Source: Chiridota heheva
Taxonomy: Eukaryota; Echinodermata; Holothuroidea; Apodida; Chiridotidae
DNA: 64,000 nt
NCBI GenBank assembly: GCA_020152595.1
Contig: JAIGNY010000132.1
Location: forward strand, 219,501-283,500
Reading direction: 5' to 3'
Below, piece after piece: positions 1 through 64,000 of the stretch; the stretch's first letter is position 1; every line of letters starts with the position of its first letter. The position numbers were made by a program, and so were the translations under genes. The notes under the pieces are model-generated. The model was not told where the DNA came from. It did not search any database and was given only the letters and a program-made list of their open reading frames with translations.

Positions 1-1230
1 TACAGTGATTTAAAACCTTAGTCTTCAATATACAAATTTGTTGATGTATTACAGGTTTAAACCTAGGTTTTATCTTCTGTAAATATTTCTGTCTTTTAAT
101 TGTTCATCACAATTCTTTGGAGTGGTGCAGCAAATTCTGACCAAATGTTTTTGAGTCTTTACCATAACCCAATCAAAATCTGGCAGGAATAAACTTTCTA
201 ATCATTTTCATCAGAGTTGTTAATTCGAGTCACTGGCTTGGACTCGAGTCACATTATTTTTTACTTGTGACTTGACTTTACTTGCGAACAAATGACTTGT
301 GACTTGACTTGCAAACAAGTGACTTGACTTAAATTGAAGAAATTTGACTTGTCGACATTAAATATTTTCATAAAATTTGAAAACAGAATATTGACTTTGA
401 ACAGTTGAAGAAATGAAAGAAGTTACAGATGTTTTTGTATACAATAATTGCAGCACAAACTGGACCTATATACCCTGTATACCATACCTTTAATGGAAGA
501 ATCTTTATGCAATATAAGTTACATACAGAAGGCATATAGGCTCACTGCAAAGATGCAAAGGGAACTCATTGAATGATATAAAAATGACTGGATGAAAGGT
601 TAGAGAATCGATACTTTTGTGAGTGTGAAAGCGCTAGCTACAATTTCGGACAAAGCTGTTCGAACAGTTCAGCTTTATAAGAGGTATTAGTGTATTTCTC
701 TTTATTATTTCATTCCTCAACTTCTGACCCCCAACTTCTTACCTCCCACAACTTCTGACACCCCCCCCCCCTTCCCTATTCCTTATTCAATGTTGGATTT
801 GGAGTAAAGCGGGGATGTCAAGGAAGTTATCATGCATTCTTATGTTCTGGGCTGACAAACTTAAGTTTTAAATTGCAGCAGTTTGTATGTCGTATAAGCA
901 GTGGCGACACGAAGGGGGTGGGAAAATGGGGAAAACATTCCACGAGGTTCCTGCAAATGAAAATGGCTTACATTTCCTTTTCGCTTTTTGAGTACACAAA
1001 CTTCAAGCATAAAAGAGTTTATTTATGGGTATGTGTACAGAAAAGAAACTCTCATTTCGCCACTGTCTGCATCATATTTCTGTGCCCCACTTTTCGAAGA
1101 AATTAGTGTATCCTTACAGCGAATTCATTTTTTTTTGTCTTTACACATACATGTGTCTATGTTAGCTTAATGTTTATGTCATAGACGCTGTTTTAGAAGT
1201 CACATTCTCATAGATCTATTGAGGGATTTC
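1..1230. other. Intronic or upstream sequence, dispersed repeat pieces
   Basis: No exon of VWA8 seen. Bases 105-220 resemble 27840-27960 (shared GGTGCAGCAA and GGAATAAACTTTC blocks), so this is part of a dispersed repeat. A C-rich run lies near 761. The rest is AT-rich with no structure I can name. Confidence 0.5.
228..352. repeat. Degenerate GACTTG-type simple repeat, copy 1
   Basis: Tracts of TGACTTGTGACTTGACTTG and variants in direct orientation, the same type as 7676-7815. The two tracts bracket LINE copy 1 at a distance and may be ends of one old dispersed repeat that was broken up. Confidence 0.7.
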
Positions 1231-1813
1231 GTCACATGACTCTAACTTGATTGGCAGCCATTTTGTAGGAAAGCGTTGTTGCGTTTCACGCGTCTTCAAG
1301 ATACAGCTTAGTCACATCACACGTACAACAAACATACTGCATGCTATTCTACCAGTACCAGTTCAGCGAATTTTTCCTGATTGCAGTTATTTATTTGCTT
1401 CCGATTCACTTCATATTTTTCTTCAGTTTTATATTATTTACCAGGTATACGGATAGTAATTTTTATGTGAATGCCAGCTGACTGTTCATCAATCTGAGAC
1501 AAAGCCTACATACCTGATATAAAGTGCTCGCTGCAAACCCTATTGTGAACTGTAGGTTAAAAGCCGTCGCGTTGTACAGCATGCAGAAACTCACTTTAAA
1601 CGTCGATCAGGATTAGATGGAAATTAAGAAAACATCTTTTTATTCCCCAGCACACGTCTATTGCAACCTACGGCACAGCAAGATTTCGGCATGATTATCT
1701 TATAAAAATAATTTCACATCACAACATGCGAACGTTTGTAAGTCTAATTAAGTGTACAGCAGACAACACTGTTCTTTTCCTACAAAATGGCGATGTAAAC
1801 AAAGTCATGTGAC
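1231..1813. mobile_element. Small inverted-repeat element (MITE-like)
   Basis: The left end (1231-1281) starts GTCACATGACT and later has CCATTTTGTAGGAAA. The right end (1765-1813) reads the reverse complement of both blocks in the same order and spacing. The interior has no coding capacity. It is probably a non-autonomous DNA transposon; the exact outer ends and target duplication are not clear. Confidence 0.65.
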
Positions 1814-2514
1814 CTTATGACGTCAACTGAAACACCTTTATAGTTAGATATTATTCCATAAGAATGTTCGAAGTAGTGGCAGAGGGCTTGGTGATGCTTC
1901 AGAGATGGCACCGAATGCTCACACAGCGTAAAAATTGTCCTGAGAATATAATTTTATATACTTTTTATTCTCAAGTTCTGCAATTTGTATCATTTACAAA
2001 TCCAACGTTTTAAATGTTTTTTCTTGAAGCTTTATTCTAAAATAAAAACGTCCTTGAACCTCAAATAAGACACATATTGCAGTCAATCAGTCAATGGGAT
2101 CCTACAGTACATTTGAACATTCGTTCCAAAATGTATATTCCTTTCAACTAACTTAGTCAGTGGGATTGATATGATTTTAAGCAATTTTCTGATACCAAAA
2201 TTACGCCAAAAAACGCTTATCTTCCGGGGCCTTGCCCCATGGGCACTTACAATGGACCTCGACCATTGACATGCTGGATTTGACAGTTTGACGCAATATA
2301 GCAATATTTAACATTTTGCTGCTATCAAAATTGTGAGAATTGCAATGTTTCCGGGCTTCGCCCCCTTCCCCCTTCATACGTTTGACACATTTAAAAGCAA
2401 TTCTCCAATATCAAAATCACGAGAAACATAGGGCTTTTTAAAGATGGAACCTGCCCTTTCAAACATTTAAAAACGTTTTCTTCAAGGAATATATATATAT
2501 TTTTTTATTTGAGA
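1814..2514. other. Intronic sequence with diverged CCGGGCTTCGCCCC-type repeat
   Basis: Between about 2150 and 2440 there are two diverged units, each with TTTTAAGCAATT/TTTAAAAGCAATT, a 'TACCAAAATTACG / ATCAAAATCACG' block and a CCGGG..TTGCCCC/TTCGCCCC motif. No gene seen. Confidence 0.45.
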
Positions 2515-5500
2515 AATTTCACACAGTCCTGTTCATGTAAACACCGACCTTCAGGCCATCTGTATGTCTATCTCCCTCCACAAACCCTCCTCTTTGCAAT
2601 ATCTATCTCCCCCCAACGCCAACGTTCACCAACCAGCCTTAACAACCTCATCTCTCAGCTCCCCTCCCCCTTCATCCTTTTTGGTGACTTTAACCCCCTG
2701 TGGGGCTCCATTACCACCACCCCCAGAGGTAAGCTCATCGAAAACACTCTTCGACAGCACAGTCTTTCCTTGCTCAACACTAACTCCCAACCTACCTTCA
2801 CCCTGCCACAGGCTCCCTTACCTGTATTGACCTGTCTATCTGTTCCCGCAACCTCCTCCTTTATTTCAGCTGGAAGGTCACTGCTGATCTCTGTGGTAGT
2901 GACCATTACCCTCTTCTTATACACTCTAACCTTCAAACCCCCATTGACCGCACCCCCAATTGGAACCTTGAGAATGCCGACTGGCTCTTTTTGAAACCCT
3001 TTGTGACTCGCACCTCTCCCTCATCTCCTCGAGGGTGAGGATCCCATGTCAAACTTCAGTGATATCCTTATCAATATTGCCACCTGCTCTATTTCTCAAA
3101 CCCCCTAACCACCCTCCAACCCCTGGTTCTCTGACGACTGCAAAACCGCCATCGAGAGCAGTAAAAGGGCCCTCAGGAACTTCAAAACTAACCCAATCAC
3201 CCACAACCTCAACCTCTTTCGCATCAGCTGTGCCAAGGCAGTAAAATCAACACTTGAAACAACTTCATCTCTTCTCTCACCACCGACACCCCCACTAAGA
3301 AGATTTGGACAATGGTTAACAGCTTCCACGGCAGGGTGGGCAAGTCTCCCATCTCCCATCTCTCCTGGAATGGTAACCTTCTTACCACAAAAAAGGACAT
3401 CGTTAACCACCTTGCCGCCTCGTTTCAGCAACATCTGGTCCTCTGCCAACTACCCCAATGCTTTAAAAACCAAAAAAGTTCGTAATGAAGCCCGGAGTAT
3501 CACCTTTCCCTCCGACAACACCGAGAGCTACAAAACCCTTCTCATTCTTTCTGAATTAAAGCAAGCCATCCACGACGCTGGCTGCACCTCCAAGGGCCTA
3601 GATAACATCCTCTACCAGTTCCTGAAACACCTCCCCAGCAAGGCCACCGCTACCCTACTCACCATCCTCAACCACATTTGGTCCTCACACTCCTTTCCCT
3701 CATGTGGAGGACAGCTATTATCACCCCAGTCTTTAAACCGGGGAAGGACAGTACCGACCCCTCCACCTACCGCTGTCTCTGGAAAATTATGGAAAGGATC
3801 ATAAACCAGAGACTAAAATGTTTCCTTGAGACCAACAGAATCCTTTTCCCTCACCAAACCAGCTTTCGGAAATGTCGCAATACCCCAGACCAGTTAATTA
3901 CGCTCGACACCGCTATCCGGTAATCCTTTGCAAAAAAGGAACACCTCATTGCCATCTTTTTCGACCTCGATAAAGCTTTCAACACTACTTGGGAATATAA
4001 CATTATCTGCAAACTTTACACCATCAGCCTCAAAAGCCACCTCCCCATCTTTATTCAAAACTTCCTCTCACCCACACAGTTCCAAGTTCGTATTGGCCAC
4101 ACCCTCTCCAACCCCTACTTCCAAGAAGAGGGCGTCCCCCAGAGCAGCATCCTCTTCCCCACACTTTTCAACCTGAGCATTAACGACATTGTGGACAACC
4201 TCGGCCCCAACATCAAACGTGCCCTCTATGTGGACGACTTCACCATCTTCTACTCCATTCCTAGCTTTCCTTTTGTCAAAAATAGACTCCAATTTAGCCT
4301 CAACCAGCTGCTAGTCTGGTGCAACAATAACGCTTTTAAATTTTCCAAAGACAAGATAGTATGCATGCACTTCTGTCATTTCAAAAACCCCACCTCAACC
4401 TGAACCTCGTGCTCTATGGCAATCGTATTCCTAAAGTTGAAGACAAAGTTCCTGGGTTGAACTCTAGACCCCAAGCTCTCCTACAAGCAACACATCACCA
4501 ACCTGAAACAGAAATGCAACAGCTCCCTCAACATTCTCCGCCTCCTCTCCAACACCACTTGGAGTGCGAACTGCTATGCTTTTTTCAAAATCTTCAGGCT
4601 CAACATTAGTGCCAAGCTTGACTACGGCAATATTGTCTACTGTGTTGCTCACAACTCATACCTCAACCACATTAAAACCATCCGAAATTACCATCCATCA
4701 GGCTTTGTCTGGGTGCCTACAGGACCTCCCCAATTACCGCCTTCATGTTAAAGCCAACGAACCCCCCTTTTTGCTAAGGTGTAGAAAGCTTAGCCTCTCC
4801 TATGATTTTAGAGTCCTCACCAACACCCAGAACCCTAATTACAACCTCATTAGGTACCCCAATTTCTCCACCCTCTTTTATAGGACTAAAATCCTATCCC
4901 CTCCCTTTAGCTTACGCTATAAATTACTCCACTCATCACAAAACCCAAACCACCCTAATCTCTTCATCAATCTTTACAACCAAATCAAAGACCAACTCTC
5001 AAACTACACCTCCATCTATACTGATGACTCCAAGGAAGGCAACAAGACAGCTGCTGCTGCCATCATCCAAGACATCACTCTTAGTAGCAGGCTTCCTGAC
5101 TACTCGTCCATCTTTTCTGCCGAGGCAAAGGCCATCCTCCTCGCCCTCAACTTTATTGAGTACTCTCCGCTCAGCCACTTTGCCATCTTTTCCGACACCA
5201 AGGCTGTCCTTAATTCTTTACTCAATCTTAAATGGGATAATTTCACATCCCACCTCCTTCGAAAACTCCTTTGTCTACCCTCTGCAGGAAAAGTATTCTT
5301 TTCTTCTGAATACCCAGCCATGTTGGCATCCCTGGCAATGACAGGACTGATGCAGCTGCTAAGCTGGTCCTCAACCTCCACCTACCCCATTTCCCAAAGC
5401 CCTTTCTGACATCGAATTGCTTATCACTTCCCTTGTTCGTGACCGGTGGCAAACCTCATGGGACTTTCAAATTGATAACAAACTCCACATCATCCAGCCC

Positions 5501-6005
5501 ACCATTCCGATCAAACCCAGCATCAACAACCTCTCTTGTGTCGACAACGTTCATATTACCCGTCTTAGAATAGGTCACACCACCTCACTCACTCCCATCT
5601 CATTGGCCATCCCAACCCCTCTGCAACAATTGCCATTGCACCCTCACAGTCCATCACGTTCTCCTTGCTTGTCCCCTGTACAACCTTCCTAGAGCTTCCC
5701 TCGCTTCCCACAGCTTAATTGCCGAGTTTTTTCAGAAAAACCCTCCAGATAAAATTATCTCCTTCCTTCATCATGCTTCCCTCTACAACCATATGTAATT
5801 CTCCTCTCCCACTTCCCTCTCACTACTTTGTTTTTTTCTCACCCATGCACCTCCTCTCTCGATCCCAGCTTTCTGACTTTTAGTTCTTGTATTTCTCTCA
5901 TTGTCCCCCTGTTTTCTTTTCTTCCTACCTCTAGAATGATCTAACCTTCCAGGCACAATTTGACCCTCGTTGTCGTGGTGCTGTAAGCTCTCATCAAACA
6001 AACAA
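2515..6005 (+). mobile_element. LINE copy 1, decayed (endonuclease-RT-RNase H type)
   Basis: A non-LTR retrotransposon broken by many frameshifts. In order: the later part of an AP-type endonuclease (FILFGDFN near 2675, then WGS and, in another frame, SDHYPL), reverse transcriptase with a YVDDF active-site motif near 4226, RNase H (YTDDSK near 5015; the usual glycine after Asp is Asp), and a C-terminal Cys/His region. The tail ends TCATCAAACAAACA, shared with copies at 8307 and 35314. RNase H plus AP endonuclease places it in the jockey/I-like superfamily of LINEs. Truncated at the 5' side; no clear target duplication. Confidence 0.88.
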
Positions 6006-8160
6006 AGATTTAAAAAAGTAACACAAATATCGACCTAAAAAGAATAGTACATATACACTATTCTCAATTCCCCCTAAAGAAAAAGTTGGAGCCCAACAGC
6101 CTACATATTGGACTTTTTATACTTAATAGGCCCTTTACCTCTGCCTACCTTTGTTTTGTCAGCTTATAATTTGTAAAAACTCTTTAAAATAGGAGCCTTC
6201 TAATTGTGTGAGCCACCCCAAATTTTTTAAGTGGGGCGTTGTTTAAGTAGGCCATAAAGCGAAAAACTTACTATTTGGTCGATTCTATACTGATATACCA
6301 ATTTACATTTATTCTAATGAGAATGATAGTCTCCTGAATAATAATCTAAGGACCCCTTAATTGAATTTCACATTATTGTAGACATTAGATATAATCCGAT
6401 TCATGACCAATACAATTGCCTAATCATGAGCTAATTCCTTCCGATTTTAAGACTGACCAATATTTCTTAAATATTTAAAGCTGTAAATTAAAACAAGAAA
6501 GAAGGGAAAATGGGTTGCTAGTAATTTCCTAACCGTTGAAAGGTTTAAAAATTTCAGTGAGGGGGGGGAAAATTTACCCTATAAAGCTATGCTGCTGCAC
6601 TGCTACATGCAATTAAAATATGACAGTTGGAAAGAGATCTTCCAATCCTTCCCCCCTCCGCTCCCCCTCCCCCCTCCCCGATTGAAACATCTTTTGCCGC
6701 CTCTGATCTACAGTAGGTAAATTATACAGAAGAGAATTAATACAATTTATTTAATACCTTCCCTAATGAGCTCACTTCCAAATATACATGTTATGCAGCT
6801 TCTTCTCCTTTAGCACTGAATGATTGTGCACAGCATCAGAAACAATCCGCCCCAAGGACTGACATTTGTTTTTATGGGTTGCCTTATAAAAAATTACATT
6901 ATAAATTACGGTTTTTCTTCTAATTGTTTAGCATAGTTATGAAACTTGTCAGAAAGCACATATAGCACGGCAAATTTATAGCAAAATTGCTTTAAAATAT
7001 GTTAAGAACTATCACAGTAGCAAAATATTTTATTAAAATAGGTTATATAGACCAGGGAGTTGGAATAGACATAGATCATTTTAAATCTCAGTCACCAATT
7101 CTGCTTAGAGTTTATCTTCTAGCGATATATTATTACTACATGTCCATAGGCCTCTAAATCACTGATCATTTTAAATCTCAGGCACCAATTTGCATTTTTT
7201 ATGCAATTTTGTGATGTATTATACAGGGTAACCTGTTAATTTCTTTTGTAAATCCTTTGTTTTCAAATGTTTATCATAATCTGATAATTCTTTATAGCAG
7301 CAAGTGGCAGTAAGTTCCAAGGTTTAAAGCCTTTGCCATGCTAACCAATAGACTCTTCCATCATTTCAGTGAGTAAGAGTTAAGAAGGAAATGTCAAGAA
7401 TTGCATCAAGATATTGAGCCGTCTGCCCAGCAGCCCAGTCATACATGTCAGAGGCTTACATCACAAATTTTGAATGATTTAAATACTTCTTTCAAACTTC
7501 AAAAACTGATCTGCTCAGAGTTGTTTTCCTCTTTCTGCTGATATATAAATTGCTACATGTCCATAGACCTATAATGATGATTAAATTCATATTTTAAATA
7601 TTTTCCTTTTGTAATCGTTTTAGGCTCATACAATTTAATTATATCACACCAAAGCAGAAATTCGCTACGCCTTCAGTTTGAAAGTTTGACTTCTTAATTG
7701 ACTTGACTTGCCGAAAAATGACTTGTGACTTGACTTGACTTGTGAGCAAATGACTTGTGACCTGACTTTCCATCAAGTGACTTGTGACTTGACTTGACTT
7801 GACTTGTAAAAATATGACTTGCTTACATCTGATTTATATTAACTTAGATTTAGGATGAAATTAACATTAATTTTAATTTTTAATTAGTAACATTAATTTA
7901 GCATAATCAAAAAAGATCAAAATTTGATTAGTGAGATATTTGAAAGCTAAAAGTGCTATTTTCAAAATTCAAAAACTGATCTGCTTAGATTTGAGTACTC
8001 TTTAACCAATATATAAAATGCAATGTGCTCATAGATCTTTAAAGAATGTTTCAAACTGTTTAGAAAATGTGCTCAGTTTTTTGTACTCTTTCGCATGAGC
8101 ATAAATTGATAAATTGTTACTAGTTCTTTAACAACATATAAGCCATTACCTTCTCTTCAG
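6006..8160. other. Intron, no gene seen
   Basis: AT-rich. A C-rich stretch lies at 6640-6680 and a GACTTG repeat tract at 7676-7815. The sequence TTTTAAATCTCAG...CACCAATT appears twice (about 7080 and 7170), and TCAAAACTGATCTGCT near 7499 recurs near 7970, indicating diverged local duplications. Confidence 0.5.
7676..7815. repeat. Degenerate GACTTG-type simple repeat, copy 2
   Basis: Multiple TGACTTGTGACTTGACTTG units in direct orientation; same type as 228-352. Confidence 0.75.
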
Positions 8161-8269
8161 AATATCTCAGCTTCTCTCTTATGGTACCACACTACGATCA
8201 GGAGAATTATCAGAGCTCTCTCTTCCAGATTTTCCAATTGAAAACCTTGCCAAAATCGTCAGAATACTG
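8161..8269 (+). CDS. VWA8: VWA8 exon 1 of window
   Basis: Acceptor TTCTCTTCAG, donor CTG|GTAGGT. One base completes a codon from an exon outside the window, then 36 codons, ending in phase 0. The peptide contains ISQLLSYGTTL and LSLPDFPIENLAKIVRIL, the C-terminal helical lid of the first AAA module of VWA8. A 5'-truncated LINE inserted only 37 bp downstream of the donor (8307). Confidence 0.88.
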
Positions 8270-11200
8270 GTAGGTTTGATAATTTCACATATTAGCATTA
8301 CAAGTTGCCATTTTCTCTGACTCAAAGGCTGTTCTTACTTCATTACTCAATCTTAAATGGAATAACCTCACATGCCACCTCCTCCAGAAACTCTTCTCTC
8401 CCACCCTCTGCAGGAAAAGTGTTCTTTTCTTCTGGATACCCAGCCATGTTGGCATCCCTGGCAATGACAGGGCTGATGCAGCCGCTAAGCTTGCCCTCAT
8501 TCTCCTCCCTACCCCTTTTCCCAAAACCCTCTCTGACATCAAACCGCTTATCGCTTCCCTTGTTCGTGACCGCTGGCAAACCTCATAGAACTCCCAAATT
8601 GATAACAAACTCCATGTCATCCAGCCCACAATCCTGATCAAATCCACCATCAAGAACCTCTCTTGTATCGACAACGTTCATATTACCCGTCATAGGATTG
8701 GTCACACCCACCTCACTCACTCCCACCTCCTTATTGGTTCCCCCAACCCCTCTGTAACAATTGCCACTGCATCCTTACTATCCATCACGTTCTTTTTGCT
8801 TGCCCTCTGTATGACCCTCCCAGAGCTTCCCTTGCTCCCTACAACTCAATTGCTGAGTTCTTCCAGAAAAATCCTCCAGATAAAATGATCTCCTTCCTTC
8901 ATCATGCTTTCCTCTACAACCATATTTTATCTCTTCTTCCACCCCCTCTCTACTTTGATTTTGTTTCACCCATGCACCTCCTCTCTCGATTACAGCTTTC
9001 TGACTTTTGTTCTTGAATTTCTCTCATTCTCCCCCTGTTTTTTTTCCTTCCTACCTCTAAAATGATCTCACCTCTCAGGCACAATTTGACCCTCATTGTC
9101 GTGGTGCCGTTAAGACCTCATCAAACAAACAATTACAAGTTTGAAGGATAATGGCAGTGTTATAAAGGAACTCTTTTACTGTCTGCAGAATCTAGAAATA
9201 TTATTATTCACTTGTTATTAATTTTAACATGATAAAATCTTTTGAGTCACAGTTTGTAATTTGTTATTTTGTCATTTGTTAACAATTAATTTCAAAAGTT
9301 GTTTGAATTTTTGCATTCTTCTTAAGTATAAAAACCACATAGTTATATATTTTTATTGTTACTTATGTTTAAAGTTTATGTAGAAGGTTATGAAGTTTTA
9401 ACATAAATATTTCAAAACTAACAATTTCTGAAAGCTGACCAGTAGCAACTCCCAATTCAAGATTTATTTAAAGTTGGTTGAAGTTATTGCATTTTTATGA
9501 CATATTAAACTTCTCATAGTTAAACTATTTTGTATATTTAGAGTTGTGTCAAAGGTTATAAACCTATAAAACATCAGGCTGTAAAAGATTCAAGTTATTT
9601 TAGATGAGCTGGCACCAGGGAGCTGCCAAAGTAACTGCTTCCTGCTGGCACCAGGGAGCTGTTACTTTGCCAGCTCCCTGCTGCCACCAGGCAGCTGTTA
9701 CTTTGCCAGCTCCCTGCTGGCACCAGGGAGCTGTTACTTTGCCAGCTCCCTGCTGGCACCAGAGAGCTGGCAAAGTAACAGCTTCCTGCTGGTACATGAT
9801 ACAGAAGTACATCAAGTGAAAACAGCACAGAAAATAAATAATTGCAACATTGTGGATTGGATCATGGGGGTCAGGCATTTACTATTTCACCATATGGGCA
9901 TTGGATTATGGAGGTGAGGCATTATGCTATATCACCATATGTGAATGGATCATGGGGGTGGGGCATTATGCTATATCACCAAAAGTGGATTGGATCATGG
10001 AGGTGAGGCATTATGCTATATAACCATACCTGGATTAAATCATGGGGGTAGGTATGCTATATCACCATACGTGGATTCGATCATGAAGGTAGGCATGCTA
10101 TATCACCATATGTGGATTGGATGATGGGGGTGAGGCATTATGCTATATCACCATACGTGGATTGGATCATGGGGTTGAGGCATTATGCTATATCAGCATA
10201 TGTGGATTGGATCATGGGAGTGAGGCGTTATTATGCTATATCACTATACGTGGATTGGAATATGGGGGTGAGGCATTACGCTATATCACCAAACGTGGGC
10301 TGGATCATGGGGGAGAGGCATTATGCTATATCACCATACCTGGATTGGATCATAGGGGTGAGGCATTATGCTATATCACCATACGTGGATTGGATCATGG
10401 GTTTGATGCATTATGCTATATCACCATACGTGGATTGGATCATGGGGGTGAGGCATTATGCTATATCACCATACGTGGATTGGATCATGGGGGTGAGGCA
10501 TTATGCTATATGTTGCATTTTAAAACCATAAACTGTTTTCATGCAGACAGTATGGATTACCAAACTCTCTCTTCATATTTCAGAATTCCGCCCCAGATAC
10601 ACCGCTGAACAAGTTGGTCAATCAGCTTTATCCGTATGAGTTATTTTTACCAAAGGAAGGAAGGAACACAGTGGAAGATGCATTAGAGGTACCTGTAACT
10701 ATGAATTCCTAACACCACTTCCAACTGCTGGGTTTGAACAAAATTGATAGAATTAAAAGATTAGTTCAGTAGTCCATCTTGTATGATAGAGATACAGAAT
10801 TGTAATAAACGAGTGTGATAAACGAATGTGATAAATGAGTATGATAAACGATTGTGATAATAAACCATTGTGATGATAAACGATTGTGATAATAAACGAT
10901 TGTGATAATAAACGATTGTGATAATAAACGATTGTGATTATAAACGATTGTGATTATAAACGATTGTGATCATAAACGATTGTGATTATAAACGATTGTG
11001 ATTATAAACCAATTTCAATATAAACGATTGTGATAATAAACGATTGTGATAGATGATTGTGATAAACGATTGTTCTATTCAAGAGATATTAAATTTCAAA
11101 GTTTTCACAAGTTAGTATCGATATGACTGATTTAAGAATTCAGACTTATCCAATGGTTGTAAATTGCAAAAGCTTGACAATATTTCAAAACAAGACAAAC

Positions 11201-14200
11201 AAGTTTGAACTTTTCAGTTTTATATCTCCTTCATGGAAGAGGATTTTTTCATCATTTTGTTCACCATCGTTTCTTGCAGGAGTGGTTTTCAGAATTTGCT
11301 ACTTTTTCTGTAAGAAATGTTGGCAGCCAACGAAACAGCAAAATGGAAATATATTTTTTTGCCTGATCATACATCTTGTGTATTTGTATAAAAATCTGCA
11401 TATCAAAGGCTTGAAACTATCAAATCTGTATAATGTCAATTTTTAATCTGATGGCCATTGTTTTGATATTTTCAAGGTTTCTGATATATCTAAAAGCTAT
11501 TCATTTGAGCTGAAGTTGCTTTTGCATATCCATCAATTTTGTATTCAAAGTTTAAAAGATCAGCTAGTAAATACCACTCTTTCCATTTATAGAAATTTGA
11601 GCTGCGTCTGGACTCAGGGTCAGAGGTCCGTCAAAGGTTACTTGAAGTACAGTCAATGGAAGGGTTAGCTACAACCATGGTGCAGGTGCAGAGTGGCACG
11701 AAGGTCAATTTGGTAGAGGTATGCTCTGAATGCTTCTTTTTTTCCACATGAATCGGATTCCTGGTTTAGTATCCCAACCTTTGTCACTAAGGGTTTTAGA
11801 GATTTTCAAATCCATGTCTTTGGATGAAAAATAATCTTAAAGTTTGAGAATCACAGTTGTAAGCCCCCAACCTTTGTCACTAAGGCTTTTAGAGATTTTT
11901 AAATCCATGTCTTTGGATGAAAAATAATGTTAAAGTTTGAGAATCACAGTTGTAAGCCCCAGCCTTTGTCACTAAGGGTTTTAGAAATTTTCAAATCCAT
12001 GTCTTTGGATGAAAAATAATCTTAAGGTTTGAGAATCACAATTGTAAGCCTTAAAGACGCAGAGCCCACCTTTAGAAACTGCAATTTTGATCAACTTTTT
12101 AGATCATGCATATTTTGTACACTTTCCTTTCAATTCCTATCATTCCAAGTATGTATTGATTGGAAGCTTAGACTTTAACGCTACCCCCTGTACTAGACGG
12201 GGTATGTCTTAGTGTTTGAATTTCTTTTAGTAAATTGTGCTATGAACAAAGAGGGGGTAGTTGCTCTTTGTGTTTTCAATTGAAAATAGGTGAAATGGCT
12301 TTTCTAATGGTATATTTCGCGTTTTACGATTTTTGCCAAATTTTGATCTCAAAAAAGGTGAAAATTATTATATTTTTCACAACTTTTGCCAATAAAAGAT
12401 ATTAATGATATGGGCAATCACAATTTGCCTGGATTTGGATGCATTAATGTCATTGTAAGTTCGTCACAGGTTTTCAGGCAAAAGCAAGGTCTGGAGATAT
12501 GGCAAGTAAGCTTTTGAAAAAAAATATTTTGGTTTTTTGGTTAAATTTGGTGCATTTAAAAATAATCATATTTCAACCCATCTTTTTTTTAACAATATTC
12601 AACATAACCCACATCATAAAGTTACATTTCTGAAAGAACTATTTAAGCTCTTTCAAATGATACCAGAATAATTGCTGTGAGCCTATATGACAAAGTAAAT
12701 TAGTTTTTGAAAAGTGCATGTCCAATCGGTCATGCCAGGACCACCTGGGTCACGAAGGGTTAACAGAAAAAGACAAAAACGTTGCCTCCACCACATATAT
12801 TTGTCAACAATCAATGTTCATCGTAATCTTTCACATTTGAGCCATGACAAGTTTACTCTTTATCTCTTTAATTTTGATATCTATGTACGTAGGTACCGAA
12901 AGGATCAAGAACCAGCCCTCCTGACTACTTCACTGGGCATTTCATCTCAACGTCCTCTCATGAGAGCATGCTCACAGACATGCTGCTGTCTCATGGAGTA
13001 GGGGACTTTTGTGTCGTTGGCCCAAAGGTTGGAGGAATTGATTATTAAAAAATCCTTTCTAGCATGTGATATTGTTTGCACTATTAGTTTGTTAGATTTA
13101 ATATAAGTTATATCCCCTTTGGTACTATTGATATTAGATGTTGACTTGCTACAAAACAACATAGATTAGAATGCGCAAACCCAATTAATCATCAATTGGC
13201 ACCCTTGGAGAGCTGGTTATCAATTTTGCAGCAGAGTTAAGTGCAAGAAGTAGTGTGTTACTGAAAGATGCATTCTTAAGGACTCCCAGCCATATGGACA
13301 GTAACAGAGCTTACTCAGCTACCACATGAACACTTTAACGACCATTCCCCAAGACCCACCCTGACATCAAACCCCCTTTATCCTCTCCTATCCACCGTAG
13401 AAACATCAACCTCCCCTTCAAATATGAGGTCCCATCACCTACATCAAGATAGGCCACACCAACTTTTCATACTTCATCTTTCACTGCCAACACCTTGTAA
13501 TAGATTTCCCCCTTCACACACTTCGTAGGACCTCTCCCAACACTATCACAAACCTCTTCCACAACAACCCACCTTCAAAACCCCTCTCTTCCCTTCAACA
13601 CATCAAATCCTAACAGCCTCTGATGCCCATACCCCCTTGCTACCCAGTCCCCCACTACCAACACCAACCCTCCCCTCTCACTTCCCTCACTTGTTCCTCA
13701 CATCTCCACCATTCACTTATTTTTAATATGATTTAACATTGATGGCTTCATGCTTTTGAGGTGACCCCACAAACCAACCTGCAATTGTTTAGATGTTCAA
13801 TATTTGGTCTACTTTCTGGTACATATTTAATGATCACTTTTAACCCTTTTCGAAGCATGTTTATACTGTGAATCCATCAAGCTTTTTTATTTTTTTACTT
13901 TAACCTATAAAGGCAAGAATGATTTAGAATGTGACTGTAATTAAGTTTTCTTAAAATAAGTGATACTGAAAGATTCTTATGTTCAAATCTTTTTCTTTGT
14001 TTATATCAATAAATTTTAATTTTACTTTCTAACAGGGATGTGGAAAAACTATCCTTGCTCATGAGCTGGCCGAAAGGTTGGGTTACAACATAGAAACTGT
14101 ACAGCTCTACCAGGTAACAGTGGTCAAAAGACGCAAGTCTTATCATAAGGTTGGGTTACAACATAGAAACTGTACAGCTCTACCAGGTAACAGTGGTCAA

Positions 14201-17200
14201 AACACACAAGTCATATTATAAGGTTGGGTTACAACATAGAAACTGTACAGTTCTGCCAGGTAACAGTGGTCAAAACACAAGTCATATCATTTGTCTAAGA
14301 CTATATTCATGATAGTGATCATTATTGGGATGTTAATTTTTAAAAGGGTAATGATTAGATCATTGTAATGATAGTGATCATACTACTGATATGATGATGG
14401 TTATGATAAAGATCATACTTATGATCGAGTGAATCGTGATAATGATAAATATGATGTAAATAGATGACAGTCAATGGAAAGAATGACATGACAATTGTGT
14501 TGAGCTATATGAAATGTTTTGAAATTGAGGATAGGGAAAAAAAGATTTGTATTGCTGTAAATGTGGTTTCTTTATATTCTGTGACAATTAATCATATTTT
14601 AAGCAGCTTGATATAAAGGTTGTAGAGGAGATAAAAGCATGGTATAATTTCTTGCATATATAGTGAAGAAAACATGAAATACACAATGTATATATACTAA
14701 TTGGAAACTTAATGAAGTTTTTGTTTCGTCACCAGATTTATGAATAATACTTATTTGATAAAGAGTTACATTGCAGCTTTATGTCAGTGGGCAGACATGT
14801 ATATGTTGTATGATAGAGAAAGTTGATGTCCTGTTCAGTTCAGGAGTTATGGAGTTCTGGAGGTGTTTGTATGAAATGACTGGTGTTGAAAGTCTACTGT
14901 CAGAGTTATGTCACACACTCACTTTCTTAAACAATTGTTTATGTGTTTTAATTGTGCAATTGAAAATAGTTTTAAAATCTATTCAGGTTCAGATTGTATA
15001 TTACAGTTATTTCACTATTGTTTCTAGTTTCCTTGTCTGCTCAATTATTCAAAGGTTGCTAGCAGAGACTTATTCACTAACATTACACACAGATGTTTGC
15101 GGACTGTGATGTTACTTGCAGTCTGATTTCAGTTATTTCTACACAAATTTAATAGTAATTTAAAGTTAAAAGAGTAAGGTTTTGAATACATTTGCCCCTT
15201 GTAATGTAAAATGAACATGGTTGGTTTATAATGTACAAACAGACTTACATTGACATTAAGAAACCATGACAGTTTTATTGACCAGTCGTGGAGCACTGGG
15301 TAGAGACATGGTTGAACCAATGAGCTTATCTTTTTGTTACTTTACGTTTTACGCAAGAAATGGTTATATTTCATATTTATGATATTTTGTACAGGATATG
15401 ACATCGAGGGATTTACTACAACAAAGAGCCACACTCCCATCTGGTGACACGACCTGGAGGTTATCACCCTTAGTAAGAGCAGCTCTTGATGGTAGCATAG
15501 CATTATTAGATGGTCTACACAGGGTCAATTCAAGTACACTGGCAGTACTACACAGGTGAGATGTTCAACTTTTGTTACTTAATATAACCAATTCCATTAT
15601 TATTCTCTTGCCATATAGTATCTTTGCCTTTCGTCCATCCACTCATCCATTGTTTAGGTACTGGAAACAATGGATTTCTGGCCTTGGAAAAGAATTCCAA
15701 CTATTTTTGTGTCTTGCTTTTTCTGAATTTAAAATGATACACTCCTCACATGAATAGCTTTGCTGTCATGGTGCCGATAAACCTTACCAAACCCTTTTTC
15801 TATAAAGATATCAAGTCGAGTATACTTTGAAAAGTCTTTTTTATTTTAATTCAGACTTGTGCACGACCGTGAATTGGACTTGTTCGATGGCACACGGTTG
15901 CTGAGGCATGATCGTTTTGAATATGTGAAGAAAACCTTGGGTCTCACGGAACAAGAACTTGCTGCGAGGTAAGCTTTTTTATTCCTCCATGCAAAGTGAA
16001 AATACCGTCATTCTTTTTGCATTGCATTAGCCACACACCTGTTTCCTTTCATGGGCATAGGAAGTGTCACCTTTCAGGGGCCAAGAGCATCTTATTTATG
16101 TGAAAAGATGTGTTTTCCTGTTTTCTTATTCCTGCTAATTGCTTTTAAGAATCTTTCAATCAATATTTAGAATGTTAATTACCGGGTATAGAAGGTATTG
16201 TAAATCAAAACCTGTTTCACATTTTTGTTTTGATTTGGTATGTACCTTTTATCTCCTATGTCAAAACAAAGTCAGCACAGGTATTGCAAAGTCTTTTTAA
16301 ACAGACCTTCCATGTTGTATTCCATTTTTATTGATCTCCTTCACAGGAAAGTATTCCCAATCCATCCAGCATTTAGGCTCATAGCTCTTGCGGAACCTCC
16401 AATCATTGGCAGTAGCACCCAGCAGTGGTTGACCCCTGAACTCCTGACCCTATTCATGTATCACCATTTGAAACCCCTCTCTCAAGTGGAAGAGTCTGAA
16501 GTTCTCTCGGGATTGGTGCGTTCCATTTTTACTTTTTTATTCAAATTTGATACAAACACTACTTAATTGTAAATCATTTCAAGAAGATAAAGGAAGGATG
16601 TGTCACCAAAGTGAAGCCCTTCTTGTGTTCAACATAAATTTCAGCTTCAATTGTTTTACAGATTAGAAATTAATTACCAAAAACATTATCTAAATAGCTT
16701 CAGATTCTGATTAATGATATTTTCCATATTTTGACGTGTTACAAGGGAGCAGGCATCTAAAAATAAATTGTCTTAGAATCAGTAACCATAAACAGTTTTT
16801 TGTGGTTTCTGAACTTGTTATTACCTCTGACGTGTTTAGTTTAGTTTTGGCTTTTGAGTCTTACTTACACATAGTAATTCATTAGGCAGTCTATGATAGT
16901 AATTCATTAAGCAGTTTATGATAGTAATTTACTAAGCAGTCTATCATAGTAATTGACTTAGCAGTCTATGATAGTAATTCACTAAGCAGTCTATGATAGT
17001 AATTCACTATGCAGTCTATGATAGTAATTGACAAAGCAGCCTATTATAGTAATTAAGTAAGCAGTCTATGATATCAATTGACTGAGCAGTCTATGGTAGT
17101 AATTGACTGAGCAGTCTATGATAATAATTCACTAAGCAGTCTATGATAGTAATTGAATAAGCAGTTCATGATAGTAATGGACTAAGCAGTCTGTGATAGT

Positions 17201-20200
17201 AATTGACTAATCAGTCTATGATAGTAATTGACTAAGCAGTCTATGATAGTAATTGACTAAGCAGTCTATAATAGTAATTGACTGAAGAGTCTATGATAGT
17301 AATTTACTAAGCAGTCTATGATAGTAATTCACTAAGCAGTCCATGATAGTAATTGACTAAGCAGTCTATGATAGTAATTCACTAAGCAGTCTATGATAGT
17401 AATTCACTAAGCAGTCTATGATAGTAATTCACTAAGCAGAGCAATTCACTGAGCAGTCTATGATAGTAATTCACTAAGCAGTCTACGACAGTAATTGATA
17501 AAAATTGATAATAGTAATAATTGATCATTAAGGATAAAAGATCATTAAGGATAAGTGATAATTGATCATTAAGGATAAGTGATAAATGATCATTAAGGAT
17601 AAGTGATCATTAAGGATAAGTGATAATTGTTCATTAATGATAAGTGATATCTTATAATTAATTTAAGAGGAAGATTGAAATTTGGTTTATTTTTGGTTCC
17701 CTGTGATTTTACCGAAAGGTTTCAGCAGCCAGCAATATGGACAGCCTCCTTGCATTGACACACAAACTCAGATCATCCCATGATAACACTGTAAGTGACA
17801 TTTGTACTCTTTATAAATTAATTAATTAGGGAGTCAGGTAGCTAAGTTGGTTGAGCGTACGACTGAGGTGCTGGAACTACTGGATTCAAGCCTCGAACAG
17901 GTCTAACCTGTTTTTTTACCGTTGAATGGTGCTCGCCGTCCTTCAGAGGGGGACGTTAAGCCGTCGGGCCCTATGGTAGGACAGTTACACCCTACCTGGT
18001 TCTCTGAACACTATTCGAGAAGAGAAGCTTGAAAATGCGGTGTTTATTCACTTCCCTGGGCCTGAGCTAATGGATGAATGATGCGCCGTATGGGCAGCTT
18101 TCTCCTGTGCTGAAAGCTCTGATTGTAAAGCGCTCTTGAATATATTTGTATAGAAAGGGCGCTATATAAAATGATTACTACTAATTAGATACTCTGCATT
18201 ATTCATTAGTCAAGTAGCATTGATTGACAGTGCTTAGTATGTTGTGTAATCCAATTTGGTTCCTTTTGAGAAGAAACCTTTACCTCAATAGACCTTTCTG
18301 GTACCAGCAGACCTTTTCTGTCAATGTGCAGCAATTACCATTAATCAATCAATCAATCAATCATATGTTACAGCTCCAATCTTTGTCATCATCTCTGTCA
18401 ACGAGAAATCTTGTGCGCATCGCCAGAAGAATAGCACAGTACAAGGATGAAGGATTGTATGAAGCCATCAACACAGCATGTCTCTCAAGGTATGTATTCA
18501 AAGGTCTACGCTTTTATATGCTTTAAGGCCTGTTGTCGTAAGTGGATGCCCTTTTAACACGAGTATACTGCGTCACAACCGCTAGATCTCCGTCAGGATC
18601 TTAACAATAGACCTTTCATAGCAACCTACACTAATCCGCCGCGTGGAAGACGCTACCGTTATATTCGCTACGTAATGCAAACAGGCACTTCCTGCTTCTC
18701 GTATGTGCGGCGCGTGTGAAAGTCAAGTTAACATGTTCTATTAAGATGAAGAAATAAAGCAGTCACGATCGTACCTTAAATATTAATATCTGTCTGGTGT
18801 TTTTATTCTTACATAAATAGTTCTTAAATAGATGAATAATTATCCCTATCAGAAAATCATATATTTCATGTACTTTCTTTGTCAATTACTGTTAAAAAAC
18901 ACTTTGTTCAATGAGGAATGAAAACAGAAATCATGGTGCCAAATTCGTTGGTGACTTTAAAGCAGCGCCCGGGAAAGTCCGGCCCGGGGGCCGGGTCCGG
19001 CCCGAGGAGTGGTCCAATCCGGCCCGCGAAAGGTTTTGGAGAATGTGATGAAACCACGACTTTCGTTAATTTTTTCAAATTTACCGGAGAAAAAAATAAC
19101 AGTACTGTACAACCTGTAAAGCAGTGCGGAGTTACTTAACAGCCAGTTAATTGTAATTTGTTATGAAGTAAGTTTCAATCCTGTACTGTTGACTCGTCAG
19201 TCAGTTAGCAGCAGTGACTTAAATTCGAAGTAAACAGGTTCTCAAAAATTGTATGCGAAGTGAAGAATTAAAATACATCATTTTCCATTATTTTCAAATA
19301 ATTTTTACCAATGTAAAAATGGCATACAAGAAACGTAAAGTTGACTCCAAAATCGTGCGTTTAATGAGGACTGGACAAGAGACTATTTTTTGTGGAGAAC
19401 AGAGGAAACATTGTCTGCCTTATATGCACAGAAACGATCGCTGTTGCCAAAGTAAGCAATGTCAAACGTCATTACATGTCAAAACACTCTTCCAAGTTTG
19501 ATGAGTTGCAAGGAGAACAAAGAGCTGTGAAAGTCAAAGGACTGAAGGGAAAGCTGTCATCTCAACAAAATGTGTTTACCAAATCAGAAGGAGAATTCAA
19601 AAAAATCCACAAAGGCGAGCTACTTAGTTTCAGAGATAATTGCAAAGAGGATGAAACCATTCAGTAATGCGAATTTGTGAAAGAGTGTGTGAATGCAGTT
19701 TTTGACTCAATGTGCCCAGAGAAAGCTCCGATTCTAAACAGTCTCAGTCTGAGTGCTAGGACAGTCGACGAGGATCGAGGAATTGTCAAAAATCTCTCTG
19801 ACCAGTTGCACTCAGCAGCCTCTCAGTTCAAAGTGTTTTCCTTGGCACTTGCGAGCACGGACATTTCAGATACTGCTCAGTTGGCCATTTTTGTGCGAGG
19901 TGTTGATGATGAGTTCAATATAACTGAGGAACTTCTTGCTCTGTGCCCCATGAAAGACACTTGTACTGGAAAGGCGTTTTTCAGGAGTGTGATTCAGCAA
20001 TGAAGAAAGCGAATCTGAATTATGAAAAACTCGTTGGAATTGCCACAGATGGTGCACCTGCAATGGTCGGGAGCAGAAAGGATTTCAAGGCATGTTAAAG
20101 AAAGAGCTCCAAACCAGAAACATTCCCCAAACGTTGATATGGTGCCACTGTATCATACACCAAGAATCTTTGTGCACGAAGGTCATTGGTTTCCAGGAAA

Positions 20201-23200
20201 TCATGGCTAAAATAATATCCACTGTGAATTTCATCCGTGCTCGGGCACTGAATCATCGCCAATTCAAAGAACTTCTGGAGGAATTGGCTGCGAATTACAA
20301 AAGACGTTCTGTACTTTTCTCAAGTGAGATGGCTGAGTAGAGGGCACTCTGAAACGGGTGTGGGAGCTGAGAGAAGAAATTGCACAGTTCATGGAGTCGA
20401 AAGGAAGGCCTCTACTGGAATTCTCCGACGAACAGTGGCTCTGCGACTTTGCCTTCTTGGTCGACATTACTGAAAAGTTGAATCAGTTGAATGTGTCTAT
20501 GCAGGGAAAGGACAAACTCGTTCACAATCTCTTTGGTGATATCAAGTCGTTTGAAGCCAAGCTGCTTCTTTGGAAAAGTCAATTGAGAACAATGTTTTCG
20601 ATCATTTCCCTTGTCTGAAAAGTCAGAAAGAATTGAAGCCAGAAGGAGGAAGATACTCCACTGAAATCGAAAAACTCACAGCAGAGTTTTTCGGCGTTTT
20701 CAAGAGTTTCGGGCAAACGAAAATGACTTCAAAATCTTCTCAATGCCTTTTTCTGTTGATCCAGTGACAGCTCCCACGAATCTGCAGTTAGAATTGATTG
20801 ATCTGCAGAACAATATGGATTTGAAGGCACAATTCTTGTCAAAACCACTAGTCGAGTTCTACAAAGACTGTGTCTCTAATGAATCTTCTCCGAACCTTCT
20901 TCATCATGCAATGAAAACAGTGACGCTGTTCGGCAGCACTTATCTCTGTGAGCAATTCTTTTCCAAGTTGAAGTATTCAAAATCGAAGAACAGAAACTCT
21001 ATTTCAGATGAACATTTGGAAAACACTCTGAGAATCGCTTCCTCGCGGATGAAACCAGACATATGTGCTATTATGAATCAGAAGAAGCAGTTCCATCCTT
21101 CCCATTGACATGAATTGTACAGTTATACGTGAAATACAGTCTTTTTAGCCCTGCCATGTGGTTGTTTTAGGGATTTTCAATAAATTGTGGTTTTTTTTTC
21201 TTCGCATTTCTGGCCCCGAGCGTTCAAAAAATCTACATTTTGGCCCGCCGAATGAAAAGTTTCCCGGGCACTGCTTTAAAGAAACAAACATATGAAATAT
21301 TAAGAAATTTCTTTTTGAAGTTATTCCCCTAATTGTTTCATTTGACTTTTTGTAACTGTTCACCATAATTGATGAAGAAATTACTACTGTTTTTCCCGTT
21401 GAACTTAACAAAATATCTCTGTAATTTCCAACCATCCATGTGGACATAATTTATTTACAACCTCCTACCTGGTATGCACGAGGCCACACAATTTATCATA
21501 CTTCTAGCCGGTAAGAAGAAAGTTCCACTGTACCATGGCAAATGAAAGTGGAAAACTCATAAGTATATCTCAAATTCCTTTCTTAAGAGTACATAATTTG
21601 GTTTTTTCTTTTAGAATAGTTGTTGGTAGATTATTAATAGATAAAGAAAAAACAGTTCAATGTGCACTTTATTAAGTATAAATATCACGTCCCTAATACA
21701 TTAAGTAGTAAAAAAACAGCAGGGGGGGGGGGGGAGGAGGAAAGGGACGCACCTGATTCCATGTCCCTCGATAAACGCAAACTTAGGGCCGGGTATATGC
21801 ACCATACTAGCTCTTTTATTTAAGAATAGTGACAGTTGAAAAAATATGCTTCTAACAAAACTTGTAAGCCGTTTTGTATTAATTTTGATGTAGGAGTTAA
21901 TGCAGGTTTCCCCAATGTAACGGTCGATTACCGACGTTATCGGAGAGCAAAGGTCAGTTTGATTGCAGCATATTCTGGAACAGTACATTTAAAAAACAAA
22001 ATTACGAACATTAGAGATTACATACATATATTCAAAGAATGTTAGGCTATGACGTTTTCATGTTTGATTTTTTTCTGCATATGAGTTCTAAGGAGGAATT
22101 AGGTCAAGTAACGTGATAGGTTCACCTAAATTTATTGGGCTGAAGCCCGCACACCCCCTTCCCAGCTCTGCCGCCTCTGCTGATTGCAAGTCATCATTGA
22201 TGATAGGACCTAAATAAAATGATTAAAACCTTGATATGAATGCACAATTAAGTTTCGTGTAACTAGCATGACCACTTTAATATGAAATTCAAATTGGTTT
22301 TTCCCGTTTTTCTGTTTGTATTATATTCAACATTCATCATATTCATGTAACGATAATGTAACGATAATCGATCCTCTGGTCTAACCCAATTGTTCGTTCC
22401 CACGTTGAAAACAAAACAACTGTAACTTGATACAACGATAGAAAGCGGGATTAGTAATTTTCTCTTTGATGTTGCTACTGCTGCGAGAAAAATCTGGGTC
22501 ACTGCCAAACTGCGTTTAGAGCAGTGATACGGTCTAATCTGCTGCACCGTATAATTTAGTGCACTTGAAATAGCTCTTTGAATGATTTAGCCATTTTTAT
22601 TTTCACCCGAATCAGCACTGATGGGGCTGTTATGTAGCAATAAATATTCAAGTGTTTGAAGTTTTTATACAAAAACCCCAAATGATTGTTTATTGTTCGT
22701 AACTACACATGTTGAGAAACGCTATAGCGGCCACGTGTGAATTCCGCAACTGGGAAAGACAGATCACAAGGCGTGAGAATATTGCCGAGTTTTGAGCATG
22801 AGGAGGCTGTTACCTCATTAATTTATGTCAACACGTGCTGATTTTGTGATGCGTAATCTGGTCGTAAAAACAATAACAATACCCAGGCAAACATTTAATC
22901 CGTCTGTTAATACAATTATTAGTTTGAAATAATTGTTACTCTTTAAAGTAAATGTTAAAAGACATGGATAAATCTGTAATTTTTATCACAATAGGTGTAA
23001 AACGAGAATTTCTTTAATGTTTTCATCACACATTAGCAGACTCTTAAACGCTGGAATACTTTTAACGATAGGTCAAAGGTCATCGTTGCGTATGAATTTT
23101 CTTGATTTCTATGCATTGCTACCCTGGTTTGATTCATTGATTCTTGTGTGTTTCTAACCTTCAACGCAAATTCTTCTTTGCCAACTATTACTTTAGAATA

Positions 23201-26200
23201 GGTAGATTGGAAAAACAAAACATAGGGCTGAGGGGATTATAAAATCTTTGACATAGAGAGGAGAAGAAAAGACACACTGTAGCACATTTATATGGATTAT
23301 GGAATTAATTGATATTTTCGGGATGGTAAGGTAGGATAAACCTTTTTTTATTTCAGTTTATTCCTAACCTTACATGTATCCCAAAATTTGATTTAACCTT
23401 TTTTCAATATGGGAAAACTATGCGAAACTTCAAGGAAATAAACAAAACAGGAGATTGCTATTTTTTTCTATAATTCATTTTGACGATTGTTATACTGGGT
23501 GGGCATGGTGAGGTAGGATAAACTTAATTTATTTCACTTTCTTCATGCCCTCACCTCCCAAAAACAGATGCAACAATTACGTTTATAATTCTCCAAATAT
23601 AACCTTTTTCATATTGGAAAACTAAATTGAAATTTTCCAGAGAATAAAGAAGGCAATTATTAAAGCAGACAATTAATAAAGAAGACAACTTTTTGGTTCG
23701 CATGCGCATTTATTTATAAACATTTATGCGCGCATTTATGCGAAACATTTATGCGCGATTTAAAGCATTTATGCGAAGCATTTATGCGAAAGCATTTATG
23801 CGAAGCATTTATGCGAAGCATTTATAACATTTATGCGAAGCATTTATCGCAGCTTGTTATCGGCGCATTTATGCGAAGGCGCGGCATTTACGGCGCATTT
23901 ATCGCGAAGCATTTATCGCGGCATTTATCGCGGCGACGGCGCGGCATTTATCGCGGCATTTGGCGCGAAAACATTTATCGCGCGGCGAAGCATTTATCGA
24001 AAACATTTATGCGCGTTAGCATTTATGCGAAAAGCATTTATCGCGGCATTTATGCGAAGCATTTATGCGCGGCATTTATCGGCGAAGCACGGCGCGAAGC
24101 ATTTATCGGCATTTATCGGGCATTTACATTTATGCGAAACATTTATGCGGCATTTATGAAACATTTATCGAAAAGCATTTATGCGAAGCATTTATGCGAA
24201 GCATTTATGCGGCATTTATGCGAAGCATTTATGCGAAAGCATTTATAAAAGCATTTATGCGAAGCTATGTAATGGCGATTACGACCGCTCGGCCGTCCAC
24301 AGATTTGTCCTGAGATTTCCTCAGAAGGTGAAAGTTATTTAAAAATTCCTCAGAATTTCCTTATAAAATGTTAAAGTTTTTCAGAGGTACTTATGCTAGG
24401 ATTAAAGACTAGTTCCCTGAAAAGTCTACAATACATTTGATATTTTTTTAGAAGATAACTGTAAAATGATATAATTTTTCAATATTCTTCAGAGATCCTC
24501 AAGTTTCTCTTGTAGCACTTGAGATTTGAAATCCTTAAGATTCTTCAAAATATTTGGGCACCAACAGTTGTATCAGGCATGATTTTTTAAACTCCACCTT
24601 TATTATTGTGCTCATTTGCATAAAGTTACTACAATATATGACCTGACCAGACTTTTTTATTTAGCATGCTTAGTCAGGGAGTGCGACAAGATGTGATTGC
24701 ATATAAACATAGGGAGGGATGCCATGTGGGACATGGATGGGGGCCATGAGGGACATATGATATAATATTTACCATGTTGTATACACCAAGGGCTATATCA
24801 GGCATAATTATTTGACTCCACCTTTTTTTTTGATTCAACAACTTATTTGCATATAAGTTATTCTATGAACTGACACTTTAATACATAGTATGCTCAAGAA
24901 GGGACTGTGATAGCTAGGATGAGACTTCTTATGGAGCTTATGGGACGTCATGTGAGACATAGGGTGGGATGACATGTGGGATGCCATGTGGGACATGGGG
25001 TGGGATACCATATGGGACATGGGGTGGGATGCCATGTGGAACAGGGTGGAATGCCATGTAGGATATGTGGTGGAATGCCATGCAGGACATAGGGTGGATT
25101 GCCATGGGATGGAGTGTCATGTGGGACATGGGATGTCATGTGGGACATGGCGTCCCACCCCATTTCAAGAAGTCATTTGCATATAAGTTATTATATGAAC
25201 TGACACTTTCATACATAGTATGCTCAATCAGTGACTGTGATAGCTAGGATGAGACTTCTTATGGAGCCTATGGGATGTCATGTGGGACATAAGGTGGGAT
25301 GCCATGTGGGACATGGGGTGAGATGCCATGTGGAACAGGGTAGAATGCCATGTGGGACATGGTGGGATGCTAGAGTAACACAGAGTGTGACATAGGTTGT
25401 GATGCCATGTGTGACATAAGGTAGGATGCCATGTGTGACATAAGGTAGGATGCCATGTGTGACATAGGGTAGGAGGCTGTGTGGGACATAGGGTGGGAGG
25501 CCATGGGAACATGGGATGTGATGCCATGTGGTACATAAAGTAGGATGTCATTGGGACATTGGGAGGGATACCATGTGGAACATATGGTGGGATGCCATGT
25601 GGGACATCAGGTGGGAAGCCACTGATGCAGGACACAGGGAGGGATGCCATGTGGGACATAGGGAGGGATGTCATATGGTACATATGGTTGGATTAATGTG
25701 GGACACACATGTAGGATGGGATCCATGTGGGTCATAGCATGGAATGCCATGTGGGTCATAGCATGGAATGCCATGTGGGACATATGGTGGAATATGCCAT
25801 GTGAGACACTGTGGGTGGGATGCCATGTGGGAGATATGGTGGGATGCCCTGTGGGACATATGATGGAATGCCATGTGGGACATGGGATGTCATGTGGGAC
25901 ATGGGGTGGGATGCCATGTGGGAGATATGGTGGAATGCCATGTGGGACATGGGGTGGGATGCCATGTGAGAGATATGGTGGAATGCCATGTAGGACATGG
26001 GACGGGATGTCGTGTGGGACATGGGGTAGGATGCCATGTGGGACATGGGGTGGGATGCCATGTGGGACATGGGGTGGGATGCCATGTGGGTCATAGGGTG
26101 GGATGCCATGTGGGAGATATGGTGGAGTGCCATGTGGGACATGGGATGGGATGTCATGTGGGACATGGGGTAGGATGCCATGTGGGACATGGGGTGGGAT

Positions 26201-29200
26201 GCCATGTGGGACATGGGGTGGGATGCCATGTGGGACATGGGGTGGGATGCCATGTGGGACATAGGATGCCATGTGGGACTTAAGTGTGAGATGCCATTTT
26301 TATAATTGGCCGGATCATATGATATGGGTGTCAATTTGCATGGGCATGCGAACCATGACGGTATTTACAGTTCTAGTTTCTGTTTCAAATTTATTTTGAA
26401 GATTGTGAACTTGTATCCATGGCGGTCGCGTCCATCAAATGTGAGTATTTTCACAATGTAAAGTCTTATAGTATACCGCGGTGGTTGCGTACATCTAATC
26501 TGTTTATTATCATGTTGGCAATTCCTATACCGCGGCGGCCGCAAAATCTCTGATGCGTGAATTTCCCAGCTCATCACAAATCGTGATACGCGGCGCAGAG
26601 TGTGGATGGTCTATTGTTAAAAGTCACCAGCATAGTAACAGTCTAAAGCTGCGTCGGCTGCAGTAATACGGCGGACGCCGCTATTATGACAACGGGCCTA
26701 AAGATTAATGAGGCGGAGTGTTATTATGCGTATTTACTGCACTGGGCAAATGACTTTGGTCCGAGTAGAATGGCCAGACTTTATGAGGGTCATTCGCGAG
26801 TGCAAATTCATTTGAACCATGCATTAAATACGCATATAAAGATGATGCCAAAAACATTCATCTTTTAATAAAATTTATGTGTGAGATTGTTTAAAATGCA
26901 TAAAAAAGAAACAAAAAGAGGAAAGTTTACATTCAATTTTTTCGCTTTGTCAAGAAATGTATCTGCTGCGGTCGTGCATTATGTAATTTAATGCATAGGT
27001 CATGACAATGCAAATACTAAATCTATTAAAGCCATGATAGTTGGAAAAACTTTAAATTCAAATGCTGTTATATGCTTTAGATTCTATTAAAACCATGATA
27101 GTTGGAAAAAATTAATTAGTTGTTCTGCTCCATAAAGTTTCAAAGAGTCAGACCCGACCTGATAAATAAGCAGGTCGGGTCAGACTTTTCTTTATTTTCT
27201 TCTTTCTAAAAACCACAAGTAGGATCAAATTATGATCAAATTTCCCTCATCAATGGCTCCATTGTATTTGTCCTCCCTTATCAATGGCTCCATTGTATTT
27301 GTCCTCCCTTATCAATGGCTCCATTGTATTTGTCCTCCCTTATCAATGGCTCCATTGTATTTGTCCTCATCAATAGCTCCATTGTATGTGTCCTCCCTTA
27401 TCAATGACTCCATTGTATTTGTCTTCCCTTATCAATGGCTCCATTGTATTTGTTCTCCCTTATCAATGGCTCCATTGTATGTGTCCTACATGGTCCTGAG
27501 TTGTTGTGGAAGTTGGCATTGAATATCATAATAGCAATTAATGAAGTCCTTATTATGTGCTTGAGTGGTTATTATAATTAAGACAAGTTGTCTCATTATT
27601 TGCTATAGTAAGTTTGTGGCTATGATTTGCTGCAACAAATTTTTAAGAATAAGGACAAGTCATGTGTATTGAAATGCCTTTTTTTGCCTTAAAACCTATT
27701 AAAAACCATTATCATTGCAAATATTTTCATTAAAATTAAAAATTGACCATATTACAGCTTTTAGAATTGTCACACACTAATATGCAAACTGTAGTGATAT
27801 GTAAGATAATGCATGAATGAATGCACGACCTGGCTATATTCTTGTGAATAGCATAATTCTTTTAAATGGTGCAGCAAGTTCGGACCAACAATTTTTTTTA
27901 ATGTTTATCATGCCCTAATGAATTTCCAGGAATAAACTTTCCATGATGTTCATAAACTGGAATTTAGGAATGGAATTTAAAGGATTTCATAAAGATAGTG
28001 AGAATTACCCAATCTTTAATTCAACTTCCCTGTCTTACATCACAAATTTAGCAGATAGTGATAATTACTCAAACTTTAATTTGAACTTCCCTGTCTTACA
28101 TCACAAATTTAGCAGATAGTTAGAATTGCCTGAACTTTGATTCAACTTCCCTGTCTTACATCACAAATTTAGCAGATAGTGAGAAATACTCAAGCTTTAT
28201 TTCAACTTTCCTGTCTTACATCACAAATTTGAAGATAGTGAGAATTACTCAAACTTTGATTCAACTTCCCTGTCTTACATCACAAATTTAGCAGATAGTG
28301 AAAATTACTCAAACTTTGATTCAACTTTCCTGTCTTACATCACAAATTTAGCAAATAGTGAGAATTATTCAAACTTTGATTCAACTTCCCTGTCTTACAT
28401 CACAAATTTAGCAGATGGTGAGAATTACTCAAATGTTGATTCAACTTTGAATATAACAAAACACCAAAATAGTACATCTAACCACTCTTGACTTTTTTGT
28501 TTTCTTTCTTGTTAAGATTTCTCCCAAACTTGGCAAGGACAGCCCTGGAGAAGACTCTGAGTGATCTAGACATCTCACCATCTGGCCGATCCATGGATAA
28601 GATGCCGTTGGAAGATGTGGAAAAGTCCATCACATGTCAGTTTTTTTTCTGTTTGTTTGTAATACTGTTTGTCGTCACATGACTTACGCAACGATTGGAG
28701 CAATGACACATAAAGATAGGTACAAAGTCTTACTGGGGGTTGGGTACAATTTCTTGCTGGGGGTAAGGTACAATGTCTTGCTGGGGGTTGGGTACAATGT
28801 CTTAATGGGGGTAGGGTACAAAGTCTTGCTGGGGGTTGGGTACAATGTCTTGCTGGGGGTTGGGTACAATGTCTTGCTGGGGGAAATCAGTGGTGTAACA
28901 GAGGCAGCTGTGACCCTTGGTAAATAAAAAAACATTCAGAATCCTTGGTTTTGCTCTGACTAGGGGGAAATGAACTGTATCCTTGTTTTTGAAATTCCTT
29001 TTGTTTTGGCTGAAAAAATGGATACACATTATAATTATTATTATTAACTCTTTCTTCTTTAGAAAAGATTACTCCATTCCTCTAACCTGATGCGTCATAG
29101 TTTACCTTCTCTTAAATTGCATCATTTCTTGTTTTAGTCATTTTGATCTACTTTAACCTCTTAATATGCAGATTAGTCTAATCAATTTAATTTGTTCCTC

Positions 29201-32200
29201 ATAAGGTGAGGTCAAGGATGGGAAGCTGCGGATTGGTCACACGGAAATGCCGCTCTACAACCCCCAGAACAGAATGCTGGTCCCAGACACGCTCTTTTAT
29301 GAAAACCCTCAGGTATAGCGGCTTATTATAACCCTTTTTTTTTTTTTTGACTTCATTTGCATGACGTGTTAATTTATCTCAAAACCTACTAAAACTCAAC
29401 TCAAAATCTACTTAAACTTAAATCAGCAATGCATAAACCCTTGTGTAGATGAGCTTCATTTTTTAAGGATTAGTTCAGTGGTCAAGCAAGTCTATCTGAT
29501 GTGAAAGGTTTTCTCATCAAAATGTTGAATGGGGGGCATGATGAAGTTAGGAATTCTTAGATACAGCTCTTCTCCTTCAAACTTATAAAGATCAATATAT
29601 AATAGTGGATCAAAAAGATCAATAAATAATAGTGGATCAATAAGATCAATTAATAATAGTGGATCAATAAGATCAATAAATAATAGTGGATCAATAAATG
29701 ACAGTGGATTTGCTCTATTCATCTGATGTATATTATGCTTGAAAAATATTGAAATTAGATTAACTGTGGTGTTAATATTGATTTTCAGGTCATCCACCAT
29801 AAGTGCTTCAGGGCATTACAACTTTTGAAATCTTTTCCTTTGAAATTTTCTTTCTCGTCAGCACATGGCGGTGATGGAGGACATGTTGAAAGACTTCCGA
29901 CTAGGTGAACATCTTCTGCTCATAGGCAACCAGGGTGTGGGCAAGAACAAGCTTGTGGATCGGTTCCTTTATCTAATGAATAGACCAAGGCAATACATTC
30001 AGCTCCACAGGTACCTTCTGTTACACATATATCGCAAAAACCTAAAAATATGCTTATTTGATTTGGTGCATTTCTTCATGCCCAGGCATTATAATTATAA
30101 GTCCCTTCTACATCACCTGTTCTTTTCATTTCAAGCAAAAAAGAAAATTACAAGCAATTAGGATCTCATTTCCTTCATCAATCATACTATGTGTCTTATT
30201 GCTCTAAGGTTGTTATGGAAGGAGGCATTACATATCAATATGGTACCAGGTGGAGTACTTATTGTGTGACTGAGTTGTCATTATTTATATTAGGGATAAG
30301 TAATAATCATTTACTCCAGAAACCTTTGTGGATTGATTTGCTGAAACAAATTTTAAGCAACAACACATGTACTGTTTTGGCCTCTCTAAAACAACACTTG
30401 CAAAACTTCAGACTGTTCAGAATTCTGCTGACAAGCTTGAAGCTCCTTAATCCTGCTATGATCACAAATTACCAGTGCTACAATCACTCTGGTTGTTTCC
30501 TTCATCCTGCTATGATGACATATCACCAGTGCTACAGTCACTCTGTTTGTTTCTTCATCCTGCTATGATCACATACCACCAGTGCTACAATCACTCTGTT
30601 TGTTTCTTCATCCTGCTATGATCACATATCACCAGTGCTACAATCACTCTGTTTGTTCCTTCATCCTGCTATGATCACATATAACCAGTGCTACGATCAC
30701 TCTGTTTGTTTCCTTCATCCTGCTACAATCACATATCACCAGTGCTACAATCACTCTGTTTGTTCCTTCATCCTGCTATGATCACATATAACCAGTGCTA
30801 CGATCACTCTGTTTGTTCCTTCATCCTGCTATGATCACATATAACCAGTGCTACGATCACTCTGTTTGTTCCTTCATCCTGCTATGATCACATACCACCA
30901 GTGCTACAATCACTCTGTTTGTTTCTTCATCCTGCTACAATCACATATCACCAATGCTACAATCACTCTGTTTGTTTCTTCATCCTGCTATGATCACATA
31001 TCACCAGTGCTACGATCACTTTGTTTGTTCCTTCATCCTGCTATGATCACATATAACCAGTGCTACAATCACTCTGTTTGTTTCCTTCATCCTGCTACAA
31101 TCACATATCACCAGTGCTACAATCACTCTGTTTGTTCCTTCATCCTGCTACAATCACATATCACCAGTGCTACGATCACTCTGTTTGTTCCTTCATCCTG
31201 CTATGATCAAATACAGTATCACCAATGCTACAATCACTCTGTTGTTTCCTTCATCCTGCTATGATCACATATCACCATTGCTACAATCACTCTGTTTGTT
31301 CCTTCATCCTGTTATGATCACATATCACCAGTGCTACAATCACTTTGTTTGTTCCTTCATCCTGCTATGATTACAAATCACCAGTGCTACAATCACTCTG
31401 GTTGTTTCCTTCATTCTGCTATGATCACATATCACCAGTGCTACGAGCACTCTGTTTGTTCCTTCATCCTGCTATGATCACATAAAGCCAGTGCTACGAT
31501 CACTCTGTTTGTTCCTTCATCCTGCTATGATCAAATACATTATCACCAGTGCTACAATCACTCTGTTTGTTCCTTTATCCTGCTATGATCACATATCACC
31601 AGTGCTACAATCACTCTGTTTGTTCCTTCATCCTGCTATGATCACATATCACCAGTGCTACAATCACTCTGTTTGTTCCTTCATCCTGCTATGATCACAT
31701 ATAACCAGTGCTACGATCACTCTGTTTGTTTCCTTCATCCTGCTACAATCACATATCACCAGTGCTACGATCACTCTGTTTGTTCCTTCATCCTGCTATG
31801 ATCAAATACAGTATCACCAATGCTACAATCACTCTGTTGTTTCCTTCATCCTGCTATGATCACATATCACCAGTGCTACGATCACTCTGTTTGTTCCTTC
31901 ATCCTGCTATGATCACATAAAGCCAGTGCTACGATCACTCTGTTTGTTCCTTCATCCTGCTATGATCAAATACATTATCACCAGTGCTACAATCACTCTG
32001 TTTGTTCCTTCATCCTGCTATGATGACATATCACCAGTGCTACAATCACTCTGTTTGTTCCTTCATCCTGCTATGATCACATATAACCAGTGCTACAATC
32101 ACTTTGTTTGTTCCTTCATCCTGCTATGATCACATATCACCAGTGCTACGATCACTCTGTTTGTTCCTTCATCCTGCTATTATCACATATCACCAGTGCT

Positions 32201-35200
32201 ACGATCACTCTGTTTGTTCCTTCATCCTGCTATGATCACATATCACCAGTGCTACGATCACTCTGTTTGTTTCCTTCATCCTGCTACAATCACATATCAC
32301 CAGTGCTACAATCACTCTGTTTGTTTCTTCATCCTGCTATGATCACATATCACCAGTGCTACAATCACTCTGTTTGTTCCTTCATCCTGCTATGATCACA
32401 TATAACCAGTGCTACGATCACTCTGTTTGTTCCTTCATCCTGCTATGATCACATATAGCCAGTGCTACGATCACTCTGTTTGTTCCTTCATCCTGCTATG
32501 ATCACATATAACCAGTGCTACAATCACTTTGTTTGTTCCTTCATCCTGCTATGATCACATATCACCAGTGCTTCAATCACTCTGTTTGTTCCTTCATCCT
32601 GCTACAATCACATATCACCAGTGCTACAATCACTTTGTTTGTTCCTTCATCCTGCTATGATCACATATCACCAATGCTACAATCACTCTGTTTGTTCCTT
32701 CATCCTGCTATGATCACATATCACCAGTGCTACGATCACTCTGTTTCTTTCTTAATCCTGCTACAATCACATATCACCAGTGCTACAATCACTCTGTTTG
32801 TTTCTTCATCCTGCTATGATCACATATAACCAGTGCTACGATCACTCTGTTTGTTCCTTCATCCTGCTATGATCACATATAACCAGTGCTACAATCACTC
32901 TGTTTGTTTCCTATAAAGCAGCTGCCAATGCATGTACAAGTTGCTTCTCTGATGTATAATGCTCAACACTCTCTTGTTCCTGGATACACTCAGCCTCTTT
33001 GATATTTGGCTGGTAAACATCATCCAAACAAAAGAACTTTTGTTGTCTATGGCCCCTCATTTTTGCTGCAGCCTCTCTTTGGAGTGATCTACTTTATTTG
33101 ATTAACAATGCACCATCATCTTTTAAATGTCTCTTGAAACCCACTTTTATTCATCAACTAATGACATCACAAAGCTGCATATTCCCTTGAATAGCAATGC
33201 CTTTAAATTGAAAATCTGTAAAATGGTCAATATAACTGGTATTAAGGGGGGTGATGTAAGGTGATAATATTTTAGGGCTCCTGGTAAACCTTTAAAAACC
33301 TTTAAAACCTTTAAAAACCTTTATTGACAAATTGAACCTTTGTTTCTTTCAAAATAACCTTTAAAAATCTTTATTTTCAAAGTAAAGTAAAATAAATGAT
33401 TCGAGTGCCAAGGTTTTAGCTTCATTGGTAAGTATACACATCCATTTAATAGCATATCTGTTCTCAACACACATTTAAAAAGTAGCAGGACCAAAATAAA
33501 AATTTCCAACTTCACGTAAGTAATGGACTTTTGGCACCACCAACTGCCTTTTGCCCCAGAATATGCTCATTGTATGAAAATTTATTCCATGAGTTAACCT
33601 TTATAAACCTTTTTATTTAAATCCAAAACCTTTAAAAACCTTTATTTCAACTTTTCCAACCATTTAAAAAAAGAGTCACCGGGAGGCCTGTAATATTTTC
33701 TTTTTGGTTCTGATGCTATAGCATATGGAACCTATGCAGTCATACTGGCGTGTGTATGGGTATGTGTATGTATAGTGTGTCTGTGACAGTCAGCTTGGAA
33801 ATACGATATCTCAAGAATGACACTGGATGCATGTCATAAATGGTACACAGATAGTTCATGGTCTGTATATGTGGCCTATTGGTTTTAGTGGTGATGTCAT
33901 GCATATCAATGAGTAGGCAGGGCTTCAATAAAAAATCTTGAAATGCTAATAATTTAACAACTACATGTCTCTTGTAATTCATATTTGGTATGTTTATGTT
34001 GTTAGCTAGTTGTTTCATATTCATGGTGTAAAATTGTTGAATATCATTTACATATACATAGTGGGCAGGGCTTATATGGTTTTGCTGAAAAGAGCTTGTA
34101 AGCACAGTAATTAAGGACAATACATTGGATGCAGCACAGGTCATATGTGGTACACAGATAACTCAATATTCATTTGTGTGCCCTATCGTTTTTGGTGGTG
34201 ATGTCATGCATATTACAGAGTTGGGGAGGGGAGAAGGAATAATGTACAAAACTGAAAAATATTGTCAATATATTATTATTGTCAGCTATTGTGTGCATGC
34301 TTGTGTTGTTGACAGGTTCGATCACTAATATGCATGCCTTAATATAAAAATGCTCCAAAAAACACATTTCACCCATGTCGTATGTGATACACAGATGATT
34401 TATGGTCCGTATATGTGACCTATTGTTTTGGTAGTGATATCATGTTGGTGGGTTTTTATGTAAAATTCTTAAAACAGATGTGCAACCCTATGCACATTTG
34501 GCATCATTCTTGTAATGTTGTCAACTGATTCTATTTTATTGATATGCATGGTGGGCATGGCTTATAAATATATGTTATTCAGCATATATCATGATATGCG
34601 ATGACAGTTTGAACTTGAAAATCAACCAACAGTGAAACACTGCATCAGAACCACTAAACATTTTGGTTTTCCGGGTTTTTTTTCTTCAGAGACACAACAG
34701 TGCAGACGCTGACCCTTCAACCCACTGTGCAAGATGGTGTGATCATTTATGAAGATTCACCTCTAGTAAGTCATGGCGTCTTCCCCTCACGGCACTGTTT
34801 ACAGCTTTTTATGCTCTATGCTTTCTTGTGGTAATGGATGTAGATGAACTATCACCTTGGTTGGTGTAGTTTCCATTTTTTACACATTAAGCTGGATTTT
34901 TGTTAGTTGTCACTGTTTTACACATTTAGATGCACTCTTTTTAGATATAAATTTTAGATATTTAGCTGAGCTCTCATTTAGTTCACAGTTTGACACCATA
35001 GTCCATGCTTTTTAAGATTTACACAGTTAGCTGTGTTCTCTTTTAGCAGTCCGGGAGCAACCCAGAAAATAGGCTACTTTAAAATACCCCCCCAAAAACG
35101 GTCCTTTTTACAGGCACGTCATGTGATGTGGTTCTAACATGCACTAAAGCTAAAGGGTGTTTACATTTTCGCTCCGGATTGTTCAAATTTCCATTGGCTC

Positions 35201-38200
35201 CTGTGAAATTTTACAACTGGTAGGATATAAAAATTCAAAAGATTGGCTGCTGCCTTTTGAAGTTCACTGTCGCCTTTATTTTGCAATCATCACCTTTGTT
35301 TACACCTTTTTAACACTAACTCCCCGACCTACCTTCACCCTGCCACAGGTTGCCTTACCTGTATTGACCTGTCTATCTGTTCCCCCAACCTCCTCCCTGA
35401 TTGTTTTAGCTGGGGAGTCACTGCTGACCTCTGTGGTAGTGATCATTACCCTCTTCTTATATACTCCAACCTTCAAACCCCCACTGACCACACCCCAAAT
35501 TGGAACCTCGAGAAGGCTGACTGGCCCCTTTTCGAAACCCTCTGTGACTCACACTTCTCCCCCCATCTCCTCGAGGATGAGGATCCCATGTCAAACTTCA
35601 GTAATATCCTTATTAACATCGCCACCTGCTCAATTCCCAAAACCTCCAAACCCCCAAATCATCCCTCCAACCCCTGGTTCTCTGATGACTGCAAAACCGC
35701 CATCAAGAACAGGAAAAGAGCCCTCAGGAACTTTAAAACTAACCCAATCACCCATAACCTCAACCTCTTTCCCATCAGCCGTGCCAAGGCCAGATGCACT
35801 ATCGAGGACAGTAAAACTAACACTTGGAACAACTTCATCTCTTCTCTCACCACCAACACCCCCACTAAGAAGATTTGGAGAATGGTTAACAGCTTCCACG
35901 GCAGAGTGGGCAAATCTCCCATCTCCCATCTCTCTCAGAATGGTGACCTTCTCACCGCAAAAAAGGACATCGTTAATCATTTCGCCGCCACTTTCAGCAA
36001 CATCTCGTCCTCGACCAACTACTCCAATGCCTTCAAAACCAAAAAAGCTTCTGATAAAGCCCGGAAAATCACTTTTCCTTCCGACAACTCTGAAAGCTAC
36101 AACGCCCCTCTCACCCTTTCTGAATTAAACCTAGCCATCCACGACGCTGGCTGTACCTCCAAGGGCCCAGATAACATTCCCTACCAGTTCCTGAAACACC
36201 TCCCCATCAAGGCCACCACTACCCTACTCACAATCTTCAACAACATTTGGACCTCACACTCCTTTCCCCCTATATGGAGGACAGCTATTGTCATCCCTGT
36301 CCTTAAACCGGGGAAAGACGGTACCGACCCCTCCAGCTACAGCCCCATCGCCCTAACTTGCTGTCTCTGTAAAATTATGGAAAGGATCATTAATCAGAGA
36401 CTAAACTGGTTTCTTGAGACCAACAGAATCCTTTCCCCTGACCAAAGCGGCTTCCGAAAACGTCGCAATACCCTAGACCAGTTAATTACGCTCGACACCG
36501 CTATCAGGGAATCCTTTGCAAAAAAGGAACACCTCATTGCCATATTTTTTGACCTTGAGAAAGCTTTCGACACTACTTGAAAATAAGGCATTACCTGCAA
36601 ACTTCACACCATCAGCCTCAGAGGCCATCTCCCCATCTTTATTCAAAACTTCCTCTCATCCAGGCAGTTCCAAGTTCGCATTGGCCACACCCTCTCCAAC
36701 CTGTACCCCAAAGAAGAGGGCGTCCCCCAAGGCAGCATCCTCTCTCCCACTCTCTTCAACCTGAGCATCAATGACATCGCGGATAACCTTGGCCCCAACA
36801 TCAAACGTACCTTATATGTGGATGACTTCACCATCTTCTACTCCTCCCCTAGCTTTCCTATTGTTGAAAGTAGGCTCCAAATCAGCCTCGACCTGCTGCA
36901 AGACTGGAGCAACAATAACGGTTTTAAATTCTCCAAAGACAAGACAGTCTGCATGCACTTTTGTCATTGCAACAACCTCCACCCCAACCCGAACTTTGTG
37001 CTCAATGGTAATTGCATCCCAAAAGTTGAACACACAAAGTTCGTAGGTCTAACTCTAGACCCTAAGCTTACCTACAAGCAATACATCACCAACCTGAAAC
37101 TGAAATGCAACAGCTCCCTCAACATCCTCAGACTCCTCTCCAACACCACTTGGGGTGCGAACCGCTTTGCTCTCCTCAAAATTTTCAGGCTCACCATTCG
37201 TGCCAAGCTTGATTATGGCAATATTGTCTACTGTGTCGCTCACAACTCATACCTCAACCACATCAACACCATCCAAAATAAAGCCCCCAGGCTTTGTCTA
37301 GGTGCTTACAGGACCTCCCCAATCACCAGCCTTCATGTTGAAGCCAACGAACCCCCCTTTCTACTTAGATGTAGAAAGCTTAGCCTATCCTATGCTTTTA
37401 GGGTCCTCACCAACACCCAGAACCCTGTTTACAACCTCATTAGGTACCCCAATTTCTTCACCCTCTTTGATAGGACTAAAACCCTATCCCCTTCCTTCAG
37501 CTTACGCATTAAATCAGACCTCTTCCATCTCGGCATCAACCCCACCACTCTCGACACCTTCTCCTGGCCCACTTTTCCTCCTTGGGCCACCCCCCTCCCT
37601 TCTGTCCACCTGGGCCTCTCCACTCATCACAAAGCTCAAACCCATCCTAACCTCTTTATCAATCTCCACAACCAAGTCTAAGACCAACTCTCAAATTACA
37701 CCTCCATCTATACTGATGGGTCCAAGAAGGGCAACAAGACAGCTGCTGCTGCGGTCATCCAAGACATCACCCTCAGTAGCAGACTTCCCGACTACTCATC
37801 CATCTTTTCAGCCGAGGCTAAGGCCATTCTCCTTGCCCTTAACTTTATTGAGTACTCCCCGCTCAGCCACTTTGTTATTTTCTCTGACTCAAAGGCTGTT
37901 CTTACTTCTTTACTCAACCTTAAATAGGATAACCTCACATGCCACCTCCTCCTCCGCAAACTCCTTTCTCCCACCCTCTGCAGGAAAAGTATTCTTTTGT
38001 TCTGGATACCCAGCCATGTTGGCATCCCGGGTAATGACAGGGCTGATGCAGCCGCTAAGCTTGCCCTCACCCTCCTCCCTGCCCCTTTTCCCAAAACCCC
38101 CTCTGACATCAAATCGCTTATCGCTTCCCTTGTTCGGGACCGCTGGCAAACCTCATGGAAGTCCCAAATTGATAACAAACTCCATGTCATCCAGCCCACA

Positions 38201-41200
38201 ATTCCGATCAAAGCCACCATCAACAACCTCTCTCGTATTGACAACGTTCATATTACCCGTCTTAGAATTGGTCACACTCATCTCACCCACTCCCACCTCT
38301 TTATTGGCTCCCCCCAACCCCTCTGCAAAAATTGCCATTGCACCCTCACAATCCATCATGTTCTCCTTGCTTGCCTCCTGTACAACCTTCCCAGAGCTTC
38401 CCTTACTCCCTACAACTCAATTGCTGAGTTCTTCCAGAAAAATCCTCTGGATAAGATTATCTCCTTCCTTCATTATGCCTCCCTCTACGACCATATTTAA
38501 TTCTCCTCTTCCACCCCCTCTCTACTTTGTTTTTGTTTCCACCATGCACCTCCCCTCACGATCACAGCTTTCTGACCTTTTGTTCTTAAATTTCTCTTAT
38601 TCTCCCCCTGTATCCTTTCCTTCCTACCTCTAGAATGATCTGACCTCTCAGGCACAATTTGACCTTAGTTGTTGTGGTGTCGTTAAGCCATCATCAAACA
38701 AACACACCTTTTTAATTATCTTTTATAAACAAAAGGCAGCGTCCAAAAGTTTGAATATTCATATCCTACCAGGAGTTCAAACTTTCACAGTAGCCAATGG
38801 AAATTGGAACAATCCAGAGCGGAAAATGTAAACACCCATAAGCTTTAGTGCATGTACGAACAAGGTCAGGTGACGTGCTTGTAAAAAAGACCCTATTTTA
38901 GGGGTATTTTAAAGTACCCTATTTTTTGGGCTGCTTCCGGGCTGCTCAGTTTCAGTAAAAAGTTGCTAAACCTTTTGGCAATCTTGTAAGATCTTGTAAG
39001 TTTCATGTCTGCTCTTAAGCAGTGATATAGAATGGATTGTTTATAGAATAGAATAAACTTGATTAAACCCACGAGGGGTAATTCACTGCTCACTTTAAAT
39101 TCAAATAAAAACAAATATAACAGGTATAAATACATGAGTAAAACATGAAATATGAGGATTGAAATTAAAAAGAGGAAAAAAATTCATATAATATGCAAGA
39201 ATAATGAATATCATGCTAGAATATTATATGTAAGAATAATGAATATCATGCTAGAATATAATATGTAAGAATAATGAATATCATGCTAGAATATAATATG
39301 TAAGAATAATGAATATCATGCTAGAATATAAAATGTAAGAATAATGAATATCATGCTAGAATATAATATGTAAGAATAATGAATATCATGCTAGAATATA
39401 ATATGTAAGAATAATGAATATCATGCTAGAATATAGTATGTAAAAATAATGAATATCATGCTAGAATATAATATGTAAGAATAATGAATATCATGCTAGA
39501 ATATAATATGCAAGAATAATGAATATTATGCTAGAATATAAAATGTTGTGTTAAAGGGTCTGAAATAAGAAGCAAGAGCTAACGATTGAAATTTGAATTG
39601 TGTAATTTTATATATTTGAGGAATAATTGATAAAGAATGTCTATTTGTTATGGCCACTGACAATCTCATTCTGCCTCTACGTGGTAGCACCATTCTGTCT
39701 AAATAATGGCGAAGTGGGTGGACATCATCGCTCATTCATTATCTTAACAGCAATAAAAGCGGTCAGGTAGTAAAGTGTTTGATGTATTTGACGTCTTTCT
39801 TCAAAGGTGAAAGCGGTCAAGTATGGGCATGTGTTGGTGGTGGACGAGGCAGACAAGGCTCCCACTCATGTCACCTGCATCCTCAAAGCATTGGTTGAAA
39901 GCGGAGACATGGTTCTTGCTGATGGGAGGAAGATTATTCAAGGTGTGTGTGGTAGAGATGAAGCATGGTAAAAGATTGTTCAAGGTGGGTGCGGTAAAGA
40001 TGAACTATGGAAAAAGATTGTTTAAGGTGGGTGTGGCACAGATATACCATGGTTAAAGATTGTTCAAGGTGGGTGTGGTACAGATTAAACATGGTGAAAG
40101 ATTATTCAAGGTGGGTATGGTACAGATTAACCATGGGGAAAGATTGTTCAAGTGGGTGTGGTACAAATTAAGCATGGTGAAAGATTGTTGAAGGTAGGTG
40201 TGGTACAGATTAACCTTGGTGAAAGATTGTTCAAGGTGGGTGTGGTACAGATTAACCTTGGTGAAAGATTTTTGAAGGTGGGTGTGGTACAGATTAACCA
40301 TAGTGAAAGATTGTTGAAGGTGGGTGTGGTACCGATTAACCTTCGTGAGAGATTGTTCAAGGTGGGTGTGGTACAGATTATAAATGGTGAAAGATTAAAA
40401 ATTGTAGCCAAGTATAGAGCTGGTGCCCAAAGTAATATTTTTGTCAAAGTAAGAAACTGGTCAGAACACCAATGGTTGAATTTTTGGTCATGCTTCAGGC
40501 CTCGACAGATATTTTGCCACCCACTTGCCAGGTTGACGAGTTGACCCTAATATTGGTCTCCAAATACAAACATTTGCCATCAACTTAAGTCAAGATGTCA
40601 GTCATTTTAAGTGCAAGAATTCTTTCCCCAATAACCATTTGAAGTGATTATAAACTGGTCTGCATTTCATTAAAACATAAGAATCTTGTCATTTATATAT
40701 TTACAAATTAAAGCAAAATAGTTAACTTTGAGTGTGTTTTTACTTTATCTGCTGCAAAATTATCAAAAAAGTCAGGTTTTGACAGTTTCACCAAAAACTT
40801 TTCATATTTAACCCCCTTATGTGATATTGATCTTTGACATTAATTGTAAGGGAAGAGAGATTAATATGTTGTTGACAAAAACCTGATAACTGAAACCTCT
40901 TCTTTGCATTGAATTTCTTCTAATTCATAATAGCTCACTGACCTGGTGAGTAACATTTGACAGTAAGTCACCAGAAGCAATTTGACATTCACCAATGGTG
41001 AGCTGGTGACTATTTATTAAGGCTTAATAGCAATGACATACTTAGTACAACCTCATCCAACTCTTTTACCATCAATAACTTGCAGTATCTTTTATACCCT
41101 TACACTACTTCATTATTTTCCTGTTTATTGCACCATACATTCTTTCAGTTAGTTTGATGTAATGTGACCTCTCTGGTACAATGTGACCTGGTTGGGGATG

Positions 41201-44200
41201 TTCTGACAAATCAATCTGTCTTCTTGTCTTGCAGGAAATCAAAGCATGAGTTCTACGGAAAACATCATTGTGACTCACCCTGACTTCAGGATGATGGTCC
41301 TTGCCAATCGCCCAGGGTTTCCGTTTCTTGGGAATGACTTCTTTGGCGCACTGGGTGTGTATACATTCTCTGAAGACCATCGTTGAAACAGCAATAGCCA
41401 TATTCCCTGAACAACCATAAAAATACCAAATTTTCTCATCAAATTAGGATGCAGAAATTGAGCATATTACAGCTTTTTGAATATTCTTGTGTAAATATGG
41501 AAATTTTAAAAGTAAATTTGAAGTCACACCCTAATGAAATTAATAGTTTGAAAAACTGTCTTATCATTTTAAAGACTGAAATTTAAGCAATGAGGAATTA
41601 TGTGAATATCTTGATTATGCCACTTAGAATAGTCGTGCATTGCACTCTATATAGTGAGATCATGTTTTTGAAGAGTATAAAGAGTATGACAAGTATGTTG
41701 ATTTAATGTTCTGCTTTTTTCGATGCTCACAAGTTATGAACCCCAAGTATACTGTTAATATCAACATTCTTTCCCTCTAATTGCCTAACTCCATTTCAAA
41801 AAAGCTTGCTATATGCAATTGTACACTTTATAGATGAATGGAATTGTGACTGACTATCATGTACATTTTGTTTGCTTAGTGGTAGTGTTCACTTTTCAGC
41901 AGGTTCAATTCTAGATCAGGTCATACCAGAAACTATTAAATTGCTATCTGTTGATTCCTTACATATATTAGATATAGGATATAAACAGGGCGGTAGTGTA
42001 AAGTTGAAGTGGGAAAAAGGGAAAAACATGAACATTTTCTATATTTTCTTCACAGGTGATATATTCAGCTGTCATGCAATAGACAACCCAGATATGGAGT
42101 CCGAACTAGCCATGCTGAAGAGGTACGGCCCACACGTACCAGACTCGGTGCTGAGGAAGCTGGTGCTGGCGTTTGGGGAGCTCAGAGACATGGCAGATCA
42201 GGGTCTTATTTCATACCCGTATTCCACTAGGGAGGTGGTCAACATGGTGAAGCATTTGGAGGTAAGACCCCATGGGGATGTACTTAAAGATCAGGTAGAG
42301 GCAACATGCGCTATATTGTTTAAGAATATCCAGTAAAACCATCAAAATAGGAACAATCCCCCTCTGCTACAATTGCCTATTTTATGGCTTTTCAGTTTTT
42401 TGGTGAGCATACGAAGCATAATGCGAACCTGTGTAATGGCGATTTCGTCCATCGGGCCATCAACAGTTTTTCCTGAGATTTCCTCAGAAATGTTAGTTTT
42501 TTGAGAATTTCTCTAAAAATGTTAGTTTCTTTAGAGTTCCCCAGTATAAGTTAAAAGTTTCTTCAGATATGTTTGTGTAAGGTTAGAATTTCCTTACAAG
42601 ATTTTAAAGTTTTTCAGAGACACTTAAGACAGATTGAAGACTCATTTCCTTCAGAAGTTGAAAAAGATAACTGTAAGATGATATAATTATCCAATATTTT
42701 TCAGAGATCCTCAAGCGTCTCTCTCGTAGCACTGGAGATTTAAAATTCTTCAAAATATTTGGGCACCAACAGTTGTATCAGGCATGATTATTCAACTCTG
42801 TGTTTGTTATTATGGTCATTTGCATAAAGTTGCTACAGTATATGAACTGCCTAGACTTTTTTTATTTAGTATGCTCAGTCAGGGAGTGTGACAGGAAGTG
42901 ACTGCATATGGACATAGGGAGGGATGCCATGTGGGACATGGATGGTGGCCATGCGGGACATATGATAGAATATATACCATGTGGTATACACCAAGGGCTA
43001 TATCAGGCATATTTTTTTGACTCCGCCTTTTTTTCTTATTCAACAAGTAATTTGCATATAAGTTACTATATGAACTGACACTTTCATACATAGTATGCTC
43101 AAGAAGGGACTGTGATAGCTAGTATGAGACTTCCTATGGAGCCTATGGGATGTCATGTGGGACATGGGGTGGTACGCCATGTGGGACATGGGGTAGGATG
43201 CCATGTGGAATGCCATGTAGGATATATGGTGGAATGCCATGTGGGTACATAGGGTGGAATGCCATGAGATGGGATGTCATGTGGGACATGGGATGTCATG
43301 TGTGATATGGGGTGGGATGTCATGTGGGACATGGGGTGGGATGTCATGTGGGACATTGGTAGGGATGTCATGTGGTTCATATGTTTGAATTAATGTGGGA
43401 CATACATGTAGGATGGGATCCATGTGGGACATAGAGTGGGATACCATGTGGGTCATAGGGGGGATGGTATTTACCGTTCTAGTTTAAAATGTTATGTCAA
43501 TTTGTGATATATGAAAAGGCATATCTAATTTTCGTATGTAAAACCTTTGTTTTGTAATCATGAGCCACAGTAACTTTAGGACAGCAGAGGATTCTAACAA
43601 AAGGTTCTTGGAGTTTTCCCATACTCCAATCAGCTTGTAGAAGGAAAAGACAATCTTATCATTTTCAAAGACTGAAGTAAAAGTCGTCTTCCTGTTCATA
43701 CATCACAAATTTTGCATATGTAAAAAAATTCCTAAATTCTGATCAGCTATTAAGCCGCAGTATGTCATCCAAATTGTAAGGCCGTTCTGCTCAGAATTTC
43801 AAACACATAATAGTAAGTAAAACAGAATTTTTTTGTAGCTGTCGCATGTACATTCAAAGCCATTGTGATACCCAGATACTTAGCTTTTTGTGATTTTCTT
43901 GAGTACTGCAATTAAAATGTTCAACTAGCAAATGTATATGCTGATGTGAGGAAGATCAAATTTTGAGTCTTTATACATTTGTTTATTGTACTGAAATGTT
44001 TTCCACATCCCTTATGTCTTACAGGAATTTCCATCTGAAGGTTTGGCAACTGTGGTGTCAAATGTCTTTGATTTTGACTCTTATAACAAGGAGCTACAGG
44101 AACAAGTCACGTCCACTCTTCACAAACATGGCATCCCTGTTGGTGCCCAGCCTGGCAACGTACTACTAGCACAAGAGTGAGCACAACAAGCCAATATATT

Positions 44201-47200
44201 ACAAAGCAGATTAAAGATATAAATAGAATAAGCAGCAGGTTCAAATAGCCAATCAAATCACAAGAAGAGACCAAGCCTCAAGTGTTATGGATATATTGAA
44301 GATTCAAAATGGCCAAGTAATTTGTAATATTCAAATGATGAAATTTGAACCAGTTTTTTGTTGGGGGGGTAGGGGGGTTGTATTGATTCATTTAGTGATA
44401 ACATTGTTTTCATGCTTTTGTATAATTCCTTCTGTTTGGGGGATTTCTGACACAGAATAACAATTACTGTTTAAACAACAAGATGTTGGACTTGTGCATC
44501 AGTAAACACATGATACAATTTTTATGCTCAGAGATAGAGCTTTGCAAATTATTATATGTGATTATTTTCCCCCTTGTTTTCAGTTTAATTTCAATGAGCA
44601 TTCAAATCATATTTCATATCTGTTAACTTTGTTGATATATTGCTTTGCAAATTATGCAAAACACACTTGGCAAAGTTTTTTAAAGATAAAACAGGATGAA
44701 ATTTTGGTAAAATAAAATAAAAGTTGGGAAGCATATTGGGTTGGGATGTCAATGCAAAAAGTACATAGTTTGATTCCTGACATGAATCCAATGTTGTGTC
44801 CTTGAACAGGATAAAGTTGTTTAAGTGAGTAAAAACCATGTAACAAAGTTAATCTATAAAGAACTGTTGTCCCATCTAGGAAGTGGTGGACTCTCAAACA
44901 CATATACCACAGACATTAATGTTGGTGGAGTACTAGAGGTTGGGGTGGGAGTGGTGGTTGGGAGGTAAGGTGGAGAGCAGTTTTTGAGCTCTTCACTTAA
45001 AGAGGCAAAACAATTTGACAACATTTAAATGTGGCAAATGTTATATTTTACTGACTACAATATAATGAAGGTCTTGTACTTGAAACCTACAACACCTTCT
45101 ATTAATTGTTATTGTTGAACATCACGGTCCATTTGAAATGTAAATATTTTGTCACAATTGGTTTTGAGTATTACATATGGTGATAGTCATTATATTTATA
45201 GTTGTCTTTGTATTTGAGAGAGAATAACTTCAAAGCTAGTTATTGTCTGAAGTGGCCTACTTAGTATTCATTAGGAACAAATGTTGAGGGATGGAATTTG
45301 TTAGTTTTGTCTTAACCGTAATCTTGAATCAGAAGATTATTACACTATTGAAATAGAGTTTAAATGGTTTTATTTGGACGAATGTAAGATATTTTGAAGA
45401 CCATGTAATATGTCAATTTATATACATATGATATTTACAGAGTTCATAAAATTGTTGAACATTGAACAAGTTCATTTCTGGTTGATTTGTTGAACCCTAG
45501 AATGTATCATAAGGAGTGTATGAGTCTGAAGAACGATTAAAATATACATGTCACAGCATAAAATGTCCTTATTGTTTGCATTGTTTTGAAGCAACAAGAA
45601 CAGAGAAGAACTTTATGGTAACATTTACAGTAACCATTTAAAAATTGTTGGTTGTTAGATTAATAATGTTATTAATGATGTTATTAATGATGTTATTTTG
45701 AAAAAGAAAAGTGAAATGTTCACTCAATCAACATTTCTAAAAATGTGCTTTTATCATGCTGAGTTGTGAAGGCATTTTACGTATGAAATTGGGGAAACAT
45801 ACTTTCCTCCTAAAATGATCAAACCAATAATATTACAAAATTTGGAGCAAAGTAAGCTCTGTGTTGTTGACTTCAAAATGATACCATTTTGTTCTCAAAG
45901 TTTGCATTCAAAGAGGACTAAAAGTAACGTTACCATAAAATTCTTCTCTTTTGTAGGTTTTCACTCCCCCCACCAACTCTGACCTCACGTTGGATATTTG
46001 GTGATCAGGGCTCACAGAGACGGAAAATGATCTGTCCAGTCACTGAGAGGCAACTAGATGTTAAGGTAGGAATTACTGGACCTACACTGATGCATCATGT
46101 ATACAAAAATGAAATTACTCAATCACAGATCAGGAAAAAGTAAACAACAACAAGTGCATGGAAAAATATGCTCTTGGTTTACCTCCACATGTTGGCAATG
46201 TGGGAAAGGAACATGTGTTTTTTGTTAGCTCAAAGAAGTTGAAGTTATAAAGTGGGAAGAATCTGTCCACTTTCTGTCTCCCGTTTTTAAAATGTATTTA
46301 ATCAGAAAATTCTGAAATTTGGCAGTCTTGAAGAGCATGACAATTTATGGTTGTTATCATGAAATTGGGTCATTTTTATTTTATACATTTTTGAAGAATA
46401 TTCTGTACTGAAAATGTCCAATGTTGCATAGTGAATTTCCTACAGCACCCATACAGCTGAGTCACACACATACAGCTAGTACCACTTTGTTCGTACTACA
46501 GTACAGTGCCCCTGTTGTTGTGTCCAGCATGGAATACTACTCCTCTTAATTACCTTCACTTGTTATTTTTGCCTGAGTGCACTTGTCTTCATAGTTGCAA
46601 TGTGTAGTGAAATACAAGCTACTTCATGACACGTTTGCTCTTTGAGTTTAAATTTCAAATTAAACTTCTACTGAAAAAGAAGTGTTCTTTTTTTAATTCT
46701 ATTGTGAAAGTTCCCTAATGTTCAGTGGATTTTTCCTTTTCTTAAGGAAAATAAACTGCTTTTAGCCAACAAATATAAGAAAATTGCCAGTTAAATAGTA
46801 AGACAACTTATATTTGTTTCTCTGAAGAATTGTTGGGAATCTAAGTTCCATGGGTTTTTCCTTTTTTGGAGGAAATTTAATCATTTTAGCTAACACACAA
46901 GCTAGAAAATCACTCTGGTGGAACAAATACAGACTCAATTTGGATGAATCTCCAAACAACAGATGCAAACCATAACAGAAAGAAATTATCAATCATTTGC
47001 GAAGAAATTTTGAAAAGCCAAAAATTATTTTTTCTTTGCCTGATCAGTGAGGTATTCAGCTTGAGTAGGATAAAGTATACTTCCTGAGAATCCAGAGGGA
47101 CAAGTCTCTTAAAGTTCTGTGGCTTTTTTTTCTGGCGGCAATTTAATATCTTAAATTAACACATAAGCTAGAAAATCACTCTGGTGGAAAAATACAGACT

Positions 47201-50200
47201 CTTTTTGGATGACTCTCTAAACAACCGACGCATTCTAGATGTTTGATCATGACATCAAAAAATCATCAAACTTTTGCCAAGAAATTTTGAAAAATTATTA
47301 TTTTCCTGCCTGTTCAGTGAGGTATAATGCTTGATCAGGCTGAGGGGGCAGACTTTAACATAGTTTAGTTTTAATGAAGAAAAGTGGGCAAAATTAAATG
47401 CAACCCCATCCGGGGAAGGGTAATATGCTACCTTGGCCTACCCATCTCCAACATTCTATCTGAGAGGGTGATCACTCCAGATCTGCACATATGACAACTT
47501 AATAAATAGATCTATTTCAAATTTATGTATTCTCTCTTCACGAAAACTAAAACAAATCATAGAAGTTATTAGATTTACAAACATACTCTGAAATTCAAAG
47601 GTACAGTTCAGATTCAATTTCAACATCATAAAAACACTCAGAAAAACAAGGTTTTGGTGACAAGTGTTTGCTGTAAAATCAGGGTGAAAATAGATTTGTT
47701 TTTGACCTCAGCTGCCTCCAGTTGAATTTACACATTTTATTGGAAAATAACTTGGGTCTTTTGGATTGGGGGTATCGCCTTATAAAACATACACATCCAA
47801 GGGCCTTTGCTCATTGCTTAGTTTCACATCAAATGATTGGTGTATTTATCAGACAAATCAATTAAAAGAAAGGATGTAAATGTTAGAGTTTAATCAATGG
47901 GAATATTGCAAAGAAAGAATTACTTTGTATAAAATACTATTTAACGTAGACCATAGGTATATTTTTTTTAATGCAAAAACTCTACTTGAAGTAAATGACT
48001 GAAAATGGCAACTCACATTTCATCTTCCTTCGATATCATCTTTATTATTCTTTTGAACATTTTTATGATAAAATTGAGCTTCAACATCATTGATGTCCTG
48101 GTTTCAAATGTCTTCTGTCTGCTTTAATACCGTACAATAAGTGTAGTACATGCACAAAAGCTTAAACCATATTTCGAGTAAAACATTACTTCCAGACCCC
48201 AAAGTCCCCAGCTCATGTTACGTGCATATACTTCATCCTTTCAAGATAATTTGTAGCCGACTCAGTTTACATAAAGTACATACATCACATCCCATTCATT
48301 CAAAGCTTTTTCTCTTTCTGTGAAAGCAGTCTCATATTTCACTTTAGGCATATGCCAGGGAAAGCACACGTAAGTCACAATGACTTGTTTCTAGTGTGTA
48401 CCTGATGAATTTACTTCAAGTTATACCTTACCTTCCATGCTATAATTATGCAATCTGGTCACACGACCTGATTCTAATGCACTTCTAACCGACCCTAAAA
48501 AACGCAGCAACCATCCAAGCCCTGACCTTCATAATACCTCTGTACCACCTCACTCTTTTTCAGCGCGTTGTTTGCACTAACATCGCTGAAACTGGTCATT
48601 TTTATTTTAATTAATTTAACCTTTTTCTAACTCTTTTCTCTTCGGCAGCTTCTACCTGGAGAGTTTTTACGCTGCCCTTTCTCATCTGGCTCGCCTTTTC
48701 AAGTCTTCCGAGATAAGGGTGAGGTAGCCATGGGTCTGAGATTTCTTCGGCCGACCTACACGACTTTACCCGTGTAGCCTACATTTAGGATAGCGGGTTT
48801 TTGTCTCCATTCGTACAAAGCGAGTGGCTAGTTCGAGAGCGTCCTACTCTCGTGGTGAGTGTTTTAGGTCCTAGAGCACCAGGTGTGCCTGTCTAGGGGA
48901 CCTCTTACCCTGGGGTTTAGGTTTTTCCACCCTTTGCCCCGCCTTACCACGAGGAACCTAGCGTTATAACTTTGCATATGTTTTAACACGTTAGGATTTC
49001 TCTGTACAAGTTCTCGTATGCATTAGGCCAATTTCTTTTTCTGATTTTGGCGCATGCGCATTGGGTCGACGTCTCCGTCGGGTGTTCGGGGAGTCGGCTC
49101 CGAGCTTCTCCAAGGAGCTACAGTTGTTACAAGAGAGCTTATTTTTGTATTAACGTTACCAGCATATGAATATTTTTGTTTTTCTTACACAGATTTGAGA
49201 AAAAATATTTAATTTTCAAGCTTGAATTTTGGGGTGTTGGAGAGACCGGGAGTGGGTCTCTCCGACGTCCTATTTACAGGGAAACTAATCTTTCCTTTTT
49301 ATCTTTACAGACCTCGAGTACACAGTGGTTGGTGTTTCCCACGCTACCCCGGCGCTTGTAAAGTCATTACATTGGATGCGTTTTCTCGGGTTTCTAAAGT
49401 TTTTCAGATAGAAATTTTTTTCGTTTTAAATTTTTTTCTGTTAAAGAAAGTGTTGTTGTTCTGTTTGGAATGCTATGCCTCGTCTCTCTTTAGCGTTTCC
49501 GTAAGATCATAGTTACTTTGCCTTATTTATGTAGGTATGCATGGAAATATGTTCTTCTCTTCTTAAGAAATTTTTTTTCTGTTTAAGAAAGTTTTGATGA
49601 TCTGTTTAGACTGCTATGCCTCGTCTCTCTTTAGCGTGTCCGTAAGATCATACTTACTTTGCCGTATTTGTGTATGTACGCATGGATATATGTTCTTCTC
49701 TTTTCAGATATAAAAGAAATTTACTGAAAAGGTTACGCTCTTAGAGGCGTTGAGAGAGAGAAAGAGATATAACCTCTTAGGGGCGCTATACGCGTCGCCT
49801 AAGTTGTAGTAAGATCCTATTGACAGGTCAGTGTTACGCTCATAGAGGCGTTGCGCCTAGAGCGGTAACTGTAAGAGAGAGAGAGAGATAACCTCTTAGG
49901 GGCGCTATACGCGTCGCCTAAGTTGTAGTAAGATCCTATTGACAAGTCGATAAGGTTCCGTTGGACGATCCCAGACGGTTCCGCAGCTCTATTTACGGGC
50001 ATAGTGCGGTTCCGGGGGCCGGTTTCATAGAGACGGTTCCATAAACACGGTTCCATACGGTTTTGTTGGAAGGTCCCTGATGGTTCCGCAGCCCTATTTG
50101 CGGGCATTGTGCGGTTCCGTGGGACGGTTCCATACGGTTCCGGGGTCCATACGGTTCCGCGGCCCGTTGTTACGGGGCGGACGGTTCCATTGGATGGTTC

Positions 50201-53200
50201 CGTGGTCCATACGGTTCCGCGGCCCGTTGTTACGGGGCGGACGGTTCCATTGGACGGTTTCATACGGTTCCGCGGCCCGTTGTTACGGGGCGGACGGTTC
50301 CATACGGTTCCATTGGACGGTTTCATACGGTTCCGCGGCCCGTTGTTACGGGGCGGACGGTTTCATTGGACGGTTCCATACGGTTCCGCGGCCCGTTGTT
50401 ACGGGGCGGACGGTTCCATTGGACGGTTCCATATGGTTCCGCGGCCCGTTGTTACGGGGCGGACGGTTCTATTGGACGGTTCCGCGGCCCGTGTTTACAC
50501 GGGTCCGTATTTAACGGGTTAAACGTACATCGTACGGTTTAATCCGGTTATATGCCCACTAGCTACAAGATACGTGGTCAGGTGACAGGTGACATTCTTG
50601 ACAAAAAGTTTAGCATTGACAGCTATTTTTCTTCTTGGTCCCGTAGCTATTAGCTACGCAGTTCCACGGCTTGTGTGAACGCAATTAAGACTGTCTACGT
50701 TGAACATTACAAATTCCGTATTTATTTTCACCAGTATCATGGACATGGAGGACAGGTCCCCGAGTGTCGATGTTTTACACACCCAGGATGTCCCGCGATG
50801 TGTAGCATGCAAACGCTTCTTTAAATTACGCTCCGGTGACATCCATCTCATGTGTTACGCGTGCAGATTATGCTGCGAGTCAAATCCCTGTACTCTTTGC
50901 AGCGATTGGGATCTAGCGGCGTGGTCGGAGCACAGACTCCACCGCGACCGGTACTTTCAAAGAGCGGCGGAGAAAGTGGAGAAGCGATGGTCTGATAGGC
51001 CCTCTTCGTTTCCCCCCCGCCGCCACCGCCACCCAGGCCCAAAGCCAGGGAGGTGGGGCCGCCGCCCACTCTTAGCGGAGCGCCTCTTGAAAGACGTACA
51101 CCGTACGGTTAATCCGGAAGTATAGCATTGAGACAGCTATTTTTCTTCTTGGTCCCGTAGACAAAGGCTACGGCAGTTATACGGTTCCACGGCCCATGTT
51201 TACGGGTCCGTACGGTTCCACGGTCCGTGTTTTACGGGTCCGTACGGTTCCATTGACAGTTCCGCGGCCCGTGACGATTCCACGGTCCCTACTACGCTAC
51301 GTGGTCAGGTGACAGATGACTTTCTTTACAAGAAGTATAGCATCACGTCAGCTATTTTCTTTTTGGTCCCGTAGCCATTAGCTACGCAGTTCCACGACTC
51401 GTGCGAAAACAATTAAGATTTGTCTGCGTTGAACATTACAGTTCCGTAATTATTTTCACCAGTATCATGGACATGGAGGACAGGTCTCTGAGTGTCGATG
51501 CTCTACACACCCATGATGTCCCGGCGTAGCGTGCTAACGCTTCTTTGATGTACGCTCCGGTCACATCCATCTCACGCGTTACGCGTGCAGATTATGCTGC
51601 GAGTCCATTCTTTGTACTCTTTGCAGCGATTGGGTTCAAGCAGCGTGGTCGGAGCACAGACTCCACCGCGACCAGTATTTTCAAGGTGCGACCGAGAGAG
51701 TGCAGCTCCGGTGTTCGGATGCGTACGGCTCCGTAGTTTTGTAACGGGATATCGTACACCGTACAATTTACCCGGATATGCACCTACGAGCTGTGGCCAG
51801 GTGACAAGTGATAATCTTCACAAGAAGTATAGCGCCGTGAGAGCTATTCTATTCATGGTTCCGTAGCCATTAGCTACGCAGTTCCACGATCATGTGAACA
51901 CCATTAATACGATTATCCGCGTTCAATGTTACAGTTCCGCAATTACTTTCACCAGTATCATAGGCACGGAGGACAGGCCTCCGAAGGCCGTCGATGCGTT
52001 ACGCACCTAAGAGGTCCCGCTATGCATAGCGTGCAAACGCTTCTCTAGACCGTACGGGCCTGTACGACTTCAGAGTTTTTGCAACAGGATAACATACACT
52101 GTACGATGAACCCCGAAATTGAGTCCGCTAGCTAGGAAGCTACTTGGTCAGGTGATAGGTGACAGTCTTCACGAGAAGTATATCATCACGAGAGCTATTT
52201 TCTTCCCGTCTCTGTAGCCATTAGCTACGCTGTTCCACGGCCGTGTGAACTGCCTCTGTAGGATTTTCCGCATTGAACGTTACAGTTCCGCGATGTTTTG
52301 TGCCTATATCATCGACACGAAGGGCAGGTCCCTAGTGTCGGTGCGTTACGCGCCTTGACTGTCCTGCGATGCGTCGCATGTAAACGCTTCTTAGGTTGCG
52401 CTTTGGTGTTATCGATATGTTCAAACCCGTGTACACCGCTGTGGTCCTCGGTTCGCGATGGGACCGGTAGGCCCCAAGAGGCGACGCCCCACGGGTCTTA
52501 CGTGAGTTGGTACCCTTTTTATGGCTAGTTGTAGAGCCATTGGATTACTTGCACGGGTCCATTAGGGTCCGTACGGCTGTGGTGATCGGTTCCATACGAC
52601 CCCCACGGCTTGTTTTCACGGCCCCGTAAGGGTCCGTAAAACAACTCGGCGGCTCCGTCCGGGGCATGGGATGACGTTTGGGTCCGTAGGGCTGCATAGT
52701 TCTACAACAAGGTAACGTACAACGTACGTCACACCCGATAGTTTACCCTTTAGCTTTTTAGCTACAGGGTCAGGTGATAGTTACAATCTTAGGAGATCTC
52801 CACGTCCGTGTGAGCTGACTTGGTGAGATTTTCGCGTTGAACGTCACGGTTCCGCATAGTTTTTCACCAGTTCATGGACACGAGGACGAGTTTGTAGGTA
52901 CGTCACGCTCCCAGGATGCGTCGCGTGTTAGCGCTTGCTCGGGTTTTCGAGGCCTAGCGCTTGGGTGATAAGAATTACTTCTTTACGGGAGGCATACCAT
53001 CACGAGAGCTTTTCTCTCCGTGTTACGTAGTATCACGACCGTTCAAACTACTCTGAATATGATTCTTGCGTCGAACGAGACCTTCGGCTCTTATTTTACG
53101 GATATTAACGCGGTTTTACGTACAACGTACGATAAACCCGGGTAACGGAACTTCGGGATATTGCGACCGTTAGCGCGTGTTGCAGTGTTCATGCGGTCGT

Positions 53201-56200
53201 TTTTTCTTGCTGGGGCGTTTTTAGCATTCGACGGCTACGCGGCTCCGTAGTGATTATATACAAACGGAGTTAACGGCCTACACCAGCGGCGCGGCTGTGT
53301 GGTAGAGGACCAGTGGCCATGAACTACAGAGTTCTGCGGCCGTTTCTCTTACCGGGACACGTACTGAGTACGACGGTAGTCCCCTCTTCCCCACGCAGCT
53401 ACTGGTTTCGTAGCTCCGTGATGAAGCAAACTCAGTTTACGACTCATTTAGCTTGCGTAGCACGTGAACTCCTCGGTATTCCTTACGGCCCCAGTATATA
53501 TATTTGAACTATTCTCAATGGGAACGCGTACTGAGTACATCTTCTCTACGCGTAGCCACTTACTCGGTGGCCCCGTGGTGAATAGAAGTATAATGAGATA
53601 ACGACTCACGTTACAGGTGTAGTACGTTCACGCTATCGTGGACCTAGACGGTTCTTTTGTACTGATAGCTACTACGTTTGGGACACGTACCAGTACCAGT
53701 TGTCCCCCTCGCGTAGCCACGAGCTTTTTGCTCCGTGGTGCACAGAGACATAGTTGGCGGATGACTAGTGGTTTTTACTTGTCATGCCGACGCCTTTGTA
53801 GACCCATAAGGGATCTATAATACTTAACGGGGTTGCATACTTTGTACGGCGTAAGTCCCCCCAGTAGCTACGCGCTTCTCAGCTCCGTGGTGCAGGGTGT
53901 TTAACGGAATTAACGGTCCGTGTAGTATACACAGGATGTCAACTCTTTTGTGATTTCTACCCCAAAGCTGGGGTTTATGACTCATACTGTTGACATAGTA
54001 CATTACACCCTCCTTGTCAATAATAACTCCATGAATGATATTTTTCTTGACAATCGGTGGCCTTTTGATAGACAACCTTACGTTTGGGGTAGCTATTACC
54101 AACAACGGCACGTATGGTTCATTCCCTACTTTAACACCTTAAAGCAGTTTCCATGCGGTTTTACGGCCTGCCTTTTATTCGCTAGCCTTTGAATTTGGTC
54201 AGTAGGTTTAAACAACCTTTGCTCAGGGTCGGCAGTTTTTTCTGGACTGCGGATGGTGTCGTTCAGTACCTCCGCTTTACACGTTCAGTCGGTGGTCACC
54301 CCCTTTGGTGCGGGTGCTCCCACCTGGTGTAAGGAACGAAGTTTTCACATGTCAGATTTCACCGTCGGTGCCGACGGAGGCTTCTTAATCGGAGTAGGGG
54401 CACTTTTCTTGTGACCCCTTATGTCGGAAACTTGGACGGGTACTTGACCTTTTTTGACAGGCAGAATGCCGGGGTTTTTCGTTCACCTTTTTACCGCTAG
54501 TGCTGAGCGAGGCTTTTCAGTTTCTCGCCGTTTTTGCGCCACTTTTTTTTCCCTTATCCGGGATTTCTTCAATTCGTTTTTGTTGGTACACGCTTCGTTC
54601 CCGATCGTAGTTTACTCGCCGGTTCCGTCTCGTGGACGAATCCGGTGTGGCTTGTGGCGTTATTGTAGACACTACTATGATATTCAACTCGTGTCCAAAC
54701 CCTCTTCTGGTTGGCATGTCTTCCAAGTTTCTAACTCAGGCTCATGCGATGTCTGCCTTAGTTACTGTTAACGATTAGTGTCTTGTTCAGTTTGACTGTA
54801 ACTAGAAGTGGTTTACTGTGTTTTAGTACTTCCCACTCTGGAGGTCTTTCATCCTTAAGAGGAGAAGGAATTTCGTCCTTTAAGCGGGATTAGATTAGTC
54901 AAGAGTTTAAATACCAGCCTTAAAAAAAAAAAAAAAAAAAAAGATTGTGCTGCGACCTGAAGTCCCTTCCTCCTTATCCGCAGTTGCAATCTGATTGCAT
55001 ATTTATAGCATGGAAGGTAAGGTATAACTTGAAGTAAATTTACCCCGCTAAGCGTAGCGGGGATATTTACGAGAGTTATACTTAACTTCCATGCATCCCG
55101 CCCGCCTCCCCTCTCATTCAGGCCTCGGTGGAATGTTAAGTGAGGGTTGGTAGAGGTTATATGGAGGTCAGGGCTGGCTGGTAACTATGTTTTTAAGGTC
55201 GCTTAGAAGTGCGTTAGAATCAGGTCGTGTGACCAGATTGCATAATTATAGCATGGAAGGTAAGTATAACTCTCGTAAATATCCCCGCTACGCTTAGCGG
55301 GGTAAATTTGCTAGAATGAAAAGTGGATGAATACCAGGCGGGTTTACACCCTGCTCTTTTCAAAAAGTGTTCAGAGAACCAGGCGGGAGTTGAAACTCCT
55401 ACCATTGGGACTGATGGCTTTACATCCCCTCTGAAGGATGGTGAGCGCCAACCAACCATAAGCCACTTTTCACAAAGGTCGGGTGGGGGAGAAGGTGTGA
55501 TGCAGAAGACTGCGCTTGATGTCAGCTTGTATCGTTCTGCATATCTGTGGAAAAATTGCTGGTTAAGTTGCCATTGGACTGGAACCCCCAGTATCTCAGT
55601 CGTACAATCGGCCGATAATTACCTACCTCCCTTTACATACTGCAGGAGCATCATATAATAATAATAATGAATACTTGTTATGCGCCAGTATCCTTCAAAA
55701 GTGATGCTCATGGCGCAGCGACACAACAATTAATGCAAAACAATGTGAACAAAAATGAAATAATAGTTAAGAATACTGCAAAATACATACATACAAGAAC
55801 AAATATAAGCTTAAAATTGAACAGAATCAGAACAGATGAGGAATATCTTTAATGATGATTTAAAAGAATTGAGGAAAGGACTAAGTTTGATATTGTCTGG
55901 AAGTCTGTTCCTGTTCCATAAAAACGGGGCAGCAGAAGAAAATGAACGTTTACCCCATGTTCTATAAGGAAAATCTGCATCCAATAATCGGAGGGGGAGG
56001 GCAAAACTAAAGGAGGCACTTTCTATGACGTCATGTTAGTCATGATATATGAGAAAATCAGATATGCATGCTCGTCAAATGACTGAGGTACAACTGAAGA
56101 GAATGACACCTTTAAGACAAAATTGTCTGAAAAGGTTTCATGTTTAACATAGAAACTAACAGTCCGTTTGGTTTGTAGACCACAGATAAACTCAGATTAA

Positions 56201-59200
56201 AGGGGATTTGACATATTTACATCAGCTTTAGATAAGATGATTCCATTACTTTTTGTACAGTGTCAAATTTAGGGGATGTGACATATTTACATCAGCTCGA
56301 TAAGATGCAAGCATAAGATTTCATTACTTTTTTTACAGTCAAGTTTAGGGGCTCATTCCGCTTTGGTGTTAGGTCATATTGTAACGCCACCTACTGCAGG
56401 AGCATCCCCCACCCTAGGGGCTGAGCAGTGGTGTGGGGAACTGAGTGGTTGGATGCCACTCAGTGTCAGGAGGTGAAGGTTACGGGAGGGGGAAATACAC
56501 CAGAGGAGCTACAAATACCCCAGCAAGTGCGTTCTCACCCCAGGCATGGGAAAGGTGGAGGAGGCTTAAGCTACAAGGTACTAACTACTGCCAAAAAATA
56601 TAAAGAGAGAGCAGGATATACATTACGCAAAGATAAATAGCTTTGGTTTCAAACAGTACTCCTTGTTTCTATCTTTTAATGGTTCGTCGGTAACATAAAC
56701 ATGTCCCCACAGGGCTTAAAGAAAGGGTCGTTCCTTAAGGGAAGCTTTAAAATTCTAATTTAGTTGTTGGAGTTTCTTTTTTGCAGCAGACTGAATAAAA
56801 GTAAGCTCGGCACAATATGAGATACATAAATAGCACCCAGAATACAATTTGATAAATATATATAAAGTTTAAATTGTCCCAGGTACGGCTCAAATGAGCG
56901 TTACAAAAAGAACAAACTCGTAAATAATCAGGAAGCACCTAACTTCCTCAAATGTACTTCAAAGGAGAAGAGTTTAATAGACAGAGGCGGAATAAGCAAG
57001 AAATGGTTCCCTCTTCAAGCAGTTTTGTTGCAAAGATAGCTTTAATAAATAAAATCAATACCTCCTAAAGAAGCTTACCGGGGCATGGGCGTTACGGCTT
57101 ACGAAACTAATAGTTCATGAGACCGACATCAGAACTTTGGGGTCATCGATACCAAGGATACCTGGCTACTTTCCCCATGAGGGACACCAACCCTCTATAC
57201 CAAGAAATCCTTTAAATACCTGGCAAGGGGGAATTTAGAAATTGCCAAGTTTCATGCCCTTTGTTTCCCCTACAGGAACTGTTCAAGCCTAGTGCCGACT
57301 TTAGGGTTAACAAATAACAGTGTATCAGCCAGAAAAGGGGAGGGAAGGGCCTGGCATCCCTAAATCTGACCCTGATCCTAGACTTTGCTCTCCTTAAAAG
57401 AAACGAATAGAATTAAGATACAGTGCACTTTCATTGAGCTGTAATGCCACATGTCTTCGGCAGCCTCTGCCTGTCAAGCTGTTTCTCAATTCAAATAAAA
57501 AACTACACCCTGTACCTAATCTGCCAAAATTCTCTCTTAGAAAATACATAACCTCTATATTCAAATGCTAGGGAGCAAGTGTTTAGGTGCTCCCAAAAAA
57601 GAAATGCAAGTTAACTACGTTTACAATGGAAAGAAATTTGCAGTCTGGACACTGGCTGTGTTGACTGCTGGGACACCTGGACCTGCACAAAATGAAAGCA
57701 GAAGAAAACATGTTAATGAGTATAAGACCTAGATACCTGAACTTCTGTTCCTGCATTCGAGTATCACATGGCACATAAAATACCGGGCTTATTTACATCA
57801 AATTACAGTTACAACGGGAAATAAGCTAAGTGACAACCTCAGGGCATCACAATATCCTCAGATAAAAAAATTTGCTTGGAAAAATTGACATCTATAATGA
57901 AATTTCCAGTGCAGAAGGTAATAGTCTATTATTTGAATTGTAGAGAAGTTCTTGAAGTGTCAACACAGTGAAGAGAAACTTGTAAGGGAGAGTTCTACTG
58001 TACGGGTAAAATGTTATTTTTTGTAATTGTTTGCATTTCCTCCGTAGGGTCCTGCATATTTGGCTGTGAAGGAGTATCCACTGGAGAGATTAGAAGCAAG
58101 GTCATTGCAGTTCACAGAGCAGGTCACTGCATGGTCACTTCCATTAAGTGAAATGAACTCACCGGTCAATGTGGCAATCTCACAAGGTAGTTAACATGCT
58201 TTGTGTCATGGGGACTTAGGAGGAAAGAGGACACAGCCAAGAGACATATCATTGTCTTACCTGTTGAATGCAATGTATATGAGCAACATCTGTATAGAGA
58301 ACATTATTTGTAGAGGGCCAACATGTGTATAAGGGAGAATATGTGAAGAGGGTCAAAGTGCGTATAAAAAAAAGGGATAAGGGTGTGTAGGTGACCGGAG
58401 GAGGTAGATAAGTAGATGATGGGTTGGGGATGGGTAGATGAGTGGAGGGTGGATGATGGGTAGGTGAGTGGAGGGTGGATGATGGGTAGGTAAGTGGAGG
58501 GTGGATGATGGGTAGGTGAGTGAAGGGTGGATGATGGGTAGGTGAGTGGAGGGTGGATGATGGGTAGGTGAGTGGATGGTGGATGATGGGTAAGTGAGTG
58601 GAGGGTGGATGATGGGTAGGTGAGTGGAGGGTGGATGATGGGTAGGTGAGTGGAGGGTGGATGATGAGTAGGTGAGTGGAGGGTGGATGATGGGTAGGTG
58701 AGTGGAGGGTGGATGATGGGTAGGTGAGTGGAGGGTGGATGATGGGTAGGTGAGTGGAGGGTGGATGATGGGTAGGTGAGTGGAGGGTGGATGATGGGTA
58801 GGTGAGTGGAGGGTGGATGATGGGTAGGTGAGTGGAGGGTGGATGATGGGTGAGTGGAGGGTGGATGATGGGTAGGTGAGTGGAGGGTGGATGATGGGTA
58901 GGTGAGTGGAGAGTGGATGATGGGTAGGTGAGTGGAGAGTGGATGATGGGTAGGTGAGTAGAGGGTGGATGATGGGTAGTTGAGTGGAGGGTGGATGATG
59001 GGTAGGTGAGTGGAGGGTGGATGATGGGTGGATGAGGTGAGTGGATGACGGGTAGGTGAGTGGATGATGGGTTGGTGAGTGGAGGGTGGATGATGGGTAG
59101 GTGAGTGGAGGGTGGATGATGGGTAGGTGAGTGGAGGGTTGATGATGGGTAGGTGAGTGGAGGGTGGATGATGGGTAGGTGAGTGGAGGGTGGATGATGG

Positions 59201-62200
59201 GTAGGTGAGTGGAGGGTGGGTGGGTAGGTGAGTGGAGGGTGGATGATAGGTAGGTGAGTGGAGGGTGGATGAAGGGTAGGTGAGTGGAGGGTGGATGATG
59301 GGTAGGTGAGTGGAGGGTGGATGATGGGTAGGTGAGTGGATGATGGGTAGGTGAGTGGAGGGTGGATGATGGGTAGGTGAGTGGAGGGTGGATGATGGGT
59401 AGGTGAGTGGAGGGTGGATGATGGGTAGGTGAGTGGAGGGTGGATGATGGGTAGGTGAGTGGAGGGTGGATGATGGGTAGGTGAGTGGAGGGTGGATGAT
59501 GGGAAGGTGAGTGGAAGGTGGATCATGGGTAGGTGAGTGAAGGGTAGATGATGGCAGATGAGTGGAGGGTGGATGATGGGTAGGTGAGTGGAGGGTGGAT
59601 GATGGGTAGGTGAGTGGAGGGTGGATGATGGGTATGTGAGTGAAGGGTGGATAACGGGTAGGTGAGTGGAGGGTGTATGACGGGTAGCGAGTTGAGGGTG
59701 GTAGATGGGTAGGTGAGTGGAGGGTAAACGATGGGTAGGTGATTGGAGGGTGGACGATGGGTAGGTGAGTGGATGATGGGTACGTGAGTGGATGATGGGT
59801 AGGTGAGTGGAGGGTGGATGATGGGTAGGTGAGTGGAGGGTGGATGATGGGTAGGTGAGTGAAGGGTGGATGATGGGTAGGTGAGTGGAGGGTGGATGAT
59901 GGGAAGGTGAGTGGAAGGTGGATCATGGGTAGGTGAGTGGAGGGTAGATGATGGCAGATGAGTGGAGGGTGGATGATGGGTAGGTGAGTGGAGGGTGGAT
60001 GATGGGTAGGTGAGTGGAGGGTGGATGATGGGTAGATGAGTGGAGGGTGGATAACGGGTAGGTGAGTGGAGGGTGTATGACGGGTAGCGAGTTGAGGGTG
60101 GTAGATGGGTAGGTGAGTGGAGGGTAAACGATGGGTAGGTGATTGGAGGGTGGACGATGGGTAGGTTAGTGGAGGGTGGACGATGAGTAGGTGAGTGGGA
60201 GGTGGATGATGAGTGAGTGGAGGGTGGATGATGGGTAGGTGAGTGGATAATGGGTAGGTGAGTGGAGGGTGGATGATGGGTAGGTGAGTGGAGAGTGGAT
60301 GATGGGTAGGTGAGTAGAGGGTGGATGATGGGTAGGTGAGTGGAGGGTGGATGATGGGTAGGTGAGTGGAGGGTGGATGATGGGTAGGTGAGTGGATGAT
60401 GGGTACGTGAGTGGATGATGGGTAGGTGAGTGGAGGGTGGATGATGGGTAGGTGAGTGGAGGGTGGATGATGGGTAGGTGAGTGGAGGGTGGATTATAGG
60501 TAGGTGAGTGGAGGGTGGATGATGGGTAGGTGAGTGGAGGGTGGATGATGGGTAGGTGAGTGGAGGGTGGATGATGGGTAGGTGAGTGGATGACGGGTAG
60601 GTGAGTGGTGATGGGTAGGTGAGTGGAGGGTGGATGATGGGTAGGTGAGTGGAGGGTGGATGATGGGTAGGTGAGTGGAGGGTGGATGATGGGTAGGTGA
60701 GTGGAGGGTGGATGATGGGAAGGTGAGTGGAAGGGGTGGAGGTGATGGGATGATGGCAGATGAGTGGAAGGTGGATGATGGGTAGGTGAGTGGAGGGTGG
60801 ATGATGGGTAGGTGAGTGGAGGGTGGATGATGGGTAGGTGAGTGAAGGATGGATAACGGGTAGGTGAGTGGAGGGTGTATGACGGGTAGCGAGTTAAGGG
60901 TGGTAGATGGGTAGGTGAGTGGAGGGTAAACGATGGGTAGGTGATTGGAGGGTGGACGATGGGTAGGTGAGTGGAGGGTGGACGATGGGTAGGTGAGTGG
61001 GAGATGGATGATGGGCAGGTGAGTGGATGATGGGTAGGTGAGTGGAGGGTGGACGATGGGTAGTTAAGTGGAGGGTGGATGATGGGTAGGTGAGTGTAGG
61101 GTGGACGATGGGTAGGTGAATGGATGAGTAGGTGAGTGGGGTGGATAGATGAGCACAGGGTGAGTAGATGAATGGAAGGTGGGTTGCCAAGTAGAAGTAT
61201 GTAGGTGCATGAGTGGAGGGTGATTGATGGGTAGGTGAGTGGAGGGCACTAAGTGACCAGTGGGTGGGTAGATGATCATGTTTTAGGTCAGTGTCATGAG
61301 GATGGATGCATGCAGAAGGCTAGGATGGGGAAGAGCATGCAGATGCAGGGTTGGAGGATAGGGTATGTACTGGGACTGGGTTTGGCATGGTAGTTATATT
61401 GGGCATAGTAGCTGTGTTTTAGCTCTGTTGGGGTGGTTGGTGGTGGGTAGGATAATATGCACCCAAGGCTAGCTATGAGGAGTCAGGGATAGGGGGTATG
61501 GGTTGTTAGTAATAATATGCGCCCAAGGCTAGCTATGAGGAGTCAGTGATAAGAGGTATGGGTTGTTAGTAATAATAGGCGCCCAAGGCTAGGTATGAGG
61601 AGTAAGTGATAAAGCGTATAGGTTGTTAGTAATAATATGCGCCCAAGGCTATTTATTAGGAGTGAGGGATAAGTTTATGGGTTGTTAGTAACAATATGCG
61701 CCCAAGGCTAATTATGAGGAGTGAGGGGTAAGGGGTATCGGTTGTTAGTAATAATATTGCCCAAAGCTAACTATGAGGAGTGAGGGATAAGGAGTATGGG
61801 TTGTTAGTAATAATATGTGCCTAAGTCTAGCTATGAGGAGTGAGAGATAAGAAGAATGGGTTGTTATTAATAATATGCACCTAAGGCTAGCTATGAGGAG
61901 TGAGGGATAAGGAGTATGGGTTGTTAGTAATAATATGTGCCCAAGGCTAGCTATGAGGAGTGAGAGATAAGGGTTATGGGTTGTTAGTAATAATATGAGC
62001 CCAAGGCTAGTTATGAGGAGTCAGTGATAAAGGGTATGGGTTGCTAGTAATAATATGCACCCAAGGCTAGTTATGAGGAGTGAGGGATAAGGGTTATGGG
62101 TTGTTAGTAATAATATGAGCCCAAGGATAGTTATGAGGAGTGAGGGATATGTATTATTTGGGGATGCCTTGTTTATCCTTTCTTTTGTACCTAGATTACC

Positions 62201-62438
62201 ACATGTGGTGGATATGTGGATATTATTGTCATTAATATTTCATGGTATAGATTCTGCGGATGGTACCATTCATATTGCCGGTGGAAACCCAGTCTGTCTT
62301 TACAGTATGAAGGTTCTTGGGTCACAAGTCAAGTTTATGGACCTCTATGACCTGTATCCAGGCATGGGGAGCAAAGATGTCAAACTGGCCGCCCTGGGAG
62401 GTCAACTATCTGGTCAGGTGATCTTGCATGAAGAACAA
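8161..62438 (+). CDS. VWA8: VWA8 gene, 21 internal exons (partial at both ends)
   Basis: VWA8 is a large (about 1,900 residues) mitochondrial AAA+ ATPase with three N-terminal AAA modules and a C-terminal von Willebrand A domain; its substrate is poorly known. The 21 exons listed separately join to 2686 nt (1 nt plus 895 codons) with matching phases at all 20 junctions and no stop. Seen in order: the end of AAA module 1, AAA module 2 with Walker A GPKGCGKT, AAA module 3 with GNQGVGKNK and Walker B VLVVDEADKAP, then a sensor-1-like VLANRPGFPFLGND. Identification rests on recognising family-specific stretches such as LYQDMTSRDLLQQR, MEDMLKDFRLGEHLLL and YPYSTREVVNMVKHL. The initiator exon, promoter, VWA domain and terminator lie outside the window. 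Introns range from under 300 bp to about 12 kb and hold all the repeats described here. Uniform conservation and an unbroken frame argue for a functional gene. Confidence 0.95.
8307..9131 (+). mobile_element. LINE copy 2, 5'-truncated, with target duplication
   Basis: Matches the last about 830 bp of LINE copy 3 (RNase H end, WIPSHVGIPGND, Cys/His C-terminus, 3' tail). It is flanked by a perfect 10-bp duplication ATTACAAGTT (8297-8306 and 9132-9141), the expected product of target-primed reverse transcription. It begins inside the RNase H domain and is coding-dead. It inserted 37 bp after the donor of exon 1. Confidence 0.93.
9142..9600. other. Intron, AT-rich, nothing recognised
   Basis: No repeats, RNA gene or coding signal seen. 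Confidence 0.5.
9604..9795. repeat. Palindromic minisatellite (GGCACCAGGGAGCTG type)
   Basis: Tandem units of about 48 bp, each made of GGCACCAGGGAGCTG, TTACTTTGC and CAGCTCCCTGCTG, so each unit can fold on itself. The outer units carry the middle block in opposite orientation (AAAGTAAC versus GTTACTTT). It is open in several frames on both strands only because it lacks stops; not coding. Confidence 0.85.
9850..10512. repeat. Minisatellite, about 45-bp unit, about 14-15 copies
   Basis: The unit is built around GGATTGGATCATGGGGGTGA then GGCATTATGCTATATCACCA. Since 45 is a multiple of 3, two + strand frames stay open over 400 bp by chance. It ends 71 bp before exon 2. Confidence 0.93.
10584..10688 (+). 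CDS. VWA8: VWA8 exon 2 of window
   Basis: Acceptor CATATTTCAG, donor GAG|GTACCT; 35 codons, phase 0 at both ends. The peptide includes LNKLVNQLYPYELFLPKEG, matching the VWA8 segment that links AAA modules 1 and 2. It is flanked by a 45-bp array upstream and a 16-17-bp array downstream. Confidence 0.88.
10804..11072. repeat. Minisatellite, 16-17-bp unit (AAACGATTGTGATAAT)
   Basis: About 15 units with TA/AT variation after GTGAT. In the intron between exons 2 and 3. Confidence 0.92.
11073..11592. other. Intron, nothing recognised
   Basis: An open frame at 11123-11446 has no family resemblance and no splice context; treated as chance. Confidence 0.5.
11593..11718 (+). CDS. VWA8: VWA8 exon 3 of window
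   Basis: Acceptor CCATTTATAG, donor GAG|GTATGC; 42 codons, phase 0 at both ends. The peptide starts KFELRLDSGSEVRQRL. It is the linker before AAA module 2, the least conserved part of the gene in this window, so the call rests on splice sites, phase and neighbours as well as on similarity. Confidence 0.85.
11773..12048. repeat. Three tandem copies of a 92-94-bp unit
   Basis: Each copy has CCTTTGTCACTAAGG, then TTTTCAAATCCATGTCTTTG, then AAGTTTGAGAATCACA. Copies start near 11773, 11867 and 11958 and are about 95% alike, so the duplication is recent. Confidence 0.93.
12049..12892. other. Intron, nothing recognised
   Basis: AT-rich single-copy-looking sequence. GCAGAGCCCACC near 12060 and CCACCTGGGTCACGAAGG near 12749 are G/C-rich islands at either side, possibly the ends of an old element, but I cannot show inverted repeats. 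Confidence 0.4.
12893..13027 (+). CDS. VWA8: VWA8 exon 4 of window
   Basis: Acceptor TATGTACGTAG, donor AAG|GTTGGA; 45 codons, phase 0. It ends VGDFCVVGPK, the strand leading into Walker A of AAA module 2; the P-loop GPKGCGKT is split across the intron between exons 4 and 5. The acceptor has a poor polypyrimidine tract, so the exon start is a little less certain than its end. Confidence 0.87.
13325..13795 (+). mobile_element. Diverged LINE 3' end (relative of the main LINE family)
   Basis: The C-rich coding-like strand reads IKIGHTNF, then NLFHNNPP, in the same order as IGHTHLTHSHLF and EFFQKNPL in LINE copy 3, and is followed by a similar 3' tail (TTTTGAGGTGACCCCACAAA). It is a more diverged or sister family; no open frame survives. 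Confidence 0.6.
14036..14113 (+). CDS. VWA8: VWA8 exon 5 of window (Walker A of AAA module 2)
   Basis: Acceptor CTTTCTAACAG, donor CAG|GTAACA; 26 codons, phase 0. It encodes GCGKTILAHELAERLGYNIE, completing a canonical Walker A that binds ATP phosphates. The last 40 bases plus 33 intron bases are repeated twice more in tandem downstream (see repeat 14074-14290). Only the first donor keeps the frame into exon 6. Confidence 0.93.
14074..14290 (+). repeat. 73-bp tandem triplication spanning exon 5 end and its splice donor
   Basis: Copies start at 14074, 14147 and 14220. Copy 1 is the last 40 bases of exon 5 plus 33 intron bases. Copies 2 and 3 keep the donor CAGGTAACAGTGGTC at 14187 and 14260. 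Copies 1 and 2 differ by only a few bases. Use of the second or third donor would add 73 or 146 nt and break the frame into exon 6. Confidence 0.96.
14291..15394. other. Intron, no gene seen
   Basis: Bases 14310-14470 are rich in GATAATGAT/GATCAT motifs, a degenerate simple repeat. An open frame at 14771-15109 has no recognisable similarity. Confidence 0.5.
15395..15555 (+). CDS. VWA8: VWA8 exon 6 of window
   Basis: Acceptor TATTTTGTACAG, donor CAG|GTGAGA; 53 codons plus 2 nt (phase 2 out). It contains DMTSRDLLQQRATLPSGDT and SIALLDGLHRVN. The latter sits where Walker B of AAA module 2 should be, but reads LLDG, so the usual catalytic glutamate after the aspartate is glycine. From memory, vertebrate VWA8 also has LLDG here, so this is a family trait and not decay. 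Confidence 0.95.
15700..15800 (+). mobile_element. LINE 3' tail remnant
   Basis: TGTCATGGTGCCGATAA followed by CCTTACCAAACC parallels the LINE tail TGTCGTGGTGCCGTTAA, CCTCATCAAAC. About 100 bp, no coding part; it sits directly before exon 7. Confidence 0.6.
15855..15968 (+). CDS. VWA8: VWA8 exon 7 of window
   Basis: Acceptor TTTTAATTCAG, donor GAG|GTAAGC; 1 nt plus 37 codons plus 2 nt. The peptide has LVHDRELDLFDGTRLLRHDR, the pore-side segment of AAA module 2. A short LINE 3' tail remnant ends about 50 bp upstream. Confidence 0.94.
15969..16346. other. Intron between exons 7 and 8, nothing recognised
   Basis: AT-rich; no repeat, RNA gene or regulatory motif seen. Confidence 0.5.
16347..16515 (+). 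CDS. VWA8: VWA8 exon 8 of window
   Basis: Acceptor TCTCCTTCACAG, donor TTG|GTGCGT; 1 nt plus 56 codons, phase 0 out. It includes VFPIHPAFRLIALAEPP, the sensor-1 region of AAA module 2, where alanine-glutamate stands in place of the usual polar asparagine. WLTPELLTLFMYHHLKPL follows. Confidence 0.95.
16516..16883. other. Intron before the 25-bp array, nothing recognised
   Basis: Single-copy-looking AT-rich sequence. Confidence 0.5.
16884..17495. repeat. Minisatellite, 25-bp unit, about 24 copies
   Basis: Unit AGCAGTCTATGATAGTAATT plus CACTA or GACTA. One unit near 17438 is shortened. In the intron between exons 8 and 9. Confidence 0.95.
17496..17655. repeat. Short array of GATCATTAAGGATAAGTGATAA units
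   Basis: Six or so units of 18-24 bp built on ATCATTAAGGATAAGTGAT, directly after the 25-bp array and ending about 65 bp before exon 9. Confidence 0.85.
17719..17790 (+). CDS. VWA8: VWA8 exon 9 of window
   Basis: Donor ACT|GTAAGT; 24 codons, phase 0. The acceptor TTACCGAAAG has almost no pyrimidine tract. The closer CAG at 17723-17725 would put the exon in the wrong frame, so the AAG was chosen. The peptide SLLALTHKLR fits the lid helix of AAA module 2 and joins smoothly to exon 10. Confidence 0.85.
17830..18181 (+). mobile_element. tRNA-derived SINE
   Basis: The 5' end looks like a tRNA: GTAGCTAAGTTGGTTGAGCG fits a Pol III A box and GATTCAAGCC, about 40 bp later, a B box. A tRNA-unrelated body follows, with a 3' tail GTAAAGCGCTCTTGA / GGGCGCTATATAAAATGATT. 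Flanked by TAATTAG (17823-17829 and 18182-18188), a likely target duplication. It is not a tRNA gene, since the acceptor stem is unpaired. Confidence 0.85.
18374..18489 (+). CDS. VWA8: VWA8 exon 10 of window
   Basis: Acceptor TATGTTACAG, donor AAG|GTATGT; 38 codons plus 2 nt. It contains LSTRNLVRIARRIAQYKDEG and ACLSR, the end of AAA module 2. It is followed by the 10-kb intron that holds the hAT element. Confidence 0.94.
18490..18954. other. Intron start, nothing recognised
   Basis: A CpG-richer patch lies at 18545-18720; no exon or repeat seen. Confidence 0.45.
18963..21273 (+). mobile_element. hAT transposon, 2.3 kb, complete ends
   Basis: Ends CAGCGCCCGGGAAA (18963-18976) and TTTCCCGGGCACTG (21260-21273) are inverted repeats matching 13 of 14, with the CAG start typical of hAT elements. 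A perfect 8-bp target duplication CTTTAAAG lies at 18955-18962 and 21274-21281. Several GGCCCG motifs near each end may be transposase sites. The interior is a broken transposase gene. Confidence 0.95.
19319..21108 (+). pseudogene. hAT transposase (GTF2IRD2/Charlie8-like), frameshifted
   Basis: Readable in pieces in shifting frames. Near 19319 a basic start, MAYKKRKV. Near 19395-19480 a BED-type zinc finger, CLICTE...HYMSKH. Near 20000-20090 a catalytic-core segment, LVGIATDGAPAMVGS. Near 20940-21060 a C-terminal dimerisation segment, LCEQFFSKLKYSKSKNR. The frame changes at several points, so no full protein is made. Similar to the transposases that gave rise to GTF2IRD2 and ZBED-type host proteins. 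Confined within the transposon ends. Confidence 0.85.
21282..23300. other. Intron, no gene seen
   Basis: A poly-G run of about 12 at 21722. GGGCTGAAGCCCGCACACCCCC near 22138 recalls the G/C block of 2220-2370 and is probably a dispersed repeat. No coding or RNA signal. Confidence 0.45.
23305..23690. repeat. Two diverged copies of a hairpin-forming unit
   Basis: Copy 1 (about 23320-23470) and copy 2 (about 23500-23670) share GGTAGGATAAAC, a 'TTATTTCA' block, and CCTTTTT..ATATGGGAAAACTA. Within copy 1, GGATGGTAAGGTAGGATAAAC faces its approximate reverse complement at 23357-23386. MITE-like. Confidence 0.55.
23705..24267. repeat. Minisatellite of GCATTTATGCGAA-type units
   Basis: Variable 10-20-bp units built from CATTTATGCGAAG and CATTTATCGCGG. 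The CpG-rich variants are concentrated at 23860-24120. It abuts the dispersed repeat starting near 24268, whose other copy begins with GCATACGAAGCATAATGCGAA (42409-42426), so the array probably grew from that end. Confidence 0.88.
24940..25160. repeat. 24-bp satellite, first block
   Basis: Unit GCCATGTGGGACATGGGGTGGGAT with variation, inside repeat copy A. Confidence 0.92.
25270..26285. repeat. 24-bp satellite, second block, about 40 copies
   Basis: Same unit GCCATGTGGGACATGGGGTGGGAT. Variants with GAGATATGGTGGAAT recur as a group every 3 units near 25920-26110, a hint of higher-order duplication. A 24-bp period leaves several frames open on both strands; not coding. Confidence 0.95.
26381..27239. 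other. Intron, no gene seen
   Basis: 26410-26550 has three spaced GCGGTSGCG-type blocks (GGCGGTCGCGTCCATC, CCGCGGTGGTTGCGTACATC, CCGCGGCGGCCGC). A hairpin with stem GACCCGACCTG / CAGGTCGGGTC lies at 27151-27181. Confidence 0.5.
27238..27488. repeat. Minisatellite, 31-bp unit, about 8 copies
   Basis: Unit TCAATGGCTCCATTGTATTT then GTCCTCCCTTA. One unit near 27368 lacks CCCTTA. Confidence 0.93.
27489..27985. other. Intron with piece of a dispersed repeat
   Basis: 27840-27960 resembles 105-220. Otherwise nothing recognised. Confidence 0.45.
27986..28450. repeat. Minisatellite, 60-bp unit, about 8 copies
   Basis: Unit contains TTCAACTTCCCTGTCTTACA, TCACAAATTTAGCAGATAGT and GAGAATTACTCAAACTTTGA. 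It ends about 65 bp before exon 11. Confidence 0.95.
28517..28635 (+). CDS. VWA8: VWA8 exon 11 of window
   Basis: Acceptor TTCTTGTTAAG, donor CACAT|GTCAGT; 1 nt plus 39 codons plus 1 nt. It begins FLPNLARTALEKTL, the conserved continuation of the ACLSR motif of exon 10, followed by a variable acidic linker. Confidence 0.92.
28716..28888. repeat. Minisatellite, 24-bp unit, 7 copies
   Basis: Unit GGTACAATGTCTTGCTGGGG plus GTTG. In the short intron between exons 11 and 12. Confidence 0.93.
28889..29205. other. Intron end before exon 12, nothing recognised
   Basis: AT-rich, no repeat or RNA signal seen. Confidence 0.45.
29206..29312 (+). CDS. VWA8: VWA8 exon 12 of window
   Basis: Acceptor CCTCATAAG, donor CAG|GTATAG; 2 nt plus 35 codons, phase 0 out. 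The codon shared with exon 11 is TGT (Cys). The peptide includes GKLRIGHTEMPLYNP and VPDTLFYENPQ, the strand preceding AAA module 3. Confidence 0.92.
29584..29706. repeat. Minisatellite, 27-bp unit, about 5 copies
   Basis: Unit AAGATCAATAAATAATAGTG then GATCAAT. In the intron between exons 12 and 13. Confidence 0.9.
29862..30010 (+). CDS. VWA8: VWA8 exon 13 of window (Walker A of AAA module 3)
   Basis: Acceptor TTTCTCGTCAG, donor CAG|GTACCT; 49 codons plus 2 nt. It encodes MEDMLKDFRLGEHLLLIGNQ and the P-loop GNQGVGKNK. The residue after the P-loop lysine is Asn in place of Thr/Ser, so Mg2+ coordination may be altered, a feature I recall in vertebrate VWA8 too. RPRQYIQLHR follows. Confidence 0.96.
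30011..30449. other. Intron start after exon 13, nothing recognised
   Basis: A few weak open frames without similarity. Confidence 0.45.
30450..32915. repeat. Minisatellite, about 53-bp unit, about 46 copies
   Basis: Unit: TCCTGCTATGATCACATATC, ACCAGTGCTACAATCACTCT, GTTTGTTCCTTCA. Recurrent variants (TATGATCAAATACAGTATC, CATAAAGCCAGTGC) occur at two or three separate places about 430-600 bp apart, showing block duplications. The strings of 60-140-residue open frames here are by-products. Confidence 0.96.
32916..33264. other. Intron between array and MITE, nothing recognised
   Basis: Nothing that can be named; a weak LINE-like resemblance (GGATACACTC, TTCATCAACTAATGACATCAC) is too faint to call. 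Confidence 0.4.
33273..33690. mobile_element. hAT-type MITE, 418 bp
   Basis: Ends TAGGGCTCCTGGT (33273-33285) and ACCGGGAGGCCTG (33678-33690) are inverted repeats matching about 10 of 13, and an 8-bp duplication TAATATTT flanks it (33265-33272, 33691-33698). The interior has tracts of AACCTTTAAA on both sides and no coding capacity. The 8-bp duplication and CAGG-type end fit a non-autonomous hAT. Confidence 0.82.
33790..34600. repeat. Three diverged copies of a 230-310-bp unit
   Basis: Copies near 33825, 34125 and 34370 each contain GGATGCA..TCATA/GTCGTATG, GGTACACAGAT, a 'CCTATTG.TTT.GTGGTGAT' block and GTCATGCATAT. Well diverged, so old. No gene. Confidence 0.7.
34690..34765 (+). CDS. VWA8: VWA8 exon 14 of window
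   Basis: Acceptor TTTTTCTTCAG, donor CTA|GTAAGT; 1 nt plus 25 codons, phase 0 out. The peptide DTTVQTLTLQPTVQDG then IIYEDSPL is among the most conserved parts of VWA8. It sits between the 53-bp array intron and the LINE-bearing intron. Confidence 0.95.
35045..35260 (+). repeat. Left arm of a palindromic (foldback) element
   Basis: This 216-bp arm starts AGCAGTCCGGGAGCAACCCA and is the reverse complement, with scattered differences, of 38730-38946. With the short loop it forms a hairpin element of roughly 500 bp, later split by LINE copy 3. Confidence 0.92.
35314..38703 (+). mobile_element. LINE copy 3, 3.4 kb, young, 5'-truncated
   Basis: Best-preserved LINE. In order: end of the AP endonuclease (SDH-like region near 35430), RT from about 36140 with FFDLEKAFDTT near 36545 and YVDDF near 36815, RNase H with YTDGSKKG near 37710, WIPSHVGIPGNDRA near 38005, and a Cys/His motif (CKNCHC...H..LLAC) near 38322. 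Only a few stops interrupt it: TGA/TAA just after FDTT, TAA at 37679, and TAG at 37924. Flanked by a 12-bp duplication ACACCTTTTTAA (35302-35313, 38704-38715). It sits in the loop of a palindromic element. Recently active, now dead. Confidence 0.95.
38730..38946 (-). repeat. Right arm of the palindromic element
   Basis: Mirrors 35045-35260 (blocks CCAATGGAAATT, AAAATGTAAACACCC, GCTTTAGTGCATG, GGGTATTTTAAAGTA). It ends GGGCTGCT. No convincing target duplication was found, so the superfamily stays open. Confidence 0.92.
38947..39187. other. Intron, nothing recognised
   Basis: Short stretch between the palindromic element and the 35-bp array. Confidence 0.45.
39188..39545. repeat. Minisatellite, 35-bp unit, about 10 copies
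   Basis: Unit AAGAATAATGAATATCATGC then TAGAATATAATATGT; very uniform, so young. It ends about 260 bp before exon 15. Confidence 0.95.
39807..39942 (+). CDS. VWA8: VWA8 exon 15 of window (Walker B of AAA module 3)
   Basis: Acceptor TTTCTTCAAAG, donor CAAG|GTGTGT; 45 codons plus 1 nt. It encodes VLVVDEADKAPTHVTCIL, a canonical Walker B with catalytic Asp-Glu. ADGRKIIQ ends the exon. The last 13 bases and the donor are the founder of an 11-copy, 42-bp tandem array that follows directly. Confidence 0.96.
39930..40397 (+). repeat. 42-bp tandem array seeded by the exon 15 donor, about 11 copies
   Basis: The first unit is the end of exon 15 (AAGATTATTCAAG) plus its donor and intron start (GTGTGTGTGGTAGAGATGAA). 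Later units carry AAGATTGTTCAAGGTGGGTG at a spacing of 42 bp (39930, 39972, 40014, 40056). Each copy keeps a donor-like CAAG|GTGGGT. The unit is a multiple of 3, but reading through from exon 15 meets TAA at 39969-39971. Confidence 0.95.
40398..41234. other. Intron, nothing recognised
   Basis: AT-rich sequence without repeats or RNA genes. Confidence 0.45.
41235..41354 (+). CDS. VWA8: VWA8 exon 16 of window
   Basis: Acceptor TTCTTGTCTTGCAG, donor CTGG|GTGTGT; 2 nt plus 39 codons plus 1 nt. It contains HPDFRMMVLANRPGFPFLGN, with the sensor-1 asparagine present, and DFFGALG. Confidence 0.96.
41355..42055. other. Intron between exons 16 and 17, nothing recognised
   Basis: An open frame starting at 41872 only runs into exon 17; it is not an alternative start with support. 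Confidence 0.5.
42056..42261 (+). CDS. VWA8: VWA8 exon 17 of window
   Basis: Acceptor TTTTCTTCACAG, donor GAG|GTAAGA; 2 nt plus 68 codons, phase 0 out. The peptide runs DIFSCHAIDNP, then LAFGELRDMADQG, then YPYSTREVVNMVKHL, the lid of AAA module 3 with its conserved STRE arginine. The open frame continues past the donor to 42336 by chance; the splice to exon 18 is preferred because it restores the family sequence. Confidence 0.96.
42400..43485 (+). repeat. Dispersed satellite-bearing repeat, copy B
   Basis: Same order of blocks as 24268-26380, in the same orientation, but with a shorter 24-bp satellite (about 43140-43450) and only one TTTGCATATAAGTTACT block (43051). Begins GAGCATACGAAGCATAATGC. 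Comparison with copy A shows that the satellite part varies in length while the flanks are conserved. Confidence 0.82.
43486..44024. other. Intron before exon 18, nothing recognised
   Basis: AT-rich; some resemblance to 7240-7300 (CTTTGTTTTGTAATCAT), a possible dispersed repeat piece. Confidence 0.4.
44025..44176 (+). CDS. VWA8: VWA8 exon 18 of window
   Basis: Acceptor TGTCTTACAG, donor GA|GTGAGC; 50 codons plus 2 nt. It encodes FPSEGLATVVSNVFDFDSYN and LHKHGIPVGA, a conserved segment after AAA module 3. Confidence 0.95.
44177..45956. other. Intron between exons 18 and 19, nothing recognised
   Basis: A G-rich stretch GTTGGGGGGGTAGGGGGG at 44360-44380; the rest is AT-rich without repeats. 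Confidence 0.5.
45957..46065 (+). CDS. VWA8: VWA8 exon 19 of window
   Basis: Acceptor CTTTTGTAG, donor AAG|GTAGGA; 1 nt plus 36 codons, phase 0 out. The peptide has FSLPPPTLTSRWIFGDQ and MICPVTERQLDVK. This is a moderately conserved region; phase and order support the call. Confidence 0.9.
46066..46679. other. Intron start after exon 19, nothing recognised
   Basis: No coding or repeat signal. Confidence 0.45.
46680..47340. repeat. Diverged tandem copies of an about 290-bp unit
   Basis: 46770-47055 and 47060-47340 share TAGAAAATCACTCTGGTGGA, ACAGACTC..TTTGGATGA, GAAGAAATTTTGAAAA-type and CAGTGAGGTAT blocks; a partial third unit begins near 46680. Old, non-coding. Confidence 0.75.
47341..48408. 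other. Intron, nothing recognised
   Basis: AT-rich sequence without repeats that I can see. Confidence 0.45.
48409..48560 (+). repeat. Left inverted terminal repeat of DIRS-like element
   Basis: Begins AATTTACTTCAAGTTATACC; contains CTTCCATGCTATAATTATGC and CTGATTCTAATGCACTTCTA. A close copy begins at 62563. Confidence 0.8.
49430..49703. repeat. Two tandem copies of a 135-bp unit in the DIRS-like element
   Basis: 49430-49563 and 49567-49703 share GCTATGCCTCGTCTCTCTTT, AGCG.GTCCGTAAGATCAT and ATATGTTCTTCTCTT. Confidence 0.88.
49728..49947. repeat. Two tandem copies of an about 105-bp unit
   Basis: Both contain CTCTTAGGGGCGCTATACGC, GTCGCCTAAGTTGTAGTAAG and ATCCTATTGACA.GTC; directly before the CGGTTCC array. 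Confidence 0.9.
49955..50518. repeat. Minisatellite, about 53-57-bp CGGTTCC unit
   Basis: Unit: ATACGGTTCCGCGGCCCGTT, GTTACGGGGCGGACGGTTCC, ATTGGACGGTTCC. Seven well-kept units from 50150, with looser ones before. Several frames stay open on both strands; regarded as non-coding. Related CGGTTCC sequence recurs at 51180-51280. Confidence 0.9.
50739..51125 (+). CDS. Cys-rich ORF1 (gag-like) protein of the DIRS-like element
   Basis: 129 codons from the ATG at 50739, chosen because the same ATG context (CAGTATCATGGACATGGAG) is conserved in the second unit; an upstream in-frame ATG at 50700 is not. Residues about 18-54 hold CVACKRFF, CYACRLCC and CTLCSDW, a pattern of paired cysteines (C-x2-C, about 13 residues, C-x2-C, C-x2-C) like zinc-binding stretches in the first ORF of DIRS elements. 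A basic, proline/arginine-rich tail follows. Function is inferred to be nucleic-acid binding. Later units carry broken versions. Confidence 0.55.
   Translation: MDMEDRSPSVDVLHTQDVPRCVACKRFFKLRSGDIHLMCYACRLCCESNPCTLCSDWDLAAWSEHRLHRDRYFQRAAEKVEKRWSDRPSSFPPRRHRHPGPKPGRWGRRPLLAERLLKDVHRTVNPEV
51479..51740 (+). pseudogene. Second, broken copy of the Cys-rich ORF
   Basis: Starts with the same ATGGACATGGAGGACAGGTC context but has a stop in the region corresponding to the first CxxC (CCCGGCGTAGCGTGCTAACG) and frame changes after it. Further remnants lie near 51960 (ATCATAGGCACGGAGGACAG, start codon lost), 52310 (ATCATCGACACGAAGGGCAG) and 52870 (TTCATGGACACGAGGACGAG). Confidence 0.75.
53301..54920 (+). 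other. 3' interior of the DIRS-like element, function unknown
   Basis: 53310-53830 has diverged units with CTACGTAGC/TCCGTGGTG-type blocks. From 53940 the base composition changes. Open frames at 53950-54192 (80 codons) and 54454-54771 (105 codons) have no resemblance that I can name and no clear RT, RNase H or recombinase motif. A run of about 20 A follows at 54924. Confidence 0.4.
54989..55096 (-). repeat. Internal complementary region of DIRS-like element
   Basis: The first half is the complement of the left outer end (AGGTAAGGTATAACTTGAAG). The second half is the complement of the right outer end (GGATATTTACGAGAGTTATA). CCCCGCTAAGCGTAGCGGGG at the junction is a hairpin. In DIRS elements such a region is thought to align the two ends when a circular DNA is made. 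Confidence 0.75.
55130..55309 (-). repeat. Right inverted terminal repeat of DIRS-like element
   Basis: Contains AGAAGTGCGTTAGAATCAGG and GCATAATTATAGCATGGAAG, the complement of the left repeat, plus an outer 50 bp (TATAACTCTCGTAAATATCC to AGCGGGGTAAATTT) that is the exact complement of 55035-55083. Confidence 0.78.
55310..58047. other. Intron before exon 20, no gene seen
   Basis: 55310-55660 is a G/C-richer stretch with CAGGCGGGTT..ACACC and CAGGCGGGAGTTGAAACTCC, possibly a repeat. 55655-55735 (AATAATGAATACTTGTTATG CGCC and CTCATGGCGC) resembles an inverted SINE-type tail. TACTGCAGGAGCATC occurs at 55638 and 56393. TTTACATCAGCT with GATAAGATG occurs twice (56218, 56288). The rest is unremarkable. 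Confidence 0.45.
58048..58186 (+). CDS. VWA8: VWA8 exon 20 of window
   Basis: Acceptor TTCCTCCGTAG, donor CAAG|GTAGTT; 46 codons plus 1 nt. It begins GPAYLAVKEYPLER and ends ...NVAISQ, the start of the beta-rich region following the AAA modules. It lies between the DIRS-like element and the 26-bp satellite. Confidence 0.92.
58395..61255. repeat. 26-bp satellite, about 108 copies, with higher-order blocks
   Basis: Unit GTGGATGATGGGTAGGTGAG then TGGAGG. As 26 is not a multiple of 3 and no unit contains a stop on the minus strand, all three minus frames stay open and each yields the same 26-residue Thr/Pro/His/Ser-rich period; the 540- and 425-codon frames here are artefacts. A block with GATAACGGGTAGG, GTGTATGACGGGTAGCGAGT and GTAAACGATGGGTAGG occurs three times (about 59515-59765, 59930-60165, 60730-60975). 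Confidence 0.96.
61256..61459. other. Spacer between two satellites
   Basis: G-rich single-copy-looking sequence, nothing recognised. Confidence 0.45.
61460..62152. repeat. Minisatellite, about 60-bp unit, 11-12 copies
   Basis: Unit: AATAATATGCGCCCAAGGCT, AGCTATGAGGAGTGAGGGAT, AAGGAGTATGGGTTGTTAGT. It ends about 100 bp before exon 21. Confidence 0.95.
62251..62438 (+). CDS. VWA8: VWA8 exon 21 of window
   Basis: Acceptor CATGGTATAG, donor CAA|GTGAGT; 2 nt plus 62 codons, phase 0 out. It contains NPVCLYSMKVLGSQVKFMDL and LSGQVILHEEQ, matching a conserved VWA8 beta-strand segment. No further exon is visible to 64000. Confidence 0.93.
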
Positions 62439-62562
62439 GTGAGTCTGGGTTTTAGTAGGTGTAAGTCATTCTCAAGCTGTTTACCCTTTCCAGCTCTCAC
62501 AATCCCTGGAAATCTATTGTGCAACTCTTACATAATGACCCCCTCAAACTGTATCTGCTTTA

Positions 62563-64000
62563 TTTACTTCAAATTATACCTTACCTTCCATGCTATAGAT
62601 ATGCAATCTGGTCACATGACCTGATTCTAACGCACTTCTAACCGACCTTAAAAGCGTACTTACCAGCCAGCCCTGACCTCCATATAACCTCTACTAAACC
62701 TCACTATTTTTCAGCGAGTTGTTTTCACAACATTGTGAAACTGATTAAATTTTCTTTGATAAATTTAACCTTTTTCTAACAATTTTCTCCTTTGCAGCTT
62801 CTACCAGGCAGGTTTTTACGCTGCTCTATCTTATCCGGTTCGCCTTTTTAAGTCTTCTGAGGTAAGACGAGGTGGCCATGGGTCCGGGATTTCTTTGGTT
62901 TGACTTACAGGACTTCTCCGTGTAGCCTACACTTAGGATAAAGTGTTTTTGTCTCCATCCGTACAAAGTGGGTTACTAGTTTGAGAGAGTCCCACTTTCG
63001 CGGCGGGTATTTTTAGGCCCTAGAGAACCAAGTGTGCCTGTCTAGTGGACCTCTTGCCCCTGGGTATGAGTGTTTTTCACCCACGGCCCCGCCCTTCCAC
63101 TAGGAGAGCCTAGCGTTATACTATGCATTGTATTAACATGTTGGGATATCTTCAGTACAGGTTCTCGTATGCATTAGGCCAATTTCTTCAATTGATTTTG
63201 GCGCATACGCATTAGGTCGACATCACCACAGGCTGTTCGAGGAGTCGGTTTCTTACAGCTCCAAGGAGCTACAGTTGTTACAAGAGAGCCTATTTTATTA
63301 TTAACGTTACCAGTGTATATCGTGTTTTCGTTTTTCTCGCATAGAATTAAGACAAAGTTTTTAATTTTCAAGCTTGAATTTTGGGGTGTTGGAGAGACCG
63401 GAAGGTGGTCTCTCCGACGTCCTATTTACAGGAGATCTAATCTTTTCTTTTTATCTCCACAGACACCAACTTACTCAGTGGTTCGTGTTTTCTACGCTAC
63501 CCCTAGGCTAATAAAGTTGTTACGTTTGATGCTTTTTCTCAAGTTCTAAACATTTTTCAGATTTTGTGTATATGTATGCATTCATATAGGTGTATTTTTT
63601 TTTCTTCAGAAAATCAAAATCAATTAGTCTCAGAGTTTCTACTTACGCTACGGCCGCCTTCTTAATAGAATACTGAGTTCGGAAGGCCTGTGTTTGTAGT
63701 TTAATGTGGTAACATTTTCCTGATTAACGCCCTGAAGGCCTCTGACTCGATAGATTACTGAGTCAGTAGTGCCACGGGTGCGGTCTATCAGACGTAAGTT
63801 ACCTGAGTCTATATATTGATAAGGTAAGTGGCGTCCTAAAGAAGATGTCAATTAGAATGTAAACCCTTTAAAGAAGCGCCCCCAATCTCGACAGAATACT
63901 GAGTTGGGGAGCGGTGCCTATTTTTAGTGAAGTAAACCCTTTGTATACTGCTGTGGTCTACGGTTCCACGATAGGGACCGGTTAGACCACGTAAATGCGA
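62563..64000 (+). mobile_element. Second DIRS-like element, 5' part, cut by the window end
   Basis: Starts ATTTACTTCAAATTATACCT and follows 48409-49400 closely: inverted repeat, TTCTACC.GG..GGTTTTTACG, CCAAGGAGCTACAGTTGTTA, AAGCTTGAATTTTGGGGTGT. After about 63560 it departs from copy 1, but the last 60 bp (CTGCTGTGGTCTACGGTTCC, ATAGGGACCGGTTAG) match copy 1 near 52438. Same orientation as copy 1, in the intron after exon 21. The right end is outside the window. Confidence 0.8.

Follow-up and report, generated by a model that had tools for sequence, protein, structure and literature searches.

In the holothurian Chiridota heheva, an exon of a VWA8-like gene runs straight into a minisatellite of about eleven 42-bp copies, the first of which holds the end of the exon together with its genuine splice donor. 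Very probably this array is a tolerated, drifting minisatellite of the "mirage" kind that was founded at the donor by chance and that gives rise to minor, leaky splicing into stop-containing products. Unless noted otherwise, positions refer to the window, i.e., the whole stretch of 64,000 nucleotides that was analysed (positions 219,501 to 283,500 of contig JAIGNY010000132.1).

The exon and its array

VWA8 is a mitochondrial AAA+ protein. The gene under study, which we take to be VWA8-like, was traced by tblastn with human VWA8 as the query. Its exons follow one another in order over about 172 kb, beginning 27.5 kb before the window and extending to window-relative position 144.6 kb, and 39 of them are listed, some exons possibly missing and the exon ends outside the window being approximate. 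The gene starts 27 kb or more before the window, and the exon numbers 5 and 15 used in an earlier sequence-only reading of this DNA are thus relative to the window. The exon of interest here, exon 15 of that reading, is located at 39807..39942 on the plus strand (77% identity in tblastn), ends in GATTATTCAAG|GT in phase 1 according to a frame check and encodes the Walker-B part of an AAA_5 domain. When joined to its neighbours, it matches AAA_5 (PF07728) with an E-value of 3e-26, a result that is independent of the tblastn query. It splices in frame (...GRKIIQ|GNQSMSS...) to the next exon at 41235..41355 on the same strand, for which tblastn and a splice check give the acceptor ttgcag|GAAATC and a restored reading frame.

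TRF finds a tandem array with a period of 42 bp at 39930..40396 on the plus strand (11.1 copies, 86% matches), the score of 661 leading us to reject a chance origin of the repeat. The first copy starts 13 bases inside the exon: unit 1 covers 39930–39971, and 39930–39942 are the final 13 coding bases, after which the donor follows, such that the array spans the exon-intron boundary and its remainder is intronic. The sequence-only reading had described about eleven copies of a 42-bp unit after exon 15, the first of them composed of the exon's last 13 bases and its donor, and both statements hold. Eleven units can be cut from the array; all are 42 bp long except unit 6, which has 41 bp and lacks the G at position −1 before the donor GT. 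To the left of 39930 and to the right of about 40396 the 42-bp periodicity fades. Units differ from one another by 5–24%, and mean identities are 80–82% for units 1–3 at the exon edge and 84–90% for the others, small differences that fit internal homogenization of the array to the exclusion of the boundary copy.

A search of the 1.1-Gb assembly with the 42-bp unit, in which very common words and simple repeats were skipped, returned four matches, all of them within this array. Within the limits of a search that skips very common words, the unit is therefore local and non-dispersed, and a dispersed minisatellite inserted at the exon was rejected. The 41 matches listed include no second copy of exon plus array. 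The exon end codes for a conserved stretch of the AAA_5 domain and is thus most likely older than the array; since, in addition, the unit was found nowhere but in the array, an origin of the array from the exon end and its donor is most likely. The earlier proposal of an array founded on the donor of this exon thereby finds support.

Dispersed repeats flank the exon and its array on both sides. Among the matches listed, 39600–39736 is 80–92% identical to at least 31 places, and 40496–40800 is 68–75% identical to at least eight places plus one of 85% over a short piece. Three remnants of mobile elements are also present in the window: a broken non-LTR-type retroelement at 35588–38500, with RVT_1 at 35588–36577 and, below the curated cut-off, at 36818–37678; a broken copy of a non-LTR-type retroelement at 2500–5400, judged by eye from similar ORFs and containing an ORF (4564–5406) without any Pfam match; and the remnant of a hAT-like transposase gene at 19392–21105 that encodes a Spin-doc zinc finger and shows a hAT dimerisation match that is weak and falls short of the curated cut-off.

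Genuine donor, decoy donors and the shared stop codon

The genuine donor, AAG|GTGTGT, has its intron positions +1 to +6 at 39943..39948 (plus strand), keeps the frame into 41235 and avoids the stop codon of unit 1. Ten decoy donors, one in each of units 2–11, are spread over 39985..40367 on the same strand, with their GT at 39985, 40027, 40069, 40111, 40152, 40194, 40236, 40278, 40320 and 40362. Nine of the ten read AAG|GTRGGT, while the decoy of unit 6 is weak. Counted over all units, CAAGGTGGGTG is present in exact form in 4/11, AAGGTGGGT in 8/11, AAGGTRGGT in 9/11 and AAG|GT in 10/11, unit 6 retaining the GT without the preceding G. Many but not all units therefore carry the splice signal, and all ten downstream copies keep the GT.

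Duplex energies with the U1 5′ end were predicted. The real donor reaches −8.1 kcal/mol, nine decoys lie between −11.0 and −12.2 kcal/mol, and unit 6 follows with −6.8 kcal/mol. For comparison, 18 of the 20 exon ends of the window were scored, 6 misplaced ends were left out, and the remaining 12 genuine donors, all placed cleanly at GT, range from −5.4 to −11.1 kcal/mol. The real donor is thus middling, and nine decoys match or exceed the best of the genuine set. As these nine out-pair the real donor with U1, pairing by itself would not predict that the first donor is used predominantly. Reading on from the real donor, an in-frame TAA is met in unit 1 at 39969..39971 (plus strand), 27–29 bases past the donor, and translation places it in the products of all ten decoys.

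The sequence-only reading fares well on most of these points. TAA is indeed reached within the 30 bases it had given, splicing at any of the downstream donors would truncate the protein as it had stated, and by the one measure applied, U1 pairing, nine array donors are better than the real CAAG|GTGTGT, as it had argued, while that of unit 6 is weaker. It went too far in ascribing CAAG|GTGGGTG to most copies, four of eleven having it.

Among the 42 circular windows of the 42-bp array, that of the donor 9-mer varies least (2/90 vs 31/330, P = 0.025, uncorrected), which is a weak hint at something beyond neutral drift. RNA structure that might hide the decoys was not detected: the array region folds like its shuffles (z = −0.62), 26 of 100 shuffles being equally good. 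A scan for bacterial promoters and terminators returned none; these are bacterial signals and have no bearing on the array.

Further arrays across splice donors

The sequence-only reading had named exon 5 as a second case in the same gene. This exon is situated at 14036..14113 on the plus strand (tblastn, sequence) and ends in CTCTACCAG|GTAACA; TRF and alignment reveal three copies of a 73-bp unit at 14074..14290 (plus strand), the first consisting of the last 40 exon bases plus the donor. The donor CAG|GTAACA is intact in each of the three copies, GT being present in 2/2 downstream ones. Not only is the second case real, but a third one is found in the gene at −16718 to −16441 relative to the window (L013; contig C124 near 202.8 kb). 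There, at 16.7 kb before the start of the window, an exon ends in ATTACCATATAAG|GTAAGT, and its last 13 bases together with GTAAGT make up the first unit of a 21 bp × 13 array, the later copies of which have kept GT in 5/12 and lost it in 7/12 cases. The fourth case stems from another gene (L079; C1206:44786-45005, from base 52), where 30 bp × about 5.6 lie across the donor of a myosin-head exon ending in ...LDLLLG|GTGAGT, and GT is kept in 2/4 whole downstream copies. The GT losses in the latter two arrays indicate that donor retention is no rule. When the four arrays are pooled (summed by hand), donor positions are off consensus in 31/252 and other positions in 67/686 instances, so donors have neither been preserved nor purged overall. 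Two further arrays of the VWA8-like gene begin just past exon ends without overlapping them, at 75912–76014 (L016) and 115845–116302 (L020) in window-relative positions, 15 and about 29 bases beyond the respective exon end.

Frequency of donor-straddling arrays

For the window, manual collapsing reduced 85 TRF rows to 41 intervals, and merging these gave 36 arrays, which cover 13,390 of the 64,000 bases. The largest are a 26-bp minisatellite of about 105 copies at 58429–61124, in the intron after the exon at 58048, and a 53-bp × 46 array at 30444–32908. Two arrays have an edge in one of the 20 exons, where 1.2–2.2 are expected (P(≥2) = 0.36–0.66); nulls were random, rotated or restricted placement, and P varies with the null and the length cut-off. 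For the whole gene, 79 arrays and 39 exons were considered, and an array was counted when it started less than one unit inside an exon and extended past it by one unit or more. Overlap is seen at three donors and at no acceptor, the expectations being 0.68 and 0.69. The probability of three or more in total amounts to 0.15–0.17, and that for donors alone to 0.028, the latter for a direction picked after seeing the data and in a gene that itself drew notice through two of its array cases. Arrays at acceptors, with copies between branch site and exon, may perhaps be less tolerated, but zero against 0.69 is no evidence for this.

Outside the VWA8-like gene, the sample comprised all 22 PRPF8 and all 14 P-type ATPase places listed as well as 20 of the 68 listed myosin-head places, the latter not a strict top 20 because one higher-scoring place was passed over; exon ends were taken from protein or profile matches. 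One of 56 sampled donor sides is straddled by an array, about 1.0 being expected at the whole-gene rate. This is L079, the single case among the 20 myosin-head matches, while no donor-straddling array occurs in 20 PRPF8 donor stretches and no array lies within 60 bases of any core at the 16 loci with flanks (2 PRPF8, 14 P-type ATPase). Several sampled stretches have no clear junction (e.g., L056, L058, L063, L067, L068, L072, L077, L082 and L088), so that fewer than 56 donors were truly seen. One of these stretches, L058, holds a weak 10-bp × 2 match (score 33) at a place with no visible junction, which was left uncounted. The outside sample gives no support for enrichment, its size being compatible with a two- or threefold excess.

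Taken over window, gene and this small outside sample, the scan of junctions against chance that the sequence-only reading had suggested finds arrays not commoner at junctions than chance predicts. The non-random link between arrays and donors implied by that reading gains no support from two cases versus 1.2–2.2 in the window and from 1/56 versus about 1.0 outside VWA8. A special association of arrays with donors is not supported, and the position of the arrays relative to exons fits random founding.

Origin and fate of the array

In the scenario that we consider highly probable, a local 42-bp duplication would have happened to straddle the 3′ end of the exon and the 5′ splice site in a minisatellite-rich genome. 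The array would then have grown to about eleven copies and would have been partly homogenized, presumably by slippage or unequal exchange. In the first copy, exon end and real donor would have retained their position, with the later copies becoming decoys downstream in the intron; because the first copy keeps both exon end and real donor, the coding exon is intact. Splicing presumably proceeds mainly at the first donor, and some leakage to the array donors would yield stop-containing message that is likely subject to nonsense-mediated decay. The precedents from amphioxus and human ABCA7 make such a small leakage to decoys, removed by decay, the expected behaviour here. What speaks against chance founding is that one gene harbours three donor cases versus 0.68 expected (P = 0.028).

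Two readings would assign the array a role in setting VWA8 output, and we consider both improbable. According to one, donor-straddling arrays are recurrent in the genome and are tolerated because the decoys sit downstream of the real donor, the array at 39930 setting VWA8 output via its copy number and stop-containing splicing. According to the other, the array acts as a splicing valve, in which strong decoys divert transcripts to a decayed stop form and copy number again determines output. A valve of this kind would profit from the strength of nine decoys (−11.0 to −12.2 kcal/mol) relative to the real donor (−8.1 kcal/mol) and to the best of the 12 genuine donors (−11.1 kcal/mol), from the one early stop common to all decoys and from the low variability of the donor 9-mer in the 42-bp array. 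The reported data on ABCA7 point in both directions: a longer VNTR goes along with lower expression and more skipping of exon 19, but unit retention stays at about 2% irrespective of VNTR length in the results cited (PMC5954066). The valve is also at odds with the two other donor arrays that have lost GT in 7/12 and 2/4 of their later copies.

Recruitment of U1 to introns can aid exon recognition or block premature polyadenylation, and the copies could accordingly have been kept as repeated U1-pairing sites that support recognition of the exon or guard against premature polyadenylation. With nine strong U1-pairing sites packed into about 380 bp immediately after a middling donor the arrangement is suggestive, but donor positions decay as fast as others when the four arrays are pooled, and we consider this explanation very unlikely. 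Even less probable is a transitional stage of intron gain, in which AG/GT-bearing sequence is duplicated in tandem. AAGGT is indeed present in the units, and mirages have been proposed as a source of new introns in the account cited (PMC3087553); however, the protein-compatible acceptor at 41235 is not part of the array, the coding sequence requires no exon from any of the units, and unit 1 contains a stop that precludes coding use of the array. No new intron uses duplicated AG/GT copies as its donor and acceptor, the splice from 39942 to 41235 keeping the frame. Finally, tandem arrays are error-prone in assemblies and one assembly was seen, but differences of 5–24% between units and a deletion private to unit 6 go beyond what a stuttered assembly would create, leaving an artefact hardly credible.

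The locus offers a natural test case for the choice of the spliceosome among eleven near-copy donors, nine decoys out-pairing the real site with U1, and this strong pairing makes it a sharp test of the small leakage expected. If the array donors were used, copy number would be a heritable dial on VWA8. Our observations furthermore suggest that junction-overlapping arrays need no special cause in a minisatellite-rich genome.

Comparison with known systems

The kind of array described here is already known and has been published for cephalochordates and one human gene. Mirage minisatellites, first described by Canestro 2002 as cited in PMC3087553, have been reported in amphioxus for Adh3, TnC, the globins BflGb6 and BflGb9 and PGBD5 (PMC3087553, PMC3902484). 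According to these reports, they leave regular splicing undisturbed (PMC3087553, PMC3902484), and the boundary copy is excluded from homogenization of the units (PMC3087553). The array in the VWA8-like gene resembles them, as far as they are described there, in units that span the exon-intron boundary, in splice signals carried by many units but not by every one and in a boundary copy outside homogenization; its 42 bp are bracketed by the reported unit sizes of 10–160 bp. It differs by residing in a VWA8-like gene and by having about eleven copies, nine later ones of which are above the real donor in U1 pairing. Moreover, undisturbed splicing is reported for amphioxus, whereas the present array is known from the DNA of one assembly. 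With an assembly of 1.1 Gb, larger than the genomes of Branchiostoma, it may extend mirages to another animal group. In searches of this assembly, COX1 gave no match although the control was recovered, and mollusc-type hemocyanin gave none, its control staying silent as well.

In human ABCA7, the exon 18 donor is part of a 25-bp VNTR, and retention of one unit in 2 ± 1% of transcripts leads to a premature stop; in the data cited, the share of retention is independent of VNTR length while skipping of the next exon depends on it (PMC5954066). The likeness is close inasmuch as units begin at the exon donor and use of the next unit's donor causes a premature stop: here, too, the donor of the exon lies within unit 1, and later units offer donors. 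By contrast, the ABCA7 unit is C-rich as described and starts at the GT itself, whereas the 42-bp unit takes in 13 coding bases, and the ABCA7 VNTR is reported as polymorphic from about 12 units to kilobases with measured skipping of the next exon, whereas our array is a genomic sequence. The MIR137 VNTR was set aside as a parallel, since splice donors are not said to lie in the repeat in the part of the report cited (PMC6692358). With intron gain by tandem genomic duplication, the Rogers model as named in PMC3087553, our array shares an AG/GT-bearing duplication within a gene but, unlike the product of that model, it sits in an existing intron and has made no new one.
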